In this document: positions 1 to 64,000 of the stretch, piece by piece | How the letters are laid out: each line of letters begins with the position of its first letter | Position numbering within the stretch: position 1 is the first letter of the stretch | NCBI GenBank assembly: GCA_003240755.1 | Contig: QFNF01000001.1 | Location: 1-64,000, forward strand | Length of the DNA: 64,000 nt | Reading direction: 5' to 3' | Origin: Sphingomonas hengshuiensis | GTDB lineage: Bacteria > Pseudomonadota > Alphaproteobacteria > Sphingomonadales > Sphingomonadaceae | Translations under genes and position numbers: made by a program | The notes under the pieces: generated by a model | Seen by the model: the letters and a program-made list of their open reading frames with translations, nothing else | The model's database searches: none | Told to the model about the DNA's origin: nothing

Positions 1-95
1 GATCTCCGGTTCCGCTTCGCTCCACCTCCGACCGGCAATGGCGGTAGAGACGACGATGCACTAACTATCAACCCGGACCACCCGGTGGGGGCTGC

Positions 96-2177
96 TCACA
101 GCAGGTACTGCCAACGGTCGCGGGTCGGATCGCCTTCGTTGTTGAAGCGCACGTCGCACTCGTTGCGGATGCTCGCCGGCACGCCAGTGATCCACCATGC
201 GTCGCGGATCTCGCCGTAGCGCGCGCGTAGCGTGGCGAGCACGTCGTCATACAGGATCTGGTTGATCTCGACGATCATGTCGCGCGCCTGCTCGGTGCCG
301 GCCGCGTCCTGCGAGTCGAGGTAGGCCTTGATCTCGGGAAGGTCGAACTCGGGCTTGGCCGATGCGATCACCGCCATCATCTGCATCGCGTTCTGGTCGA
401 CGCCGACCTTCGAGCTGCCGCGGTTACGGAAGAGCGCGACCTCGGCTATGCTGGCGGACGAGAAGTAGTCGACGACGGGCCGAGTCCACGGCTCGAGCAG
501 GTCGACCAGCTCGTCCGGCGCCAGCGACACAACCCTGGTGCCGTCGCGCTCGACAAACGTGACGAGGCGGCGCAGCAGCACGAGCAGTGCGCGCAACCCG
601 AGGTTTGTGCAGAGGTATCCGCCCTTTGCGTCGCCGAGCTCCCAATGCGCGGGCGCGCCGTTCGCGAATAGGCCGAAGTAGCGCTGCAGCGCACCCTGCG
701 CACGGGCGATGTGTGCGCCCGCCTCGCCGGACAGGTGCCCGAGCGGACCCGGTTGCAACACGGGCGCGCCGTTCCGGCCCGACGGCCGCTGGACCGACCC
801 GATCAGGTTGTTGTCCTCGAGGCCATCGACCAGCGACGTGAGCGTCAGGCACTGCCAGTTTGTCTTCTCGCTGCCGATTGTCAGGATGCGGTCCTTGACC
901 GGCGAGGTGCGGTCGCCGCCCATGTTGAGAACCACCCGGGCGCAGATCGCCTCCAGGCGCTTGCGCGGATCGTCGTCCTCGATGTTGAGGTTGGAGATCA
1001 GCTCGTTCACCAGATTGCGGGCGACCTTCACCTGCTGGGTGTTGATGTCGACAAACATCTCGATCTCGGCCCGTGCCGGCAGGTTCTCGTATGCGAGCAC
1101 GGACACGACCGAGTGGTCGTGCTCGGCGTCGCGGCCGGCGTAGGCGTAGCCGTAGAGGCGGTGCTGGCCGTCGATCACCCAGGCGCTGCCATACTGGCCG
1201 GGGAGCTCGAGCATGCCGGTCGCCGTCTCGCCGAACCGGTCCTGCACGTCGAAGCGAAGCCCGTCGCGCTTGATATTGATGACGATATTGGTGGGAAAGG
1301 TTCCGCCCTCGTCGATGTAGGCGCCGATAGACTTCAAACGGGCAGGCTTCACCATGCGCTGGTAGGTCTCAAGGTCCGAGTTGGACGTGCGGCCCATGTG
1401 GCTGATGTAGGCCACCCGAAGCAGCTCGTGCGGGGAAATGAGGAAGCTGTAGAAAGTGGTGCCGCCGACCCGGCCGCGCGTCGCAGGCACCTTATTGCGC
1501 AACCCCTCGACCTTCTCGTCGCGGAGGTATCGACCCAAGAACTGATACCTCGCCGCCTCGCGCAGGATGCCGGTCAGGCGCTGGAAATATTCGAGGTCCG
1601 CTTCGGTAATGATCGGAATCTTGGACTGCTCCGCGCGCTCGCGGTCGGCGGTGCGGACGTCGACGTTCCGCGTCGCGATAGCCAGCTTGATCTTCAGCTT
1701 GCGGTCGCGGCCATACTCGGCCTGCACCGCGGCGATCACGTCCTCACGGATGGCGTCGATCTTATCGAGCAGCGCCTTGATCGGCTTCGCTCCGCCGTCG
1801 CGGGAATGCGTGCATTCGACGATGAACACGGTCTCGTCGTCCTTCGCGAACACGTCGAGCTGACGGCGAGTTGTCCCGTCCTTCGCCGTCACGATGAAGT
1901 TTCGGTCCGGATTCATCTCCTTGAACCCCATGCGGTAGAACAGCGACCAGACGTCGTCCTCGAGCTGACGGTCGACCGGCTTAGCCTTCTGCATGCGGAT
2001 CGATCGCTTGTTCTGCTTGGCGACGACCCAGCCGTCGTGCTCCTCCGCCTCGCGCTTCATCTCAAGCGACTTGGCGGACGCCGCGGTTACGGTCTTCTCG
2101 TCGAAGCGCTTCGAGCGGAGGTTGTAGGCCGAGCGCAGCTCCTCCCCGCTCACCAATGCACCCAGCGCCGCCGTCAT
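96..2177 (-). CDS. DGQHR-domain protein with N-terminal nuclease-like region
   Basis: A 693-residue protein carries the motif WVIDGQHR at about residues 333-340, followed by FVDINTQQ, the signature of the DGQHR family to which DndB of DNA phosphorothioation belongs. The N-terminal third has a PD-(D/E)XK-like pattern: QLDVFAK (Asp about 108) then FIVECTHS (Glu about 121), with Thr where the catalytic Lys is expected. An in-frame GTG at 2237 would add 20 residues, but the ATG at 2177 has a GAGGGG Shine-Dalgarno just upstream and is preferred. No dndC, D or E lies nearby, so this is not a dnd operon. A role in defence or DNA-modification sensing is inference from the family. It is the leftmost gene of the element seen here. 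Confidence 0.75.
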   Translation of the reverse strand: MTAALGALVSGEELRSAYNLRSKRFDEKTVTAASAKSLEMKREAEEHDGWVVAKQNKRSIRMQKAKPVDRQLEDDVWSLFYRMGFKEMNPDRNFIVTAKDGTTRRQLDVFAKDDETVFIVECTHSRDGGAKPIKALLDKIDAIREDVIAAVQAEYGRDRKLKIKLAIATRNVDVRTADRERAEQSKIPIITEADLEYFQRLTGILREAARYQFLGRYLRDEKVEGLRNKVPATRGRVGGTTFYSFLISPHELLRVAYISHMGRTSNSDLETYQRMVKPARLKSIGAYIDEGGTFPTNIVINIKRDGLRFDVQDRFGETATGMLELPGQYGSAWVIDGQHRLYGYAYAGRDAEHDHSVVSVLAYENLPARAEIEMFVDINTQQVKVARNLVNELISNLNIEDDDPRKRLEAICARVVLNMGGDRTSPVKDRILTIGSEKTNWQCLTLTSLVDGLEDNNLIGSVQRPSGRNGAPVLQPGPLGHLSGEAGAHIARAQGALQRYFGLFANGAPAHWELGDAKGGYLCTNLGLRALLVLLRRLVTFVERDGTRVVSLAPDELVDLLEPWTRPVVDYFSSASIAEVALFRNRGSSKVGVDQNAMQMMAVIASAKPEFDLPEIKAYLDSQDAAGTEQARDMIVEINQILYDDVLATLRARYGEIRDAWWITGVPASIRNECDVRFNNEGDPTRDRWQYLL

Positions 2178-2280
2178 CCGTATCCCCTCAGGATGAATCC
2201 CTAGGCTATAATGTCTTGGAGTATCAGCCCCGTCCACTGGTTCGGGGCTCGGTCGCGTCGATCAGGATGCGGTACCCTGA

Positions 2281-2961
2281 TCAGGACGCCTGTCCGTAGA
2301 ATAGCAGTCGATCCAATTCATGAGCTAGCTCATTCTCTGTAGCCGACAATCGTTCGGCCCATCCACGAACGATGGCAGGTAAGTACGTTCGGCTGTCGAG
2401 TACCAGCGCAGCTCCATCGACCGCCTCCGCGACCCGAGCGGTTCGCGCCTCGCTACAAATGAGCACGTCACCGAGCGGCTCGTCGCTCCGGTCGTCATGC
2501 TGGCGTCGCTTGCCCAACATCGCGAGCGCGTTGGCGCGAAACACCGCGATCGAAGCTCCCGGAATCGATCGTCGTACAGTGTAGCTCTGCGGCAATGCAT
2601 CGGCAGCCCCCGCCATCAGGAACGGAGCCAAAGCCGACCAGCCTTCGGTCACGTAGCGCGCCGCCAGCGCTGGCGCCATAAACGCGTCCATCAGCCGGAC
2701 AGCGGTGGCAAACGCGGCCAATTCAGAAATACCGTAATGCAGACGAGCGGCCGCGTCGTCCCGACGATACGGCACCCCTAGCCGTTGCAAATGTCGGACC
2801 CGCGCATCGAACGCACTCCGCGCCTCGGACGATAGGCCGCAGGCATCCATCAAAACGGTGATGGCGTCGGTGAAGCTCAAACTGAGCGACAATGGCTGTG
2901 GATTCGGCACGATGCGGTGTGCCCCGTGTTCAAGGCACGTCGCAAGTTTGTCTATTGCCAA
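2281..2961 (-). CDS. Hypothetical protein, possible MerR-like DNA-binding regulator
   Basis: The ORF has 226 codons from a TTG start; the start is uncertain and a later one is possible. Residues about 50-100 (VRHLQRLGVP, then YGISELAAFATAVRLMDAFM) resemble the helical DNA-binding segment of MerR-like proteins common on mobile elements of this group. That resemblance is from pattern reading only. The rest has no motif I recognise. The gene is divergent from the operon beginning at 2993, with about 31 bases between the two starts, so it is well placed to control that operon as well as itself. It is the only regulator-like gene near the ubiquitin-like operon. Confidence 0.6.
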   Translation of the reverse strand: MAIDKLATCLEHGAHRIVPNPQPLSLSLSFTDAITVLMDACGLSSEARSAFDARVRHLQRLGVPYRRDDAAARLHYGISELAAFATAVRLMDAFMAPALAARYVTEGWSALAPFLMAGAADALPQSYTVRRSIPGASIAVFRANALAMLGKRRQHDDRSDEPLGDVLICSEARTARVAEAVDGAALVLDSRTYLPAIVRGWAERLSATENELAHELDRLLFYGQAS

Positions 2962-2992
2962 GTGATCTAGAAGAGCTTATAGATGTCTTGCC

Positions 2993-3664
2993 ATGAGACT
3001 CCACGCGCCTGCTTCTACCGAACCCGACCAGCCAGCCTCGTCGATCGTTCACCAGGCTCTCGGCCGCTTCTCGGTCGAGGTCGATGCCGCGTACCCACAC
3101 ATGGTGTGCTTGATGTTGTCTAATTCCGATTCTGGCGGCGCGAAAAGCATCTGGAGCCGACATTTCGGCGACCTCGCCGACCGCGACACTGTGCTCGAGC
3201 GGTTCCAATCAGGCGGACTTGATCTGACGTTCCTGGCGCGGGTCACCATGATCTTCGGCCAGTCCGCTATAACGGCGGCGGTCGATCAAGTGGTAGAGCG
3301 TGGACGCGCGGCTCGCCGCGCGCAAGCCGAGGCGGAGGCCAAGCGCCAGAAGAACCACAAGATCATCAACTTGTATGCGCCCGACACGAAGCACGCGTAC
3401 AAGCTCGAGCTCAGGCGCAAGAGCAACGACGTTGCCGAATGGTCCGTCCGCTACGACCGCGCGAGTGAGCGCGACCGGCTGTGCGACTGGTTGCGCTGGC
3501 AGGTGCCGCGGTTCGGCGAGTTCCTCGACCACGCCGCTAAATACGGCAACGAGGCACTTACCCGCCTGTTCACCGACGAAATGTTCGAGGCGGAGCGACG
3601 GGTGAAGAAGGAAGGCCGTGGCGCTGGCGGCCTGCGGCCCTTGAGAATGTGGCGGGGGGACTGA
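2993..3664 (+). CDS. Hypothetical protein, first gene of the Ubl/E1 operon
   Basis: This 223-residue protein is not recognised. It has a variable N-terminus and a charged helical, probably coiled-coil stretch at about residues 100-122 (RGRAARRAQAEAEAKRQK). A mixed segment follows (KIINLYAPDTKHAYKLELRR), then a Trp-rich region (WLRWQVPRFGEF). No signal peptide or membrane segment is seen. Its TGA overlaps the ATG of the AAA+ gene (TGATG at 3662-3666), so the two are translationally coupled and probably work together. It is not an E2 or JAB protein: there is no candidate catalytic-Cys motif and no HxH...D motif. A function cannot be assigned. Confidence 0.7.
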   Translation: MRLHAPASTEPDQPASSIVHQALGRFSVEVDAAYPHMVCLMLSNSDSGGAKSIWSRHFGDLADRDTVLERFQSGGLDLTFLARVTMIFGQSAITAAVDQVVERGRAARRAQAEAEAKRQKNHKIINLYAPDTKHAYKLELRRKSNDVAEWSVRYDRASERDRLCDWLRWQVPRFGEFLDHAAKYGNEALTRLFTDEMFEAERRVKKEGRGAGGLRPLRMWRGD

Positions 3665-4560
3665 TGAATCAGCTCGCCCCCTTCCGCCGTGCCACTCCGG
3701 CGATGATCGTCGGTCGCGCCTTCGATGATGGGCCGGCCCCGCTCGGGCTGAGCGAACCGTTCGCGCTGCGCGGCGGCGACCGGCTCGGCCCCGACGGCAT
3801 CGCGTTCGAGCTGATGCACGAACACCAGCCTGCTTTCCTACGTTGGGTGACGAGCAGCTGTAGGGCGCTCATCGCGGTGGAGCGGCCTTGGTTCCGCGCG
3901 CCGCCCGTGTTGCTGACCGGACCGGAGGGTGCCGGACGCACCCATGCCGCGCGCCGGCTGGCGCGGGTAGCGGGGGTGCCGCACGTCATTCTCAACGTTA
4001 CCGACCCGGTTATCGCGGCGAATTTGGCGTCGTCGGGGCACGTCAGCGAGGCTCTTTGGGCGTCGCCGGTCACCGTCGCCATGGCCGCCAAGCGCTGCGC
4101 CAACCCGATCGTGACGGTCATCGGTATCGACAAGGTCGGCGATGACATCGCCGCAGGTATCGTTTCGATGATCGATCCTGCGACCGGTCGGTCATGGAGC
4201 GAGGATCAGTTGGAAACCGAAATTGACCTCGGCGAGGTAACTTGGGCGGTCCAATGCGATAGTCTGACGCGCGTGCCGCCAGCCTTGCGCGGGCTGGCAG
4301 CACATGTCGAGTTCAGCAGCCTTCCGTCCGGTGTCGAGAACACAGCAGCGCTCTCGATCCTGCTCGAGGTGTTGGACGATCTCGGGCTCGACGAAGCCGA
4401 TCCGGCATTCGACTGGCCCAACGTGGCGTGCCGGCTGAGCGCATATCACCGTACCGCGAAGCATCTCTATGCACAAATAACTGAAGCGGTGACCGACATC
4501 GCGCGAGGCGGCCTGTCCCCCGTCGAACGTCACGAGGACGATGAAGACGTTCCCTTTTAA
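3664..4560 (+). CDS. Lon-type AAA+ domain protein with degenerate catalytic motifs (putative pseudo-ATPase)
   Basis: The 298-residue protein follows the Lon AAA+ module. A P-loop LLTGPEGAGRT lies at residues 83-93, then NPIVTVIGIDKV at 147-158 (Lon NPLFLLDEIDKM), a DPATGRSWSEDQ stretch (Lon DPEQN..F.D), DLGEVTWAVQCDSL (Lon sensor 1) and VPPALRGLAAHVEF (Lon IPxPLLDRMEVI). By this alignment the P-loop Lys is Arg92, the Walker B Asp-Glu are Ile153-Gly154, sensor-1 Asn is Asp199 and the finger Arg is Leu211. There is no protease domain. ATP hydrolysis is therefore unlikely, and a structural or substrate-binding role is inferred. ATG 3664 is chosen over GTG 3649 because it overlaps the upstream stop. 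The ubiquitin-like gene follows 21 bases later. Confidence 0.8.
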   Translation: MNQLAPFRRATPAMIVGRAFDDGPAPLGLSEPFALRGGDRLGPDGIAFELMHEHQPAFLRWVTSSCRALIAVERPWFRAPPVLLTGPEGAGRTHAARRLARVAGVPHVILNVTDPVIAANLASSGHVSEALWASPVTVAMAAKRCANPIVTVIGIDKVGDDIAAGIVSMIDPATGRSWSEDQLETEIDLGEVTWAVQCDSLTRVPPALRGLAAHVEFSSLPSGVENTAALSILLEVLDDLGLDEADPAFDWPNVACRLSAYHRTAKHLYAQITEAVTDIARGGLSPVERHEDDEDVPF

Positions 4561-4581
4561 ACCTTGATGAGGAGAAGATCG

Positions 4582-4965
4582 ATGACTCTGCCTGCCGCCA
4601 TGTTCGAACCCCAGGGCCGTTCGGTGTCTGTCCCGGCGCACGATCCCGTCCCGGTCGTTCGGTCGCGCCCGCATCTCTACCTCGTTGGCGAAGCTGAGCG
4701 TTCGAACCGCGCTCCCGCAGCATCCGCCGGCCGCATCTCGATCCAGATCAACGGCCGATGGCATGCGCTCCGGGGCCGAACGGCCACGTTCGCGCAGCTG
4801 CTGCGCTTGGCCTTCCCCAATCAGGCACTGGCGACCCCGAGTGCTGCAACCGTTTCTTATCACGGCGGCGTAGCAACCCGTCCCAGCGGCCTCATGACGC
4901 CCGGAGACGTGATCGAACTCGCCGATGGCCTGATCGTCAACGCCGATGCCACCTATGCCAGCTGA
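4582..4965 (+). CDS. Ubiquitin-like beta-grasp protein (multiubiquitin-like family)
   Basis: The product has 127 residues. Residues 1-50 look disordered. Residues 51-127 have the layout of single-domain bacterial Ubl proteins: ISIQINGRWHAL, then TFAQLLRLAFP, TVSYHGG, LMTPGDVIELADGLIVNA and a short tail ending TYAS. From memory this matches the multiubiquitin-like family that accompanies ThiF-type E1 enzymes; a profile search was not possible. It does not end in Gly-Gly, so any conjugation would need an unusual C-terminus. The ATG at 4582 is supported by a strong GAGGAGAAG Shine-Dalgarno at 4569-4577, better than the in-frame TTG at 4564 or ATG at 4567. Its stop lies inside the start region of the E1 gene, fixing them as partners. 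Confidence 0.8.
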   Translation: MTLPAAMFEPQGRSVSVPAHDPVPVVRSRPHLYLVGEAERSNRAPAASAGRISIQINGRWHALRGRTATFAQLLRLAFPNQALATPSAATVSYHGGVATRPSGLMTPGDVIELADGLIVNADATYAS

Positions 4966-5734
4966 GCCCGCAGCTGCCGCAGAAATAGCCTCGCAGCCTA
5001 GCCCATTCGTTTACGAGGACACCGCAGCGACCCGCGCGGGCATTGCCGCGGTGTCGAAGCGACTGGCTGGCGGCACGATCGCGATCATCGGGCTCGGCGG
5101 GACCGGTTCCGAGGTGCTGGATCTCATCAGCAAGACGCCGTGCCAGCGCATCCTGCTGTTCGATGGCGACCGCGTCGAGCAGCATACGGCTTGGCGCGCG
5201 CCGGGTGCGATGCCGTGGGGCACCATCGTTTTGGGGCCCTACAAGGTTGAGCATTATGCCGAGGTGTACAGCCGCATGCACAAGGGCATCCTGATCTACC
5301 GAGAGGATCTGACCCCCGACAACATCTATCTGCTCGACGATGTCGATTTCGTGTTCGTCTGCGTCGACAGCGTGCGTGCCCGGGCTTTCATCATCCCGGA
5401 ACTCGAACGTCGCGACCTTCCGTTCATTGACTGCGGACTCGGCCTGCGGCTGGTCGGAGACTGTGTCATGGGCCAGGTCCGCGTGACGACCAGCACGCCA
5501 GCGATGCGCGCCCATGTCCATGAGGGCAGCCGCATCCCGGTAGCGGGCCGCGACGATGACGAACTCTACCGCAGCAACATCCAGGTCGCCTGCCTCAATC
5601 GGCTCGCAGCTACCCTGGCGGTAATTCAGTACAAGCAGTTGCGCGGTTTCTATGCCGACAGCGAAGCCGAATATCACTGTGTCTATTCGGTCGACGGCAA
5701 CACCATCGTCAACGCGGATCGCGCGGACACGTGA
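4946..5734 (+). CDS. E1-like ThiF/MoeB-family adenylyltransferase
   Basis: The 262-residue protein has the nucleotide-binding glycine motif IIGLGGTG at residues 47-54, LFDGD at 71-75, HTAWRAPGA with the Arg finger (R84), a conserved Lys in GPYK (K100), and CVD at 139-141, all E1 adenylation features. The C-terminal YRSNIQVACLNRLAA and YKQLRGFY stretch is typical of bacterial ThiF proteins paired with Ubl proteins. Candidate catalytic cysteines are C163, C173 and C216. It should activate the C-terminus of a ubiquitin-like protein, most simply the product of the preceding gene. It overlaps that gene by about 20 bases; ATG 4955 is an alternative start. No E2 or JAB gene follows. The next gene is convergent, so the operon ends here. 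Confidence 0.88.
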   Translation: MPPMPAEPAAAAEIASQPSPFVYEDTAATRAGIAAVSKRLAGGTIAIIGLGGTGSEVLDLISKTPCQRILLFDGDRVEQHTAWRAPGAMPWGTIVLGPYKVEHYAEVYSRMHKGILIYREDLTPDNIYLLDDVDFVFVCVDSVRARAFIIPELERRDLPFIDCGLGLRLVGDCVMGQVRVTTSTPAMRAHVHEGSRIPVAGRDDDELYRSNIQVACLNRLAATLAVIQYKQLRGFYADSEAEYHCVYSVDGNTIVNADRADT

Positions 5735-5750
5735 CGTCAATGCAATGTGC

Positions 5751-6590
5751 CTATCCGTGCCCCTGGATCATTCGCTCACCACGCGCGGCGAGGCCGTAGA
5801 GCTCGGTGATCTCACGGCGGGTCGGCCGCCATGGGAAGGTGGGATCGGCATCGCGAGGCACCGCCGTCCAAGCGGCCTTGGGAATAGGCTGCAGCGACTC
5901 CCAAAAGGTTTCGAGCACGATCACGATATCGTCACCGTCATTGCGCACCTCGGCGACCATGAAGTCATGCGTGGCGAAGAAGGGGTGGCCGACGATCTCG
6001 GAAGCGCGCCAGCGATCGTTGCTGGTCGCGTCCTTTTTCAGACCCAACACCAACGTATCTGGCAGGTGATGACGCGCGACCCGGATGGTCGCGCGTTCAC
6101 TCAATGTTGCAACTGCGGGAACGCGGTGCGACAGTTCGATCCGCTCGGCGACGGCTTGGCCGCAGCGCACTCTGATCTTTGCCGACATCTGACCCAGGTC
6201 GCGCCGCGCGCGGCGAGCAAGGTCCCCGATCACTGGCGCGGCGCCGGCGCGGTTGGTAAGCGTGAGCACCTTCGAAAGGGCCTTGTCCGTCCGCGACCAG
6301 CTCAGCCATTTGCCGAGCATGTCGGGTGCCGCGACCAGCCACAAAGGCGCGCCCGTCTCGTCGGCGGCGACGACCATCGCGGTCGCACGCTGGTAAGCGA
6401 CCTGCGCCTCGATCGCCGAGGCCAGCCGCTCGAACGCGCGCTGAGCGGCAACCCCGAAGGTGATCGTCACGCCGGCGATCGTCACCGCAAACCGGTCCTC
6501 GCCCGCCGATACCGTGACGCTCGCCGGATCGACGATGCCAAGCATCGCCTCGGCGATCGCTCGCGGCGCATCTTGCTTGCCGCTCATCGT
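5751..6590 (-). CDS. Hypothetical protein, minus-strand orphan between the two element operons
   Basis: The protein has 279 residues from the ATG at 6590; an in-frame upstream start at 6671 would give 306. I do not recognise it. Visible are a hydrophobic beta-rich segment near residues 28-50 (FAVTIAGVTITFGVAA), an Arg-rich region at about 130-150, and an acidic/aliphatic DDIVIVLETFWESL near the C-terminus. It has no signal peptide or membrane span. It converges on the E1 gene with only 16 bases between the stops, and is divergent from the 6732 operon across a 141-base region that carries a shared upstream motif. Its base composition matches its neighbours, so it looks like an integral member of the element. 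Confidence 0.65.
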   Translation of the reverse strand, partial: TMSGKQDAPRAIAEAMLGIVDPASVTVSAGEDRFAVTIAGVTITFGVAAQRAFERLASAIEAQVAYQRATAMVVAADETGAPLWLVAAPDMLGKWLSWSRTDKALSKVLTLTNRAGAAPVIGDLARRARRDLGQMSAKIRVRCGQAVAERIELSHRVPAVATLSERATIRVARHHLPDTLVLGLKKDATSNDRWRASEIVGHPFFATHDFMVAEVRNDGDDIVIVLETFWESLQPIPKAAWTAVPRDADPTFPWRPTRREITELYGLAARGERMIQGHG

Positions 6591-6677
6591 CTGGTGTCCG
6601 CCCCGCTCATACCGAAAGAGAATAGCGCGCCGATGGCGCGGTTGCACATCGCAACCCGACATCGTCCGCAAAATCCT

Positions 6678-6710
6678 CGGTTACATCGTCGATCGAGTTT
6701 TCGCCTGCCA
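6678..6710 (+). promoter_or_regulatory. Conserved element motif, copy 1
   Basis: CGGTTACATCGTCG begins at 6678, 54 bases before the ATG at 6732. The core is identical to copy 3 (13181) and differs by one base from copy 2 (11490). It is followed by a T-rich run and a CA-ended segment as in the other copies. It lies between divergent genes. It is probably a promoter or operator of the element's own regulator; that role is inference. Confidence 0.5.
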
Positions 6711-6731
6711 CGCTTCCGTTCGGAGGCAGCG

Positions 6732-7589
6732 ATGACGATTGATGATGTTCCTGCAGATCATAACGCGCTGCGCGCGGCGGTCGACCGCGAGGTCGCAATG
6801 CATCAGGCCCTTAAAGATGATGCGTACGCGCGTATCGCCGCGCTCGATGCCGAGCAGGCAACGCTTGGACACCATCCAAACTATGCCGCCTACAAGCATG
6901 GCGGCATGCTGCGCGGTATGGGCTTCGCCCACATCCTCGCCCATGCTGGCTTCTATAGACTGGCCTATGGGGAAGCGATCACCCGGCTCGCCGAGGCGCG
7001 GGATGAGACCGACGCCGACTGCCTGATCGTCGCCTTGGCCTACGTCTGCGAAACCGACCCGTTGCTCGAGGTCGCCGGGCTCGCCTGGCTCGATGGCCAT
7101 GACCTACTCAAGCGCGGCGGGCTCGATCCGTTCTGGCACAAGCGCCCGAAGCTCGGACTTGGGCAGCCGGCCAAGCTCCACGGTCTCACCGCGGCCGATG
7201 CCGACGCGCACCGGGGCCTTTACACGTTCTCTCCGGCTCAGTTGCGTCACCGCTTCGATGCGGTCTCAGACCAATCCTCCGACACGTTCGGAGCCCTGTT
7301 GCCGTCGGTTATCGGCGCGGGAGGTACCGAACTCTCCGCCACAGGGGCGGCGGCCACCGAGCAGGATGCCGCCGATCGCTACTGGGCCAAAAGCGCGAGC
7401 TTCGCGGAGCATCAGCGAACGAACGGCGATCGACGCTGGCGCTGGAAGCCACCGCTGTCGCGGCAGGGCCATCATGCCCGAACTATCGCGGAGCTCAAGG
7501 AAGTAGCGATGCCGGCGGAGCGCACCCGCGGCCACGCCGCCAACTGGCTCGACGACAACGGCGCCAACCCGCGCTTCCGCAAGGACTGA
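6732..7589 (+). CDS. Hypothetical protein, first gene of second element operon
   Basis: The 285-residue protein starts at an ATG preceded by a GGAGG-like site at 6722. It is rich in Ala, Asp and His. The first 130 residues look helical (a DAYARIAALDAEQATLG stretch, then an LAHAGFYRLAYGEAITRLAE helix). The last 60 residues are basic and Trp-rich (DRRWRWKPPLSRQG), ending NPRFRKD, suggesting a disordered or nucleic-acid-contacting tail. I recognise no family. The next start is 6 bases after its stop, so it heads an operon with the 97- and 803-residue proteins. A conserved motif shared with two other element genes lies 54 bases upstream. Confidence 0.65.
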   Translation: MTIDDVPADHNALRAAVDREVAMHQALKDDAYARIAALDAEQATLGHHPNYAAYKHGGMLRGMGFAHILAHAGFYRLAYGEAITRLAEARDETDADCLIVALAYVCETDPLLEVAGLAWLDGHDLLKRGGLDPFWHKRPKLGLGQPAKLHGLTAADADAHRGLYTFSPAQLRHRFDAVSDQSSDTFGALLPSVIGAGGTELSATGAAATEQDAADRYWAKSASFAEHQRTNGDRRWRWKPPLSRQGHHARTIAELKEVAMPAERTRGHAANWLDDNGANPRFRKD

Positions 7590-7595
7590 GCGCTC

Positions 7596-7889
7596 GTGTC
7601 CCGCATCACCATCACCGAGAACGGGATCGACAAGATCGTGACCGACATCGCCCCGTACCGCGCCGAGCGCGAGGGCGTCCTGGCCAAGCTGACTCACATC
7701 TACGCCGACTTCGAAAAGGGGCCGGTCGAAACCCTCGCCTCGAGCGAGCAGGAAATTGTCGATCTCGTCAATCGCTACAACGTGCTGACCGACTTGATCG
7801 AGCGGTTCGACGAGGCCGGCATTCGCCGTGCCAATATCCTCGCCGGCTGGGCAATCGTGAAGCAGCATTGCGCCGGGGGAAGCGCATGA
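7596..7889 (+). CDS. Small hypothetical helical protein
   Basis: The 97-residue protein begins at GTG 7596, six bases after the previous stop. It looks all-helical, with heptad-like hydrophobic spacing at about residues 15-80 (EREGVLAKLTHIYADF, EIVDLVNRYNVLTDLIERF), and could be a coiled-coil partner. It has no recognised domain, signal peptide or membrane span. Its stop overlaps the ATG of the following 803-residue gene (ATGA at 7886-7889), so the two are translationally coupled and may act as one complex. Confidence 0.65.
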   Translation: MSRITITENGIDKIVTDIAPYRAEREGVLAKLTHIYADFEKGPVETLASSEQEIVDLVNRYNVLTDLIERFDEAGIRRANILAGWAIVKQHCAGGSA

Positions 7890-10297
7890 CGACCGGCCCC
7901 GCCGTGAACACCGACACGCGTATGATCGCGGCCGGGCTCGCCGCTAACGTCGCCGTGGCGCTGCCGCCCGTCATCACAGCGACCGGACGCGCCGCGCAGA
8001 TCAGTCACGCGATTGTGCCGGCGGGCGGCTGGGGGCCGTTCGCGCTTCTGCCGCACACCGATTATATCGACGATCCCGACCGCCGACCAGGCTGCGGGTT
8101 CGTCGGCGGGCGCATGCCCAGCATTGCGCCGCTGTTGGTACCCGACGCAATTCCGGCGCAGGCGAACGTCGCTGTCTCGCTGCGTTCGTTGCCCGACAGC
8201 GCCGATGCCATCCTGCGCGACCTTCGAATCCGTTCCGGACTCTGGTCGGCACCTGGCGCGTTGTTCGCTCGTGCCGCCTGGACCGACACCTTCGTCGCGA
8301 CGTTTCTCGATCGACTGCGAGAGAACGGCAGTGCCGCTGAGCTCATCGTCGCACATGCCCAAGCAATGCTTGCCGTCCGCAAGATGTGGTTGGCGGTCGA
8401 GTGGGACGTCGGCGTCAGTGTGGGCATACCCCTGACGATTGCATCGGGCGCGGCAGCGGTAGGACGCGCGCTGATCGACGTAATCGCGCTTATCGATCGC
8501 CTGGCGACCCCGGAGCGTGAGGGCGTCAGCCGACCTACGCATCGCGAAGCCGCGCTGGCCGCGCTGCTGACCGCGCTCGGTCACTATCTGCGGCACGTGT
8601 CTGCCTCCGACACCGACGAAACTCCCGCGATCGTCCGGCGCAAGCTCAGCTGCGCGATCGACAAGGCACGCGCCATCCTCGACGCCATCGGTGTGTTTTC
8701 GGTCTCCGATGACCCCGAGAGAAAGCGCTGGGAACGGCTGACCGCGATGCTCGACATCGGTGAACTGCACGAACACGCCGGCGGAGCGGCGGCGAAGCTC
8801 GACCGCCTGTCGCGCCAGCTCGAGCAGCTGCGATGCGCCGATCTCGGCCATCGGCTGGAGCGCTCCGGTTGGCGTCCACATATCCGGCGATCACTGCTCC
8901 GTCTGGCATCATCCGATCGACAGCGTCGCCAGGCGCTGCTCACCCGGATCCGCTGCGACTTGATCTTCACGCTTGCCGCGACGCGCCGTCTCGACCGGCT
9001 CTACCGACTGTTCCCTTGGCTGGCGGCACCGCACGGCGCATTCCCGGGCTGCGCCGGCGGTGCGCTCGGCGCGCTTGCCTCACTCTACGAATCGGGGCGC
9101 GGAATCGAGATCGGGCTCGACATGAAGCGCCGCCTGGCTGACGCGAGCCAGCGACCCGGATCGGTCGTGCGCATGACCGCGCGCAAGACAAAGGCCGTTT
9201 ACAGCAATCCACGCCATATCGTGTTGGCGGCCGGTCGCAACTATGCGGCCGGCGCCGCGCTGGTCGGACAGGTCACCAGCCACGTGATGGTCAGGGCCGG
9301 GCTGGAGGGTCGGACATTCGGCTGCCTGTCGCTTGACGCGACCCGCTACGGTGACCTCGGCTACAATGACGCCGCCGCGTTGAAGGTCGGTCGCATCCGT
9401 GATGCGGTGGTCACAATCCAGCAGGCGCAGCCGGCGTTCGCGGTGGCGGCACGCGACGATGACCTCATTCGCCACATGGGACTGACGTTGGTCCGCCACT
9501 TCGGCGCGATGGTCCACTCTATCTGGCCGACCAGCTATCAGCGTAGTGACTTCACGATCCATCGCACGCTCGTCCACACCGGCCGCAGGCCACGCAAGGG
9601 TAAGGACTGCCACCCCGATACCGATGGACCCTGGAACAGATTCAGCAAGCACCGCATCCATCACGAACTCGTCCGCTCTATGCTGCGCCATGTCGACGGC
9701 GGTGATGACGATACGCTGCGCGATGCCATCCTGGATATCGAGACGCCCCCCGCCGACGATGGCGAGTACGCGCGCGCAGCTCGCCTGAGGGGCGATGCCA
9801 GCCGAAAAGCGGGCGCCTGGGACGAGCATGACGAGGGCCAGGGGGCCGCGCGTCGCGCTGCCGAGGAATCGACCAATATCGCAGAGCGTGGCGCTTTCCT
9901 GCGCGACCTCGCCGACGACGCACGCCGCTGGCGGACACGCGATCTTGGCGAGCAGCGGCTCGCTCCCCAGGATGACCTGCTCGAGGACATTCTGCTCGGT
10001 CGCGCGAACCTCGCGCAGCTGGCACCGGTGTCCGACCTGTTCATACCGATCCTGTGGTTCGCCCCGCTGATCGATCGGGACCGACTGGCATGGATCGCGC
10101 GCGGTATGCCCGGCCAGCCCGCCGGCGGCGACGACGATGCCAGCGCGGCGCGTCTCAAGAGCTGGATCGCGGCGGTCCGCTGCTGGTCTTGGGCGCCATT
10201 CGCGTCGTCCATCGTCCGCGGTCGCGACGATGTTATCGCCTGCCATCTGTTTACAGGTGTGTCGCCGGTGACCGCGGACCTCGCCCATGTCCGGTGA
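7886..10297 (+). CDS. Large hypothetical protein (803 aa) of the mobile element
   Basis: This is the largest cargo protein apart from the recombinase and DGQHR protein. The ATG at 7886 overlaps the upstream stop by four bases. I see no Walker motifs, relaxase HUH motif, DDE/DEDD nuclease pattern or zinc ribbon. Residues about 170-200 (VSVGIPLTIASGAAAVG, ALIDVIALIDRL) and about 720-735 (LFIPILWFAPLI) are hydrophobic but too weak to call as membrane spans. The middle is Arg- and His-rich (residues about 330-400). The segment at about residues 560-610 (SRKAGAWDEHDEGQG lies just after it) is strongly polar. Size, coupling to a coiled-coil protein and position suggest an effector or structural component, but this is a guess. 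Confidence 0.68.
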   Translation: MTTGPAVNTDTRMIAAGLAANVAVALPPVITATGRAAQISHAIVPAGGWGPFALLPHTDYIDDPDRRPGCGFVGGRMPSIAPLLVPDAIPAQANVAVSLRSLPDSADAILRDLRIRSGLWSAPGALFARAAWTDTFVATFLDRLRENGSAAELIVAHAQAMLAVRKMWLAVEWDVGVSVGIPLTIASGAAAVGRALIDVIALIDRLATPEREGVSRPTHREAALAALLTALGHYLRHVSASDTDETPAIVRRKLSCAIDKARAILDAIGVFSVSDDPERKRWERLTAMLDIGELHEHAGGAAAKLDRLSRQLEQLRCADLGHRLERSGWRPHIRRSLLRLASSDRQRRQALLTRIRCDLIFTLAATRRLDRLYRLFPWLAAPHGAFPGCAGGALGALASLYESGRGIEIGLDMKRRLADASQRPGSVVRMTARKTKAVYSNPRHIVLAAGRNYAAGAALVGQVTSHVMVRAGLEGRTFGCLSLDATRYGDLGYNDAAALKVGRIRDAVVTIQQAQPAFAVAARDDDLIRHMGLTLVRHFGAMVHSIWPTSYQRSDFTIHRTLVHTGRRPRKGKDCHPDTDGPWNRFSKHRIHHELVRSMLRHVDGGDDDTLRDAILDIETPPADDGEYARAARLRGDASRKAGAWDEHDEGQGAARRAAEESTNIAERGAFLRDLADDARRWRTRDLGEQRLAPQDDLLEDILLGRANLAQLAPVSDLFIPILWFAPLIDRDRLAWIARGMPGQPAGGDDDASAARLKSWIAAVRCWSWAPFASSIVRGRDDVIACHLFTGVSPVTADLAHVR

Positions 10298-10392
10298 TCC
10301 ATCACGGCCGTCGGCCGGGACCAGGGGCGTTCGGACGACCGCCGGTCCAAGCAGGCAATACGACAACCGATCGAATAGTGGAGGCAGGCAGC

Positions 10393-10941
10393 ATGTACGT
10401 CATCTGTGACGAGATGTGGAACAGCGTGGACATCTACGGCCCGCAATCGGAAATCGATCGCTTCAAACGCCGCTTCATCGTGCCGGCGCCCGCCGATCGC
10501 CGGTCGCGCAGCACGTTGGCGTTCAAGCTCGACGATCTGAGCGGCGAATTCTCCTGGAACTTCCGGGAATTTAGGCCGGACGAGAACGACGTGTACTCGT
10601 TCGCATTCGACACGCTGGCGAATTTCCCGACCTACGCTTTCGAGCGCCTGGTAGAGATGTTCCCGAAGCTGCATTTCGACTGCGAATGCATCGCCGACGA
10701 CGATCACCGAATGGGATACGGCTGGTTCAACACGCCCCCCGGCGGTCAGGATTTCTACGATTACTATGACGTGCCCGCAGGCTTCTGGACCAGCGGTCGC
10801 GGCAAGCGCACGCGTCCCGAAGAACGTCGGCACAAAATGGTCATCGACGCGCTCAGGCGACGGCTGCGCGACGAGGAGCAAAGTGGACACGGCGGTGATC
10901 TTCGCGACGTTGGCCGTGGAAGCGGAAGGTCGCCTCGATGA
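10393..10941 (+). CDS. Api92-like/DUF1281-type protein, copy 1
   Basis: The 182-residue protein begins at the ATG at 10393, after a GGAGGCAGGC ribosome-binding stretch. It resembles the Api92-like family found on phages, plasmids and integrative elements. Diagnostic parts are WNSVDIYGPQSEIDRF at the N-terminus, an aromatic FDTLANFPTYAFERL segment, then FDCECI, GYGWFNTPPGG and DVPAGFWTSG. The fold is ferredoxin-like by family knowledge, and its molecular role is unknown. It overlaps the start of its paralogue by four bases (ATGA), so the pair is co-translated. Its C-terminal 35 residues are basic and not shared with the paralogue. Confidence 0.75.
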   Translation: MYVICDEMWNSVDIYGPQSEIDRFKRRFIVPAPADRRSRSTLAFKLDDLSGEFSWNFREFRPDENDVYSFAFDTLANFPTYAFERLVEMFPKLHFDCECIADDDHRMGYGWFNTPPGGQDFYDYYDVPAGFWTSGRGKRTRPEERRHKMVIDALRRRLRDEEQSGHGGDLRDVGRGSGRSPR

Positions 10942-11468
10942 GCGAGGTCTGGAACAGCGTGAGGGTGTATGGGCCGCCCTCGGAGATCAGTCGCTTCAAG
11001 CTGCTCTGCTTTGCTCCATCACGCGCCAGCGACACTCATGATGACGACGGTTGGGACGGGTGTGACTGCGTCATCACCGTCCCGGCCGATGAGCGACGCG
11101 ATAACGGCCCGCCGTTCTCAGACTACGTCTGGAATTTCGATCATGACGATGTGCCGGGCGACAGTCGCTATGCGTTCAACTTCGATACGGATTTCCGATT
11201 TCCGGTTGATCTTTTCGAGCGTATCGCTCGGGCGTTTCCCGCGCTCGCCTTCGACTGCGACTGCATCGATAGCATGGACGAGTTCATGGGGTATGGGTGG
11301 TTCAATACTCCAGCTGGCGGAGAGGATTTCAGCCAGAGTTACGATGTTCCCAAAGACTATTGGACATCGGGCAGCGGACACAAGCGAGACCCAGCCACTC
11401 AGTCACAGCATGAGGCGTTGATTGCCCAGCTCGTGCGTGCTGACCGCGAGACCGATGGGCGCCTGTAA
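10938..11468 (+). CDS. Api92-like/DUF1281-type protein, copy 2
   Basis: The 176-residue paralogue of the preceding gene shares the frame WNSVRVYGPPSEISRF, FDTDFRFPVDLFERI, FDCDCI, GYGWFNTPAGGEDF and DVPKDYWTSG in the same order. The two are clearly a tandem duplication that has diverged, especially in residues 25-60, where this copy has CDCVITVPADERRD. The family is typical of mobile elements. The start codon sits inside the end of copy 1. After its stop comes an 87-base gap with the second copy of the shared upstream motif, so a new transcription unit probably begins there. Confidence 0.75.
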   Translation: MSEVWNSVRVYGPPSEISRFKLLCFAPSRASDTHDDDGWDGCDCVITVPADERRDNGPPFSDYVWNFDHDDVPGDSRYAFNFDTDFRFPVDLFERIARAFPALAFDCDCIDSMDEFMGYGWFNTPAGGEDFSQSYDVPKDYWTSGSGHKRDPATQSQHEALIAQLVRADRETDGRL

Positions 11469-11489
11469 CTTTTTATCAGAATCAAGCGA

Positions 11490-11524
11490 CGGTTACGTCG
11501 TCGCCGCGTTTTGTCGTCGGCATC
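11490..11524 (+). promoter_or_regulatory. Conserved element motif, copy 2
   Basis: CGGTTACGTCGTCG starts at 11490, 66 bases before the ParB-like start at 11556. It is preceded by GCGA, giving a small inverted repeat (GACG...CGTC), and followed by CCGCGTTTTGTCGTCGGCA. The downstream half closely matches copy 3. It is likely a promoter/operator shared among element genes. Confidence 0.5.
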
Positions 11525-11555
11525 CTCGAATCACTAGCGATCGAGGACTTACCGC

Positions 11556-12443
11556 ATGGACGACAACGAACTACCGCTCGACGGCGCCCAGCCGCCCAAG
11601 CGCGGCCAGAAAGCAAACTACGTCGTCGAGTTCCTCACTCACGACAGAACCAGGGTGTCGCCTAAAAATCCGCGGTTCGACTACACCATCAGCGACGACA
11701 GCGTCGCGCCGCTCGTCGCCGAGCTCAAGGCGGTTGGGCAAGCGCATGACGCTATTGGCGAGCGCGGGGCCGACGACATCGTCGAGATCCTTGCTGGCTC
11801 GCGTCGCCGCGAAGCATGCCGCATTCTGGAAAGCCCCCTTCGCGTTCGCGTGTATGAAAAGGGTGCGCTGACCGCTGAAGTAGCTCTCAAGATCGCCAAC
11901 AGAGAGGATCGGGGCGCGCTTGAAGTGAGCCTCTGGGATAAGTCTGCATCCTGGGCGCGCATGCTCGACGGGAAACTCGTGGCCAGCGAGGCCCGGCTTG
12001 CGGATGCGGTCGGCGAGGACAAGTCAGCGATCAATCGGGGGCTGGCACTGCAAAAGGCACCCGCGGCGATCCTCGACCTCGTTGCCGACAGGCGCGCAAT
12101 CTCCATGACGCAATGGGCGCAGTTGGCGCCGCTCCTGGAGGACGACAGTCAGCGTGACCGCATTCTTGCCTGCGCCGCGCTGCTAGCCGGGCAGACGCTC
12201 GCCATCGCGCCGCTCGTGCGCAAGCTGGCCGCCGCCGCCGCGGGCAAGGACGAGATCAGGCCGGTCGAGGTGAAGAACCGCCACGGCCGGATCATCGCCA
12301 CGATCTCACCTGATCACCGCGGCGCGTTCACGATCCGGGTGAAGTCGATGGCCGAGCAGCACCCCAGCTTCCGCCTCGACCACGCCAAGCTGATCAACGC
12401 CGCCTTCGTCGATGTCATCAAGGACTGGTTCGGCGACGCCTGA
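11556..12443 (+). CDS. ParB/RepB/Spo0J-family partition-like protein
   Basis: The 295-residue protein shows the ParB N-terminal fold: SPKNPR at residues 35-40 (ParB box I-like), then ILAGSRRREACR at 78-89 (ParB box II). A helix-turn-helix region follows at about 144-165 (SEARLADAVGEDKSAINRGL). ParB proteins bind centromere-like sites and hydrolyse CTP in plasmid and chromosome segregation. No ParA lies in the window, so it may act as a stand-alone regulator or stabilise the excised element. A GAGG Shine-Dalgarno precedes the ATG. It is probably co-transcribed with the small gene 36 bases downstream. Confidence 0.85.
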   Translation: MDDNELPLDGAQPPKRGQKANYVVEFLTHDRTRVSPKNPRFDYTISDDSVAPLVAELKAVGQAHDAIGERGADDIVEILAGSRRREACRILESPLRVRVYEKGALTAEVALKIANREDRGALEVSLWDKSASWARMLDGKLVASEARLADAVGEDKSAINRGLALQKAPAAILDLVADRRAISMTQWAQLAPLLEDDSQRDRILACAALLAGQTLAIAPLVRKLAAAAAGKDEIRPVEVKNRHGRIIATISPDHRGAFTIRVKSMAEQHPSFRLDHAKLINAAFVDVIKDWFGDA

Positions 12444-12479
12444 CCCTGCTGAACCGACAGCACATTCAAGGACAGCACC

Positions 12480-12773
12480 ATGCACGAGTTTGAAACGATG
12501 AAGTTCCCGTTCGGATCGGTGAGGCGCCGTCGCGCTCCGATCACCAGTCCGACGCTCCTCGCTCTGCCCGAGAGCGCGCGTCCAGTGCCGATCCTCGCCT
12601 GCGCCACCTGTCCGGCGGGGAGCTGGTATCACGACGAAGAGCACCTCGCCTGCCATTGTGCCGCGCGGCGCTACGTGTCGTGGCTGCCCAAGCAGAAGGC
12701 GATCGCGCTATGCGACGATCGGGAGGCAGCGCTCGCCGAGCAGCAAGCCAACCGGCAGGATGGCGAGGCTTGA
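12480..12773 (+). CDS. Small Cys-rich hypothetical protein
   Basis: The 97-residue protein has a Cys cluster ACATCPAGSWYH at about residues 40-51 followed by ACHCAARR at 57-64, giving four Cys plus His that could bind one zinc ion. The last 20 residues are a charged helix. No family is recognised. It is not an E2, since there is no UBC fold around the cysteines, and it is not DUF6527-like. It lies 36 bases after the ParB-like gene and probably shares its transcript. An internal ATG six codons in (MKFPFG) is an alternative start. Confidence 0.6.
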   Translation: MHEFETMKFPFGSVRRRRAPITSPTLLALPESARPVPILACATCPAGSWYHDEEHLACHCAARRYVSWLPKQKAIALCDDREAALAEQQANRQDGEA

Positions 12774-12787
12774 TCGCCTTCGCGCGT

Positions 12788-13117
12788 TCAGGCGACGACA
12801 TGGCTATGCCGGCACATGAACGCGTAACCCCGCGCGCTTGAGCGCGGGAACAGGCTGAAATGCGCGGTCATCGCGATCGAGAGCCGCAGATGACGCGCCA
12901 TCAGCCGCCGGTGCCTACGGCCCCCGTCCCAAGCCGGCGTGAAATCGATCGCGTTGCATGGCGCTCGAACCGCGAGTAACGCCCGGGTCAGTCGCGCAGA
13001 GCGCCAGCAATACCACGCTGCAATCGCGGTCGCGATACCGTCGATGGCCAGGATCAGCAGATACTGGGCGGCCTTCAAAGCTGCCACGGCCAGCACGAGC
13101 ATAATGACTTTGGTCAT
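12788..13117 (-). CDS. Small inner-membrane protein
   Basis: The 109-residue protein starts at 13117, where an AAGGAG Shine-Dalgarno stands eight bases upstream on the minus strand; longer in-frame starts lack this. Residues 3-37 (MLVLAVAALKAAQYLLILAI, then ATAIAAWYCW) form one or two hydrophobic segments, and the remaining part is basic and soluble. The family is not recognised. It is convergent with the Cys-rich gene and divergent from the recombinase unit. Small membrane proteins of this kind are frequent on integrative elements, but no role can be given. Confidence 0.6.
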   Translation of the reverse strand: MTKVIMLVLAVAALKAAQYLLILAIDGIATAIAAWYCWRSARLTRALLAVRAPCNAIDFTPAWDGGRRHRRLMARHLRLSIAMTAHFSLFPRSSARGYAFMCRHSHVVA

Positions 13118-13180
13118 TTCCAATCTCCTTTTCCCCAGCCCTAACTGGATCACCCTCTCCTCTGCCTTGAAATATTCTGA

Positions 13181-13213
13181 CGGTTACATCGTCGCCGCTA
13201 TTTGAGGTCGGCA
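13181..13213 (+). promoter_or_regulatory. Conserved element motif, copy 3
   Basis: CGGTTACATCGTCG starts at 13181 and continues CCGCTATTTGAGGTCGGCA, closely matching copy 2 over about 35 bases. It sits 44 bases before the GTG of the small gene upstream of the recombinase and is preceded by an AT-rich AATATTCTGA. It is the best candidate for the promoter/operator region of the recombinase transcript. Confidence 0.5.
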
Positions 13214-13224
13214 CATGCTGGTCA

Positions 13225-13452
13225 GTGGACAGCACCGACGCCCATCCTCGCGCTTCGATCGCTCATTCTCGGGAGGGGATCGGTGTAGCCGTGCCCGGCG
13301 CGCGCCATATCGAAGGCCGTATCGTCGCCGACCGGCTCCCGGACTCTTTCCCGCTGGCGCGATCGGAGTCAGAGTGGCTGCTGACACTCCTGAGCGCGGA
13401 CGAGCTGCGCTACATCTTCGAAGGCCCGACCGATGGCGAAACCTCGGACTGA
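13225..13452 (+). CDS. Small hypothetical protein upstream of the recombinase
   Basis: A 75-codon ORF from GTG 13225 overlaps the recombinase start by 20 bases. The C-terminal half (ESEWLLTLLSADELRYIFEG) is a plausible amphipathic helix; the N-terminal third is unremarkable, and the start is uncertain. Small accessory proteins often precede recombinases of this type on sphingomonad elements. Position after a shared upstream motif and overlap with the recombinase favour a real gene, but a shadow ORF cannot be excluded. Confidence 0.45.
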   Translation: MDSTDAHPRASIAHSREGIGVAVPGARHIEGRIVADRLPDSFPLARSESEWLLTLLSADELRYIFEGPTDGETSD

Positions 13453-15064
13453 ACGCGCGCTCGGTTATGTCCGAGTATCGACCCAGCGCCAGGCGGAAGG
13501 TGGCATCAGCCTCACCAATCAGGAGGAGCGCCTCACCGCCCACTATAGCCAACGCGGGGTCGAACTCGCCGACATCTATCGCGATGGCGGCCTGTCGGGC
13601 ACGAACGACAACCGGCCCGGCCTGCAGGCGCTGTTCGAGCACGCCCTGCGTCCTGGTAGCGGTGTCACGGAAATCGGCGTTTACAGCTTTTCGCGACTTT
13701 TCCGCGATCATTATCTGCTCGAGCATTATCGCCGGAAGCTGAAACGCGCCGGAGTCCGCATCGTCGCGATCACCCAGGATGTCGGACATGATGCAGAGGG
13801 CGACCTGGTCCGCTCGGTTCTCTCCAACTTCGACGAATACCAGTCGCGCCAGACTGCCAAGTTCACCCGCGACACGATGAAGCGCAACGCCGAGGCCGGC
13901 TTCTGGAACGGGGCGATCCCTCCGTTCGGCTATACGACCGAGGTCGCCGAGATGCGCGGCCCCAAAGCCAAGAAACGTCTCGTGATCGAGCACTCGGAAG
14001 CGCTGCAGGTCCAGCAGATTTTCCGCATGAAACGCATCGGCGTCGGCCAGGGGCCGATGGGCTACAAGAAGATCGTCAGCCATTTGAATGGTAACGGCGC
14101 CACGCTGCGCGGTCGCAAGTTTCACGTCTCGAACATCAAGGACATCCTTCAGCGTTCGACCTATCGCGGCAAGCACCCCTATGGGGTCCACGACGTCCGG
14201 AACGGCATCAAACGGTCCGAGGACGAGTGGCAGATGATCGACGTCCCGGTCATTATTCCCGAATCCGAATGGCTCGAGGTGCAAGCCGGTATCGCCCGCA
14301 ATGCTCAGCACATCACGCCGGCGCGAATCACCAACGGACCGACCATGCTCGCCGGAATTGCCAAATGCGGGCACCCCGAGTGCGGTCACGCGCTGGCGAT
14401 CGCTACGGGCAAGGGCGGACGCTATCGCTACTACCGTTGCTCGCGTCGCCTGCGCCGTGGCGAGACTGCGTGCGAAGGCACAAGCATCCGCGACGAAAAG
14501 CTCGAAACGATCGTGATTGACGCGATGGCCGAGCGGCTGCTGCGTCCTGAACGATTGCAGGAGCTTTTGGCCAATCTGCTCGACGACAGCTCAGCCGCTG
14601 TCCGCGAGCGACAGGCGCATCTGAAAGCCCTGCGAACCGAGCGGACGCGTGTCGCGGGCGCGATTCAGAACATGTTCGACTTTATCGAGCAGGGCATCGT
14701 GTCCCCGCGTGATGTCGATTTTACCGCGCGCCTTGCCGCGCAGCGTACGCGCCGCGCCGATCTGGAGCAGGAAATCTTGCTAGTCGAGCGGCAGCTATCC
14801 ACCGCCGACCGACGGGTCACGCCCGAGGCCATCGAGCGGCTCGGCGAGGTCATCCTTACCAAGTTACGCTCGGATGATCACACTTTGCGGCAGGGCTACG
14901 CGCGCCGCTTTATCGCCAAGGTGGTGGTCGCGCCCAATCTGATCACGATCACCGGACCGATAAAACCGCTTGAACTCGCCGTTGGCGGTGATCCCGAACA
15001 GATCACACCGGCGGTGCCCTCTTCTGCTCGGGAGTGGTGCCGCTTACAGGACTCGAACCTGTGA
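13433..15064 (+). CDS. Large serine recombinase (site-specific integrase)
   Basis: The 543-residue protein has an N-terminal resolvase domain with YVRVSTQRQ (nucleophile Ser16) and YSFSRLFRD, and a Recombinase domain around residues 160-290 (FGYTTEV; NIKDILQRSTYRGKHPYG). A zinc ribbon follows (CGHPECGH at about 316-323, YYRCSRR at 336, then TACEG), and a coiled-coil region at about 390-470. It integrates and excises the element by serine chemistry. Its last 10 codons (WCRLQDSNL and stop) are encoded by the antisense of tRNA-Thr: stop at 15062-15064, tRNA 3' end at 15035. The gene thus reads across the probable attachment site, and its C-terminus may change on excision. Confidence 0.93.
   Translation: MAKPRTERALGYVRVSTQRQAEGGISLTNQEERLTAHYSQRGVELADIYRDGGLSGTNDNRPGLQALFEHALRPGSGVTEIGVYSFSRLFRDHYLLEHYRRKLKRAGVRIVAITQDVGHDAEGDLVRSVLSNFDEYQSRQTAKFTRDTMKRNAEAGFWNGAIPPFGYTTEVAEMRGPKAKKRLVIEHSEALQVQQIFRMKRIGVGQGPMGYKKIVSHLNGNGATLRGRKFHVSNIKDILQRSTYRGKHPYGVHDVRNGIKRSEDEWQMIDVPVIIPESEWLEVQAGIARNAQHITPARITNGPTMLAGIAKCGHPECGHALAIATGKGGRYRYYRCSRRLRRGETACEGTSIRDEKLETIVIDAMAERLLRPERLQELLANLLDDSSAAVRERQAHLKALRTERTRVAGAIQNMFDFIEQGIVSPRDVDFTARLAAQRTRRADLEQEILLVERQLSTADRRVTPEAIERLGEVILTKLRSDDHTLRQGYARRFIAKVVVAPNLITITGPIKPLELAVGGDPEQITPAVPSSAREWCRLQDSNL
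15035..15064. other. Probable attachment site (element/chromosome junction)
   Basis: The recombinase ORF and the 3' end of tRNA-Thr overlap across these bases, and mobile-element genes end here while core genes start just beyond the tRNA. The matching copy of this tRNA 3' segment should lie at the element's far end, left of the window; none is seen within positions 1-15,000. The exact crossover cannot be read from one end. Confidence 0.5.
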
Positions 15065-15110
15065 CCCCCGCATTACGAATGCGATGCTCTACCAACTGAG
15101 CTAAAGCGGC
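15035..15110 (-). tRNA. tRNA-Thr(CGT)
   Basis: A full 76-base cloverleaf is read on the minus strand, with acceptor GCCGCTT pairing AAGCGGC and a D arm containing AGTTGGTA. The anticodon loop is TTCGTAA (anticodon CGT, Thr codon ACG), the T loop is TTCGAGT, the discriminator is A, and CCA is encoded at 15035-15037. The 3' half faces the recombinase gene, which overlaps it by 30 bases. This is the classic placement of an integration target whose 3' end is rebuilt by the element. Confidence 0.97.
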
Positions 15111-15269
15111 GCAGGCGGACTTGCCGTCTGGAGGCGGGCGCTTACCAGTGGGCGGGGCGGGTGGCAAGCGTCTTTGCGTGCCGACGCATCGGCGGCGGCT
15201 TTACCGGACGTTTACCGTGCCGCCTGCACAACCGGCGCCATGGGGCGGAGTGCCCGTGGGGACGTAGCT

Positions 15270-16397
15270 ATGGACATCGTGCGCGGATCGAACGAGCAAC
15301 CGGGCGGCGACGATCGCGAAGGCGTCGGCGGGGACGTCGTGGCGGTCGGCACCGACGAGCGGCGCATGCACGTCCGCGCGTATAACCATTGGGTGTCGCT
15401 GCTGGGCGGCAGGCCCTGTCCGCTGATCGACACGCTGGACCCCGCCGGGATCGCCGATTTCGGACCGAACAGCGTGCTGCTCGACTGTACGCAGGGACAT
15501 GAGGACGCCACGATCCGCTTCCTGGGCCACGCGCTGCGCGAGGAAAGCGGGACCGATTCGTCGATCGTCCGGCTGAGCCAGGTGCCGCCGCGCTCGCTGC
15601 TGTCGCGGCTGACCGACCATTATCTGCAGATCATCGCCAACCGCGCACCGATCGGGTTCGAGGCCGAGTTCGTCGGCCATCGCGGGTTCCCGATGCTGTA
15701 TCGCGGAATCCTGATGCCCTTCTCATCGGATGGCGAGACGATCGACTATCTCTACGGCGTCATCAACTGGAAGGAAGTGGTCGACGCCGCCGTCCAGTCG
15801 CAACTGGCCACCGAACTGACCGAATCGCGCCGGGCCGCGCCGCGCCGGAGCGAACCGGCCACGGCATGGGCCGACGGGCCGAGCGCGGCGCTGGCCGAGC
15901 CGGCGCCGCCGCGTTCGCTGGTCGACCGGCTGGTGGAAGTGCGACGGCTGGTCGAGGCGGCGCGCGGCAGCGGCGATTCGTCGACGGCAACCCGTGCGGC
16001 GCTGGCCGCGGCCTATGACTTTCTGCTGGCGAGCGACGGGGATGCGACCGGCTATGCCGCGATGCTGGTGGGTGCGGGCGTCGCGCCCGACGCGCACGCA
16101 CCGGTCGAATCGCTCGTGCGGCTGACCTTCGGCAGCATGCACGACGGCCATGCCCGGCTGCTGGCGCGGGCGCAGCGTGCCGGTGTCGGTGAAGGCGAGC
16201 TGGCCGAATGGATCGAACGTACCGCCGGCCGGCCGGCGGCGGCCGTGCGGCCGGTCATCGTGCCGATCGCGCCCGGCGACGACGACTATGTGCTGTTGCT
16301 GGCCAAAGCGGTCGATGCCGGGTCGGTGCAGATCGTCGGTCGCGTCGACAGCGAACCGGCGTCGGTCGAGCAGGCGCGGCGCCAGTTGGGGCATTGA
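15270..16397 (+). CDS. PAS-domain protein
   Basis: The 375-residue soluble protein begins at ATG 15270 after a GGGGACG site. Residues about 30-160 form a PAS_5-like domain of the sort common in sphingomonads and Rhodospirillales (DFGPNSVLLDC, IRFLGHALREE, MLYRGILMPFSSDG, DYLYGVINWKEV). The region after 190 is Ala/Arg-rich with helical segments and no recognised output domain. It probably senses a small ligand or redox state, but no kinase or cyclase partner is adjacent. It is the first core gene beyond the tRNA. A GC-rich hairpin-like stretch follows its stop. Confidence 0.75.
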   Translation: MDIVRGSNEQPGGDDREGVGGDVVAVGTDERRMHVRAYNHWVSLLGGRPCPLIDTLDPAGIADFGPNSVLLDCTQGHEDATIRFLGHALREESGTDSSIVRLSQVPPRSLLSRLTDHYLQIIANRAPIGFEAEFVGHRGFPMLYRGILMPFSSDGETIDYLYGVINWKEVVDAAVQSQLATELTESRRAAPRRSEPATAWADGPSAALAEPAPPRSLVDRLVEVRRLVEAARGSGDSSTATRAALAAAYDFLLASDGDATGYAAMLVGAGVAPDAHAPVESLVRLTFGSMHDGHARLLARAQRAGVGEGELAEWIERTAGRPAAAVRPVIVPIAPGDDDYVLLLAKAVDAGSVQIVGRVDSEPASVEQARRQLGH

Positions 16398-16433
16398 GCC
16401 GGACCTGCCCGGGGACCTGTCCCGGCATCGTAA

Positions 16434-16439
16434 TATAAT
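16434..16439 (+). promoter_or_regulatory. Candidate -10 box before glutamate dehydrogenase
   Basis: A perfect TATAAT sits in an otherwise GC-rich gap, 75 bases before the NAD-glutamate dehydrogenase start. No convincing -35 hexamer stands 16-18 bases upstream, so this is a candidate only. Confidence 0.3.
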
Positions 16440-16513
16440 TACCGCAGTGCGACATTTTGTTCGCAACTGCCACAAGGGTTGAGCCGGCCGGAAAGGCGTC
16501 GCATAGCCCGCGC

Positions 16514-19500
16514 ATGACTCCGCAAAGCAAGCTCGCCCGTCCCCTGGAAACGCTGCTGGTCGACAGTGCGCTCCCCGGCGAAATCGAAGGTCTGGATGCG
16601 GCGGCGCGTGCCGATGCCGCGCAGTTCGTGGCGGCGACTGCCGCGCACCGCTCGCCCGGCACGGTCAGCGTCGCGCTGGAGACGCTGGCGCGCGGCGAGC
16701 AGCGGCGGATGCGCCTGGCGGTGGTCAATGACGACATGCCGTTCCTGGTCGATTCGATCGCCAGCACGATCGTGGCGCACGACATCGCGATCGATCGCAT
16801 CCTGCACCCGGTGATCGCTGTCACCCGCGACGCGGCGGGGACGCTGACCGGGCTTGCCGGCGAAGGGCGCCGCGAATCGATGATCTATATCGAGATGGAA
16901 CGGGCCGAGGCACGCGTCCGCCACGCGCTGGTCGCCGAGATCGAGCGCAACCTGGAGCATGTCCGTGCCGCCGTTGCCGACTGGCGCGCGATGCAGGCGG
17001 CGATGCAGGCCGATGCCGCACGGCTGACCGCCGATGCCGCCACCGCCGAGGACGCGGCGCTGCTGGGCTGGTTCGTGGCGGGCAACCTGACGCAACTGGC
17101 GCACGAACGCTGGTCGCGCGACGGGGTGGTCGGGGAACGGCTGGGGCTGTCGCGGGCGCGGCTGGACGTGCCGTTGCTCGCCGACGCGTCGCGCCAGCGT
17201 GCGATCGAATGGTTCGACGCGGGCAATGCCCAGCCGCTGCTGCTGAAGTCCAACTGCATCTCGACCGTGCACCGCCGTGCGCCGATCGACCTGGTGCTGG
17301 TGCCGATCCGGGAAGGCGACGCAGTGACCGGCATCTCGATCCATGGCGGGCTGTGGACCAGCGCCGCGTTGCAGGCCGACCCGGCGGACGTGCCGGTGCT
17401 CCGCCGCAACCTGGCCGAACTGCGCGCAAAGTTCGGTTTCGATCCGTCGGGCCATGCCGGCAAGGCGCTGAACCATGCGATTTCGACGCTGCCGCACGAC
17501 CTGACCACCGCCTTCCACCCCGAATCGCTCGAACAGTTGGCGCTGACCGCCATGTCGGTCGCCGATCGCCCGCGCTCGCGGCTGGTTCTCATCAAGTCGG
17601 CGCTGGGGCGGCATCTGTTCGCGTTCGTGTGGCTGGGCCGCGACGACGTGACGACGCAGCGGCGCCTGTCGATCGGCGACATGCTGGCACAGGCCGCCAA
17701 TGCGTCGATCCTCAACTGGTCGATGGCGATGGAGGATGGCGAAGCGGCGCTCATCCGCTACGTCCTTGACCTGCGGCAGGACGGGCGGATGCCCGACGCC
17801 GCCGATCTCGACCGGCGGATCGAACGGATGGTCCGCGGCTGGCGCCCGGCGGTCGAAGGCGCGCTGGGCGAACTGGTGCCCGAGGGGGCGACGCGGATGG
17901 CGCTGCGGTTCGCCAACGCCTTCCCCGCCAATTACCGCAATTCGAACCTGCCTGACGAGGCGGCGCGCGACATCGTCCGCGTCGCCGCGCTGACCGATGC
18001 GACGTCGCGCTCGGTACGGATCATCCCCGGTGCCGGCGACCGGCTGCGCATCAAGGTCTATCGCCGCGGCGGTGCGCTGGCGCTGTCGGACGCGGTGCCG
18101 GTATTCGAGAATTTCGGCTTCCGCGTGGTCGAGGAATTGCCGACCCGGCTGGAGGATGACGAAAAGAGCTTCATCCATGATTTCGAGGTCGCGGTCGCCT
18201 CGGGCGGCACGCCGAAATTCGACGTGCCCACCGTCGAGCGCGCGATCGAGGCGGTGCTGGAAAACCGGGCCGAGAACGACGTGTTCAACCGGCTGACGGT
18301 CGAGGCGGGGATCGCGCCGGCCGCCGTCGTGCTGCTGCGCGCATGGTTCCGCTATCTGCGCCAGACCGGCCTCAGCTACGGCCTTGCCACCGCGGTCGAT
18401 GCGCTGCGACGTGCACCGGGCGTCGCCGCCGCGTTGATCGAGCGGTTCAACGCCGCGCACGATCCGTCGCGCAGCGAACGGGACGCCGCGATCGCCGCGG
18501 CCGATGCGGCGATCGAATCGGGGCTCGATGCGGTGTCGGCGATCGACGACGACCGTATCCTGCGCAGCTATCGCGGGGTGATCGCCGCCACGCTGCGCAC
18601 CAATGCCTTCGCGCCGGCCGCGACCGAGGCGCTGGCGTTCAAGCTCGACAGCGCGAAGGTGCCGGGCCTGCCCAAGCCGCTGCCGTGGCGCGAGGTGTTC
18701 GTCTATAGCCCCCGCGTGGAGGGCATCCATCTGCGTGCCGGGCCGGTGGCGCGCGGCGGCCTGCGCTGGTCCGACCGGCGCGACGATTTCCGTACCGAAA
18801 TCCTGGGGCTGATGAAGGCGCAGCGCGTGAAGAACGCGGTGATCGTGCCGACCGGGGCAAAGGGCGGCTTCTATCCCAAGCAGTTGCCCGCGCCGTCGAA
18901 CCGCGACGCATGGCTGGCCGAGGGGACGGAAAGCTACCGCATCTTCATCCGCTCGCTGCTGTCGATCACCGACAATATCGTCGATGGAAAGGTCGTGCAT
19001 CCGGCCGGCGTCACGATCCATGACGGCGAGGACCCCTATTTCGTCGTCGCGGCGGACAAGGGCACCGCGACGTTCAGCGACGTCGCCAACGCGCTGGCGC
19101 TCGAGCGCGGCTTCTGGCTGGGCGACGCGTTCGCATCGGGCGGCAGCGTCGGCTACGATCACAAGGCGATGGGCATCACCGCCAAGGGCGCGTGGATTTC
19201 GGTGCAGCGCCACTTCCTCGAACTGGGCATCGACGTGCAGACGCAGGCGATCGACGTGGTCGGGTGCGGCGACATGTCGGGCGACGTGTTCGGCAACGGC
19301 ATGCTGTTGTCGAGGGCGATCCGGTTGCGGGCGGCGTTCGACCATCGCCACATCTTCCTCGACCCCGCGCCCGATGCGGCGGCAAGCTGGGCCGAGCGCG
19401 ACCGGCTGTTCCAGCTACCGCGATCGAGCTGGGCCGATTACGACCCGTCGCTGATTTCGCAAGGCGGCGGCGTGTTCCCGCGGTCGGCCAAGACGATCCC

Positions 19501-21127
19501 GCTGTCCGAACCGGTTCGCGCAATGCTGGGCATCGGCGAGCGCGAGATGGAGCCGGCGGCGCTGATTTCGGCGATCCTGCGCGCGCCGGTGGACCTGATC
19601 TGGTTCGGCGGCATCGGCACCTATGTCAAGGACCGCACCGAAAGCCATCTCGACGTCGGCGATCCCGCCAACGACCGTATCCGGGTGGACGCCCAGACGC
19701 TGCGCGCCCGGGCGATCGGCGAGGGCGCGAACCTGGGCGTGACGCAGGCGGCGCGCATCGCATTCAGCGCGGGCGGCGGGCGGATCAACACCGACTTCAT
19801 CGACAATTCGGCAGGCGTCGATTGTTCGGACAACGAGGTGAACATCAAGATCGCGCTCAACCGCGAAGTGACCGAAGGGCGGCTGGCACAGGACGATCGC
19901 AACGCGCTGCTGGCGCGGATGACCGACGATGTCGCGCATCTGGTGCTGGAGGATAACCGGCTCCAGACGCTGGCGCTGTCCGTCATGGAGAATGACGGGC
20001 CGGTCGCGGTGCCGAGCTATGTCCGCGTGATCGAGATGCTGGAGGCCGCCGGCAAGCTCGACCGCGTCGTCGAGGGGCTGAGCGCCAATGACGACTATGT
20101 CCGGCGCGCGCAGGACGGACGCGGCCTGACCCGTCCCGAACTGGCGGTGCTGCTGGCAAGCGTGAAGCTGGCGTTGCAGGAGGCGATCGAACATGCCCCG
20201 ATCGCCACCGATGCCGACATGGCGGGCGACCTGCTGGCAGCCTTCCCCACGGAGATGCGGGAGAGCCACAGGCAGGCGATTCTCGACCATCGCCTGCGCG
20301 GCGAAATCGTCGCGACCAAACTTGCCAACCGTATCGTCAACCGGCTGGGCGTGTTGCATGTCTTCGAACTGGCGGAGGAGGAGGGCGAGGCGCTGGCCGA
20401 TATCGCGGCGATGTTCGTCGCGGCGGAGCGGCTGTTCGATGTCGACGCACTGTACGACCGGATCGAGGCGGCGGACATTTCCGAACGTGCGCGCATCGCG
20501 CTGCTCGACGAAGTGGCGGTCGGGGTGCGATCGCAGATCGCCGACCTGCTGCGCGCGTTCCCGGCGGGTACCACCCCGGCGCATGCCGTCGCGCATCTGC
20601 AAAAGGGCGTGGCGAGCCTTGCGGGGCAGACCAGCTCGCTGCTCCGCGCCGAAGCGGCCCAGCAGCGCGACCGGATCGCGGGCGTGTTGCAGGAGGCCGG
20701 CGCGCCGGAGGAACTGGCCGGGCAGGTCGTGCGCCTGTTCGAGCTGGACGGTGCGGTCGGCCTCGCCGATCTGGGCCGTCGCCTGAAGCTCGACGAGACC
20801 AAGCTGACCCAGGCGTTCACCCATCTCGGTTTCGCGCTGGGACTCGACTGGGCACAGGCGGTCGCGGCACGCATCCAGACCGGGGATCCGTGGGAACGGC
20901 TGCTGATCGCTGGCCTCGCGCGCGATTTCCAGCAACTGCGCTTCGATTTCCTGAACCGCAATGCCGGCAAGGATCCGCAGGCGGCGGTCGAGCAATGGCT
21001 GGAGTCGAACCGCGAGCGCGTGGCGCAGTTCGCGGCGCTGGTCCATCGCGCGCGGCAGGCGCCGGTGGCCGGTGCGGCGATGCTGGCGCAGATCGCGGGG
21101 CAGGCGCGGGTGTTGCTGGCGCGGTAG
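16514..21127 (+). CDS. NAD-specific glutamate dehydrogenase, large (GdhB/L_1500-type)
   Basis: At 1,537 residues this is the large, ACT-containing bacterial class that deaminates glutamate to 2-oxoglutarate with NAD+. The N-terminal half holds regulatory domains. The catalytic core is at about residues 730-1200: RAGPVARGGLRWSDRRDDF, then VPTGAKGGFYPKQ (active-site Lys), DVVGCGDMSGDVFGNGM (dinucleotide fold) and EGANLGVTQAARI with NTDFIDNSAGVDCSDNEVN. The in-frame start at 16457 would add 19 residues; both give a normal family length. It is a stand-alone gene after an intergenic gap with a candidate -10 box. A repeat-rich spacer follows. Confidence 0.96.
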   Translation: MTPQSKLARPLETLLVDSALPGEIEGLDAAARADAAQFVAATAAHRSPGTVSVALETLARGEQRRMRLAVVNDDMPFLVDSIASTIVAHDIAIDRILHPVIAVTRDAAGTLTGLAGEGRRESMIYIEMERAEARVRHALVAEIERNLEHVRAAVADWRAMQAAMQADAARLTADAATAEDAALLGWFVAGNLTQLAHERWSRDGVVGERLGLSRARLDVPLLADASRQRAIEWFDAGNAQPLLLKSNCISTVHRRAPIDLVLVPIREGDAVTGISIHGGLWTSAALQADPADVPVLRRNLAELRAKFGFDPSGHAGKALNHAISTLPHDLTTAFHPESLEQLALTAMSVADRPRSRLVLIKSALGRHLFAFVWLGRDDVTTQRRLSIGDMLAQAANASILNWSMAMEDGEAALIRYVLDLRQDGRMPDAADLDRRIERMVRGWRPAVEGALGELVPEGATRMALRFANAFPANYRNSNLPDEAARDIVRVAALTDATSRSVRIIPGAGDRLRIKVYRRGGALALSDAVPVFENFGFRVVEELPTRLEDDEKSFIHDFEVAVASGGTPKFDVPTVERAIEAVLENRAENDVFNRLTVEAGIAPAAVVLLRAWFRYLRQTGLSYGLATAVDALRRAPGVAAALIERFNAAHDPSRSERDAAIAAADAAIESGLDAVSAIDDDRILRSYRGVIAATLRTNAFAPAATEALAFKLDSAKVPGLPKPLPWREVFVYSPRVEGIHLRAGPVARGGLRWSDRRDDFRTEILGLMKAQRVKNAVIVPTGAKGGFYPKQLPAPSNRDAWLAEGTESYRIFIRSLLSITDNIVDGKVVHPAGVTIHDGEDPYFVVAADKGTATFSDVANALALERGFWLGDAFASGGSVGYDHKAMGITAKGAWISVQRHFLELGIDVQTQAIDVVGCGDMSGDVFGNGMLLSRAIRLRAAFDHRHIFLDPAPDAAASWAERDRLFQLPRSSWADYDPSLISQGGGVFPRSAKTIPLSEPVRAMLGIGEREMEPAALISAILRAPVDLIWFGGIGTYVKDRTESHLDVGDPANDRIRVDAQTLRARAIGEGANLGVTQAARIAFSAGGGRINTDFIDNSAGVDCSDNEVNIKIALNREVTEGRLAQDDRNALLARMTDDVAHLVLEDNRLQTLALSVMENDGPVAVPSYVRVIEMLEAAGKLDRVVEGLSANDDYVRRAQDGRGLTRPELAVLLASVKLALQEAIEHAPIATDADMAGDLLAAFPTEMRESHRQAILDHRLRGEIVATKLANRIVNRLGVLHVFELAEEEGEALADIAAMFVAAERLFDVDALYDRIEAADISERARIALLDEVAVGVRSQIADLLRAFPAGTTPAHAVAHLQKGVASLAGQTSSLLRAEAAQQRDRIAGVLQEAGAPEELAGQVVRLFELDGAVGLADLGRRLKLDETKLTQAFTHLGFALGLDWAQAVAARIQTGDPWERLLIAGLARDFQQLRFDFLNRNAGKDPQAAVEQWLESNRERVAQFAALVHRARQAPVAGAAMLAQIAGQARVLLAR

Positions 21128-21149
21128 TCGCTGCATCCCCGGCTTGTCC

Positions 21150-21230
21150 GGTCGCGGGGCCGGCGCCGGGCCGGCGCCGGGGCGGCGCCCTTCGCTGCAT
21201 CGCCACGCTGTGCCACGCTGTGCCTGCCCG
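21150..21230. repeat. GC-rich palindromes and 10-bp tandem repeat
   Basis: The spacer after the glutamate dehydrogenase gene contains GGCCGGCGCC twice in a row (about 21161-21180). It also contains GCCACGCTGT twice head-to-tail at 21202-21221. It could act in transcript termination or be a degenerate REP element. No gene is seen here. Confidence 0.5.
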
Positions 21231-21283
21231 TAAGCGTCGCGTACGGGCGGTGCAGGGCAAATGGATCTGGAGCAGGACGAACC

Positions 21284-22387
21284 ATGGCAAGCGCGCAACG
21301 GATCGCGTTCGGGATGCTGGACCAAGCCCCTGCGGAAGCGATCGAACTTCGCGCCGGGCCACTCTTCGCACGCATCCTGCCGCTGGGCGCGACGCTGCAG
21401 TCGCTGTGCGTGCCCGACCGCGACGGTAACGTCGCCGACATCGTGCTCGGTTTCGACGACGTGCAATCCTATCGGGACCGGCCGTCATGGTTCGGGGTTA
21501 CGGTCGGGCGCTATGCCAACCGGATCGCGGGCGGCCGTTTCCACCTCGCCGGGCGCGACCATGTGCTGGAGACGAACGACGCCCCCCATCATCTGCACGG
21601 CGGGTCGGACGGGTTCGACCAGCGACTATGGGATGTGGCGGACGTCGGCAGCGACGCGGGGGCGGCCTGGGTATGCCTGACGCTGGTCAGCCCCGATGGC
21701 GATGCCGGCTATCCCGGCACGCTCCATGCCAGCGCGACCTATAGGCTGACCGCCGACGCGCTGACGATCGACTATGCCGCGACCAGCGACGCGCCGACGA
21801 TCGTCAACCTGACCAATCACGCGTTCTTCGACCTCGGTGAAACCGGCGACGCGCTGCGCCACCTGTTGATGATCGAGGCCGACACGTTCCTGCCGGTCGA
21901 TGCGACGTCGATCCCGACCGGCGAACGGCGCGCGGTGGCGGACACGCCGTTCGATTTTCGCGAGCCGCGCAGGATCGGCGAACGGGTCCGCGACGGGCGC
22001 GACGACCAGATCGCGATCGGACGCGGCTACGATCACAATTTCATCGTGCGTGGCGAAACGGGTGTGCTGCGCCCGGCCGCGACGCTGGCCGATCCCGGAT
22101 CGGGGCGCACGATGACATTGTCGATTACCGCGCCGGGGCTGCAATTCTATTCCGGCAATTTCCTTGCCGCCGCCGAACCGGGCAAGGGCGGGCGGCTGTA
22201 TCGGCAGGGGGATGGCATCTGCCTTGAGCCCCAGATATTCCCGGACACGCCCAACCGGCCGGACTTTCCGTCCGCCCGGCTCGACCCCGGCGAAACGTGG
22301 CGAAGCACGATGCGGTTCGCGTTCGCGACAGGACAGCTTTGCCGCAATGCGTCATACGTCCCGGCCGCGAACCATAACGTTGCTTGA
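21284..22387 (+). CDS. galM: Aldose 1-epimerase (mutarotase)
   Basis: The 367-residue protein interconverts alpha and beta anomers of aldoses such as galactose. Visible GalM features are GVTVGRYANRIAGGRF at about residue 70, HHLHGG (active-site His), NLTNHAFFDLG (second catalytic His region), DHNFI near residue 245, and LQFYSGNF with the C-terminal Glu region. No signal peptide is evident, so it should be cytoplasmic. It starts 156 bases after the repeat-rich spacer and is followed 35 bases later by a small lipoprotein gene on the same strand. No sugar operon surrounds it. Confidence 0.93.
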   Translation: MASAQRIAFGMLDQAPAEAIELRAGPLFARILPLGATLQSLCVPDRDGNVADIVLGFDDVQSYRDRPSWFGVTVGRYANRIAGGRFHLAGRDHVLETNDAPHHLHGGSDGFDQRLWDVADVGSDAGAAWVCLTLVSPDGDAGYPGTLHASATYRLTADALTIDYAATSDAPTIVNLTNHAFFDLGETGDALRHLLMIEADTFLPVDATSIPTGERRAVADTPFDFREPRRIGERVRDGRDDQIAIGRGYDHNFIVRGETGVLRPAATLADPGSGRTMTLSITAPGLQFYSGNFLAAAEPGKGGRLYRQGDGICLEPQIFPDTPNRPDFPSARLDPGETWRSTMRFAFATGQLCRNASYVPAANHNVA

Positions 22388-22422
22388 CGAAGCCGGTTGC
22401 GTTTGCGAACGGCTTTAACCCT

Positions 22423-22806
22423 ATGAAGCACCCCCTTCTCCTCGCCGCCACCGCTGCGGCCTTCGCCCTTTCGGCCTGCGGTCAGCAGCAGCCGGAGCAA
22501 CTCGACACGCGCGCGCCCGATCCGCTGGCATCGCAGCTCGCCAACCGCGCGCCCGTGGAACTGCCCCCGCCCGTCAAGGCGAGCGTGACGTTCCGCTGCA
22601 AGGACAACAGCCTCGTCTATGTCGATTTCTTCGAAGGCGACACCCAGGCGAATTTCCGCACCAAGCAGGGCGAGATGCCCGTGCGCCTGAAGGCGGAGGA
22701 ACAGGGCAAGCCGCTGACCGCGGAGGGCGGCTACACCCTGACCGGCAACCCCAAGACCATCACCCTGACCCAGCCGGGCAAGGCCGCGCAGACCTGCAAC
22801 GCCTGA
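22423..22806 (+). CDS. Small lipoprotein, possibly MliC-like lysozyme inhibitor
   Basis: The 127-residue protein has a lipoprotein signal: MKHPLLLAATAAAFALSAC with lipobox LSAC (Cys19). The mature part has FRCKDNSLVYVDFFE near residue 60 and ends AAQTCNA, so two cysteines could form a disulphide. This is the layout of MliC/PliC c-type lysozyme inhibitors, but the similarity is weak and the annotation is tentative. It would sit in the outer or inner membrane facing the periplasm. A strong palindromic terminator follows 53 bases downstream. Confidence 0.7.
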   Translation: MKHPLLLAATAAAFALSACGQQQPEQLDTRAPDPLASQLANRAPVELPPPVKASVTFRCKDNSLVYVDFFEGDTQANFRTKQGEMPVRLKAEEQGKPLTAEGGYTLTGNPKTITLTQPGKAAQTCNA

Positions 22807-22858
22807 TCCCTTCCGGCCACGGCCTCCTTCCGGGCCGTGGTCGTCGTGACGATGCCTG

Positions 22859-22895
22859 ACGGCCGGCGGAGCGATCCGCCGGCCGTTCTGTTGTG
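22859..22895 (+). terminator. Rho-independent terminator
   Basis: A perfect 12-bp stem (ACGGCCGGCGGA and its complement) with a GCGA loop is followed by TTCTGTTGT. A weaker hairpin (CCACGGCC...GGCCGTGG at 22817-22840) precedes it. It ends the lipoprotein transcript. Confidence 0.75.
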
Positions 22896-23021
22896 GAGCA
22901 GGGTGGTTCCCCGCGGAGGCTGGAGCGCATCCGGAATCCGCCGTACCCCCGCCCGCGCGGGGGGACGCGACTGTTGCGGTCTTCGCGCGTCTGCCGGAAG
23001 GACGTGCGTGGCAGTCAGCCG

Positions 23022-23939
23022 TCAGTATTTCACCCGCGTCGCACGCAGCTTGTAGCGCCTGAGCGCGTCCTGCACGCTGCCGCTGCCCGCCAGATGGCCT
23101 GCGCCCACCGCGACGAACACCGTCCCCGGCCGCTTCATCCGTTCCTCGATCCACTTGGCCCAGCGCGCGTTGCGATCGGTCAGCAGCACGCGCCTGAGCT
23201 CCGGCGACACGGTCATCTCCTCGTTCATCGTCGCGGCCAGCGCCTCGGGATCGCCGCGGCGCCACTGGTCGACCATCTTGTCGATCGACTGGCCGGCGGT
23301 CGGCAGTTCCTTGATCGTCTCGGTCAGGAACGTCACCTGCGCCGCGTCGGACAGCGAATCGAAGAAGCCGAACTGCTGCTCCAGCGTTTCCAGCCCGGTC
23401 AGCGGCTTGCCCGCCGCCTTGGCCGCCTGCGAAATCGCCTGTTCCGCACCGCTCGCCGGATCGTATCCCTGCTTCTGCAGCGTCACCAGCGTCAGCGTCG
23501 AGGCAGCGAACCACGGGTCGAGCTGTTCGAGCGCGCCGGCAGGCAACCCGGCATCGGCGACCGCCCTGGCATAGGCCGGGCGCTCCGCCTCGGGCAGTTT
23601 TTCGCTCAGCTTCGGGCCGGTGACGTTGACCGCCGATTTCATGACCGCCGCCTGTGCCTGTTCGGGCGTCGGCATCGGGATCTCGAGGACGACCTCGTTC
23701 GACTTGTCGAACGCGGTGCGCACCGCTTCGTCGAACCAGGACAGGCCCGGCTTCAGGACATGGATCGTCCCGAACAGATAGATCGTCGTGTCCTTGTCCT
23801 TCACGACCCACAGCGCGGGATCGGCCTGGTCCGCTGCCATCGCGGCGGGGGCGGCGGGCGCCTTTGCGGTCTGGGCCAGCACGGGCGCGGTGGTCAGCAG
23901 GCTGAATGCGGCGGCACAGCGCAGCAGGATCGAGGACAT
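23022..23939 (-). CDS. TraB/GumN family protein
   Basis: The 305-residue protein has an N-terminal signal peptide (MSSILLRCAAAFSLLTTAPVLAQ) and the TraB/GumN core. The first motif is IYLFGTIHVLKPG near residue 55 with EVVLEIP. The C-terminal motif TVFVAVGAGHLAGSGSV holds the second conserved Gly-His. The family (DUF/TIKI-like) resembles metal-dependent proteases, and bacterial members are periplasmic or surface proteins of unclear substrate. The start at 23939 is chosen because it begins the signal peptide. The longer in-frame ORF would place charged residues before it. It is divergent from the Mfd-like gene. Confidence 0.87.
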   Translation of the reverse strand: MSSILLRCAAAFSLLTTAPVLAQTAKAPAAPAAMAADQADPALWVVKDKDTTIYLFGTIHVLKPGLSWFDEAVRTAFDKSNEVVLEIPMPTPEQAQAAVMKSAVNVTGPKLSEKLPEAERPAYARAVADAGLPAGALEQLDPWFAASTLTLVTLQKQGYDPASGAEQAISQAAKAAGKPLTGLETLEQQFGFFDSLSDAAQVTFLTETIKELPTAGQSIDKMVDQWRRGDPEALAATMNEEMTVSPELRRVLLTDRNARWAKWIEERMKRPGTVFVAVGAGHLAGSGSVQDALRRYKLRATRVKY

Positions 23940-24106
23940 GCACGTCTCCAGGTCGCCGGGTTCCCGGCAGGTACGCCACCTTAGCAGCGCGTCGCGGCCC
24001 ACGACAGGAGATTTGCCGTTCGTCGATATCCCAGGAACGTCCGGGCACGGCGCTTCGTTGGGGGCACCTCAGGTCCTTGCTTCAGGGCCTTGCCGGGAAT
24101 TCCGCC

Positions 24107-27100
24107 ATGTCGAACGCCACCGCCCCCGATCGATCCGTACAAGGGGAGGGGCGGATCGCGATCGGTCCCGTCGCCGCCCAACTGGCGCGGGTCGTGACGG
24201 AACGACCGCTGCTGTTCGTCGCGTCGGACGAGGTGCGTGCCGCGGCGATCGCCGACCTGCTCGCCATGCTCGTTCCCATGGCGGAGGTCGTCCATCTGCC
24301 CGCCAGCGACGCGCTGCCCGGTGACGATGCGCCGGCATCGCCCGGCAATGCCGGTGCGCGGGTCGCGGCGCTTCGCCGGTTGCGGATCGCCTGTGCGGAG
24401 GGACGCCGCTTCGCCTGCATCACCACGGCGGAGGCAACCGCGCTGCGGATCGCCGCCCCGGCCGATTTCGATGCCGCGCCGCCGGTGCTGCGCGTCGGCG
24501 ATGCGATCGACCTGGCGGACCTTGCCGAACGGGCGGCGGAGCTTGGCTATGTCGTCGACGACCGCGTCGACGAACCCGGTGAGGTGGTGGTGCGTGGGGG
24601 CGTGATCGATATCTTCCCGGCCGACGCCGTGGGTCCGATCCGCATCGCGGTGGAGGCGGGCAATATCGTGTCGATCCGCCGCTACGATCCCGTTACCCAG
24701 CGCGGTGAGGCCGATCTGGATGCGGTGACGATCGGCCGCGCGGCCGAACCGGCGGCAACCGATGGCGTCGCGCTGCTCGACCATGTGCCCGGTGCCGCGG
24801 TGGCGGCGGATGGCGATGCGGCGGCACGACGCGCGCGCTTCCTCGATCTGGCACGCGACGCGACGCGCCGCCGTCGCCGCGATGCCGCCGCGCTGATCGA
24901 CGGCGCGGAATGGAACGCGCTGCTCGACCGCCGCGAGCCTATCTCCCTGCGCGATGCGGCCGACGTGCCGCGCTTCGTGACGCGGCGCGCGCCGTCGCGC
25001 GCCTTCGGCACGTTCGCCCGCGAGGTGCTGGACGGCGGACGGCTGGTGCTGGCGGGCAGTCCGCGCGACCTGCGCTTCCTGCGAAAGCGGCTGGCGACGC
25101 TCGGCCGGACCGAACCGGTCACGATCACATCGTGGGACGCGGCGATCGATGCCGAACCGGGCAGCGCGATGCTGCTGGTCGCGCCGCTCGACCGCGGGTT
25201 CGTGCTGGAGGGCGTGACGGTGGTCGCGGGCGGCGACCTGCTGGGTGGCCGCGCGCGCGGCGACGAACTGGCGGCGGCCAGCGCCAATCCGTTGTTCGCC
25301 GAAGCGGGCGAGCTGCGCATCGGCGACGTGATCGTGCACGAGGATTTCGGCATCGGCTGCATCGCCGGGCTGGAAACGCTGCCGGACGACGCCGGCGACG
25401 CGATCGTGCTGGACTATGCCAGGGGCGCGCGGCGGCTGGTGCCGGTCATGGAGGCCGACCATATCTGGCGATACGGGGCGGACGCCGATGCGGTGACACT
25501 GGACGCGCTGGACGGTGCGAGCTGGCAGAAGCGGCGCGGCGCGATCGATAGCGCGATCGCCGAAAGCGCGCGCGAACTGGCGGCGATCGCCGCGACACGC
25601 GACACGGTGCGGGTGGCGGCGATCGACGTCGATATCGCCGCCTATGAACGCTTCGCCGCCGGCTTTGCGTTCACCGAAACCCCCGATCAGGCCCGCGCGA
25701 TTTCCGCCGCGCGCGACGACCTCGCGTCGGGAAAGCCGATGGACCGGCTGGTGATCGGCGATGTCGGCTATGGCAAGACCGAGGTTGCGCTGCGCGCCGC
25801 CGCGATCGTCGCGCTGTCCGGGCGGCAGGTCGCGGTCGCCGCGCCGACGACGGTGCTGGTGCGCCAGCACGTCGAAACCTTCCGCCGTCGCTTCGAGGGT
25901 ACGGGGATCGAGGTCGCCGGCCTGTCGCGCCTGTCCGACGCGGACGAGAAGAAGCGGGTGAAGGCCGGCCTTGCCGACGGATCGATCGGCGTGGTGGTCG
26001 GTACCCAGGCGGTGGCGGGCAAGGGCGTCGGCTATCGCGACCTCGCGCTGGTGGTGATCGACGAGGAGCAGCGCTTCGGTGCCGGCGACAAGGCGCGCCT
26101 GCGCGAGCTGGCCGACCATGTCATGACGCTGTCGGCGACGCCGATTCCGCGTACGCTGCAAAGCGCGCTGATCGGGTTGCAGCAGCTCTCGGTCCTTGCC
26201 ACCCCGCCCGCGCTGCGCCAGCCGATCCGCACCGCTATCGCCGATTTCGACGAGGTGACGGTGCGCACCGCGCTGCTGCGCGAACGCACGCGCGGCGGGC
26301 AGAGCTTCGTCGTCGTGCCGCGGATCGAGGATATCGCCCCGCTGGAGGCACGGCTGCGCACGCTCACGCCCGAGCTCGACCTGGTCGTCGCGCATGGCAG
26401 GATGCCGGCGGCCGAAATCGATGCGGCGATGGTCGGCTTCGCGGCGGGGGAGGGCGACGTGCTGCTGGCGACCAATATCATCGAGGCGGGGCTGGACGTG
26501 CCGCGCGCCAACACGATGATCGTCCATCATGCCGACCGGTTCGGCCTGTCGCAGCTCCACCAGTTGCGCGGCCGCGTCGGGCGGGGCGGGCGGCGGGGGC
26601 AGGTGCTGCTGCTGACCGATCCCGACCGGTCGATCGCCGATGCCACCCTGAAGCGCCTGCGCACCCTGCAGGCGTTCGACCGGCTGGGCGCGGGCTTTGC
26701 GATCAGCGCGCGCGACCTCGACCTGCGCGGGGCGGGCGATCTGGTCGGCGAGGCGCAGGCCGGGCACATGAAGCTGATCGGCATCGACCTCTACCAGTAT
26801 CTGCTTGGCCGGGCGTTGCGCGCGGCGCGCGGCGAAAGCGTCGACCGCATCGTCCCCGAACTGCGCCTCGGCATCGCCGGGCGTCTGCCCGAAAGCTGGA
26901 TTCCCGAGGCGGAGGTACGGCTGATGCTCTATGGCCGGCTCGCCCGGATCGAGGATGAAGGCGCGCTGGACGGGTTCGAGGAGGAGTTGGAGGATCGTTT
27001 CGGCGCGTTGCCCGAACCGGCCCGGCTGCTGATCGAACTGGCGCGGGTCCGGCTGCTGGCGCGCGGGGCGGGGGTGGCAAAGGTCGATGCCGGCCCCGCC

Positions 27101-27247
27101 GCGATCGCGCTGACCCCGCAGCACCGGGGCGACGCGCCCAAGGGGCTGACCGAAAAGAACGGCCGCTGGATCGTGCCGGCGCGGATCGACGATCCGGGCG
27201 AGCGGCTGGCAAAGGTCGGCGAGGTGCTGGAGGCGGTCGCGGCATAA
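24107..27247 (+). CDS. Compact Mfd-like transcription-repair coupling factor
   Basis: The 1,046-residue superfamily-2 translocase has Mfd order: a degenerate UvrB-like N-terminal module, an RNA polymerase-interacting domain (GDVIVHEDFGIGCIAGLE near residue 405, Trp near 475) and the helicase core. That core has VIGDVGYGKTEVALRAA (Walker A), VIDEEQRFG (DEEQ), LSATPIPRTLQ, ATNIIEAGLDVPRANT, and LRGRVGRGG. A TRCF C-terminal domain ends the protein. It should remove stalled RNA polymerase and recruit UvrA. It is about 100 residues shorter than typical Mfd (about 1,150) and the N-terminal domain diverges, so it may be a paralogue rather than the only Mfd. ATG 24107 is used; longer ORFs extend into the divergent neighbour. 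Confidence 0.85.
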   Translation: MSNATAPDRSVQGEGRIAIGPVAAQLARVVTERPLLFVASDEVRAAAIADLLAMLVPMAEVVHLPASDALPGDDAPASPGNAGARVAALRRLRIACAEGRRFACITTAEATALRIAAPADFDAAPPVLRVGDAIDLADLAERAAELGYVVDDRVDEPGEVVVRGGVIDIFPADAVGPIRIAVEAGNIVSIRRYDPVTQRGEADLDAVTIGRAAEPAATDGVALLDHVPGAAVAADGDAAARRARFLDLARDATRRRRRDAAALIDGAEWNALLDRREPISLRDAADVPRFVTRRAPSRAFGTFAREVLDGGRLVLAGSPRDLRFLRKRLATLGRTEPVTITSWDAAIDAEPGSAMLLVAPLDRGFVLEGVTVVAGGDLLGGRARGDELAAASANPLFAEAGELRIGDVIVHEDFGIGCIAGLETLPDDAGDAIVLDYARGARRLVPVMEADHIWRYGADADAVTLDALDGASWQKRRGAIDSAIAESARELAAIAATRDTVRVAAIDVDIAAYERFAAGFAFTETPDQARAISAARDDLASGKPMDRLVIGDVGYGKTEVALRAAAIVALSGRQVAVAAPTTVLVRQHVETFRRRFEGTGIEVAGLSRLSDADEKKRVKAGLADGSIGVVVGTQAVAGKGVGYRDLALVVIDEEQRFGAGDKARLRELADHVMTLSATPIPRTLQSALIGLQQLSVLATPPALRQPIRTAIADFDEVTVRTALLRERTRGGQSFVVVPRIEDIAPLEARLRTLTPELDLVVAHGRMPAAEIDAAMVGFAAGEGDVLLATNIIEAGLDVPRANTMIVHHADRFGLSQLHQLRGRVGRGGRRGQVLLLTDPDRSIADATLKRLRTLQAFDRLGAGFAISARDLDLRGAGDLVGEAQAGHMKLIGIDLYQYLLGRALRAARGESVDRIVPELRLGIAGRLPESWIPEAEVRLMLYGRLARIEDEGALDGFEEELEDRFGALPEPARLLIELARVRLLARGAGVAKVDAGPAAIALTPQHRGDAPKGLTEKNGRWIVPARIDDPGERLAKVGEVLEAVAA

Positions 27248-27289
27248 TCTTCGCTGGCGTCGGCGCGCCTGCCGTCCGATGATGCCTGC

Positions 27290-28054
27290 ATGACGCAAGC
27301 GATCTTCATCACCGGCGGCGGGTCGGGCATCGGGCGAGCGGTCGCCCAACGGTTCGCGGCACGCGGCTGGCGGGTCGGGCTGGGCGACGTGAACGCCGCC
27401 GGCCTTGCCGAAACGGCTGCGCTGTTGCCCGCCGGCACCGCGACGTTCGTGTTCGACGTGACCGATCGTGCCGGCTGGGATGCCGCACTGGCGGACTTTG
27501 CCGCGGGCGGCGGGATCGACGTGCTGTTCAACAATGCCGGCATCGCCGCGGGCGGCGTCTTTGCCGAGATGACGCCCGCGTCGATCGAGCGGACCATCGC
27601 CATCAACCTGACCGGCGTCGTCCATGGCGCACAGGCGGCGCATTCGTACCTCAAGGCCAGCGGCGGCTGCCTCCTCAACACCGCCTCGGCGGCGGGCATC
27701 TACGGCACCGCCGGCGCCGCGGTCTATTCGGCGACCAAGTTCGGGGTGCGCGGCCTGACCGAAGCGCTCGACGGCGAATGGGCGGCGGACGGCATCCGCG
27801 TCCGCTCGCTGATGCCGGGGTTCATCGATACCCCGCTGCTCGACGCGTCGTTGGCGGGCACCAACTACAATGTCCGCCAGCAGGTCCGCGCCGCCGGCCT
27901 CGAATTCACCCCCGTGGAGGTCGTCGCGCAGGCGGCGTGGGACGCGGTACATGGCGATGCGGTCCACACGCCCATCGGCCCGACCGCCAAACGCATGCGC
28001 TTCGCCGCGCGCTGGATGCCGGGAAAATTGCGCCAGCAGATGCGGCGGCGGTAG
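27290..28054 (+). CDS. SDR-family oxidoreductase
   Basis: The 254-residue classical short-chain dehydrogenase has the nucleotide motif TGGGSGIG at residues 8-15, NNAG at about 83, Ser in LLNTASAAG and YSATK (catalytic Tyr-x3-Lys) at about 145-149. An acidic residue after the second strand (GDVNAAG) suggests NAD(H) preference. The substrate is unknown. The C-terminus is short and basic. It starts 43 bases after the Mfd-like gene and may be co-transcribed. A long palindromic repeat follows the stop. Confidence 0.9.
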   Translation: MTQAIFITGGGSGIGRAVAQRFAARGWRVGLGDVNAAGLAETAALLPAGTATFVFDVTDRAGWDAALADFAAGGGIDVLFNNAGIAAGGVFAEMTPASIERTIAINLTGVVHGAQAAHSYLKASGGCLLNTASAAGIYGTAGAAVYSATKFGVRGLTEALDGEWAADGIRVRSLMPGFIDTPLLDASLAGTNYNVRQQVRAAGLEFTPVEVVAQAAWDAVHGDAVHTPIGPTAKRMRFAARWMPGKLRQQMRRR

Positions 28055-28072
28055 AGTTTTACCGCTTGCCCG

Positions 28073-28185
28073 ACCGTTCGTCCTGAGTAGCCGCTGAGCT
28101 TGTCGAAGCGGCGTATCGAAGGACTGCCAAGGGTGCTTCGATACGGGTCTTCGACTTCGCTCAGCCCCTACTCAGCACGAACGGT
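28073..28185. repeat. Long palindromic REP-like element
   Basis: The outer arms ACCGTTCGTCCTGAGTAG (28073-28090) and CTACTCAGCACGAACGGT (28168-28185) match in 17 of 18 positions when one is reversed. Inner blocks around GCTGAGCTTGTCGAAG and CTTCGACTTCGCTCAGC also pair, as do CGTATCGAAG and CTTCGATACG. The whole is a roughly 113-base imperfect palindrome of the type scattered between sphingomonad genes. It lies between two convergent genes. Confidence 0.8.
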
Positions 28186-28195
28186 TAGGTGGCAT

Positions 28196-28483
28196 TCACT
28201 CCACCAGCGCGTCGATCGCCTGTGCCATGTCGATATCGCGATCCGACAGCCCGCCCGCATCGTGCGTCGTCAGCAGCACGTCGACCCGGTTATAGACGTT
28301 CGACCATTCGGGGTGGTGATCGGCCTTCTCCGCCAGCATCGCCACCTGCGTCATGAACGCGAACGCCTGGCTGAAATTGTCGAAGGTGAAGCTGCGGACG
28401 ATCGCGTCGCGCGCGGCGTCATGGTCCCAGTCGGGCAGCCCGTCGAGCGCATCGGCGCGTTCGGCTTGGCTCAGCGGTTCCAT
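28196..28483 (-). CDS. phhB: 4a-hydroxytetrahydrobiopterin dehydratase (PCD/DCoH)
   Basis: The 95-residue protein dehydrates 4a-hydroxytetrahydrobiopterin after aromatic amino-acid hydroxylation. The signature [16 protein letters not shown] at residues 52-67 contains the catalytic His pair, with [16 protein letters not shown] after it; length is normal. ATG 28483 is chosen ([13 protein letters not shown]), since the longer ORF enters the divergent gene's leader. No phenylalanine hydroxylase is adjacent. The protein is cytoplasmic. Confidence 0.93.
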
Positions 28484-28532
28484 CCATGCCCTCCCTTGTA
28501 TCTTCGTGGTCCCAGCGCCTATTGCTTCCCCC

Positions 28533-28928
28533 ATGTCCGATCAAGCGCGAACCGCCCCCGGCGCGGCCGAGATGGAAGCGTTGGCGCGCGCCGCGCTGGC
28601 GCGCATTCCCGAACCCTTTGCCGGCCACCTGTCCGACATCGTGCTGCTGGTCGAGGAGTTCGCCGATGACGAGACGCTGGCGGCGATGGGGATGGAGCCG
28701 TACGAGCTGACCGGCCTGTATCATGGCAGCCCGGTCGGCGACAAATCGGCGTTCGACGGCATGCGCCTGCCCGATCGCATCCATCTCTATCGCCAGCCGC
28801 TGCTGGCCGAATGGTGCGAAACGGGCGTCGATCTCGGCGACCTGATCCGCCATGTCGTGGTGCACGAGGTCGGCCATCATTTCGGCCTGTCCGACGACGA
28901 CATGCACGCCTTGGAAGACGCCGATTGA
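28533..28928 (+). CDS. Zincin-like metallopeptidase
   Basis: The 131-residue cytoplasmic protein belongs to the small possibly metal-dependent protease family next to ccmA in alphaproteobacteria. The zinc motif [18 protein letters not shown] is at about residues 110-127 (HExxH with downstream Asp/Glu). A conserved [12 protein letters not shown] segment lies earlier. Its TGA overlaps the TTG start of ccmA (TTGA at 28925-28928), so they are co-translated. The substrate is unknown. Confidence 0.88.
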
Positions 28929-29488
28929 CGCTGACCTTCGCCGGGGTGACGGCGACGCGCGGGGGGCGGGTGCTGTTCCGCGACCTGTCGTTCGCGCTGG
29001 CGGCGGGCGGCGCGTTGTCGGTACAGGGGCCCAACGGCGTGGGGAAATCGACGCTGGTCCGCATCGCCGCCGGGTTGTTGCCGCCCGCCGCCGGTAGCGT
29101 CGCGCGCGCGGGAGCGGTGGCGTTGCTGACCGAGGCGGCGGCGCTCGACGCGCAACTGCCGCTGGCGGACGCGCTCGGTTTCTGGGCGGGGCTCGACGCG
29201 GCGCGCGACCGGTTGCGGCCGGCGATGGTTGCGATGGGGATCGACCCGCTCGCCGACGTACCGGTGCGGATGCTGTCGACCGGGCAGCGGCGCCGCGCCG
29301 CGATCGCGCGGGTCATCGCCTCGGGCGCGCCGCTGTGGCTGCTCGACGAACCGGCCAACGGCCTCGACGCCGCGTCGCTCGCACGGCTGGAAACCGCGAT
29401 CGCCGCGCATCGCGCGGGCGGCGGGGCGGTGCTGGTCGCCAGCCATGTGGCCGTAGCGCTGCCCGATGCACAGGCGCTTGCGCTGTGA
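28925..29488 (+). CDS. ccmA: Haem exporter ATP-binding protein CcmA
   Basis: The 187-residue ABC ATPase has Walker A GPNGVGKS at about residues 36-43, a signature LSTGQRRRAAIAR at about 119, Walker B LWLLDEPANGLD at about 138 and switch His in ASHVA. Short length and partner CcmB identify it as CcmA, which drives haem handling for c-type cytochrome maturation. It starts at a TTG coupled to the upstream stop and overlaps ccmB by four bases. ccmC and later genes are not next to it here. Confidence 0.92.
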   Translation: MTLTFAGVTATRGGRVLFRDLSFALAAGGALSVQGPNGVGKSTLVRIAAGLLPPAAGSVARAGAVALLTEAAALDAQLPLADALGFWAGLDAARDRLRPAMVAMGIDPLADVPVRMLSTGQRRRAAIARVIASGAPLWLLDEPANGLDAASLARLETAIAAHRAGGGAVLVASHVAVALPDAQALAL

Positions 29489-30120
29489 TCGCGCTGGTTG
29501 CCCGCGAACTGCGCATCGCGTGGAGCGGCGGCGGATTGCTGTTGCCGGTGGCCTTCTTCCTGCTGGTCGCGACGCTGTTTCCCTTCGCCATCGGCCCGGA
29601 TGCGGCGCTGCTGGCGCGGATCGGTGGCGGCGTGGCATGGGCGGCGGCACTGCTGGCGGCGTTGCTGCCGATCGAGCGGCTGGTCGCGCACGATCTCGAC
29701 GCGGGCGTGGTCGATCAGTTGGTGGTGCGCGGGTGGAGCGAGACCGCCATCGCCGTGGCCAAGACGATCGGCCACTGGGCGGGTTTCGCGCCGGCGGCGA
29801 TGCTGTCGGCGGCGCTGTCGGCGGCGTTGCTGGGGATCGACGCGGCGACGCTGCTCGCGCTGGAGATCGGCCTGCTGCTCGGCACGCCGGGGCTGGCGGC
29901 GCTGGGCGTGGCGACGGCGGCACTGGTCGCGGGGCTGCGGGGTAGCGGCGCGGTCGCGGGGCTGGTGATGGTTCCGCTGGCGCTGCCGCTGGTGATCTTC
30001 GGGGCCGGCGGGATCGGGGGCGGGGCGGGGGCGATGAAGCTGCTGGGCGCGACCAGCCTGCTGCTGTGCGTCGGCGGGCCGCTGGTGGCGGGGGCCGCGA
30101 TGCGGATCGCCCGAACCTGA
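29485..30120 (+). CDS. ccmB: Haem exporter permease CcmB
   Basis: The 211-residue integral membrane protein has about six hydrophobic spans. It starts at GTG 29485, overlapping the ccmA stop (GTGA). The family motif LLAALLPIERL followed by DLDAGVVDQL lies at about residues 55-80. With CcmA it forms the inner-membrane complex that releases holo-CcmE in cytochrome c biogenesis. The gene is convergent with the methyltransferase gene, with 19 bases between stops. No ccmC follows. Confidence 0.93.
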   Translation: MIALVARELRIAWSGGGLLLPVAFFLLVATLFPFAIGPDAALLARIGGGVAWAAALLAALLPIERLVAHDLDAGVVDQLVVRGWSETAIAVAKTIGHWAGFAPAAMLSAALSAALLGIDAATLLALEIGLLLGTPGLAALGVATAALVAGLRGSGAVAGLVMVPLALPLVIFGAGGIGGGAGAMKLLGATSLLLCVGGPLVAGAAMRIART

Positions 30121-30139
30121 TCCCCCATGCCGCGGCGTG

Positions 30140-31009
30140 TCAGTCCCGATGCCACCGCGCGAAGATCGCCGTCGGCAGCGTCAGCCCGCGCGTCTCCTCG
30201 CGCACGCCCAGTTCCCCGCACTCGATCCGCCCGCCCAGATCGCCCAGCGACTGGCGCAGCAATTCGCCGATCGCCAGCGCCGACATCCGGACCGCATAGA
30301 CCGTCAGGAACAGGAACCGCGACTCCGTATCCAGCAACCGGCGGCAATCCGCGATCATCGCCGGCAGATGCTCTTCGAGCTTCCACACCTCGCCATTCGG
30401 CCCGCGCCCCCATTTCGGCGGATCGAGGACGATGCCGTCATAGCGCCGGGCGCGCCGTACCTCGCGCGCGACGAACTTGGCGGCATCCTCGACCAGCCAG
30501 CGCACCGGCCTGTCGGTCATCGCGGACAGCGCGGCATTGGCGCGCGCCTGTTCGACCGACTTCTTCGACGCATCGACATGGACGACCCGCGCCCCCGCCG
30601 CCGCCAGCGCCAGCGAACCGACCCCGGTATAGCCGAACAGGTTCAGGCATTCGGGGTCGTTCGCCCCGTCCAGCCGCCCGCGCATCCAGTCCCATACCGG
30701 CGCCATGTCGGGAAAGAAGCCCAGATGCCGGAACGGCGTGTTGCTCGCCGAAAACCGCACCTCGCGCCACGTCAGCGGCCAGTCGCGCGGCGGCTGCCGG
30801 AAGAATTGCCAGCGCCCGCCGCCATCCTCGTCCGACCCCGGCACGAATTCGCCATGCGCGTCCCAGTCGGACAGCGCGGGCGCCCACATCGCCTGCGGTT
30901 CGGGGCGGATGAAGCGGTACGGGCCATAGCGTTCGAGCTTGCGGCCATGGCCGCAATCGATCAGCCCGTAATCGCCCCAGGGTTCGCCGATGAGTGCGAT
31001 CGGGTCCAT
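30140..31009 (-). CDS. Class I SAM-dependent rRNA methyltransferase-like protein
   Basis: The 289-residue Rossmann-fold methyltransferase has LNLFGYTGVGSLALAAAGA (SAM motif I, about residue 127), VVHVDASKK (motif II) and IVLDPPKWGRG (motif IV, DPPK). These are features of the RlmI/RsmI-like SAM_MT family acting on ribosomal RNA. The N-terminus (LIDCGHGRKLERYGPYRFIRPE) matches alphaproteobacterial members. Its ATG overlaps the thrC stop by one base (TAATG), so it is the last gene of the cox/thrC minus-strand run. Confidence 0.9.
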   Translation of the reverse strand: MDPIALIGEPWGDYGLIDCGHGRKLERYGPYRFIRPEPQAMWAPALSDWDAHGEFVPGSDEDGGGRWQFFRQPPRDWPLTWREVRFSASNTPFRHLGFFPDMAPVWDWMRGRLDGANDPECLNLFGYTGVGSLALAAAGARVVHVDASKKSVEQARANAALSAMTDRPVRWLVEDAAKFVAREVRRARRYDGIVLDPPKWGRGPNGEVWKLEEHLPAMIADCRRLLDTESRFLFLTVYAVRMSALAIGELLRQSLGDLGGRIECGELGVREETRGLTLPTAIFARWHRD

Positions 31010-32403
31010 TACGCGCGTGGGCTCGCCCGCTCGGCGATCCATGCCGTCACCGCCTCGAACGTCGCGGGCAGCGTGACATAGCGTTCCTCGCGATCGAACA
31101 GGTCGCCGACGCGCGGGGGCAACGGCGCGCGGGTGCCGATCGCGCGTTCGACCGCGTCGGGGAACTTGGCCGGATGCGCGGTCGCCAGCGTCACCATCGG
31201 CGCGTCGATCCCGCTGTCGAGCGCGGCGGCAAGGGCGATCGCGGTGTGCGGGTCGATCGTCTGCGCGGCGTTGTCGCACGCCCGGCGCATCGCCTGCGCC
31301 ATGCGGTCGCCATCGACCCGCGCGCTCTGGAACAGCGATGCCGCGCCCTGCGACTGCGCGTTGGTCAGCCGCATCGCCCGTGCTTGCTCGAACCCGCGCA
31401 TCTGTTCGCCCAGCGCCGTGCCGTCCCGCCCGCCCAGATCGTAGAGCAGCCGTTCGAAGTTCGAGCTGACCTGGATATCCATCGACGGCGTCGCGGTCGG
31501 CGTTACGCTCGCGCTCGAATAATCGCCGTTGGTCAGCGCGCGGTGCAGGATGTCGTTGACGTTGGTCGCGACGATCAGCCTGGCGATCGGCAACCCCATC
31601 CGCGCGGCGACGTACCCTGCGAACACATCGCCGAAATTGCCGGTGGGAACCGAGAAGGCGATCGCCTTGTCCGGCCCGCCCAGCCGTACCGCGGCATAGA
31701 AATAATAGACCACCTGCGCCATCAGCCGCGCCCAGTTGATCGAATTCACCGCCGACAGCCGGAACCGCCCCGAAAAACCGGGATCGTTGAACATCGCCTT
31801 CACCAGCGCCTGCGCGGTGTCGAAATCGCCCTCGATCGCGATGTTGTGGACGTTGGGCGACAGCACGGTCGTCATCTGGCGCCGCTGCACGTCGGACACG
31901 CGCCCGGCCGGGTGGAGCATGAAGATGTCGATATTGTCGCGGCCCGCCACCGCGTCGATCGCCGCCGATCCGGTATCGCCGCTGGTCGCGCCGACGATCG
32001 TCAGCCGTTCGGTCGTGCCGGTCAGGAACTTCTCGAACAACAGCCCCAGCAGTTGCAGCGCCACGTCCTTGAACGCCAGCGTCGGCCCGTGGAACAGCTC
32101 CAGCAGCCACTGGTCATGGTCGATCTGCACCAGCGGCGTCACCGCGCCATGGCTGAACCGGGCATAGGCGGTCTCGCACAACGCGCGCAATTCGGCTTCG
32201 TCCAGCGAATCGCCGACGAACGGCAGCATCACCCGGACCGCCGTCTCGGCATAGCTCAGCCCCGCCAGGCCGGCGATCTCGTCCCGGGTCAGGGTCGGCC
32301 ACGCATCGGGCAGGTACAGCCCGCCGTCGCGGGCCAATCCGGCCAGCGTCGCGCCGGCGAAGTCGAGGGTGGGCGCGTCGCCCCGGGTGCTGACATACCG
32401 CAT
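31009..32403 (-). CDS. thrC: Threonine synthase
   Basis: The 464-residue PLP enzyme converts O-phosphohomoserine to threonine. The N-terminus MRYVSTRG and LAFKDVALQ (PLP Lys, about residue 109) are typical. So are VGATSGDTGSAAIDAVAG (phosphate-binding Ser/Thr region), FSVPTGNFGDVFAGYVA and VATNVNDIL. ATG 32403 is used; a longer in-frame ORF is a read-through of the upstream SURF1 region. The gene lies 11 bases after the SURF1 stop in the same run. Confidence 0.95.
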   Translation of the reverse strand: MRYVSTRGDAPTLDFAGATLAGLARDGGLYLPDAWPTLTRDEIAGLAGLSYAETAVRVMLPFVGDSLDEAELRALCETAYARFSHGAVTPLVQIDHDQWLLELFHGPTLAFKDVALQLLGLLFEKFLTGTTERLTIVGATSGDTGSAAIDAVAGRDNIDIFMLHPAGRVSDVQRRQMTTVLSPNVHNIAIEGDFDTAQALVKAMFNDPGFSGRFRLSAVNSINWARLMAQVVYYFYAAVRLGGPDKAIAFSVPTGNFGDVFAGYVAARMGLPIARLIVATNVNDILHRALTNGDYSSASVTPTATPSMDIQVSSNFERLLYDLGGRDGTALGEQMRGFEQARAMRLTNAQSQGAASLFQSARVDGDRMAQAMRRACDNAAQTIDPHTAIALAAALDSGIDAPMVTLATAHPAKFPDAVERAIGTRAPLPPRVGDLFDREERYVTLPATFEAVTAWIAERASPRA

Positions 32404-32414
32404 GGCCGTGGCGG

Positions 32415-33023
32415 TTAGCGGCTGCGGCGACGAAGTGCCAGCAAGTATATGATGACCGCCGCCAAGGCGAAGGCGAACCACTGGATCGCATAGGCCAGGT
32501 GATTGTCGGGCAGGCTGGCCGGATCGGGCCGGCGGCTGGGCGTCAGGCCGGGGGCGGCGCGGTCCGACACGATCATCGGCGCGGGCGGGGGGGCATGGCC
32601 GCGCAGCCGGTCGAGCAGCGTCGGTCCGCCGGGCGCATGGCTGAGCGTGCCGGCCACCGCGCCGCCGGCCCAGACCGGGCGCAGCCCGGGATCGCTCGCC
32701 ACGCCCATATCGACCCGGAACCGCTGGCCGGTGGGCGACACGCAGGCGGCGATGTGGCGATAGCCCGGGGCGCCTTCGGTGGTCCGGCCGGCACCCATCG
32801 TCCAGTCGGCGACCCGCGCACATTCCGCCGTCACCCGCGCGAACAGCAGGTCGTCGGTGATCCGCCGCGGCAGCGGTTGCGCCGGGCGGTCGAGATTGGC
32901 GGTGGCGCGCGCGATCAGCACCGCCTTTTCGGCACGGCGCTGCAATTGCCACAGGCCCAGCGCCACCATCGCGGCGACGGCGATCAGGACGATCAGCGTG
33001 GGAAGAACGGGCAGGCGCTTCAT
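32415..33023 (-). CDS. SURF1-family cytochrome oxidase assembly protein
   Basis: The 202-residue protein has the SURF1 topology: an N-terminal span (PTLIVLIAVAAMVALGLWQL with the LGxWQLxR motif) and a C-terminal span (IQWFAFALAAVIIYLLAL). The loop between lies in the periplasm and contains YRHIAACVSPTGQRF. SURF1 proteins help insert haem a into subunit I of the aa3 oxidase. The ATG at 33023 overlaps the DUF983 stop. Loop length is somewhat short for the family but both spans are intact. Confidence 0.9.
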   Translation of the reverse strand: MKRLPVLPTLIVLIAVAAMVALGLWQLQRRAEKAVLIARATANLDRPAQPLPRRITDDLLFARVTAECARVADWTMGAGRTTEGAPGYRHIAACVSPTGQRFRVDMGVASDPGLRPVWAGGAVAGTLSHAPGGPTLLDRLRGHAPPPAPMIVSDRAAPGLTPSRRPDPASLPDNHLAYAIQWFAFALAAVIIYLLALRRRSR

Positions 33024-33400
33024 GGGCGGGGGTCGATGGTGCCTTCGCGCGCGGCGTTGCGATATTCGAGCGCCAGCAACATGCCCTTGGCGACCCGCAG
33101 CGATCCGACCACGCCGCCGATGGTCAGCGGCACCCACAGCACGACATGCACCCACCATGGCGGTCCGACCTTCAGGTCGAGCCAGATGGCGAGCACCGTG
33201 ACGATCCCGCCCAGGATCAGCGTCAGGAACGCCGCCGGCCCGTCGCCGACATTGAACGCCGCGAAATCGAGGGCGCAGGCGCTGCACCGGTCGGCAAAGG
33301 CGACGGGGCCACGAAACAATGTCTTCGCTCCGCACCGCGGGCACAGGCCGCGCACGCCGCAATCGAACGGCGCAGGGGGGGCGCCCCCGTCCTCAGCCAT
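33020..33400 (-). CDS. DUF983 membrane protein with zinc ribbon
   Basis: The 126-residue protein has CPRCGAKTLF at about residues 20-29 and CSACALDF at about 41-48 (zinc ribbon), followed by two transmembrane segments (AAFLTLILGGIVTVLAIWL; VHVVLWVPLTIGGVVGSL). DUF983 genes sit with SURF1 and ctaE in alphaproteobacterial cox operons, suggesting an oxidase-related role. The start at 33400 overlaps the ctaE stop. Confidence 0.9.
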   Translation of the reverse strand: MAEDGGAPPAPFDCGVRGLCPRCGAKTLFRGPVAFADRCSACALDFAAFNVGDGPAAFLTLILGGIVTVLAIWLDLKVGPPWWVHVVLWVPLTIGGVVGSLRVAKGMLLALEYRNAAREGTIDPRP

Positions 33401-34317
33401 CAGCCGCCATGGATCGGCGCGCCCCAGCCGCCCCAGACATAGATGACGACGAACAGGAACAGCCAGACCACGTCGACGAAGTGCCAATACCATGCGGCCG
33501 CCTCGAAACCGAAATGCTGCTTGGGCGTGAAGTCGCCCTTGTACGCACGGATCAGGTTCACCGCGAGAAAGATGGTGCCGACCAGCACGTGAAAGCCGTG
33601 GAACCCGGTGGCCATGTAGAAGGCGGCACCATAGTTCAGCCCCTTGAACGGCATCGGTGCGTGGATGTATTCATACGCCTGGATGCACGAGAACAGCGCG
33701 CCGAGCAGGACGGTCAGCCACAGCCCCTTCTTGACGCCGTCATTCTCGCCCACGCCGATCGCGCCCCACAGGCCCTTCAACGCACCGCCGCGCTGGTTGT
33801 GGATCAGCGCGTGGTGCGCCCAGGTGACGGTGGTGCCCGACAGCAGCAGGATGAAGGTATTGAGCAGCGGCAGTTCGAACGCGTTGAGCACCTCGAGGCC
33901 CGCCGGCGGCCACTGCGCGGCGACCGCGGTGTTCCCCGCCTCGATCAACGATACGCCGTCATCATGGCTGTACTGGATCGCCGCGGGGAACAGCGAGAAG
34001 TCGAACCACGACCAGAACCACCCGACGAAGAACATCACTTCCGACGCGATGAACAGGATCATGCCATAGCGCAGGTGCAACTGCACCACCGGCGTATGGT
34101 CGCCCGCCTTCGCCTCGCGGATGACGTCGGCCCACCAGAAGCCCATGCAGGCCAGCGTGGCGATCAGCCCCGCGCCGAACACCAGGCCGCCCAGCGCCGC
34201 CTCGTTCATCCACATGACGCCGCCCGCCGCCAGGGCAAAGGCGGCCAGCGAGCTGGCCAGCGGCCAGATGCTGGGGGGAAGGATGTGAAAATCGTGATTC
34301 TTCGCGCCTGCCATCAT
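33400..34317 (-). CDS. ctaE: Cytochrome c oxidase subunit III
   Basis: The 305-residue polytopic protein has the subunit III features WWADVIREAK, YGMILFIASEVMFFVGWFW, HDGVSLIEAGN, WAHHALIH and FHGFHVLVGTIFL, ending AAAWYWHFVDVVWLFLF. It forms part of the aa3 oxidase with CoxB and CtaD encoded upstream. Seven membrane helices are expected. It follows ctaG by 49 bases, and its stop overlaps the DUF983 start by a base. Confidence 0.96.
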   Translation of the reverse strand: MMAGAKNHDFHILPPSIWPLASSLAAFALAAGGVMWMNEAALGGLVFGAGLIATLACMGFWWADVIREAKAGDHTPVVQLHLRYGMILFIASEVMFFVGWFWSWFDFSLFPAAIQYSHDDGVSLIEAGNTAVAAQWPPAGLEVLNAFELPLLNTFILLLSGTTVTWAHHALIHNQRGGALKGLWGAIGVGENDGVKKGLWLTVLLGALFSCIQAYEYIHAPMPFKGLNYGAAFYMATGFHGFHVLVGTIFLAVNLIRAYKGDFTPKQHFGFEAAAWYWHFVDVVWLFLFVVIYVWGGWGAPIHGG

Positions 34318-34366
34318 CCGTCCCTAACGCTGTCGCGCCTGTGCCGGCGCGTGAATGGCTGCGACC

Positions 34367-34900
34367 CTAGCTTGTCGTCGCGCCCGAATCCACCGGGTAA
34401 AATGTATAGGACAGCGTGATCGCGCGAATGTCCCTGGCGTCGGGATCGTCATGGATCTTGGGGTCGACGAAGAAGATCACCGGCATCCGCACCTTTTCGC
34501 CCGGTTGCAGCGTCTGTTCGGTGAAGCAGAAGCACTGGATCTTCGTGAAATACCTGCCGGCCTGGCTCGGCGTGACGTTGAAGGTGGCGGTGCCGGTGAC
34601 GGGCCGCCCCGACACGTTCCTTGCGGTGAAGAACGCCATGTCGCGCGCGCCGATATCGACGGTCTCCGACGCGCGTTCGGGCTTGAACTCCCATCCCAGC
34701 GCCGGGTTGGTGTTGGCGTCGAAACGCACGACGACCTTGTCGCCGATCCCGCCGGGCGCCTGTTGCCCGCGCTGGGTCGTGCCGTTGAACCCTGTCACCT
34801 GACAGAACATGCGGTACAGCGGCACGCTGGCGAAACCGACCCCGGTCATGCCGACGACGGCGGCGGCGGACAGCAGCGCGGTGCGCAGGTTGCGCGTCAC
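34367..34900 (-). CDS. ctaG: Cytochrome c oxidase assembly protein CtaG (Cox11)
   Basis: The 177-residue CtaG/Cox11 delivers copper to the CuB centre of subunit I. One N-terminal span (LLSAAAVVGMTGVGFASV) is followed by the periplasmic domain with PLYRMFCQVTGF. The copper motif is FCFTEQTLQPGE (CFCF type, KIQCFCFTEQ), then MPVIFFVDP. The GTG start at 34900 overlaps the stop of the 44-residue gene (GTGA), as is normal in this cluster. A longer ORF exists but would disrupt that coupling. Confidence 0.94.
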   Translation of the reverse strand: MTRNLRTALLSAAAVVGMTGVGFASVPLYRMFCQVTGFNGTTQRGQQAPGGIGDKVVVRFDANTNPALGWEFKPERASETVDIGARDMAFFTARNVSGRPVTGTATFNVTPSQAGRYFTKIQCFCFTEQTLQPGEKVRMPVIFFVDPKIHDDPDARDIRAITLSYTFYPVDSGATTS

Positions 34901-35031
34901 GCGCCCATGCCCGCCCGGATCTTGACGATGGTGATCGCGAACATCAGCACCACGAACGCGCCGAGCAGCCACGCCATCACCCGGGCGCGCTCGCGCTGCC
35001 GCGCGCGGATGCGATCGTCATGCTCGCTCAT
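34897..35031 (-). CDS. 44-residue single-span membrane protein of the cox cluster
   Basis: A 44-residue gene sits between ctaB and ctaG. Translation gives a charged N-terminus ([18 protein letters not shown]), one transmembrane helix ([18 protein letters not shown]) and a short tail. It overlaps ctaB by four bases at its start (ATGA) and ctaG by three at its stop. This small protein is a regular occupant of this position in alphaproteobacterial cox operons (CoxF-like), and is presumed to assist oxidase assembly. Confidence 0.85.
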
Positions 35032-35927
35032 GCCATCACCCACCGGTCGACGACCAGCGCGCCGAACATCGCAAAGAGATACAGGATCGAAAAGGCGAAC
35101 AGCCGCTTTTCGGGCTTCATCTTGTCATCTTGCGCAGTCGTCCGCGTCGCGACCTGCGCCGCCAGCACGCCGAACGTCGCGGTCAGCAGGCAGGCGACGA
35201 TGCCGTAGATCGCGCCGGTAAGCCCCAGCGGCCACGGCGCGACCGCGACCGCCGCCATCGGAATGGTGTACAGCCCGATCTGCGTCCGCGTCACCCGTTC
35301 GCCCGCCACCACCGGCAGCATCGGTACGCCGGCATTGGCGTAATCGGTCTTCACGAACAGGGCGAGCGCCCAGAAATGCGGCGGCGTCCACAGGAATACG
35401 AGGCAGAACAGCAGGAACGGCAGCAGCGCGATATCGCCGGTCGCCGCCGCCCAGCCGATCAGCGGCGGAAACGCGCCCGCCGCCCCGCCGATCACGATGT
35501 TCTGCGGCGTGCGACGCTTCAGCCATACGGTATAGACCAGCACGTAGAACAGGATCGACACGGTCAGGATCGCGGCGGCGGCGATGTTCACCGCCAGCCC
35601 CATCAGCACGACCGAAAAGATCGCGAGGCCGACGCCGAAATGCAGCGCCGATTCGCGGTCCATCCGCCCGGCGGGCAGCGGGCGGCCCTGCGTCCGTTTC
35701 ATCTTCGCGTCGAGATCGGCCTCGTACCACTGGTTCAGCGCGCCTGCCGCCCCGGCGCCCAGCGCGATGCACAGCACGGCGGTGAAGCCCAGCACCGGAT
35801 GGATCGGCACCGGTGCCGCCAGCATCCCGCACAGCCCGGTAAAGACGACCAGCGTCATCACCCTGGGCTTGGTCAGCGCCAGGAAGTCGCGCCAGTCGGC
35901 GGGCAGGGTAATCGTCTGCGCGGTCAT
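35028..35927 (-). CDS. ctaB: Protohaem IX farnesyltransferase (haem O synthase)
   Basis: The 299-residue UbiA-family membrane prenyltransferase converts haem B to haem O for the aa3 oxidase. It has the first Asp-rich motif [15 protein letters not shown], with GRPLPAGRM following at about residue 80. The second is [28 protein letters not shown] near 180. About eight spans are visible. The stop overlaps the next gene by four bases. A 66-base gap separates its start from the DUF1501 gene upstream. Confidence 0.96.
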
Positions 35928-35993
35928 CGCCGCCCTATATCGGGTTGTGCGGGCGGGGGAAAGTGCGGGGCGTCGGGCCGGGCGGCGTGTCGT

Positions 35994-37385
35994 TCAGACA
36001 AAGCCCTGCGACCAGCCCGAGCGGTCGTAATTGCCGATATTGGGCAGCACCGTGGTCAGGTCGCCGTCCGACACGCCGAACCAGCGCGCCAGCGTCGCGG
36101 CATATTGATCGACCGACATGGTCGGGATCAGCCGGCCCTGTCCGACATCGTCGCCGGTATTGTGCCCGATCGCCGGCGCGTTGCCGTAGAAGCGCCTGCC
36201 CTTCACCGCGCCGCCCATGACGAAGTGCATCGATCCCCAGCCATGGTCGACGCCATTGCCGTTCGACGCCAGCGTCCGCCCGAAATCGGACCCGGTAAAG
36301 GTCGTCACCTTGTCCGCCACGCCCAGCGCGACGGTGGTGTCGTGGAAGGCGCGCATCGCGTCCGCCACGCGGGACAGCAGCACCGGCTGGTTCGCGGCGA
36401 GGTTGTCGTGCAGGTCGAACCCGCCCATCGATACGAAGAACACCTGCCGCTTCGCCCCGATGTCGCCCGACACCGCGATCATCCGCGCGACCATCCGCAA
36501 CTGGTCGGCCAGCGTGTTGCCCTGCGGGAACAGCGAAAAGCCCGATTCGGGCGCCCCGGCCAACGCGTTGGCGAGCTGTGCTTGAACATCCATCGCCCGT
36601 TTGTTCACCCGCGCATATTCCGACGCGAACAGGTTCGGGTTGGTTTCGGTCATCAGCGTGCGCAGCGTCTGCGCGGCGGTTGCCGATCCATAGAGCGACG
36701 TCGCCCCGCGCAGCAGCGACACCGGGCCGCCGGTGCCGACATTATACTGGATCGCCTGCCGCCCGGTCAGGAACACGGCGTTGCCCGACGTATTGATGCA
36801 CGTCAGCGTCGCGCTGCCGTTGCCCGACTGGTACAGGTCGCCGATCCGCCCGCCCCAGCCCGACAGCGCGCCTTCGGGGCTCGATGCCTGGAAGAAGCTC
36901 TGCTGGTCGTTGTGCGAGAACAGTTTGGGCGGCAGGCGCACCGATTTGTTGAGATACTGCGCCCGCGTCGTCGGCTGGACCAGCGTGCCGACGTTCAGCG
37001 CGACCGCCAGCCGTCCGGCATCGAACAGCGGGTTGAGCTTCGCCATCGCTGGCGCAAGGGCATAGGCCCGCCCGCCCAGATCGTTGCCCGGGACCAGCGC
37101 CGTCGCCTGCAACGCGTCGCGGCCGATCGCCAGTCCGCCGCGCGCCGTGGCATATTGGCCGTGTGAGGTCGGGTCATAGGGGACCAGCGTGTTGTAATGG
37201 TCGTTGCCGCCATACAGGAACACGCACACCAGCGCCTTGTAATCGGTGGCGGTCGCCGCCGCCGCTTCGCCGATCGCGCCGAGGCTGGTGGCGAACGGGG
37301 CGGCGACCCCGGCCATGCCGAGCACGGCCGAGCGTTGCAGGAACGCACGACGGGAAACGTCGCGAAGGATCGTCGGAGCGTTCAT
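35994..37385 (-). CDS. DUF1501 protein with Tat signal
   Basis: The 463-residue DUF1501 protein has a twin-arginine signal: SRRAFLQRSAVLGMAGVAAP at the N-terminus, so it is exported folded to the periplasm. The family (sulfatase/alkaline-phosphatase-like) shows VCVFLYGGNDHYNT at about residue 53, a GFDLHDN segment and DFGRTLASNGNGVDHGWG near 365, the probable metal site. DUF1501 proteins nearly always pair with DUF1800 proteins, and here the DUF1800 gene overlaps its start by four bases. The substrate is unknown. Confidence 0.9.
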   Translation of the reverse strand: MNAPTILRDVSRRAFLQRSAVLGMAGVAAPFATSLGAIGEAAAATATDYKALVCVFLYGGNDHYNTLVPYDPTSHGQYATARGGLAIGRDALQATALVPGNDLGGRAYALAPAMAKLNPLFDAGRLAVALNVGTLVQPTTRAQYLNKSVRLPPKLFSHNDQQSFFQASSPEGALSGWGGRIGDLYQSGNGSATLTCINTSGNAVFLTGRQAIQYNVGTGGPVSLLRGATSLYGSATAAQTLRTLMTETNPNLFASEYARVNKRAMDVQAQLANALAGAPESGFSLFPQGNTLADQLRMVARMIAVSGDIGAKRQVFFVSMGGFDLHDNLAANQPVLLSRVADAMRAFHDTTVALGVADKVTTFTGSDFGRTLASNGNGVDHGWGSMHFVMGGAVKGRRFYGNAPAIGHNTGDDVGQGRLIPTMSVDQYAATLARWFGVSDGDLTTVLPNIGNYDRSGWSQGFV

Positions 37386-39142
37386 TTCTGCACCAGATAA
37401 TCGGGGGAGGCGAGGGTCAGCAGGATCGCCACGCCCGTGCGGTTCAGCGTCGCGTTGCTGGCGGTCAGGGGAATGCTGTCGACAGCGGTGCGGATCGCGG
37501 TCACGGTCGGCCCGCGCAACTGCCCGGCGGCCAGGATCAGGTTCACCTCGTCGACCAGCTTCTGGCTGTCGGACGCCAGCGCCATCATCGCCGCATAATC
37601 GGCCTTCACGTCGCCGGTGCCGCCGCCGACCATCGACTGCATATAGTTGATATAGGCGATGTTGGTCTGTTCGCTGGCGATCAGGAACTCGGGCGCGGTC
37701 ATCCCCGCCTGCGCGATGGCGGTGCCCGGCGGGGTATAGCCCGGCCGGACGAAGCCGAAGACGCTGGGCGCGCGGCCGATCGACTGGCCCAGCCGCTGCG
37801 TCGTGCTGGTCGTATCGCCGATCGCCCATGCGTCGCTGGGCGAGGTGACGCCGAAGGCCCGCGCCCAGTTGGTCAGCCGCTGCACCGGGTCGCGCAGCCG
37901 CCCGCTGCCGGTGCCGGCCAGCGCCGCGGCGTCGTCGCGCGCCTCCGGGTCGAGCAGGATGGCGCGGATCACCGCCTTCATGTCGCCGCGCACGCCGCTG
38001 CCGTTATTGGCGAAGGCGGCGGCGACCCGGCCCACATAGGCGCGGCTGGGGTTGGACGTCACCATCCGCTGGATCAGTTGCCTCGACACGAACGGCGCGA
38101 CATTGGGGTGGCGAAAGATGATGTCGAGCGCGGCATCGATCGCGGCGAACCCGCCGCCCGACACCGTTGCGCCGAGAAAGGTGGCCGACCCGGTTTCGTT
38201 GGCCGATGCGGTAAGGACGAGCGGCTGGCGCATCCGGTCGGGCGTGGTGTTGTCGCTGGTCGCGAGGTTCAGCCCGGTAAAGACCCGCGCCAGTTGCGCC
38301 ACATCGTCCTGCGTATAGGTTTCGATCGGTACGCCGTTCGACACGCGCACCGTCCCGTCCTGTTCGAGCTGATAGACGCCCAGCGTGAACAGTTGCATCA
38401 GCTCCCGCGCGTAATTCTCGTCGGGCAACTGGCCGTTCGACGGATTGGCCTTGCGGCTGCCGATGAAGCTGAGGAACGATCCCATCGCCGCGTTGCGCGT
38501 GATCGCGCCCAGCAGGTCGCGGTAATTGCCGAACGCATGATCGAGCAGCACGTCGTTATATGCCGCCATCGCAAAGGCGCGCCACGACAGGTTGATGCCG
38601 TTGATGCCGACGACAACGAAGTCGAGCAGCGCCAGGGCGACCCGCTGGCGCAGGGGGTCGCCGCCCGCGATCGCCTGGCGCCAGACGCTGGAATCATAGC
38701 CGCTCTGCCCGCTGACATTCGTGGCGCTGTCATACCCCTTGGATACCAGCCAGTCCCAGTGGCTGGTGTCGCGCGGCCGGGCGAACTGCGCGTCGATCCA
38801 CCCGGCGATGCCGCTGTTCAGCACCGCATCGATCGACGTCCGGGTGGCCCCCATCGTCGCCTGCGCGAGCAGGCGGCTTGCCCCTTGCGCCGTCAGTGCG
38901 GCCACGGTCGGCGACGGGCTGGGGGTCGGCGTCGGGGCGGGCGCGGGTACCGATACCACGCCCCCGCCGCTGTCGGAGCCGCCCGAATCGCAGGCGGCGA
39001 GAAGCGCGGCCGCCGCGACCACGCCCCGCCGGTCGATCGACGAACGTCGCCCGCCGGCCGCACCCGCCGGCTGCGCCGCCGGTGCCGCTTCGGAAATCGT
39101 GACCGCACCATCGCTGTCGATGGTCACGTCGTCGCCCAACAT
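37382..39142 (-). CDS. DUF1800 protein
   Basis: The 586-residue DUF1800 protein shows the core ASRLLAQATMGATRTSID (about residue 88), RQRVALALLDFVVV, FSxI-like SFIGSRKANPSNGQLPDENYARELMQLFTLG, and a C-terminal region. The N-terminal part has a hydrophobic stretch (GVVAAAALLAACDSG) with a lipobox-like LLAAC about 50 residues in, then a Pro/Thr-rich linker (PAPAPTPTPSPSPT). A shorter start could make it a normal lipoprotein. It pairs with DUF1501, and together they interrupt the oxidase gene cluster between ctaD and ctaB. Function unknown. Confidence 0.88.
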   Translation of the reverse strand: MLGDDVTIDSDGAVTISEAAPAAQPAGAAGGRRSSIDRRGVVAAAALLAACDSGGSDSGGGVVSVPAPAPTPTPSPSPTVAALTAQGASRLLAQATMGATRTSIDAVLNSGIAGWIDAQFARPRDTSHWDWLVSKGYDSATNVSGQSGYDSSVWRQAIAGGDPLRQRVALALLDFVVVGINGINLSWRAFAMAAYNDVLLDHAFGNYRDLLGAITRNAAMGSFLSFIGSRKANPSNGQLPDENYARELMQLFTLGVYQLEQDGTVRVSNGVPIETYTQDDVAQLARVFTGLNLATSDNTTPDRMRQPLVLTASANETGSATFLGATVSGGGFAAIDAALDIIFRHPNVAPFVSRQLIQRMVTSNPSRAYVGRVAAAFANNGSGVRGDMKAVIRAILLDPEARDDAAALAGTGSGRLRDPVQRLTNWARAFGVTSPSDAWAIGDTTSTTQRLGQSIGRAPSVFGFVRPGYTPPGTAIAQAGMTAPEFLIASEQTNIAYINYMQSMVGGGTGDVKADYAAMMALASDSQKLVDEVNLILAAGQLRGPTVTAIRTAVDSIPLTASNATLNRTGVAILLTLASPDYLVQK

Positions 39143-39268
39143 CGCAATCCCCCGGACGTTTGATCCGTCGGTATCGCGACTATCGTTGGGAATTCGTTAA
39201 AGCCAGCAAGCTATTATGGCTAATCGAACAAAACGCGCTGCCGATCACAAGGTTCCCAAAAAATTGGC

Positions 39269-39295
39269 GTCGTTTCGATTTCGTACCGAAACGAC
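39269..39295. promoter_or_regulatory. Inverted repeat upstream of the DUF1800/DUF1501 pair
   Basis: GTCGTTTCG and CGAAACGAC form a perfect 9-bp inverted repeat with a 9-base spacer, about 127 bases before the DUF1800 start on the minus strand. It is symmetrical like an operator, with no T-tract, so a regulator site is more likely than a terminator. Confidence 0.4.
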
Positions 39296-39542
39296 CTGTC
39301 TACGCAGTCGTTCGACACGTTCGGAGCGTCTTCCGAACAGGTCGGATCAATGGCGCGAGGGTGATTTCGGCTCGCGGCAGGGGGGGGGGGAGAGCGATGC
39401 CGGGGCATCGTGATCGATGGGCAACGCCGCCCCGGATCGAAAGCCCCCGCTGCGCCAGCGGTCATGACAGTGGTTCAACCTCGTCGGACAGCGCTCTCGC
39501 CTGCACGATGCCTCGCAGCATGCCGGACCGCCGCCGCCGACG

Positions 39543-39571
39543 AAAAAAACGCCCCGGATTGCTCCGGGGCG
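39543..39571 (-). terminator. Rho-independent terminator of ctaD
   Basis: On the minus strand, an 8-bp stem CGCCCCGG/CCGGGGCG with a 6-base loop is followed by seven T (plus-strand AAAAAAA at 39543-39549). It lies 28 bases after the ctaD stop and separates coxB-ctaD from the DUF1800 unit. Confidence 0.88.
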
Positions 39572-39598
39572 TCGTCCGTCCTGCACATCGCCGGTCGA

Positions 39599-41245
39599 TC
39601 ATCCGATCTTGGGCAGCGTCTCGAACTGGTGGAACGGCGGCGGCGACGACAGCGTCCATTCCAGCGTCGTGGCGCCTTCGCCCCACGGATTTCCCTCCGC
39701 CTTGCGCCCCGCCATCAGCGAGACGACGACGTTGACGAAGAAGAACACCATGCCCAGCGCCATGATGGCATAGCCGGCCGAGGCGATGTGGTTGAAGAAG
39801 GCATAGGCGTCCGGATAGTCCGGATAGCGCCGCGGCATGCCCTGCGTACCGAGGAAGTGCATCGGAAAGAACATGACGTTCACACCGATGAAGAACACCC
39901 AGAAATGCAGCTTGCCCAGCAGTTCGTTGTACATCCGGCCCGACATCTTCGGGAACCAGTAGTAGAAGCCGGCGAACAGCGCGAACACCGCGCCCAGCGA
40001 CAGCACATAATGGAAGTGCGCGACGACATAATAGGTGTCGTGCAGCACGTCGTCGACGCCGCCATTGGCAAGGACCACGCCGGTCACGCCGCCGACGGTG
40101 AACATGAAGATGAACCCGATCGCCCACAGCATCGGCGTGGGGAAACGCAGCGACCCGCCCCACATCGTGGCGATCCACGAAAAGATCTTGATGCCGGTCG
40201 GCACGGCGATCAGCATCGTCGCGGCGGTGAAATACATCTTGGTGTTCACCGACAGGCCGGTGGTGAACATGTGGTGCGCCCACACCACGAACCCGACCGC
40301 GCCGATCGCGACCATGGCATAGGCCATGCCGAGATAGCCGAACACCGGCTTCTTGCTGAAGGTCGCGACGATGTGGCTGATGATGCCGAAGCCCGGCAGG
40401 ATCATGATGTACACTTCGGGATGGCCGAAGAACCAGAACAGGTGCTGGTACAGCACCGGGTCGCCGCCGCCGGCGGGATCGAAGAAGGTCGTGCCGAACT
40501 TGCGGTCGGTCAGCAGCATGGTGATCGCCGCGGCCAGCACCGGCAGCGCCAGCAGCAGCAGGAAGGCCGTGACCAGCACCGACCACACGAACAGCGGCAT
40601 CTTGTGCAGCGTCATGCCCGGCGCGCGCATGTTGAAGATGGTGGTGATGAAGTTGATCGCGCCCAGGATCGACGACGCACCGGCAAGGTGCAGCGACAGG
40701 ATCGCCATGTCGACGCTCGGCCCCGGCTCGCCATAGGTCGACAGCGGGGCATAGACCGTCCACCCCGTGCCCGCGCCGCCGCCGAACATCGTGCTGCCCA
40801 GCAGCAGCAGGAAGGCGGGGATCAGCAGCCAGAACGAGATGTTGTTCATCCGCGGGAACGCCATGTCGGGCGCGCCGATCATGATCGGCACGAACCAGTT
40901 GCCAAAGCCGCCGATCATCGCCGGCATCACCATGAAGAACACCATGATGAGGCCGTGGGCGGTGATGAGCACGTTCCAGAAATGCAGCGCCTGGTCGCCC
41001 TCATGGCCCGACAGCCATGGCAGCCACTGGATGCCCGGCTGGGCCAGTTCGAGCCGCATGATGCCCGAGATCGCGCCGCCGATGATCCCCGCGACGATCG
41101 CGAAGATCAGGTAAAGCGTGCCGATGTCCTTGTGGTTGGTCGACATGAACCACCGGGCGAAGAAGCCCGGCTTGTGGTCCGCGTCGTGATGCGCGTGATC
41201 GTCGTGCGCGAACGCATTATGGCCGGAAAGGGCGGTATCGGTCAT
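39599..41245 (-). CDS. ctaD: Cytochrome c oxidase subunit I
   Basis: The 548-residue haem-copper oxidase subunit I has [15 protein letters not shown] at the N-terminus. It has the CuB/haem motif [18 protein letters not shown] (His-Pro-Glu-Val-Tyr), the Tyr-cross-linked His, [11 protein letters not shown] and [15 protein letters not shown]. Twelve membrane spans and the K/D-pathway residues typical of aa3 oxidases are expected. ATG 41245 ([12 protein letters not shown]) is used. It follows coxB by one base and ends with its own terminator, so coxB-ctaD form a two-gene unit. Confidence 0.97.
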
Positions 41246-41246
41246 C

Positions 41247-42449
41247 TTACTGGTCCACATTGCCGACGCCGCCGCCGTTGCCGGTGGCGCGCTGGGTGGA
41301 GGGAGAGGCGGCTTGCGTGGCGTTGACCACCGGCACGTCGGCGGCTTCGCTCGCGTTCGACGTGGCGTCGGCGACGTCGGCGCCCGGCTGCGGGATCACG
41401 GCGCTGCTGGGGGCGGCGGCCTGCGCGGCGCTGGGCAGCGTGCCGCCCTTGGCGCGGATCCACTGTTCGAACTGCGCCTGCGGCACCGCTTCGACCGCGA
41501 TCGGCATATACGCATGGCGCGCACCGCACAGCTCGCTGCACTGGCCGAAATACAGGCCCGGCTTCTCGATGGTGAAGCTGGTCTCGTTCAGGCGGCCGGG
41601 CACCGCGTCGAGCTTGATCCAGAAGGCCGGGATCGCCCAGCTATGGATCACGTCGGTCGCGGTGGTGATGAGGCGGATCGGCACGCCGACCGGCAGCACG
41701 ATGCGGTTGTCCACCGCCAGCAGGCGGGGCCCGTCGGCATCGGTGCGGAACCGCTGTCCCGCCGCGACCTCGCCCCGTTCCTTCAGCATGTTGGCCGTCA
41801 CCGACACGCCGCCATAATCGGGATATTCGTAACTCCAGAACCACTGGTTGCCGATCGCCTTCAGCGTGACCGCATTGTCGGGTGCCGGCTTGAACTGGCG
41901 CGCGAGCAGCCCGATCGAGGGTACCGCGATCAGTGCCAAGATCAGCACCGGGGCGGCGGTCCAGATGATCTCGATCGTCGTGTTGTGCGACGTCTTCGAC
42001 GGGACCGGGTTCGCCTTTTCGCGGAACCGGATCGCGACATAGCCGAGCAGGAACAGCACCAGCAGCGAAATGGCGACGATCACCGGCATCAGGATGTGGT
42101 TGTGGAAATCCTTCGCCTCGCGCCCGTTGGGCGTGAACTGCTGCTGCAGGTCCACCGCACGATCGGACGGCTGTCCGACATGCGGCGTCGCGATCATGCG
42201 TGGCGATCCGTCGGCGTTGAGCGTCGGGTCCGGCATCGCCGCCGGGGCGGGGGCTGCGGCGGTCGCGGCGGGTGCCGCCTGTCCGGTCGGATCGGCGGCG
42301 GCCGATCCGGGGGGCGGGGCGCCCGCCTGCGGCGCCGTCGCCACTTCCCCGGACCCCGGCGTAACCGCGGCGGGCTGCTGCGCATGGGCGGTCCCCGCCA
42401 ATGCAGCCGCGGCCGCGATTACAAACATCCTCATCCCAATGCTTCGCAT
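41247..42449 (-). CDS. coxB: Cytochrome c oxidase subunit II
   Basis: The 400-residue subunit has a signal peptide ([19 protein letters not shown]), a Pro/Ala-rich linker and two spans ([42 protein letters not shown]). The CuA domain has [28 protein letters not shown] (the CuA Cys-x3-Cys and His) and [12 protein letters not shown]. It accepts electrons from cytochrome c. The C-terminus carries an extra 60-residue low-complexity Ala/Ser/Thr tail after the CuA domain. The in-frame ATG at 42434 (MRMF) is a better signal-peptide start than 42449. Confidence 0.95.
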
Positions 42450-42639
42450 CGTGTCGTGTCACCCCGTTATCGGGCACGCGGCACGCTTCTTGTGTGGCGT
42501 GGTCGCGTGCGGCGGGCGTTTGGAAACCCTAACCCACCGGGCTATACGCGGCATGTCGCCCCGCCTCAAGCGATGGTTGCGAAGCGTCACGTGCCGGGCG
42601 TAGAGGCGGTCGCGACGGCAACCGGCGGGACGACAGCCC

Positions 42640-43221
42640 ATGAACGACGACGCGATCCTCGACGAATTCCGGCAGGCGGAAGCGCTGCTGGAGGGGCATT
42701 TCATCCTGTCGTCGGGCCTGCGCTCGCCCCGCTACCTGCAATGCGCCCGCGTATTGATGGATCCGCGGCGCGCGGCGCGGTTATGCGACGAACTGGCAAG
42801 CCGCCTGCCGGATGAGGTGCGCGACCGAATCGACGTCGTGATCTCGCCGGCGATGGGCGGGGTGATCGTCGGGCACGAAATGGGCCGCTCGCTGGGCGTG
42901 GTCGCGATGTTCCTCGAGCGGCCGACCGGCATTTTCGAACTGCGGCGCGGCTTCCGCATCGATCCCGGCACCCGCGTGCTGATGATGGAGGATGTCGTGA
43001 CCACCGGCCTGTCCTCGCGTGAGGCGATCGCCGCGATCGGTGCGGCGGGGGGCGAGGTGGTGGCCGCCGCATCGCTGGTCGACCGGTCGAACGGGTCGGC
43101 GGATCTGGGCGTGCCGTTCTTCCCGCTCGTCCGCCTCGACGTGCCGAGCTACCGTCCCGACGCGCTGCCCGCCGAACTGGCGGCGATCCCGGCGGTCAAG
43201 CCCGGAAGCCGCGCGGCATGA
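42640..43221 (+). CDS. pyrE: Orotate phosphoribosyltransferase
   Basis: The 193-residue enzyme makes orotidine 5'-phosphate from orotate and PRPP in pyrimidine synthesis. It has [14 protein letters not shown] at the N-terminus, [31 protein letters not shown] and the PRPP loop [18 protein letters not shown] (about residues 112-129). It is divergent from coxB over a 190-base gap with no recognised motif. It overlaps pdxJ by four bases (ATGA-type junction at 43218-43221). Confidence 0.95.
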
Positions 43222-43946
43222 CCGTGCCGCTGCGCCTGGGGGTGAACATCGACCATGTCGCGACGGTGCGCAATGCGCGCGGATCGGGCTATCCCGACCC
43301 GGTGCGCGCCGCGCTGCTGGCGGCGGAACATGGCGCGGACGGCATCACCGCCCACCTTCGCGAGGATCGCCGCCACATCACCGACGACGATATCGCCCGG
43401 CTGTCCACCGAACTGACGCTGCCGCTCAACCTCGAAATGGCGGCGACTGCGGAAATGCTGGGCATCGCGCTCAAGCATCGCCCGCATGCCGCCTGCATCG
43501 TGCCCGAAAAGCGCGAGGAGCGCACGACCGAGGGCGGGCTGGACGTCGCGGGGCAGCAGGACAGGCTGGCGCCGATGGTACAGGCCCTGGCCGCAGCGGG
43601 GGTGCGGGTGTCGCTGTTCATCGAACCCGACGCCGCGCAGATCGCCGCCGCCGTCGCGCTGGGCGTCCCCGTCGTCGAACTGCATACCGGCCGCTATGCG
43701 GAATTGTCGGGCGAGGCGCAGGTCGCCGAGCTTCGCCGCATCGCGGATGCCGCCGCGCTGGCGGCGAAGAACGGGATCGAGGTGCATGCCGGGCATGGGC
43801 TGACCTTCGACAATGTGGTGCCGATCGCCGCGATCCCGCAGGTGTGCGAGCTCAATATCGGCCATTTCCTGATCGGCGAGGCGGTCTTTGGCGGGCTCGG
43901 CCCGGTCGTCGCGCGGATGAAGGAACTGATGGAGACCGCGCGGTGA
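43218..43946 (+). CDS. pdxJ: Pyridoxine 5'-phosphate synthase
   Basis: The 242-residue TIM barrel condenses 3-amino-1-hydroxyacetone phosphate and deoxyxylulose phosphate to pyridoxine 5'-phosphate. The signature [16 protein letters not shown] at residues 6-21, [31 protein letters not shown] and GHGLTFDNV are all present. It is co-transcribed with pyrE. A palindromic repeat follows, then acpS. This pyrE-pdxJ-acpS-lepB order is conserved in sphingomonads. Confidence 0.96.
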
Positions 43947-43956
43947 ACAACGCTAG

Positions 43957-44095
43957 ATCCTCCCCATCTCAGATGGGGAGGGGGACCATGCGCGGCATGG
44001 TGGAGGGGTTGCCGGCGCAGCCGGCGCTGCGCGCCGCCCCCTCCACCACCGCCTTCGGCGGCGGTCCCCCTCCCCAACCATGCTTGGGGAGGATT
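43957..44095. repeat. Palindromic MITE/REP-like element between pdxJ and acpS
   Basis: The left arm (43958-43986, CCTCCCCATCTCAGATGGGG) and right arm (44063-44094, CCCCAACCATGCTTGGGGAGG) form mutual inverted repeats around TCCTCCCC...GGGGAGGA. Inner blocks GGTGGAGGGG and CCCCTCCACC and a GGCGCAGCCGGCGC palindrome also pair. The right arm's GGGGAGGA at 44086-44093 lies eight bases before the acpS ATG and forms its ribosome binding site. It looks like an intergenic repeat with terminal inverted repeats. Confidence 0.75.
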
Positions 44096-44100
44096 TGCGC

Positions 44101-44508
44101 ATGATCCTCGGCCTCGGTTCCGACCTGTGCAATATCGAGCGGATCCAGTCCTCGCTCGACCGCTTCGGCGACCGTTTCCTGCAGCGCGTCTTTACCGAGA
44201 TCGAACAGGCGAAGGCGGCCAGACGCCCCTTCACCCGTGCCGGCACCCTCGCCAAGCGCTTCGCCGCCAAGGAAGCATTTTCGAAGGCGGTCGGCACCGG
44301 TTTCGCGCAAGGCGTGTTCATGCGCGACATCGGCGTGGTCAACGCCGCTTCGGGGGCGCCGACGCTGGCGCTGACGGGCGGCGCGAAGGCACGGCTTGAC
44401 GCGATGATCCCGGCGGGCCACGTCGGACGCGTGCATCTGACGATGACCGACGACCATCCCTGGGCACAGGCGTTCGTCATCATCGAAGCGGTGCGTGAGA
44501 CAGAGTAG
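44101..44508 (+). CDS. acpS: Holo-[acyl-carrier-protein] synthase
   Basis: The 135-residue protein transfers 4'-phosphopantetheine from CoA to acyl carrier protein. [12 protein letters not shown] at residues 4-15 carries the Mg-binding Asp, and [18 protein letters not shown] at about 52-69 holds the second acidic residue. It starts at ATG 44101 with its Shine-Dalgarno inside the upstream palindromic repeat; an in-frame GTG-like extension at 44080 lies in that repeat and is rejected. lepB follows eight bases after its stop. Confidence 0.95.
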
Positions 44509-44516
44509 GACGTTTG

Positions 44517-45470
44517 ATGGCCGATCATCTGGCGCTGGAGGACCACGACGTCCCCGCGCCGTCGCAGCCGACCCCCGCGACCCAACCGGTGCCCCGCCGC
44601 GCACGGCTCGACTGGAAGGGCGAATTGCGCGGGCTGTTCTGGCTGTTGCTGGTGGTGCTGGGCTTCCACAGCTTCATCGCCAAGCCGTTCTACATCCCGT
44701 CCGAATCGATGCTGCCGGGGCTGCGTGTCGGCGACCGGCTGGTCGTCAGCAAATTCGCCTATGGCTGGTCGTTCGTGTCGCCGACCATCCCCAATCCGGT
44801 GGCGATGTTCCGCGACGTCGTGCTGCGCCAGCCGCAGGAGACGTGGAGCGTCCAGTTGCCGGCATGGCATGGCCGCCTGTGGGGATCGATGCCCGAGCGC
44901 GGCGACGTCGTGATCGTGAAGCCGCCGGGCAGCAACACCGACCTCATCAAGCGCGTCATCGGCCTGCCGGGCGACCGGCTGGAGGTGGCCGGAGGCGTCG
45001 TCTATATCAACGACGTGGCGATCCCGCGCCGGGCGATGGGCGACGCGATGATCCCGGTCGACGCCAATACCCGCTGCGATCCCGACCAATATCCCGGCGC
45101 GCTGGTCCGGACCGACAAGGGCGCGTTCTGCCGCCTGCCGCTGTACCGTGAAACGCTGTCCAACGGGCGCCAGTACGACACGATCGACTTTCGCTATTCG
45201 CAGGGCGACAATTTCCCCGCGATCGTGATCCCGGCCGACCATGTCTTCCTGATGGGCGACAATCGCGACAACAGCGCCGACAGTCGTTTTTCGGAAGCGG
45301 AGCGGGGCCTGGGCGGGCCGGTGCCGTGGGAGAATATCGGCGGCCGCGCGGAGTTCATCACCTTCTCGCTCGACGGCACCACCAGCCTCGATCCGCGGAC
45401 CTGGTTCAGTTCGTTCCGCAGCGGTCGCGCCGGCACGTCGCTGGTCCCGGCGAGCAGCGCCGGGCGGTGA
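44517..45470 (+). CDS. lepB: Signal peptidase I
   Basis: The 317-residue signal peptidase I removes signal peptides at the periplasmic face. One span (LRGLFWLLLVVLGFHSFIA) precedes the catalytic Ser in IPSESMLPGLRVGDRLVVSK (Ser near residue 63). The Lys is in GSNTDLIKRVIGLPGD, and box E is HVFLMGDNRDNSADSRF near residue 244. A cytoplasmic Pro-rich N-terminus is typical for this genus. It overlaps maiA by four bases (GTGA). Confidence 0.96.
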   Translation: MADHLALEDHDVPAPSQPTPATQPVPRRARLDWKGELRGLFWLLLVVLGFHSFIAKPFYIPSESMLPGLRVGDRLVVSKFAYGWSFVSPTIPNPVAMFRDVVLRQPQETWSVQLPAWHGRLWGSMPERGDVVIVKPPGSNTDLIKRVIGLPGDRLEVAGGVVYINDVAIPRRAMGDAMIPVDANTRCDPDQYPGALVRTDKGAFCRLPLYRETLSNGRQYDTIDFRYSQGDNFPAIVIPADHVFLMGDNRDNSADSRFSEAERGLGGPVPWENIGGRAEFITFSLDGTTSLDPRTWFSSFRSGRAGTSLVPASSAGR

Positions 45471-46105
45471 GCGGCTACACGCTCTACGACTATCACCGTT
45501 CGTCGGCGGCGTACCGCGTCCGCATCGCGCTGAACCTGAAAGGGGTGGCGTGGCATGGCGTGCCGGTATCGCTGCTGAAGGGGGAACAGCGCTCCGCCGA
45601 GCATCTGGCGCGCAATCCGCAGGGGCTGGTTCCCGTGCTCGATATCGGCGGGGGCACGGTGCTGACCCAGTCGCTGGCGATCCTCGACTGGCTCGACGCC
45701 GTTCATGCCGAGCCGCGCCTGTTCCCGGCTGATCCGATCGACCGCGCCCGAGCGCTGGCGCTGGCGCTGGTGATCGTCGCCGACATCCATCCGATCGACA
45801 ATCTCCGCGTGCTGCGCCGGCTGGAGGTGCAGTTCGGGGCCGATGCGGATGCCAGGGCCAACTGGTATCGCCACTGGATCGCGCAGGGGCTGGACGCGCT
45901 GGAAGCGGCGGCACCGGTGGAGGGGTATTTCGGTGGTGAGGCGCCGGGGGTGGTCGACTGCTGCCTCGTGCCGCAACTCTACAATGCGCGTCGCTTCGAT
46001 CTCGACCTGTCGCCATGGCCGCGGCTGGTGGCGGTCGATGCGCGCGCGGCCGTGCTGCCCGCTATCCAGGCGGCACATCCCGACGCGGTGGCGCCCGTCG
46101 CATGA
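45467..46105 (+). CDS. maiA: Maleylacetoacetate isomerase (GST zeta-type)
   Basis: The 212-residue glutathione-transferase fold protein has YDYHRSSAAYRVRIALNLKG at the N-terminus (the SSxxxRVRIAL zeta-class motif with catalytic Ser). NPQGLVPVLD and LTQSLAILDWLD follow, and the C-terminal helical domain ends in a CCLVPQLYNARRF segment. It isomerises maleylacetoacetate in tyrosine breakdown, though no other tyrosine-catabolic gene is adjacent. The GTG start overlaps the lepB stop. Confidence 0.88.
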   Translation: MSGYTLYDYHRSSAAYRVRIALNLKGVAWHGVPVSLLKGEQRSAEHLARNPQGLVPVLDIGGGTVLTQSLAILDWLDAVHAEPRLFPADPIDRARALALALVIVADIHPIDNLRVLRRLEVQFGADADARANWYRHWIAQGLDALEAAAPVEGYFGGEAPGVVDCCLVPQLYNARRFDLDLSPWPRLVAVDARAAVLPAIQAAHPDAVAPVA

Positions 46106-46147
46106 CGCTGGCTGTCGGTGCCGCGAGCGAGTAGGACGTCGCGCGAC

Positions 46148-47062
46148 ATGCTAACCGATGCCGAACCCGCGGGCGGGCGTCCCGACCTTGCCGGACTGGA
46201 GCCGCTGGAGCGGTTGCGCCCGCGCTGGCCGCGTATCCTGGGGGCGTTGCTCTCCGGGCTGATGATCCTCGGGCTGGCATGGGAACTGTTCGACCATGGC
46301 TGGGCCGGGGTCGAACTGGCCGCGCCGGATTCGCCGTGGTTCTACCTGTTCTTCGCGCTCGCCTATTTCTCGCCGCCGCTGTTCGACTTCATCATCTTTC
46401 GTGCGCTGTGGCGGTTGCCGTTCGACGGGTTCGGCGCGCTGGTACGCAAGCGGATCGCGAACGACGTCGTCATCGGCTATTCGGGCGACGTGTTCTTCTA
46501 TGCGTGGGCGCGCGCGCGATTGAAGATGGTCACGGCGCCGTTCGGCGCGGTGAAGGACGTGACGATCCTGTCGGGCATCGCCGGCAATATCGTGACGGTG
46601 GGCATGCTCGCCGTGGCGCTGCCCTTTGCGTTCGAGCTGTTCACCCCGCCGCAACTGCGTATGCTCGCCTGGTCGTCGGCGGTCGCGGTCGGTATCTCCG
46701 GCGTGCTGCTGCTGTTCTCGCGCCGGGTGTTCTCGCTGCCCGGTGCGACGCTGCGGTGGATCTTCGGCGTACATGCCGCGCGCCTCGTGCTGGGGTCGCT
46801 GGCGTTCGGCATCGCCAGCTATTTCGCGATGCCCAACGTGTCGATCACCTGGTGGCTGTTCCTTGCCGCCGGCCGGCTGGTGGTGGCGCGGCTGCCGCTG
46901 TTGCCGAACAAAGACCTTCTTTTCGCCAACTTCGCGATTATGTTTATCGGGCATGGCGAAGCCCTGTCCGATCTGGTTGCCTTCATCGCGACACTCACCC
47001 TCTTCACCCATGTGGTACTGATGGCGGTTTTCGGGCTTCCTGCGCTCGCAAGGAAAGAATGA
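46148..47062 (+). CDS. Multi-span membrane protein, unknown function
   Basis: The 304-residue protein has six to seven hydrophobic segments, for example ILGALLSGLMILGLAWELF and GIAGNIVTVGMLAVALPFAF. Charged loops carry R/K-rich stretches (LVRKRIANDVV; FSRRVFSLPGAT). The pattern recalls lysylphosphatidylglycerol-synthase-like or flippase-like UPF families, but I cannot place it. It overlaps the DUF2141 gene by a few bases, followed by a glycosyltransferase gene, so a cell-envelope role is likely (inference from neighbours). Confidence 0.75.
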   Translation: MLTDAEPAGGRPDLAGLEPLERLRPRWPRILGALLSGLMILGLAWELFDHGWAGVELAAPDSPWFYLFFALAYFSPPLFDFIIFRALWRLPFDGFGALVRKRIANDVVIGYSGDVFFYAWARARLKMVTAPFGAVKDVTILSGIAGNIVTVGMLAVALPFAFELFTPPQLRMLAWSSAVAVGISGVLLLFSRRVFSLPGATLRWIFGVHAARLVLGSLAFGIASYFAMPNVSITWWLFLAAGRLVVARLPLLPNKDLLFANFAIMFIGHGEALSDLVAFIATLTLFTHVVLMAVFGLPALARKE

Positions 47063-47574
47063 TGAAATTGCCCCTGACGCTGCTGGGTGCGACGCTGCTC
47101 GCGACCAGCCCTGCCGCCGCCCAGTCGATCGGCAGCGATGCCGCCGCGTGCAACGCGAACCAGGGGCCGGCGATCCGCGTCAACGTGGTGGGCCTGAAGG
47201 ACCGTACCGGCCGGCTGAAGCTCGAACTCTATCCGGCGAACGAGGACGATTTCCTGAAGGACGATCGCGACCTGCGCAAGGAGGGCAAGTTCTTCCGCCG
47301 CGTCTGGGCAGAGATGCCGGCATCGGGCGCGGTGCAGATGTGCATCCGCGCGCCGTCCCCCGGCCGCTATGCCCTGCTGTTCACCCATGACCGCGACGGG
47401 CGCAACAAGTTCAATTTCATGCGCGATGGCGCCGGCTTTCCCGGACAGGCGAAGCTCGGCCGCGCCCGGCCCAGGCTGGCGCAGGCGATCATCACCGTGC
47501 CCGCCGGCGTCACGACCACGACGATCCGTGCCCAGTATCTGCGCGGGCTGGGCGGTTTCGCCCCGCTGGGCTGA
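47062..47574 (+). CDS. DUF2141 periplasmic protein
   Basis: The 170-residue protein has a signal peptide (MKLPLTLLGATLLATSPAAAQ) and the DUF2141 beta-sandwich. The motifs are RVNVVGLKDRTGRLKLELYP near residue 40 and LLFTHDRDGRNKFNF near 118, where the family has a conserved HDxDxNxKxD. Of two adjacent ATG codons (47059, 47062), the second gives the better distance from the AGGAAAG site. It is coupled to the upstream membrane protein gene and lies 11 bases before the glycosyltransferase gene. Function unknown. Confidence 0.88.
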   Translation: MKLPLTLLGATLLATSPAAAQSIGSDAAACNANQGPAIRVNVVGLKDRTGRLKLELYPANEDDFLKDDRDLRKEGKFFRRVWAEMPASGAVQMCIRAPSPGRYALLFTHDRDGRNKFNFMRDGAGFPGQAKLGRARPRLAQAIITVPAGVTTTTIRAQYLRGLGGFAPLG

Positions 47575-47585
47575 TCGGTCGTCCG

Positions 47586-48779
47586 GTGCGCGTCGTCGAC
47601 GTCAACGAATTCTACTCGCCGACCGGCGGGGGGGTGCGGACCTATATCGACCACAAGATGACGATCATGGCCGAACTGGGCCACGAACTGATCGTCATCG
47701 CGCCGGCCAGGCAGAACTCGGTCGAGGAACGCCCCGGCGGCGGGCGCATCCACTGGGTAAAGGCGCCGACGCTGGTGCTCGACCCCAATTACGGCATCTT
47801 CGTACGCGGTGGCGCGATCCATCACCTGCTCGACGAACTGCACCCCGATGTGGTCGAGGCGTCGAGCCCGTGGCGCCCCGCGACGATCGTCGCCGACTGG
47901 CCGGGCCATGCGGTGAAGGTCTATTTCGCACACAACGACAATGTCGGCGCCTATCCCCTGCGCTGGTTCGAACGGCTGGCCAGCCGTGAGCGGATCGAGG
48001 AGGCGTTCATGTGGTGGACGCGCTATATGGCCGGCTATCTCGACCGGATGGATGCGTTCGTCACCAACGGTCCGGCGCTGGAGAAGCGCCACGCCGCGCG
48101 CGGGCTGACCGTCCACGCCTCGATGCCGCTCGGCATCCAGCGCGGGTTCTTTTCGCCCGACCATCGCGACGAGGCGTTGCGCGCCTCGCTGCTCGAACAA
48201 TTGGGGCTCCCCCCCGGGGGGCATCTGCTGCTCGGGCTGGGGCGGCACCATGCCGAAAAGCGCTGGCCGATGATCTTCGACGCGGTCGAGATGGCGGGCG
48301 AGCACATGGCCGTGGGCATGATCCAGATCGGCAGCGGGGTGCACACCCGCCGGCTGGAGCACCGGCTGAAGAACAGCCCGCATATCAAGCTGTTCCGCCC
48401 GGTCTATGACCGTGTCCGCCTCGCACGGATCATGGCGAGCTGCGACGCGCTGATCCATGGATCGGATGCCGAACCGTTCGGGCTGGTCGGGCTGGAGGGG
48501 CTGGCGTCGGGCCTGCCGCTGATCGTGCCCGACGAGGGGGGATGCGCCGAGATCGCCGAACCCGGCTTCGCCGAAACCTATGCCGCGCGCGATCCGCGAT
48601 CGGCGGCCGACGCGATCGCGCGGATGTTCGCGCGGGACTATGACGAGGTGAAGGCCGCCGCCAACGCGGCGGCGGCCCGCGTCCGCACCGACCGCGACCA
48701 TGCGGTCGACCTGATGCGCTATTATGAGGGATTGGTGGCGGAGAAGGCGCAGCGCTATCCGGCGTGGTTCGCAAAGTAA
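47586..48779 (+). CDS. Family 1 glycosyltransferase
   Basis: The 397-residue GT-B enzyme has an N-terminal donor-loop pattern EFYSPTGGGVRTYI near residue 8. The C-terminal nucleotide-sugar domain carries LLLGLGRHHAEKRWP and the E-x7-E-like HGSDAEPFGLVGLEGLASGLPLIVPDEGG near residue 312. It probably adds a sugar to a lipid or polysaccharide precursor. The start is GTG 47586. It closes the 46148-48779 envelope-like gene run and is convergent with pepN across a hairpin. Confidence 0.88.
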   Translation: MRVVDVNEFYSPTGGGVRTYIDHKMTIMAELGHELIVIAPARQNSVEERPGGGRIHWVKAPTLVLDPNYGIFVRGGAIHHLLDELHPDVVEASSPWRPATIVADWPGHAVKVYFAHNDNVGAYPLRWFERLASRERIEEAFMWWTRYMAGYLDRMDAFVTNGPALEKRHAARGLTVHASMPLGIQRGFFSPDHRDEALRASLLEQLGLPPGGHLLLGLGRHHAEKRWPMIFDAVEMAGEHMAVGMIQIGSGVHTRRLEHRLKNSPHIKLFRPVYDRVRLARIMASCDALIHGSDAEPFGLVGLEGLASGLPLIVPDEGGCAEIAEPGFAETYAARDPRSAADAIARMFARDYDEVKAAANAAAARVRTDRDHAVDLMRYYEGLVAEKAQRYPAWFAK

Positions 48780-48780
48780 T

Positions 48781-48801
48781 TCCTCCCCGTACCGGGGAGG
48801 A
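48781..48801. terminator. Bidirectional hairpin between two convergent genes
   Basis: TCCTCCCCG and CGGGGAGGA form a perfect 9-bp stem with a three-base loop, exactly between the stops of the glycosyltransferase gene (48779) and pepN (48805). No T-tract follows either way, so it may stop both transcripts only weakly. Confidence 0.6.
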
Positions 48802-48804
48802 GCG

Positions 48805-51393
48805 TCAGCTCAGGCTCTTGCCCACCTGCTCCAGCATATCCTTCGACAATCCCGGCACCGCCAGGATCCGGTCGAGCTCCGCCCGCATCCGCTCGCCGCG
48901 CGCGTGGTCGAACCGGCGCCACCGCCCCAGGGGGGGCAGCATCTTGGCGGCGGTCTGCGGGTTGATCCGGTCGAGCGCGATCAACTGGTCGGCAAGGAAG
49001 CGATATCCCTTGCCGTCGGCGCGGTGGAACGCCTTCTGGTTCATGCTGAACGCGCCGATCAGCGCGCGGGCGCGGTTGGGGTTGGCCAATGTGAAATCAC
49101 GGTGCCCCGCCAGTTCCTCGACCTGTTCGAACGTATCGGCGCGGGTCGACAGCGCCTGGGTCGTGAACCATTTGTCCAGCACCAGCGCATTGTCGCGATA
49201 GCGGTTGTAGAAGATGTCGAGCGCGGCGATGCGATCGTCCGAGTCCGAATTGACCAGCGTCATCAGCGCGCCCTGCCGGTCGGTCATGTTGTCCGCCTCG
49301 CCGAACTGGGCAAAGGCGATGGCGGCGGCATCGCTTGCCCCCGACGCGGTGATGTACCCAAGCGCGACGGTACGCAGCCGGCGCCTGCCCTTGGCATCGG
49401 GGGTATATTCGAACGCCTGCGCCTCGGTCGCGGCATAGGCGGCGCGCCATTCGGTCAGCAGCGCCCGGCCGATATCGGCGCGCAGCGCCTCGCGCGCGGC
49501 GAAGATCGCGTCGGGGTCGACCACCCCCATCTGGTCGCCGATGAAGCTGTCGGAGGGCAGCAGCACCGCTTCGGCCACGAACGCGCGGTCGAGCCGGTCG
49601 TCGGCCAGCGTATTGGCGACCGCATCGATCACCGCGCCATGGTCGCCATGGCCGCTCGCGACCGAGGCGACCAGCGTGTCGAGCATCAGTTGCTGCATCG
49701 CTTCGTAGCGCGCGAACGGGTCGTCGTCATGCGCGCTCAGGAACGCGAGGTCGGTCGAGGTGCGATCGGTCTCGACGATCACCGGTGCCGAAAAACCGCG
49801 GTTGATCGACAGCACCGGGCGTTCGGTCACGGCCTCGAACGTGATCGCGGCGCTGTCCTCGGCGAACAGGAACAGGCGTTCGTCGCTCAAGGGACGGCCG
49901 GTCTCCGCGCCGAACAGGCGGAGTTTCAGCGGCAGGACCATCGGCTGCTTGTCCGCCTGCCCCGGCGTGGGCGCGATGCTCTGGCGCAGCGACAGCGTGG
50001 CGCGACCGCCGCCCGCCTCGTGCGCCAGCGTCGCCGACACGCGCGGCGTGCCCGCCTGTTCGTACCAGCGGCGGAAAGCGACCAGATCGGCTCCCGACGC
50101 ATCCTCCATCGCCACCACGAAATCCTCGCACGTCGCCGCGGTCCCGTCATGGCGGCTGAAATACAGGTCGGTGCCGGCGCGGAACGCGGCATCGCCCAGG
50201 ATCGTCGCGATCATCCGCACGACCTCCGCCCCCTTGTTATAGATGGTGGCGGTGTAGAAGTTGCTGATCTCCTGATAGGCATCGGGGCGGATCGGATGGG
50301 CGAGCGGCCCGGCATCCTCGGGGAACTGCGACGCACGCAGGCTGCGCACATCCTCGATCCGCTTGACCGCCGCCGACCCCTGATCGGCGGAGAATTGCTG
50401 GTCGCGCAGGACGGTGAACCCTTCCTTCAGCGATAGCTGGAACCAGTCGCGACACGTGACGCGATTGCCCGACCAGTTGTGGAAATATTCGTGCGCGACG
50501 ACCGCGGCGATGCCGTCATAGTCGTAATCGGTCGCGGTATCGGGGTCGGCGAGGATGTAGCGGCTGTTGAATATGTTCAGCCCCTTGTTCTCCATCGCCC
50601 CGAAATTGAAATCGTCGACCGCGACGATGTTGAACACGTTCAGGTCGTATTCGCGGCCATAGACGCGCTCGTCCCACGCCATCGACGTCTTCAGCGCGCG
50701 CATCGCATGGTCGGTCTTGGCAAGGTCGGGGGCGCGGACCCAGATGCCCAGTTCCACCTCGCGGCCCGATGCGGTGACGAACTGCGCACGATTGGCAACC
50801 AGATCGCCCGCGACCAGCGCGAAGAGATAGCAGGGCTTGGGAAAGGGATCGTGCCATTCGGCCCAGTGGCGCCCGTCGCCCAGATCGCCGGACGCGACCG
50901 GATCGCCATTCGCCAGCAGCACGGGAAAACGCGCCTTGTCGGCGGTCAACGTGACGCGGTAGCGGGTGAGGATGTCGGGCCGGTCGGGGAAGAAGGTGAT
51001 GCGGCGGAACCCTTCCGCCTCGCACTGGGTGCACAGATTGCCGCCCGAGGCATAAAGCCCCATCAACTGGGTATTGGCGGCCGGGCTTATTTCCACCTCG
51101 GTCGTGATGTCATGCGCGTCGCCGGGCAGGTCGAGGACCAGCGCGCCGTCCTCCAGCCGCCAGTCGTTTTGCGGCGTGCCGTCGACGGCGACCGACAGCG
51201 GGGTCAGCCCGTCGCCGTCGAGCCGCAACGGTCCCTCGCCGCGGCGCACCACCGACAGCGTCGCGCGCACCCGCGTCGCCACGGGGTCGAGATCGAATTC
51301 CAGGGCGATTTCCGGAACCTGCCAGACGGGTGCGCGATATTCGCTGCGCCGGATCACCGGCGGGACCATCGGGCTACGCGTCGCATCGGCCAT
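48805..51393 (-). CDS. pepN: Aminopeptidase N (M1 family)
   Basis: The 862-residue M1 zinc aminopeptidase has GAMENKGLNIFNSRY (the substrate-binding GAMEN motif) at about residue 255. The zinc site VAHEYFHNWSGNRVTCRDWFQLSLKEGFTV (written here as motif, HExxH-x18-E) is near 292, and the four-domain length is typical of the proteobacterial cytosolic type. It hydrolyses N-terminal residues from peptides. ATG 51393 is preferred, since GAGG stands six bases upstream; ATG 51399 is possible. It is divergent from the M28 peptidase genes. Confidence 0.96.
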   Translation of the reverse strand: MADATRSPMVPPVIRRSEYRAPVWQVPEIALEFDLDPVATRVRATLSVVRRGEGPLRLDGDGLTPLSVAVDGTPQNDWRLEDGALVLDLPGDAHDITTEVEISPAANTQLMGLYASGGNLCTQCEAEGFRRITFFPDRPDILTRYRVTLTADKARFPVLLANGDPVASGDLGDGRHWAEWHDPFPKPCYLFALVAGDLVANRAQFVTASGREVELGIWVRAPDLAKTDHAMRALKTSMAWDERVYGREYDLNVFNIVAVDDFNFGAMENKGLNIFNSRYILADPDTATDYDYDGIAAVVAHEYFHNWSGNRVTCRDWFQLSLKEGFTVLRDQQFSADQGSAAVKRIEDVRSLRASQFPEDAGPLAHPIRPDAYQEISNFYTATIYNKGAEVVRMIATILGDAAFRAGTDLYFSRHDGTAATCEDFVVAMEDASGADLVAFRRWYEQAGTPRVSATLAHEAGGGRATLSLRQSIAPTPGQADKQPMVLPLKLRLFGAETGRPLSDERLFLFAEDSAAITFEAVTERPVLSINRGFSAPVIVETDRTSTDLAFLSAHDDDPFARYEAMQQLMLDTLVASVASGHGDHGAVIDAVANTLADDRLDRAFVAEAVLLPSDSFIGDQMGVVDPDAIFAAREALRADIGRALLTEWRAAYAATEAQAFEYTPDAKGRRRLRTVALGYITASGASDAAAIAFAQFGEADNMTDRQGALMTLVNSDSDDRIAALDIFYNRYRDNALVLDKWFTTQALSTRADTFEQVEELAGHRDFTLANPNRARALIGAFSMNQKAFHRADGKGYRFLADQLIALDRINPQTAAKMLPPLGRWRRFDHARGERMRAELDRILAVPGLSKDMLEQVGKSLS

Positions 51394-51497
51394 CGTCATC
51401 CTCGATTCCTGATTCTCGATCCGTCGTGGCACCCGCGTTGCGTGGGGCCACGGCACAAGCTACGCCTGTATCTATGGTCGCTTGTCGAAGGATTCCA

Positions 51498-53171
51498 ATG
51501 TTCCGTCCAGCCTTGTCGCTCGGTCTTCTCATCAGCACTGCCGCGATCGCGCAGGATGCGCCGCCCGCTCCCGCTCCGGCCGCCCCCACCGCCGCCGAGA
51601 TACAGGCGCGCAACGCCGAACTGAACGCCGTCCTGCCGCCCGCCCAGGCGGCGATGAAGGCGCATGTCATGTTCCTGGCGAGCGACGCGATGCGCGGGCG
51701 CGATGCCGGGTCGCCCGAATATGACATCGCCGCCAATTACGTTGCGTCGCAATTCTACGCCGCCGGGCTGCGTCCGGCCGGTGACGCCGGCAGCTATCTG
51801 CAGAAGGTGCCGCTCATCAAGGTCGCCCCGGCGGACACGGGCAAGCTGGGCCTGAACGGCCAGCCGCTGACCTTCGGGCAGGATTATCTGCCCGGCGTCA
51901 ATCCGGCGGCATCGGAAACCACGCTGACCGCGCCGGTGGTCTATGTCGGCTATGGCGTGTCGTCGCCGAAGCGCGACGACTATGCCGGGCTGGACGTGCG
52001 CGGCAAGATCGTCGCGGTGGTACGCGGCGCGCCGGATGGTCTCGACAGCGAGGAAGCGGCGCATTTCGGCGGCTTGCCAACCAAGGCGGCGATCGCGAAG
52101 GCGAAGGGGGCGGTCGGCATCATCGGGCTGCAGACCCCCGAAGCGGCCGCGCGGATGCCGATGGCAAGGACCGTCGCCACCGCGCTGCCGGCCAGCGTCA
52201 CCTGGGCCGAGGCCGATGGCAGGGGGCACATCATGGGCGGCGGGGTGCCGACGCTCGCGACCCTGAGCGCGGCCGGCGCCGAGAAGCTGTTCGCCGGATC
52301 GGGCACGAGCTGGGCCAGGGCGGCGGCCGCGCTGTCGGGCAAGGGCAGGTTCCGCGGTGTCGCGCTCAAGCCCCGGATGGACGTGGCGATCAGGACCGTC
52401 GCGACCCCGCTGCCAAGCTATAACGTGGCGGGCATCCTGCCGGGGAGTGACCCCAGCGTCGCGCCGGAAACCGTCATATTGTCGGCGCATCTCGACCATG
52501 TCGGCGTCGGCACGCCCAACAAGAAGGGCGACACGATCTACAACGGAGCGATGGACAATGCGGTCGGCATCGCCTCGCTGATCGAGGAGGCCAAGCGGTT
52601 CAAGGCGGCGGGCAAGGCGCCGCGCCGCTCGATCCTGTTCCTCGCCGTTACCGCCGAGGAAAAGGGGCTGGTCGGGTCGGACTATTTCGCCAACAACCCG
52701 ACGATCGAGAAGGCGCGCATGGTCGCCGACGTCAATCTCGACATGCCGATCATCACCTACAAGTTCACCGACGTCATAGCCTTTGGCGCGGCACGCTCGA
52801 CGCTGGGCGATATCGTGAAGCGGGCGGCGACGACGGCGGGGGCGACCTTCTCGCCCGATCCGATGCCGGACATGGCGCTGTTCGTGCGGTCCGACCATTA
52901 TCGCTTCGTGCAGCAGGGCGTGCCGTCGGTGTTCCTGTGGCCGGGCACCTCGGGTCCGGGCAAGGCGGCGGTCGATGCGTTCTTCGCCAGCAATTACCAC
53001 CAGCCGTCGGACGAGGTGGTGCAGGGCCCGCCGATCGACTGGGAATCGGGCGAACGCTTCATCAACGTCAATTACCAGATCGCCCGCGACATCGCCGACG
53101 CTCCGCAGCGTCCGGCGTGGAACAAGGGCGATTTCTTCGGCACGCTGTATAACGGGTTCGGCGCGAAATAG
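51498..53171 (+). CDS. M28 family peptidase, copy 1
   Basis: The 557-residue exported zinc peptidase has a signal peptide (MFRPALSLGLLISTAAIAQ), a propeptide-like region and a catalytic domain. The M28 features are DAMRGRDAGSPEYDIAANYV, a PA-like insert (DYAGLDVRGKIVAVV), the zinc motifs ILSAHLDHVGVG (His-Asp), NGAMDNAVGIA, VTAEEKGLVGSDYF (Glu-Glu) and FVRSDHYRFV (His). It is 71 bases upstream of a close paralogue on the same strand. The substrate is unknown; secreted or periplasmic peptide degradation is inferred. Confidence 0.93.
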   Translation: MFRPALSLGLLISTAAIAQDAPPAPAPAAPTAAEIQARNAELNAVLPPAQAAMKAHVMFLASDAMRGRDAGSPEYDIAANYVASQFYAAGLRPAGDAGSYLQKVPLIKVAPADTGKLGLNGQPLTFGQDYLPGVNPAASETTLTAPVVYVGYGVSSPKRDDYAGLDVRGKIVAVVRGAPDGLDSEEAAHFGGLPTKAAIAKAKGAVGIIGLQTPEAAARMPMARTVATALPASVTWAEADGRGHIMGGGVPTLATLSAAGAEKLFAGSGTSWARAAAALSGKGRFRGVALKPRMDVAIRTVATPLPSYNVAGILPGSDPSVAPETVILSAHLDHVGVGTPNKKGDTIYNGAMDNAVGIASLIEEAKRFKAAGKAPRRSILFLAVTAEEKGLVGSDYFANNPTIEKARMVADVNLDMPIITYKFTDVIAFGAARSTLGDIVKRAATTAGATFSPDPMPDMALFVRSDHYRFVQQGVPSVFLWPGTSGPGKAAVDAFFASNYHQPSDEVVQGPPIDWESGERFINVNYQIARDIADAPQRPAWNKGDFFGTLYNGFGAK

Positions 53172-53241
53172 GCGGACCTGTCTTTCGTCGCCATGCCGGC
53201 CGGCGCCGGGATGGCGAGCCAGTTCGATATCAAGGAACGAT

Positions 53242-54852
53242 ATGCGCCTTCTACCGCTCGCCCTGCTGCTGGCCACCCCGGCCTTTGCCCAGACCGCGCC
53301 GCTGACCCCGGACGAGGCGGCGATGCGGGCGCATGTCGCGTTCCTTGCCGCCGACGACATGAAGGGGCGCGAGCCCGGCACGCCCGAATATGATCGCGCC
53401 GCCGCCTATGTCGCGCAGCAGATGCAGGCCGCCGGACTGCAACCGGGGGGAGATGACGGCAGCTATCTGCAAAAGGTGCCGCTCGCCTCCGCCGTGCCGG
53501 TCGGACAGGGCCGTCTGACCGCGGCGGGCCGTCCGGCGCTGACCTTCGGCGCCGATTACCTGACCTCGACCAGCTTCCTCGAACCCGATTTCAGGCGCGC
53601 GGGCGAGGTGGTGTTCGTCGGGCGCGGGGTGGTCGACCCGGCGCATGGGACCGACGATTATGCCGGGCTGGACGTGCGCGGCAAGATCGTCGCCTATCTA
53701 TATGGCGCGCCCGCCAGCCTGCCCAGCGAAATCCGCGCCCATCTGGCCAGCGGCGATACCAAGCGCGCGACCGCGGCGACGCACGGTGCGATCGGCGTTA
53801 TCCAGATCGAGAATACCGAACAGACGCACCGTTATCCCTTCAGCTATCTGACGTCGATCTATCGCAGCCCGCGCATGACATGGGTGGCAAAAGACGGCCG
53901 CCCGCATGTCGCGGGTGCCGCCGCCCCGTCGATCGCGTCGCTGAGCGCCGAAGGCGCCGCCAAGCTGTTCACCGGATCGACGCTCGACTGGGCGGCGGTG
54001 GTGAAGGCCGATGCCGCCGGCCAACCGCTGCCGCGCGGTGCCACCGGCGTCCGCGTGTCCAGCCGCCAGCGTTCGAAGGTCGCGCGGTTCGCCAGCAGCA
54101 ACGTCGTGGGCATTCTGCTCGGCAGCGATCCGGCGCTGAAGGGCCAATATGTCGCGCTGTCGGCGCATCTCGACCATATCGGCATCTCGACCGATCCGAC
54201 GCTGCCCAAGGGCGCCGACCGGATCAACAACGGGGCGATGGACAATGGCGTCGGCACCGCGGCGATGATCGAGGTGGCGAAGCAGTTCGCCGCCGATCCG
54301 CGCAAACCGCGCCGCAGCCTGATCTTCGTCAGCGTGACGGCCGAGGAAAAGGGGCTGATCGGCAGCGAATATTTCGCGTCGCATCCGACCGTGCCCAAGG
54401 GCGCGATCGTCGCCGACGTCAATCTCGACATGCCGATCCTGTCCTACCGCTTTCAGGACATGGTCGCGATCGGCGCCGACCATTCGACGGTCGCGCAGGC
54501 GGTGGCGCGCGCGGCGGGCAAGCGCGGTATCGCGCTCAGCCCCGATCCCGAGCCGGAAGAGGCGATCTTCGTGCGGTCCGACCATTACAGCTTCGTCAAG
54601 GCAGGCATTCCGGCGGTGTCGCTCGACACCGGATGGGCAGGACCGGGCAGGGCGGCGGTCGCGGACTTTCTGGAACATCGGTATCACCAGCCCGGCGACG
54701 ACATGAACCAGGTCTTCGACTGGACGGCGGGGCGGATGTTCGTCACGATCAACCACGACATCGCGCTCGATCTCGCCGACGCGACCGATCGGCCACGGTG
54801 GAACAGGGGCGATTATTTCGGGCTGCTATATGGCGGGTACGGCGCGAAGTGA
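53242..54852 (+). CDS. M28 family peptidase, copy 2
   Basis: The 536-residue paralogue has a signal peptide (MRLLPLALLLATPAFAQ) and the same order of motifs: DDMKGREPGTPEYDRAA, a PA-like insert (DYAGLDVRGKIVAYL), LSAHLDHIGIS, NGAMDNGVGTA, VTAEEKGLIGSEYF and FVRSDHYSFV, ending YFGLLYGGYGAK where copy 1 ends FFGTLYNGFGAK. A good AAGGA site precedes the ATG. The pair is a tandem duplication of a secreted peptidase. The 71-base spacer contains a short GCCGGCGCCGG repeat. Confidence 0.93.
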   Translation: MRLLPLALLLATPAFAQTAPLTPDEAAMRAHVAFLAADDMKGREPGTPEYDRAAAYVAQQMQAAGLQPGGDDGSYLQKVPLASAVPVGQGRLTAAGRPALTFGADYLTSTSFLEPDFRRAGEVVFVGRGVVDPAHGTDDYAGLDVRGKIVAYLYGAPASLPSEIRAHLASGDTKRATAATHGAIGVIQIENTEQTHRYPFSYLTSIYRSPRMTWVAKDGRPHVAGAAAPSIASLSAEGAAKLFTGSTLDWAAVVKADAAGQPLPRGATGVRVSSRQRSKVARFASSNVVGILLGSDPALKGQYVALSAHLDHIGISTDPTLPKGADRINNGAMDNGVGTAAMIEVAKQFAADPRKPRRSLIFVSVTAEEKGLIGSEYFASHPTVPKGAIVADVNLDMPILSYRFQDMVAIGADHSTVAQAVARAAGKRGIALSPDPEPEEAIFVRSDHYSFVKAGIPAVSLDTGWAGPGRAAVADFLEHRYHQPGDDMNQVFDWTAGRMFVTINHDIALDLADATDRPRWNRGDYFGLLYGGYGAK

Positions 54853-54981
54853 GGCTTGCGCCGGCCGCGACCGTATCCCGGCTAAGGCCGGGTCCAGTTG
54901 GGAATGGCTGATGGCTTCAATTACGGCCATCGCTACTCGATCCCGGCCTGCGCCGGGGTGCGTTAAGGCATCCGGGTTGCG
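54853..54981. repeat. Small palindromic repeats after the M28 pair
   Basis: The spacer carries TCCCGGCTAAGGCCGGG and TCCCGGCCTGCGCCGGGG, both short palindromes like REP units seen at other gene ends here (for example near 60400). No gene fits this 129-base gap. Confidence 0.5.
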
Positions 54982-55866
54982 ATGCGCCTCCTGATCTTCG
55001 GCATGGGTTATGCGTCGCGCGCCATTGCCGCGCGGCTCGAACCGCAGGGCTGGCGGGTGGTCGGGACGACCCGTGACGGGCGGGACGGCACCATCGCCTT
55101 TGCCGACCATGACCGCGTGCGGTTCGAAGCGCGACAGGCGACGGCGATCCTGTCCAGCGTACCGCCCGATGCCGATGGCGATCCGGTCCTCGCCGGCTAT
55201 CGCGACGTTCTGACCGGACGGACGCTCGCCTATCTGTCGTCGACCGGGGTGTACGGCGATGCCGATGGCGGCTGGGTCGATGAGCGCGCGCCGATCACGG
55301 GCCGCCGGCGGAACCGCAACGCGGCGGACGCGGCGTGGCTGGCGCTGGGCGCGCGCGTCTTTCGCCTGCCGGGCATCTACGGGCCCGGCCGCTCGCCGCT
55401 CGACCGCGTGGCGGCGGGGGAGGCGCACCGGGTCGATCGTCCGGGACAGGTGTTCAGCCGCGTCCATGTCGCCGATATCGCCGATGGCGTCGCGCGGGGA
55501 CTGGCGGCGCCGGAGGGGGCGTACAACCTGTCCGACGATCTGCCGGCGCCGCAGAACGACGTCGTCGCCTATGCCGCGCGACTGCTGGGGTGCGACCCGC
55601 CGCCCTTCGTTGCGCTCGAATCGCTCAGCCCGATGGCGCGCGCCTTTTATGCCGAGAACCGGCGCGTCGCGAACGGCCGGGCAAAGCGGGTGCTCGGCTG
55701 GCGCCCGGCCTATCCCGATTACCGGTTCGGCCTGCGCGCCCTGAGCGCCACCACCAGTCCGGCGAGCGCCAGCAAGGCGCCGGCGCCGGCCAGCGGCGAC
55801 CAGCGATACCCCTCGAACAGGGTCGACAGCAGCATCGCGATTACCGGCACGACGACGCCGTTATAG
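54982..55866 (+). CDS. NAD-dependent epimerase/dehydratase-like protein
   Basis: The 294-residue SDR (extended) protein has FGMGYASRAIAARL (Rossmann Gly motif) at residue 6, SSTGVYGDADGGWVDE at about 90, FRLPGIYGPGRSPLDRV and VFSRVHVADIADG. This is the YeeZ/NAD-epimerase type acting on a nucleotide sugar or similar. The catalytic Tyr-x3-Lys pattern is not obvious. Its 3' end overlaps the convergent DMT transporter gene by about 148 bases, and the last about 45 residues (TTSPASASKAP and on) look like non-native sequence. Confidence 0.82.
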   Translation: MRLLIFGMGYASRAIAARLEPQGWRVVGTTRDGRDGTIAFADHDRVRFEARQATAILSSVPPDADGDPVLAGYRDVLTGRTLAYLSSTGVYGDADGGWVDERAPITGRRRNRNAADAAWLALGARVFRLPGIYGPGRSPLDRVAAGEAHRVDRPGQVFSRVHVADIADGVARGLAAPEGAYNLSDDLPAPQNDVVAYAARLLGCDPPPFVALESLSPMARAFYAENRRVANGRAKRVLGWRPAYPDYRFGLRALSATTSPASASKAPAPASGDQRYPSNRVDSSIAITGTTTPL

Positions 55867-56627
55867 GCTGCCTTGGCCGGGCCGATGACGCGGATCAGCC
55901 CGTAATAGAGGGTGAAGGCGACCGCCGACGCGACGATGCCGAGGTACAGCAGCCCGCCGACATAGGACCAGCGCCAGTCGAACACCGGGCCCCCGACCGT
56001 CACCCCGGCATAGGCGGCATCCATGCCCGCACCGATCAGCATCGCAATACCGAGCAAAGGCACCATCGGATAGGCTTTCGCGGTCGAAGTCGCCTGCATG
56101 ACGTTGGCGACCGACGCGGAGAATACGCCGGCCAGCGCGATCGCGAGCCCCAGAACCACGGCCGAACCGTTTTCGGGATGCTCGCGCGCTTCGTGTACGA
56201 ACAACAGCGCGACGCCGGCCAGCGCGATCGCCGACCCGACCAGCAACTGCCGGCCCATGCGCTGGCCGAGGAAGATGCGCGCAAGGATCGCATTGGGCAC
56301 GACGAGCAGCGCATACATCAGCGCGACCAGCCCCGAAGTGACATATTGTTCGGAGCGATAGACGAAGTTGAAGTTCAGGCAGAACTGCGCGAAGCCGAGG
56401 CCGAGCGCGAACGACAGCCCGCGGCGGTCGAGCGCGATGCGGTCGCCGCGCCACCACGCCCACAGGAGCATCGTCACCCCGGCGATGACGAAGCGATAGG
56501 TGACGGACCACGACGCGGGCACGACACCCAGTTGGTCGCGGATCACGATCCACGTCGATCCCCAGATCAATGTGACGATGAAGAACGGAACAAGGACCGC
56601 GGGGGTCGCGGAACGCGGCGTGGTCAC
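55719..56627 (-). CDS. DMT-family (EamA) transporter
   Basis: The 302-residue protein has ten hydrophobic spans in two EamA halves: FFIVTLIWGSTWIVIRDQLG at the N-terminus and PLAGAGALLALAGLVVAL at the end. It probably exports a metabolite or amino acid across the inner membrane. The GTG start overlaps the threonine aldolase stop by four bases, so they are co-translated and the transporter may handle related compounds (threonine, glycine), but that is inference. The 3' end is convergent with the epimerase gene. Confidence 0.92.
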   Translation of the reverse strand: MTTPRSATPAVLVPFFIVTLIWGSTWIVIRDQLGVVPASWSVTYRFVIAGVTMLLWAWWRGDRIALDRRGLSFALGLGFAQFCLNFNFVYRSEQYVTSGLVALMYALLVVPNAILARIFLGQRMGRQLLVGSAIALAGVALLFVHEAREHPENGSAVVLGLAIALAGVFSASVANVMQATSTAKAYPMVPLLGIAMLIGAGMDAAYAGVTVGGPVFDWRWSYVGGLLYLGIVASAVAFTLYYGLIRVIGPAKAAYNGVVVPVIAMLLSTLFEGYRWSPLAGAGALLALAGLVVALRARRPNR

Positions 56628-57625
56628 AGCGCGGCGATCGCCTGCGCCAGCGGGGCGACGGTTGCCGCATCCTGATCCCACGCCACCACCAGCCGCGCCT
56701 GCCCCGCGCCCCAGTCGTAGAAGTCGAACCCTGCGCCGCGCAGGGCGGCGGCTTCGTCGGCGCTCAGCCGCAGGAACACCTCGTTCGCCTCGACGGCATG
56801 GACCAGCCGGTCGCCTGCCGCCCGTGCCAGCATCGCCGCCCCGGCATTGGCGGCGCGCGCGTTGGCGAGCCAGACATCGCCGTCGAGCATCGCCAGCAAC
56901 TGTGCGGCGAGGAACCGGCCCTTCGATGCGAGCAGCCCGGCGCGCTTGCGGCGATAGCGGGCGACCTTCGCCAGTTCAGGGCGGAAGAACACCAGCGCCT
57001 CTGCCGACATCCCGCCATTCTTGATGAAGCCGAACGACAGCGCGTCGACGCCGGCCTGCCACGTCACCTCGGCCGGGGTGCAGCCAAGATGGGCGACGGC
57101 ATTGGCGAACCGCGCCCCGTCCATGTGCAGCCCGAGCCCGCGTGCCCTTGCCAGATCGCCGATCGCCGCGACCTCGTCGGGGGTATAGACCCGGCCGGCC
57201 TCGGTCGCCTGGGTGATCGAGATCGCTTGCGGCTGTACCTGATGCACATCGTCGCGGATCGTCGACAGGAACGCCGCGATCGCGTCCGGCGCCAGCTTCG
57301 CCCCGTCGCCATCCAGCAGCATCAGCTTCGCGCCGTGCGTATAGAATTCGGGGGCCCCGCCCTCGTCATTCTGGATATGGGCGTCCGCGTGGCAGACGAT
57401 GCCGCCATGCGGCGGGCACATCGCGGCGAGCGCAAGGCAGTTGGCGGCGGTGCCCGATGGCACCCACAGCACCGCGACCTCGCGGCCGAACAGCGCGCCG
57501 AACCGCGCGTCGAGCCGCTGGCTCAGCGCGTCGCCGTCATAGGCCGTGTCCTGCCCGTTGGCGGCGAGCATCGCGTCGAGGACCGCAGGGCAGGCGGGGG
57601 CGGCATTGTCGGAAAAGAAGCGCAT
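56624..57625 (-). CDS. ltaE: Low-specificity L-threonine aldolase
   Basis: The 333-residue PLP enzyme cleaves threonine to glycine and acetaldehyde. It has SDNAAPACPAVLDAM at the N-terminus, WVPSGTAANCLAL, and the PLP-Lys context SFGFIKNGGMSAEA near residue 200, where the usual SFxGxKNG is kept except Phe-Ile in place of Gly-Thr. LGLHMDGARFANA near 170 has the PLP-binding Asp. The downstream transporter gene overlaps its stop. Confidence 0.92.
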   Translation of the reverse strand: MRFFSDNAAPACPAVLDAMLAANGQDTAYDGDALSQRLDARFGALFGREVAVLWVPSGTAANCLALAAMCPPHGGIVCHADAHIQNDEGGAPEFYTHGAKLMLLDGDGAKLAPDAIAAFLSTIRDDVHQVQPQAISITQATEAGRVYTPDEVAAIGDLARARGLGLHMDGARFANAVAHLGCTPAEVTWQAGVDALSFGFIKNGGMSAEALVFFRPELAKVARYRRKRAGLLASKGRFLAAQLLAMLDGDVWLANARAANAGAAMLARAAGDRLVHAVEANEVFLRLSADEAAALRGAGFDFYDWGAGQARLVVAWDQDAATVAPLAQAIAAL

Positions 57626-57703
57626 GCCAATGCCTTGGCGGTGCGGGGGACGGGGGTCAATGGCGGGCGTGGCAGGCGTCCGCGGGAATGGCGGGAAGGC
57701 GCG

Positions 57704-59860
57704 CTACTGCGGGTCCTCTTCCGGCGCGCGCCTGACGTCCGGCGGGGGTGGTTCGTCCTCGCGGCGGCGGCGGTCGCGCGGGTCGAAGCGGACCTGGCCG
57801 TCGCGGTCGAGCGAGACGTCGAAGCCTGGCCCCTCGACCGTGACCGGCCCGTCGTCGGGGATGCCCAGCACATTCTGTACCGCGTCGATCGCGTTGTCGA
57901 TCGGCTCGGGCTCCGGTGCCGCTACCGGTACGGGATCGCGCAGGTTCAGCGCCTGGCGCATGAAATCGCGCCAGATACGCGCGGGCAGCCCGCCGCCGGC
58001 CAGCCCCGGATTGGGCGTGTTGTCGTCATTGCCCAGCCACACGCCGGCGACGATCCCGCCGGCATAGCCGATGAACAGCGCGTCGCGATTGTCCTGCGTC
58101 GTGCCGGTCTTGCCGAACGCATCCACGGGCAGGTTGGCGGCGATGCCGGTGCCCTGCCGGATCGAGGCGGCGAGCAGCGTGCGCATCCCGTCCAGTTCCT
58201 GCCGCGACAGGGTGCGGCGGGTCGATCGCAACCGGTCGAGCCAGCTCGGCTCGTTCGCCTCGGCCAGTCCGCGCGGGACTACCGGCGCCTCGCCCGCGGC
58301 GATGGCGGCATAGGCGCTGGTCATTTCGAGCAGCGACACGGTGGAGGTGCCAAGCGCGATCGAGGCCTCGTTGGCGATCGGGGTCGAGATGCCCAGGTCG
58401 CGCGCGGCGCGGATGACGTTCCTGACGCCGACCTCCTTGGTCAGCCGCGCCGCGGCGACGTTGCTCGACCGCTGGAACGCGCGCTCCAGCGTTATCGTGC
58501 CCAGATAGCGCCCGTCGCTGTTGCGCGGTTTCCACTCGCCGATCGTCACCGGTTCGTCGAGCACCTCGCTATCGGGTGTCAGTCCCGAGCGCATCGCGGC
58601 GAGATAGACGAACAGCTTGAACGTCGACCCCGGCTGGCGTCGTGCCTGTACCGCGCGGTTGAACGGGCTGGCGGCGTAATTCTTGCCGCCGACCATCGCG
58701 ATCACCCGACCGTCGGGGCGCATCGCGACGATCGCGACCTGCGTCTGTTTCAGCCCGGCGTTCCGTACCGCACGCTCGGCGGCGCGCTGCATGCGGATTT
58801 CCAGCGTCGTCGTGACCTTGCGATCCGCCCCGATCCCGCCCGCCCGGTCGCGGGCCTGCGGCAGCACCCAGTCGGCGAAATAGGTGCCCGACGGCAGCGT
58901 GCTGTTGTCGGTGACGCGCAGCACCGCCGGCTTGACCCGGTTCGCCTCGGCCGGGGTAAGGTAGCCTGCCGCCTCCATCGCGCCGACGACCACCGCCTGC
59001 CGGGCGCGCGCGCCCTTCAGATTATCGGTGGGCGCGAGGCGCGAGGGGGCCTTCACCAGCCCGGCCAGCATCGCCGACTGCCCAACGGTCAGGTCCTTCG
59101 GCGCGCGGCTGAAATAATGGCGCGCGGCGGCGTCGAGGCCATAGGCATTGTCGCCGAAATAGGCGTTGGACAGGTAGCGCGACATGATCTCGTCCTTGGT
59201 CAGCCACGCTTCCAGCCAGAACGCGATCAGGACCTCCCGAATCTTGCGCGCGGCGGTCCGGTCCGAATCGAGGAACGCGTTCTTGGCGAGCTGCTGCGTG
59301 ATCGTGCTGGCACCCTGTCGCACGCCACCCGCCGCGGTGTTGGTCCACATCGCCCGCGCGATCCCGCGCGGATCGATGCCCCAATGGGTACGGAAGCGGC
59401 GGTCCTCGATCGCCATGAACGCTTCCGTGACGTGCGCGGGCAGTTTGGTGGCGTCGACCGGCCTGCCGATGTTGGCGCCGCGCTCGGCGATCGGCGTGCC
59501 CTCTGCCGACAGCAGGGTGATCGATGGCGGGGCGGGGGGCTCGAGCGACTTGGACAATGGCGCAGTCAGCGCCAGCCATCCGATCGCGATCACCAGCAGA
59601 ATGATGAAGATGCCAAAGCCGCGCATGATCCAGCGCAGCCACCAGCGCAGCGGGCGGTGCTTTCGCGCGGGAACCGGCGCGGGCGGCGGCGGCGGATTGC
59701 CGGCACCGGGAAAGCTGCGGTCGTAATCGGCCAGTGCCTCGTCGAACGCGGCAAGCCGCCGCCGCCGCTCCAGCGCGTCGCCGGTCAACGGGGTCGACAG
59801 GCGACCGATCCGGCTGGGATCGATCGGGCCGGAGGGCGGGGGCGGGGGATCGTAAGCCAT
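57704..59860 (-). CDS. Class A penicillin-binding protein (PBP1A type)
   Basis: The 718-residue bifunctional peptidoglycan synthase has an N-terminal Pro-rich cytoplasmic tail, one span (FGIFIILLVIAIGWLAL) and a GT51 transglycosylase (EDRRFRTHWGIDPRG; GASTITQQLAKNAFL). The transpeptidase has the SxxK motif GSTFKLFVYL (Ser about 386), SSN (RSSNVAAAR) and KTGTTQDNRD near residue 585. The C-terminal tail is acidic/basic and disordered. It builds the cell wall. It is convergent with nothing and divergent from the 120-residue gene at 59997. Confidence 0.95.
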   Translation of the reverse strand: MAYDPPPPPSGPIDPSRIGRLSTPLTGDALERRRRLAAFDEALADYDRSFPGAGNPPPPPAPVPARKHRPLRWWLRWIMRGFGIFIILLVIAIGWLALTAPLSKSLEPPAPPSITLLSAEGTPIAERGANIGRPVDATKLPAHVTEAFMAIEDRRFRTHWGIDPRGIARAMWTNTAAGGVRQGASTITQQLAKNAFLDSDRTAARKIREVLIAFWLEAWLTKDEIMSRYLSNAYFGDNAYGLDAAARHYFSRAPKDLTVGQSAMLAGLVKAPSRLAPTDNLKGARARQAVVVGAMEAAGYLTPAEANRVKPAVLRVTDNSTLPSGTYFADWVLPQARDRAGGIGADRKVTTTLEIRMQRAAERAVRNAGLKQTQVAIVAMRPDGRVIAMVGGKNYAASPFNRAVQARRQPGSTFKLFVYLAAMRSGLTPDSEVLDEPVTIGEWKPRNSDGRYLGTITLERAFQRSSNVAAARLTKEVGVRNVIRAARDLGISTPIANEASIALGTSTVSLLEMTSAYAAIAAGEAPVVPRGLAEANEPSWLDRLRSTRRTLSRQELDGMRTLLAASIRQGTGIAANLPVDAFGKTGTTQDNRDALFIGYAGGIVAGVWLGNDDNTPNPGLAGGGLPARIWRDFMRQALNLRDPVPVAAPEPEPIDNAIDAVQNVLGIPDDGPVTVEGPGFDVSLDRDGQVRFDPRDRRRREDEPPPPDVRRAPEEDPQ

Positions 59861-59996
59861 GGTACCGGCCGTGTATTATCGGTCTGATACAGCCTCGGCA
59901 AGCAGCCTTGCGGCGGGGCGAGGGTACCGGGCGGACGCCGGCCGGAACCGCGGTGACGCCCGAACGCTAAACGCCGGTAACATCGGGAGATTCATC

Positions 59997-60359
59997 GTGG
60001 ACGACGATCGCATTTGGAATTTCGAGGAAAGCCTGTGGACTGCCGACGCGGCCCATTACGAGGAATCGGTCGATGACGAATGCCTGATGGTGCTGCCGGC
60101 CCCGCCGTTCGTCCATACCGGGCGGCAGGCGATCGACGCGGTCAAGGACACCCCGCGCTGGGAACAGGTGTCGCTGACCGAACGGCAGGTCGCGCGCCCG
60201 CAGGAGGGGCTGATCGTCGTCGCGTACAAGGCGGAGGCACATAAGGGCGGCGAGGCGTACACCGCGTACTGCACCTCGACCTATCGCCGGATCGAGCATG
60301 AGGTATGGACCGTGGTCCAGCACCAGCAGACGCCGCCGCTGACGTCGAAGGGGGATTGA
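59997..60359 (+). CDS. Small hypothetical protein (SnoaL/DUF4440-like)
   Basis: The 120-residue protein starts at GTG 59997 (VDDDRIWNFEESLW), after a GGGAGA site; a longer in-frame ORF enters the PBP leader. The hydrophobic patterning (FHTG-like FVHTGRQAIDAV, LIVVAYKAEAH, RRIEHEVWTVVQHQQTPP) matches SnoaL-like folds. Family members include ketosteroid-isomerase-like enzymes and domains of unknown role, and I cannot assign activity. It stands alone before a 397-base repeat-bearing gap. Confidence 0.7.
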   Translation: MDDDRIWNFEESLWTADAAHYEESVDDECLMVLPAPPFVHTGRQAIDAVKDTPRWEQVSLTERQVARPQEGLIVVAYKAEAHKGGEAYTAYCTSTYRRIEHEVWTVVQHQQTPPLTSKGD

Positions 60360-60755
60360 TGGTGCGGGGGTGGTCCGGGCGCCGGACCTTCCCACGTCAT
60401 TCCCGCGCAGGCGGGAATCCATAGCCGCCCACGTTCGCGACAAGGTCGCTGCCGTCACGTCTATGAGTCCCCGCCCCGGCGGGCACTGGTCGAGTGTCCC
60501 ATTCGCCCGGATACCTCGCCCCGGCGCAGGCTGGGGCTTCGAGCGGCTCCTGCCGTGCGCCATAGCGGGGAGATTCCAGTTTTCGCCGGGATGACGTTCG
60601 CTTCGGCGTGGCTGGATCACAAGTCCCAGGGTTTCGTCACCCCGGATCAAGTCCAAGGTGATGGGAAGGCATTCGTTTCGATCCAGAACGATGGCAATCG
60701 TGGGTGATACCCCGATAGCGATCCGCCCCCTGCGGCATTCTGATGACGAACGGCA
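60360..60755. other. Intergenic region with REP-like palindromes
   Basis: No gene is supported in this 396-base gap. It holds ATTCCCGCGCAGGCGGGAAT (60399-60418), a palindrome common in this group, GGTCCGGGCGCCGGACC (60372-60388), and two more GC-rich palindromic fragments (around 60470-60490 and 60520-60540). It may be a terminator cluster for the gene at 59997. Confidence 0.55.
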
Positions 60756-61322
60756 TTACGCCTCCAGCTCGACGTCCCAGTACAGCCAGTCGTGCCATGT
60801 TTCATGCAGATGGTTGGGCGGGAAGCGCCGCCCCTGTTCCTGCAACTGCCAACTGGTCGGCCGGATCGGACGGACATGGAGCGGCATGGCCGCCTGTTTC
60901 GGGGTCCGACCGCCCTTGCGCAGGTTGCACGGCGCGCAGGCGGTGGCGACATTCTCCCATGTCGTGCGCCCGCCCTGCGCGCGCGGGATGACATGATCGA
61001 AGGTCAGGTCGTGGGTCGCGCCGCAATATTGGCAACTGAACCGGTCGCGCAGGAACAGGTTGAACCGGGTGAAGGCGGGAAATTCCGATGGCTTCACATA
61101 TTGCTTGAGCGCGATGACCGACGGCAGCCTGATGCGGGCGGTCGGGCTGCACACTTCGCGGTCATACTGGTCGACGATATCGACCCGGTCGAGGAATACT
61201 GCCTTTACCGCTGTCTGCCATGGCCAGACGCTGAGCGGATAATAGCTCAACGGCGTATAGTCCGCGTTGAGCACCAGCGCGGGACAGCCATCGGGATGGC
61301 GGAGGCGATCGGGATGGTACAT
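60756..61322 (-). CDS. HNH endonuclease
   Basis: The 188-residue protein has a zinc-binding HNH motif: CQYCGATHDLTFDHVIPRAQGG, then WENVATACAPCNLRKGGRTP, with residues Cys, His-Val, Asn and Cys of the fold. It is the small housekeeping HNH protein next to gluQ in alphaproteobacteria and is not linked to any mobile element here. ATG 61322 is used. Its start is divergent from gluQ across 56 bases, so they may share a promoter region. Confidence 0.88.
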   Translation of the reverse strand: MYHPDRLRHPDGCPALVLNADYTPLSYYPLSVWPWQTAVKAVFLDRVDIVDQYDREVCSPTARIRLPSVIALKQYVKPSEFPAFTRFNLFLRDRFSCQYCGATHDLTFDHVIPRAQGGRTTWENVATACAPCNLRKGGRTPKQAAMPLHVRPIRPTSWQLQEQGRRFPPNHLHETWHDWLYWDVELEA

Positions 61323-61378
61323 GAAGTCCCCCTCGCGTAAACGTCGCCGCCGATATGATCGGCAACGATGACGCGGAC

Positions 61379-62272
61379 ATGACAGCACGGCAGGATGGGA
61401 CAAGTCAAACCGGCGCGGTCGTCACCCGCTTCGCACCCAGTCCGACCGGCGGGCTGCATGCCGGGCATGCGCTGGCGGCGATCGAATCGCACGACCGGGC
61501 GCGGCGCGCCGGTGGTCGGTTTGTGCTGCGGATCGAGGATATCGATGCGGGGCGCAGCCGACCCGAGCATGTCGCAGGCATCCTTGCCGATCTGCGCTGG
61601 CTGGGGCTGGCATGGGACGGCGAGGTCGTGTTCCAGTCGGCGCGGCTGCCGCTCTACGCCGCCGCACTGGAGCGGTTGCGGGGGCTGGTCTATCCCTGTT
61701 TCTGTACCCGTGCCGATATCGCGCGCGAAGTGACGGCAAGCGCGTCGGCGCCGCACGGTGTCGATGGCGCGGTCTATCCGGGTACCTGTCGGCATGTTCC
61801 GGCCGATATCGCCGCGGCGCGGATGGGAGAGCCGCATGCGTGGCGGATCGACATGGCGCGGGCGGTGGCGCTAGCCGGGCCGCTCGACTGGCACGACGAG
61901 ATCGCCGGACGGGTCGCTGCCGATCCACTGCGCCAGGGGGACGTCGTGCTGGCGCGCAAGGATGCCGGGACCAGCTATCATCTGGCCGTGACGGTGGACG
62001 ATGCGGCGCAGGGCGTGACCCATGTCGTGCGCGGGGTCGATCTGTTCGCGGCGACGCATGTCCACCGCCTGTTGCAGGCCCTGCTCGACCTGCCCGTCCC
62101 GGTATGGCGGCACCATGAACTGCTGCTGGGTCCGGACGGGCAACGGCTGGCCAAGCGCAACGGGGCGCCGACCCTGGCCGCGTTGCGGGAGGGGGGTGTC
62201 GACGGCCGTGCCCTTGCTGACGATCTGCGCGCTGGACGGCACCCCATTGGCTTTATGGTCGCAAGTGCCTAG
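61379..62272 (+). CDS. gluQ: Glutamyl-Q tRNA(Asp) synthetase
   Basis: The 297-residue truncated GluRS-like enzyme charges queuosine-34 of tRNA-Asp with glutamate. The HIGH-like motif is RFAPSPTGGLHAGHA near residue 17, ending with RIEDIDAGRS. The KMSKS-like motif is RLAKRNGAPTL near residue 258. It lacks the anticodon-binding domain. A Cys pair at YPCFCTRAD supports zinc binding. An upstream in-frame ATG at 61355 is possible; 61379 is chosen for normal N-terminal length. Confidence 0.92.
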   Translation: MTARQDGTSQTGAVVTRFAPSPTGGLHAGHALAAIESHDRARRAGGRFVLRIEDIDAGRSRPEHVAGILADLRWLGLAWDGEVVFQSARLPLYAAALERLRGLVYPCFCTRADIAREVTASASAPHGVDGAVYPGTCRHVPADIAAARMGEPHAWRIDMARAVALAGPLDWHDEIAGRVAADPLRQGDVVLARKDAGTSYHLAVTVDDAAQGVTHVVRGVDLFAATHVHRLLQALLDLPVPVWRHHELLLGPDGQRLAKRNGAPTLAALREGGVDGRALADDLRAGRHPIGFMVASA

Positions 62273-62281
62273 CTTCGCTGC

Positions 62282-62509
62282 ATGAACACTTTCCTCGTCC
62301 TCCTGCTGATCGCGGCGATGATCGCGGTCGTCGTCGCGCTGATCCGGGGCATCGTTTCGTTCCTGGCACAGGGGTCCGCCGAGGCGCGAGGCGAGGGGCC
62401 AAGCGAACACGCGCTCAAGTCGAACAGGATGATGCAGGCGCGCGTGCTGTTCCAGGCGATCGCGATCCTGATCGTCGTCGTTCTGCTGTTCGTGGCCGGC
62501 CGTACGTGA
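62282..62509 (+). CDS. HIG1-domain/twin-span membrane protein
   Basis: The 75-residue protein has two membrane spans (FLVLLLIAAMIAVVVALIRGI; VLFQAIAILIVVVLLFVAG) separated by a polar loop ending NRMMQARVLFQ, the HIG1 pattern. HIG1 proteins associate with respiratory complexes in mitochondria and alphaproteobacteria, so a role with the aa3 oxidase encoded elsewhere in the window is plausible but inferred. It is nine bases after gluQ and eight before the cobalamin gene. Confidence 0.85.
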   Translation: MNTFLVLLLIAAMIAVVVALIRGIVSFLAQGSAEARGEGPSEHALKSNRMMQARVLFQAIAILIVVVLLFVAGRT

Positions 62510-62516
62510 AGCGCAC

Positions 62517-63083
62517 ATGGTAAAGCTGACCAAGATCTACACCCGAACCGGCGATGGCGGTACGACCGGGCTGGTCGACGGATCGCGCGTGGCGAAGGAC
62601 GCCGCGGTGATGCAGGCGATCGGCGATGTCGACGAGGCCAATTCGGCGCTGGGGGTGGCCATTGCCGCGCTGGGCGAGCATGACAGCGCGGCGACGCTGC
62701 TGACCATCCAGAACGACCTGTTCGACCTGGGCGCCGATCTGGCGACGCCGCCTGCGATCGAGGGCGCGCTCAGGATCGTGCCCGATCAGGTCGTCGCGCT
62801 GGAGAGGGCGATCGACTGCGCCAATGCCGGATTGTCGCCGCTTACCAGCTTCATCCTGCCGGGCGGATCGGCCGCCGCCGCGGCGCTGCACCTGGCGCGT
62901 GCGATCGTGCGGCGGGCGGAGCGGTCGGCGGTAGCGGCTTCGCATCACGCGGCGTTGAATCCTCAGCTACTCGCCTATCTCAACCGGCTTTCGGATTTTC
63001 TGTTCGTTTTTGCGCGACTTGTGAACCAAAGTGCTGGCGGGGACGTTCTGTGGGTACCGGGCGGGGAGCGTCCGAAACCCTAG
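62517..63083 (+). CDS. Cob(I)alamin adenosyltransferase (PduO/ATR type)
   Basis: The 188-residue trimeric PduO-type ATR makes adenosylcobalamin. The N-terminal ATP loop TKIYTRTGDGGTTGL is at residues 4-18, SRVAKDAAVMQAIGDVDEANSALGVA (as motif, with Asp-Glu-Asn) is near 24-46, and the C-terminal LNRLSDFLFVFARLVN has the conserved Arg/Asp contacts. The protein is cytoplasmic. It lies eight bases after the HIG1 gene and is likely co-transcribed with it. egtB follows 11 bases later. Confidence 0.94.
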   Translation: MVKLTKIYTRTGDGGTTGLVDGSRVAKDAAVMQAIGDVDEANSALGVAIAALGEHDSAATLLTIQNDLFDLGADLATPPAIEGALRIVPDQVVALERAIDCANAGLSPLTSFILPGGSAAAAALHLARAIVRRAERSAVAASHHAALNPQLLAYLNRLSDFLFVFARLVNQSAGGDVLWVPGGERPKP

Positions 63084-63094
63084 GAGCGATCAGC

Positions 63095-64000
63095 ATGCGA
63101 GCGACCCCGGCCGACCGGTCCGATACCGCGCTCGCCTGTCGCTACCGGGCTGTCCGATCGCTGACCGACGATCTCGCCGCGCCGCTGTCGGATGCCGATG
63201 CCACGGTGCAGTCGATGGACGATGCGTCGCCGGCCAAATGGCACATGGCGCATACGACGTGGTTCTTCGAAACCTTTGTCCTGCGCGACCATGTGCCGGG
63301 TTACAGGCTGCACGACGAACGCTTCCCGTTCCTGTTCAACAGCTATTACGAAGCCGAGGGGCGCCGTCATGCCCGCGCCCGGCGGGGTATGATTACCCGT
63401 CCCAGCCTCGACGAAGTGCGTGACTATCGTGCCGCCGTCGATGCGGCACTGATCGCGGCGTTTCCCGATCTCGGCGACGCGGCGCGTGAACTGGTGGCGC
63501 TGGGTTGCAACCATGAGGAGCAGCATCAGGAATTGCTGCTGACCGATATCCTGCATCATTTCAGCGAGAACCCGCTGGAGCCGGCGATGTTCGCGCCCGA
63601 GCCCAAGCGTCCGGTCGCGGTGCCGCCGCCGACCGGCTGGATCGAGCATGGCGGCGGGATCGTTCGGGTCGGCCATGGCGGATCGGGTTTCGCGTTCGAT
63701 TGCGAGGGGCCGCGCCACGACCAGTTGCTCCACCCCCATGCCATCGCCGATCGCACCGTCACCAACGGCGAATGGGCCGCGTTCATCGCCGATGGCGGCT
63801 ATGCCGATGCGCGATTGTGGCTGGCCGATGGCTGGGCATGGGTGCAGGCGAACGGTATCGATGCGCCGCTCTATTGGGAACGCCGCGACAATGTGTGGAC
63901 CCGCTTCGGGCTGGACGGGCGACGCGCGATCGATCCGGCCGCGCCGGTGACGCATGTCAGCTTCTTCGAGGCGGACGCCTATGCCAGTTGGGCTGGGGCA
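63095..64000 (+). CDS. egtB: Ergothioneine biosynthesis sulfoxide synthase EgtB (partial)
   Basis: The gene begins at ATG 63095 with TAGGAG upstream and runs off the window end, so at least 302 residues are seen of a usual 400-440. The N-terminal DinB-like domain has WHMAHTTWFFETF at about residue 49, and CNHEEQHQELLLTDILHHF at about 139 carries the iron-binding His residues (HxxxH). A formylglycine-generating-enzyme-like domain begins near 180 (HDQLLHPHAIADRTVTNGEWAAFI). EgtB joins gamma-glutamyl-cysteine or cysteine to hercynine. egtD is not visible in the window. Confidence 0.93.
   Translation, partial: MRATPADRSDTALACRYRAVRSLTDDLAAPLSDADATVQSMDDASPAKWHMAHTTWFFETFVLRDHVPGYRLHDERFPFLFNSYYEAEGRRHARARRGMITRPSLDEVRDYRAAVDAALIAAFPDLGDAARELVALGCNHEEQHQELLLTDILHHFSENPLEPAMFAPEPKRPVAVPPPTGWIEHGGGIVRVGHGGSGFAFDCEGPRHDQLLHPHAIADRTVTNGEWAAFIADGGYADARLWLADGWAWVQANGIDAPLYWERRDNVWTRFGLDGRRAIDPAAPVTHVSFFEADAYASWAGA

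What the first reader, a model, noticed from the sequence alone, without database searches (positions are those of the whole stretch)
2993..5734. Four-gene coupled operon: orphan, pseudo-Lon AAA+, ubiquitin-like protein and E1 on a mobile element
Seen in the sequence: three of four junctions are TGATG or overlaps, and a strong Shine-Dalgarno serves the Ubl. The E1 keeps GLGGTG, DGD, Arg84, Lys100 and Asp141, so adenylation is likely intact. No E2 fold or JAB peptidase is visible in the element, unlike classic bacterial Ubl cassettes (for example CBASS Cap2-Cap3 or Bil operons). A Lon-like AAA+ protein with lost catalytic residues as fixed partner is unusual. A reduced conjugation or Ubl-adduct system, perhaps for defence or element maintenance, is inference.
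Basis: partly seen in the sequence, partly recalled or inferred. Interest (0 to 1): 0.88.

Follow-up and report, generated by a model that had tools for sequence, protein, structure and literature searches.

The report
Reduced ubiquitin-like cassette on mobile island
A mobile DNA island in Sphingomonas-type bacteria carries a stripped-down ubiquitin-like system: it keeps the tag and the enzyme that should activate it, lacks the E2-like part that its relatives have, and has a seemingly dead ATPase whose tail resembles that of the cell's DNA-repair hub protein SSB.

Summary
The four genes form a tight operon under purifying selection. The tag is a Multi_ubiq domain; the E1 is a PRK06153-type adenylyltransferase with its key residues intact.

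I classified 50 loci:
- Type A (16): Ubl, long E1, DUF6527.
- Type B (16): Orphan, AAA, Ubl, long E1.
- Type C (15, window included): Orphan, AAA, Ubl, short E1.
- Others (3): one cut by its contig end, one mixed, one without a Ubl found.

Long E1s begin with DUF6791, which models as an E2-like fold, closest to the Bub complex; whether it is a catalytic E2 is unknown (no invariant Cys). Type C is one clade nested in B, so this domain was lost. 10 of 10 genomes holding only type C have no DUF6791 elsewhere.

The AAA has lost its Walker A lysine (Arg in 107 of 111). 78 of 110 homologues end in Pro-Phe or Pro-Tyr, often after acidic residues; in one genome its last six residues equal those of the host SSB. 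Type C always lies among the same island genes.

Function is inferred: Ubl activation without this E2-like domain, directed at SSB-binding DNA proteins.

The parts
2993..3664 (+). Orphan, 223 aa, partner protein without a known family; conserved C-terminal motif RPLRxWRG[DE]
   Evidence: No Pfam or PADLOC family and no NCBIfam match near a cut-off. Homologue precedes the AAA gene in 15 of 15 type C and 16 of 16 type B loci (classes). AF2 pLDDT 89.2; no convincing fold match.
3629..3661 (+). Orphan C-terminal tail GLRPLRMWRGD
   Evidence: G213, R215, P216, L217, W220 and G222 invariant in 29 aligned Orphans.
3664..4560 (+). Degenerate AAA protein (probable pseudo-ATPase), 298 aa
   Evidence: Match to the AAA part of Lon only (TIGR00763 E 1.6e-5); 111 proteins found.
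3919..3942 (+). Degenerate Walker A, GPEGAGRT (Lys to Arg)
   Evidence: Arg in 107 of 111 aligned proteins. In type B loci Arg in 12 of 16, motif lost in 3, Lys in 1 (L087). Four plasmid relatives outside the operon, of 13 records found, have Lys in 4 of 4.
4111..4134 (+). Degenerate Walker B, VTVIGIDK (catalytic Glu lost)
   Evidence: Asp 161 in 88 of 111; the next residue is mostly R, K or Q.
4531..4557 (+). SSB-tip-like C-terminus of the AAA, HEDDEDVPF
   Evidence: 78 of 110 homologues end P[FY]; the chromosomal SSBs read from 4 genomes end DDLDDDVPF.
4582..4965 (+). Ubiquitin-like protein (Ubl), 127 aa, one Multi_ubiq domain
   Evidence: PF14452 27.8 bits against cut-off 24.5 (ORF read from TTG 4564); solved multi-ubiquitin protein 9cd2, E 0.0024.
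4939..4962 (+). Ubl C-terminal tail NADATYAS, ending in Ser
   Evidence: Ser in the last column in 69 of 71 aligned; terminal Ser in 49 of 49 Ubls read from loci.
4946..5734 (+). E1-like adenylyltransferase, short form without the N-terminal E2-like domain
   Evidence: NF004802 E 6.9e-79 covering positions 148-389 of 391 only; adenylation residues the same in 16 of 16 short E1s.
2281..2961 (-). Divergent flanking island gene of unknown function
   Evidence: Homologue at 15 of 15 type C loci, 0 of 34 type A, B, mixed and x loci; not in the cut locus L003.
5751..6671 (-). Convergent flanking island gene of unknown function
   Evidence: Homologue at 15 of 15 type C loci and in L003; 0 of 34 others.
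11556..12443 (+). ParB-like protein of the island
   Evidence: TIGR00180 43.3 bits, below its cut-off of 58.45; near 12 of 15 type C loci, 0 of 34 others.
13433..15064 (+). Large serine recombinase of the island
   Evidence: PF00239 E 1.1e-25, PF07508, PF13408. A homologue lies in the stretch read in 4 of 15 type C loci and 1 of 16 type A.
15035..15110 (-). tRNA-Thr(CGT), inferred integration site; the recombinase gene runs into it
   Evidence: ARAGORN; tRNA-Thr(CGT) also lies by the islands of G403 (L100) and G573 (L106). The second G403 copy and G001 have a tRNA-Leu in the stretches read instead.

Best explanation
A reduced branch of the multiubiquitin (Iyer operon type 6e, Bub-like) pathways, kept in a tRNA-integrating island. 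From the sequences: relatives have Ubl, an E1 with an N-terminal E2-like domain, and DUF6527; one lineage has Orphan plus a degenerate AAA in place of DUF6527; inside it, the window's clade has lost the E2-like domain. Inferred mechanism: E1 still adenylates the C-terminal Ser of the Ubl. Without that domain the activated Ubl passes straight to a nucleophile on a partner, most likely the Orphan/AAA scaffold or a protein it holds. The AAA does not run on ATP; its SSB-like tip docks on host proteins that normally bind SSB (replication restart, recombination), so the Ubl is delivered to, or blocks, that machinery for the benefit of the island (maintenance, or exclusion of rivals and phages). The link to SSB partners is hypothesis.
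Against: No biochemistry. Foldseek gave no significant E2 hit for DUF6791 (best E 0.35); the E2 reading rests on the VIA-align second look, and a profile search of solved sequences found nothing. The tip is weak in part of type C (DPEPF, DHELF) and absent in L055 and L060. The Ubl ends in Ser, not the Gly usual for E1 substrates (recalled), and in long-E1 loci that tail is read in two frames with the E1 start. Three type C genomes (G004, G567, G629) also hold a long E1, and DUF6527 occurs in 3 of the 10 type-C-only genomes, so trans partners are possible there. No target is known.
Confidence: 0.4

Rival explanations
1. Non-covalent assembly: Ubl, E1, Orphan and AAA form a complex that senses or regulates something, with Ubl adenylation as a switch and no conjugation.
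For: No E2-like domain and no DUF6527 in 15 of 15 type C loci; degenerate Walker motifs; fixed gene order with coupled starts.
Against: Adenylation residues kept in 16 of 16 and the Ubl tail conserved, more than a purely structural role would need.
Confidence: 0.27
2. Full Ubl conjugation with an E2-like protein of another family, or of another locus, supplied in trans.
For: Type A and B relatives have a fused E2-like domain; three type C genomes also hold a long E1.
Against: No DUF6791 in 10 of 10 type-C-only genomes, some of them MAGs. Other E2 families were not searched for.
Confidence: 0.14
3. MccB-like chemistry: the E1 activates the Ubl tail to make a modified, toxic or signalling product.
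For: E1 without E2 and a non-Gly C-terminal residue recall MccB, an E1-like enzyme acting on a peptide ending in Asn (recalled, no call).
Against: The tail is of the same kind in loci with the E2-like domain. Exporter or immunity genes were not specifically searched for.
Confidence: 0.08
4. Decaying operon, a remnant of a Bub-like pathway without present function.
For: Lacks two modules of its relatives; the Ubl ORF is short in L001.
Against: One clade of 15 loci plus L003, dN/dS 0.12-0.28 against L053.
Confidence: 0.04

Closest known systems
Multiubiquitin operons, type 6e of Iyer et al. 2006 (PMC1779556; section 14 read in full)
   Same: Protein with one to three Ub-like repeats next to an E1-like gene. 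The paper reports a subset whose E1 has an uncharacterised N-terminal domain in place of JAB, which I take to be DUF6791 (my inference).
   Different: The window's E1 has neither; no DUF6527; Orphan and degenerate AAA instead. That section names no AAA partner.
Bub (bacterial ubiquitination-like) pathways (Gong 2025, Ye 2026: not held; known here from passages of PMC13373217)
   Same: E1 matches the solved Citrobacter BubCD, E 0.0014; DUF6791 of long relatives is closest to a chain of the BubCD-BubB complex.
   Different: No E2-like part and no DUF6527 here. [quoted passage not shown]
CBASS Cap2-Cap3 and Bil operons
   Same: ThiF-type E1 in a gene cluster that can lie on mobile DNA.
   Different: No E2 or JAB among the window proteins scanned; PADLOC E1-E2 models hit the E1 only weakly (best 2.5e-5).
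PRTRC system (ParB-related, ThiF-related cassette)
   Same: A ParB-like and a ThiF-like gene lie on one mobile element.
   Different: E1 scores 18 bits against the PRTRC_ThiF cut-off of 144.75.
SSB C-terminal tip (DDDIPF; PMC5872125, passages read)
   Same: The AAA ends in the same kind of tip at its exact C-terminus; DDDVPF in both proteins of G403.
   Different: The carrier is a degenerate AAA, not an ssDNA-binding protein.

Membership tests
Multiubiquitin (type 6e) operon | Multi_ubiq protein adjacent to an E1-like gene | tested here: met
   PF14452 27.8 bits over cut-off 24.5; PF00899 50.1 bits; the genes overlap.
Multiubiquitin (type 6e) operon | E1 fused at the N-terminus to JAB or to the alternative domain | tested here: not met
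   E1 matches model positions 148-389 of 391 only; no DUF6791 or JAB hit.
Multiubiquitin (type 6e) operon | DUF6527-type partner gene | tested here: not met
   No match in window 1-16000 with a profile of three DUF6527 proteins, nor in the other 14 type C loci.
Bub pathway | E1 related to BubCD | tested here: inconclusive
   phmmer E 0.0014 to 9ea5, query residues 44-167; TcdA structures score better (1.8e-5).
Bub pathway | E2-like component (BubB) | tested here: not met
   No DUF6791 or E2 hit in the cassette; long relatives have DUF6791. Other E2 families were covered only by Pfam on nine window proteins.
Lon protease | AAA module plus protease domain | tested here: not met
   Only Lon positions 353-488 of 795 match.
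Active AAA+ ATPase | Walker A Lys and Walker B Glu | tested here: not met
   Arg in 107 of 111; Glu position mostly R, K or Q.
PRTRC system | E1 over the PRTRC_ThiF cut-off | tested here: not met
   18.0 bits against 144.75.
CBASS / Bil | E2 domain and JAB peptidase with the E1 | tested here: not met
   Pfam on nine window proteins, PADLOC on seven; the island beyond the window's left end was not seen.
ThiS/MoaD sulfur carriers | C-terminal Gly-Gly (recalled) | tested here: not met
   Ser in the last column in 69 of 71.
E1-activated Ubl | Ubl adenylation activity | not testable with these tools
   Needs purified proteins.
SSB-tip proteins | Binding of the tip to SSB partners | not testable with these tools
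   Only sequence likeness was seen.

The most novel reading that the evidence does not exclude
A mobile island has rewired a bacterial ubiquitin-like system: the E2-like part was dispensed with, and a dead AAA carrying a copy of the host SSB tip brings E1-activated Ubl to the hub of DNA replication and repair proteins. This would be a Ubl system working without an E2 and using SSB-tip mimicry as its targeting device.
Probability: 0.18. Interest if true: 0.88.

Novelty: new variant of a known kind. Interest (0 to 1): 0.65.

Why it matters
One bacterial group holds a stepwise series (E2-like domain with DUF6527; E2-like domain with AAA; neither E2-like domain nor DUF6527), so one can ask directly what an E1 and its Ubl do without the E2-like part. 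The work also suggests an E2-like fold for DUF6791 and offers a testable link between Ubl chemistry and SSB partners.

Tried and rejected
Rejected: Orphan as a displaced E2-like domain (it stands beside DUF6791 in 16 of 16 type B loci; its model gave no E2 row; a missing fold match does not prove a new fold). PRTRC membership. Lon protease. The AAA hit in L086 was left out of the classes: it lies about 3 kb away and has a canonical Walker A. No relative of the E1 in viral contigs (close relatives only) or phages; none of the Orphan on plasmids. Left-end copy of the tRNA end: no 16-mer repeat within the window or the 60-kb G403 stretch.

Literature: searches listed no paper that I recognised as describing the AAA/Orphan forms or an SSB-tip mimic in a Ubl operon. 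I read only listings for most. The two core Bub papers are not held, so earlier print cannot be excluded.

Limits of the counts: L004/L005 and L067/L068 have identical E1 rows and others are close, so loci are not independent. One of the 45 places (G520, partial) was not fetched. The tree is rooted at the midpoint; the split of type A from the rest is weak (74/29), type B needs 4 changes.
Full report
What is there. Window 2993-5734 encodes Orphan (223 aa), a AAA protein (298 aa from ATG 3664), a Ubl (127 aa from ATG 4582) and an E1-like protein (262 or 259 aa). The three junctions are TGATG, a 21-nt gap with a strong ribosome-binding site, and an overlap. The Ubl is a Multi_ubiq domain with a solved relative, 9cd2, E 0.0024. 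The E1 belongs to the PRK06153 group but matches only the last two thirds of the model. The AAA resembles only the AAA module of Lon. The Orphan has no family.

Relatives. The E1 was searched in 295 genomes of the genus of G001 (a Sphingomonas MAG by its title): 37 genomes, 45 places. I fetched 44 of the 45, added five loci from other searches (L005, L021-L024) and the window, and classified 50 (classes as). Type A, Ubl, long E1 and DUF6527: 16. Type B, Orphan, AAA, Ubl and long E1: 16. Type C, Orphan, AAA, Ubl and short E1: 15, the window among them. L003 has a short E1 but its contig begins in the cassette. L069 has Orphan, AAA, long E1 and DUF6527. L066 has a long E1 and no Ubl found. So Orphan/AAA and DUF6527 meet in 1 of 50. 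In L001 (type C) only a 54-aa Ubl ORF was found. In the family, the AAA was found in 4 of 397 genomes at E 1e-20, so it is rare.

Tree. 53 E1 domains (50 loci, three plasmid loci): short E1s form one clade (100/100) inside type B, which lies inside type A under midpoint rooting; several forks in B are weak and the A split is 74/29. The likeliest course is A to B to C; its direction rests on the root.

Conservation. The E1 residues named in the observation check are the same in 16 of 16 short E1s; the only Cys among the columns listed as 16 of 16 is C139, two residues before D141. The Ubl ends in Ser in 49 of 49 loci where a Ubl was read. In long-E1 loci that tail shares DNA with the E1 start; in L061 and L062 the E1 seems to start after the Ubl stop and the T-x-x-S end persists. 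dN/dS against L053: Orphan 0.28, AAA 0.14, Ubl 0.16, E1 0.12.

The AAA. Walker A Lys is Arg in 107 of 111. In the 16 type B loci it is Arg in 12, the motif is lost in 3 (L025, L081, L082) and Lys is kept in one (L087). Four plasmid relatives, of 13 records found, keep Lys, and no Ubl, E1 or Orphan was found in the stretches fetched. 78 of 110 homologues, fragments included, end in Pro-Phe or Pro-Tyr; 60 of the 78 have two or more acidic residues in positions -9 to -4. By locus: 12 of 15 type C (not L055, L057, L060) and 0 of 16 type B. Background: 9 of 1204 six-frame ORFs of 150 aa or more in 44 loci, a count that includes AAA genes themselves. The SSBs read from four genomes end DDLDDDVPF; two further SSB hits in G403 could not be read out. 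In G403 the last six residues of AAA (L053) and SSB (L093) are identical. In the L004-type subclade the tip is weaker. The SSB tip binds more than 14 partners through its terminal Phe and acidic residues (PMC5872125, passages).

The island. Type C has both flanking genes in 15 of 15 loci and the ParB-like gene in 12 of 15; in the 34 type A, B, mixed and x loci none of the three was found. The serine recombinase was seen in 4 of 15 type C stretches and one type A. In the window its gene runs into tRNA-Thr(CGT); the same tRNA lies by the islands of G403 and G573, while the second G403 copy and G001 have a tRNA-Leu in the stretches read. The G403 region holds a MobA/MobL relaxase. Upstream genes differ between the window (DGQHR protein) and G403 (SMEK, HNH and others), so the Ubl cassette looks like island backbone rather than cargo (inference).

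Mechanism. Shown: parts, losses, conservation. Inferred: adenylation; transfer without the E2-like domain; docking by the SSB-like tip; benefit to the island. The conserved Orphan C-terminal motif, outside the helices and strands of the model, may be what the E1 or AAA grips (inference).

Noticed in passing
window 96-2237 (-): DGQHR/DpdB-like protein (TIGR03187 162 bits) with an N-terminal stretch weakly like Card1-type nucleases; probable defence cargo of the island.
   Followed up: partly
window 13433-15110: The serine recombinase reading frame ends inside tRNA-Thr(CGT); a recombinase and the same tRNA lie together in genome G403 too.
   Followed up: partly
L063, L065, L071-L080 (Ubl/E1 junctions): In long-E1 operons the Ubl tail and the E1 start share DNA, a conserved overlap read in two frames.
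   Followed up: partly
L069:5149-10028: The one locus of 50 with Orphan, AAA, long E1 and DUF6527 together; a possible intermediate.
   Followed up: no
L067:6994-8192, L068:7047-8245: The long E1 lies in two overlapping reading frames in two genomes with identical E1 sequence, as if by a frameshift.
   Followed up: no
L001:7850-8014: Only a 54-aa Ubl ORF was found beside an intact short E1.
   Followed up: no
L099:3924-16231: G403 island region: PolB-type exonuclease, MobA/MobL relaxase, HNH protein, DUF4365, radical SAM/SPASM and SMEK proteins.
   Followed up: no
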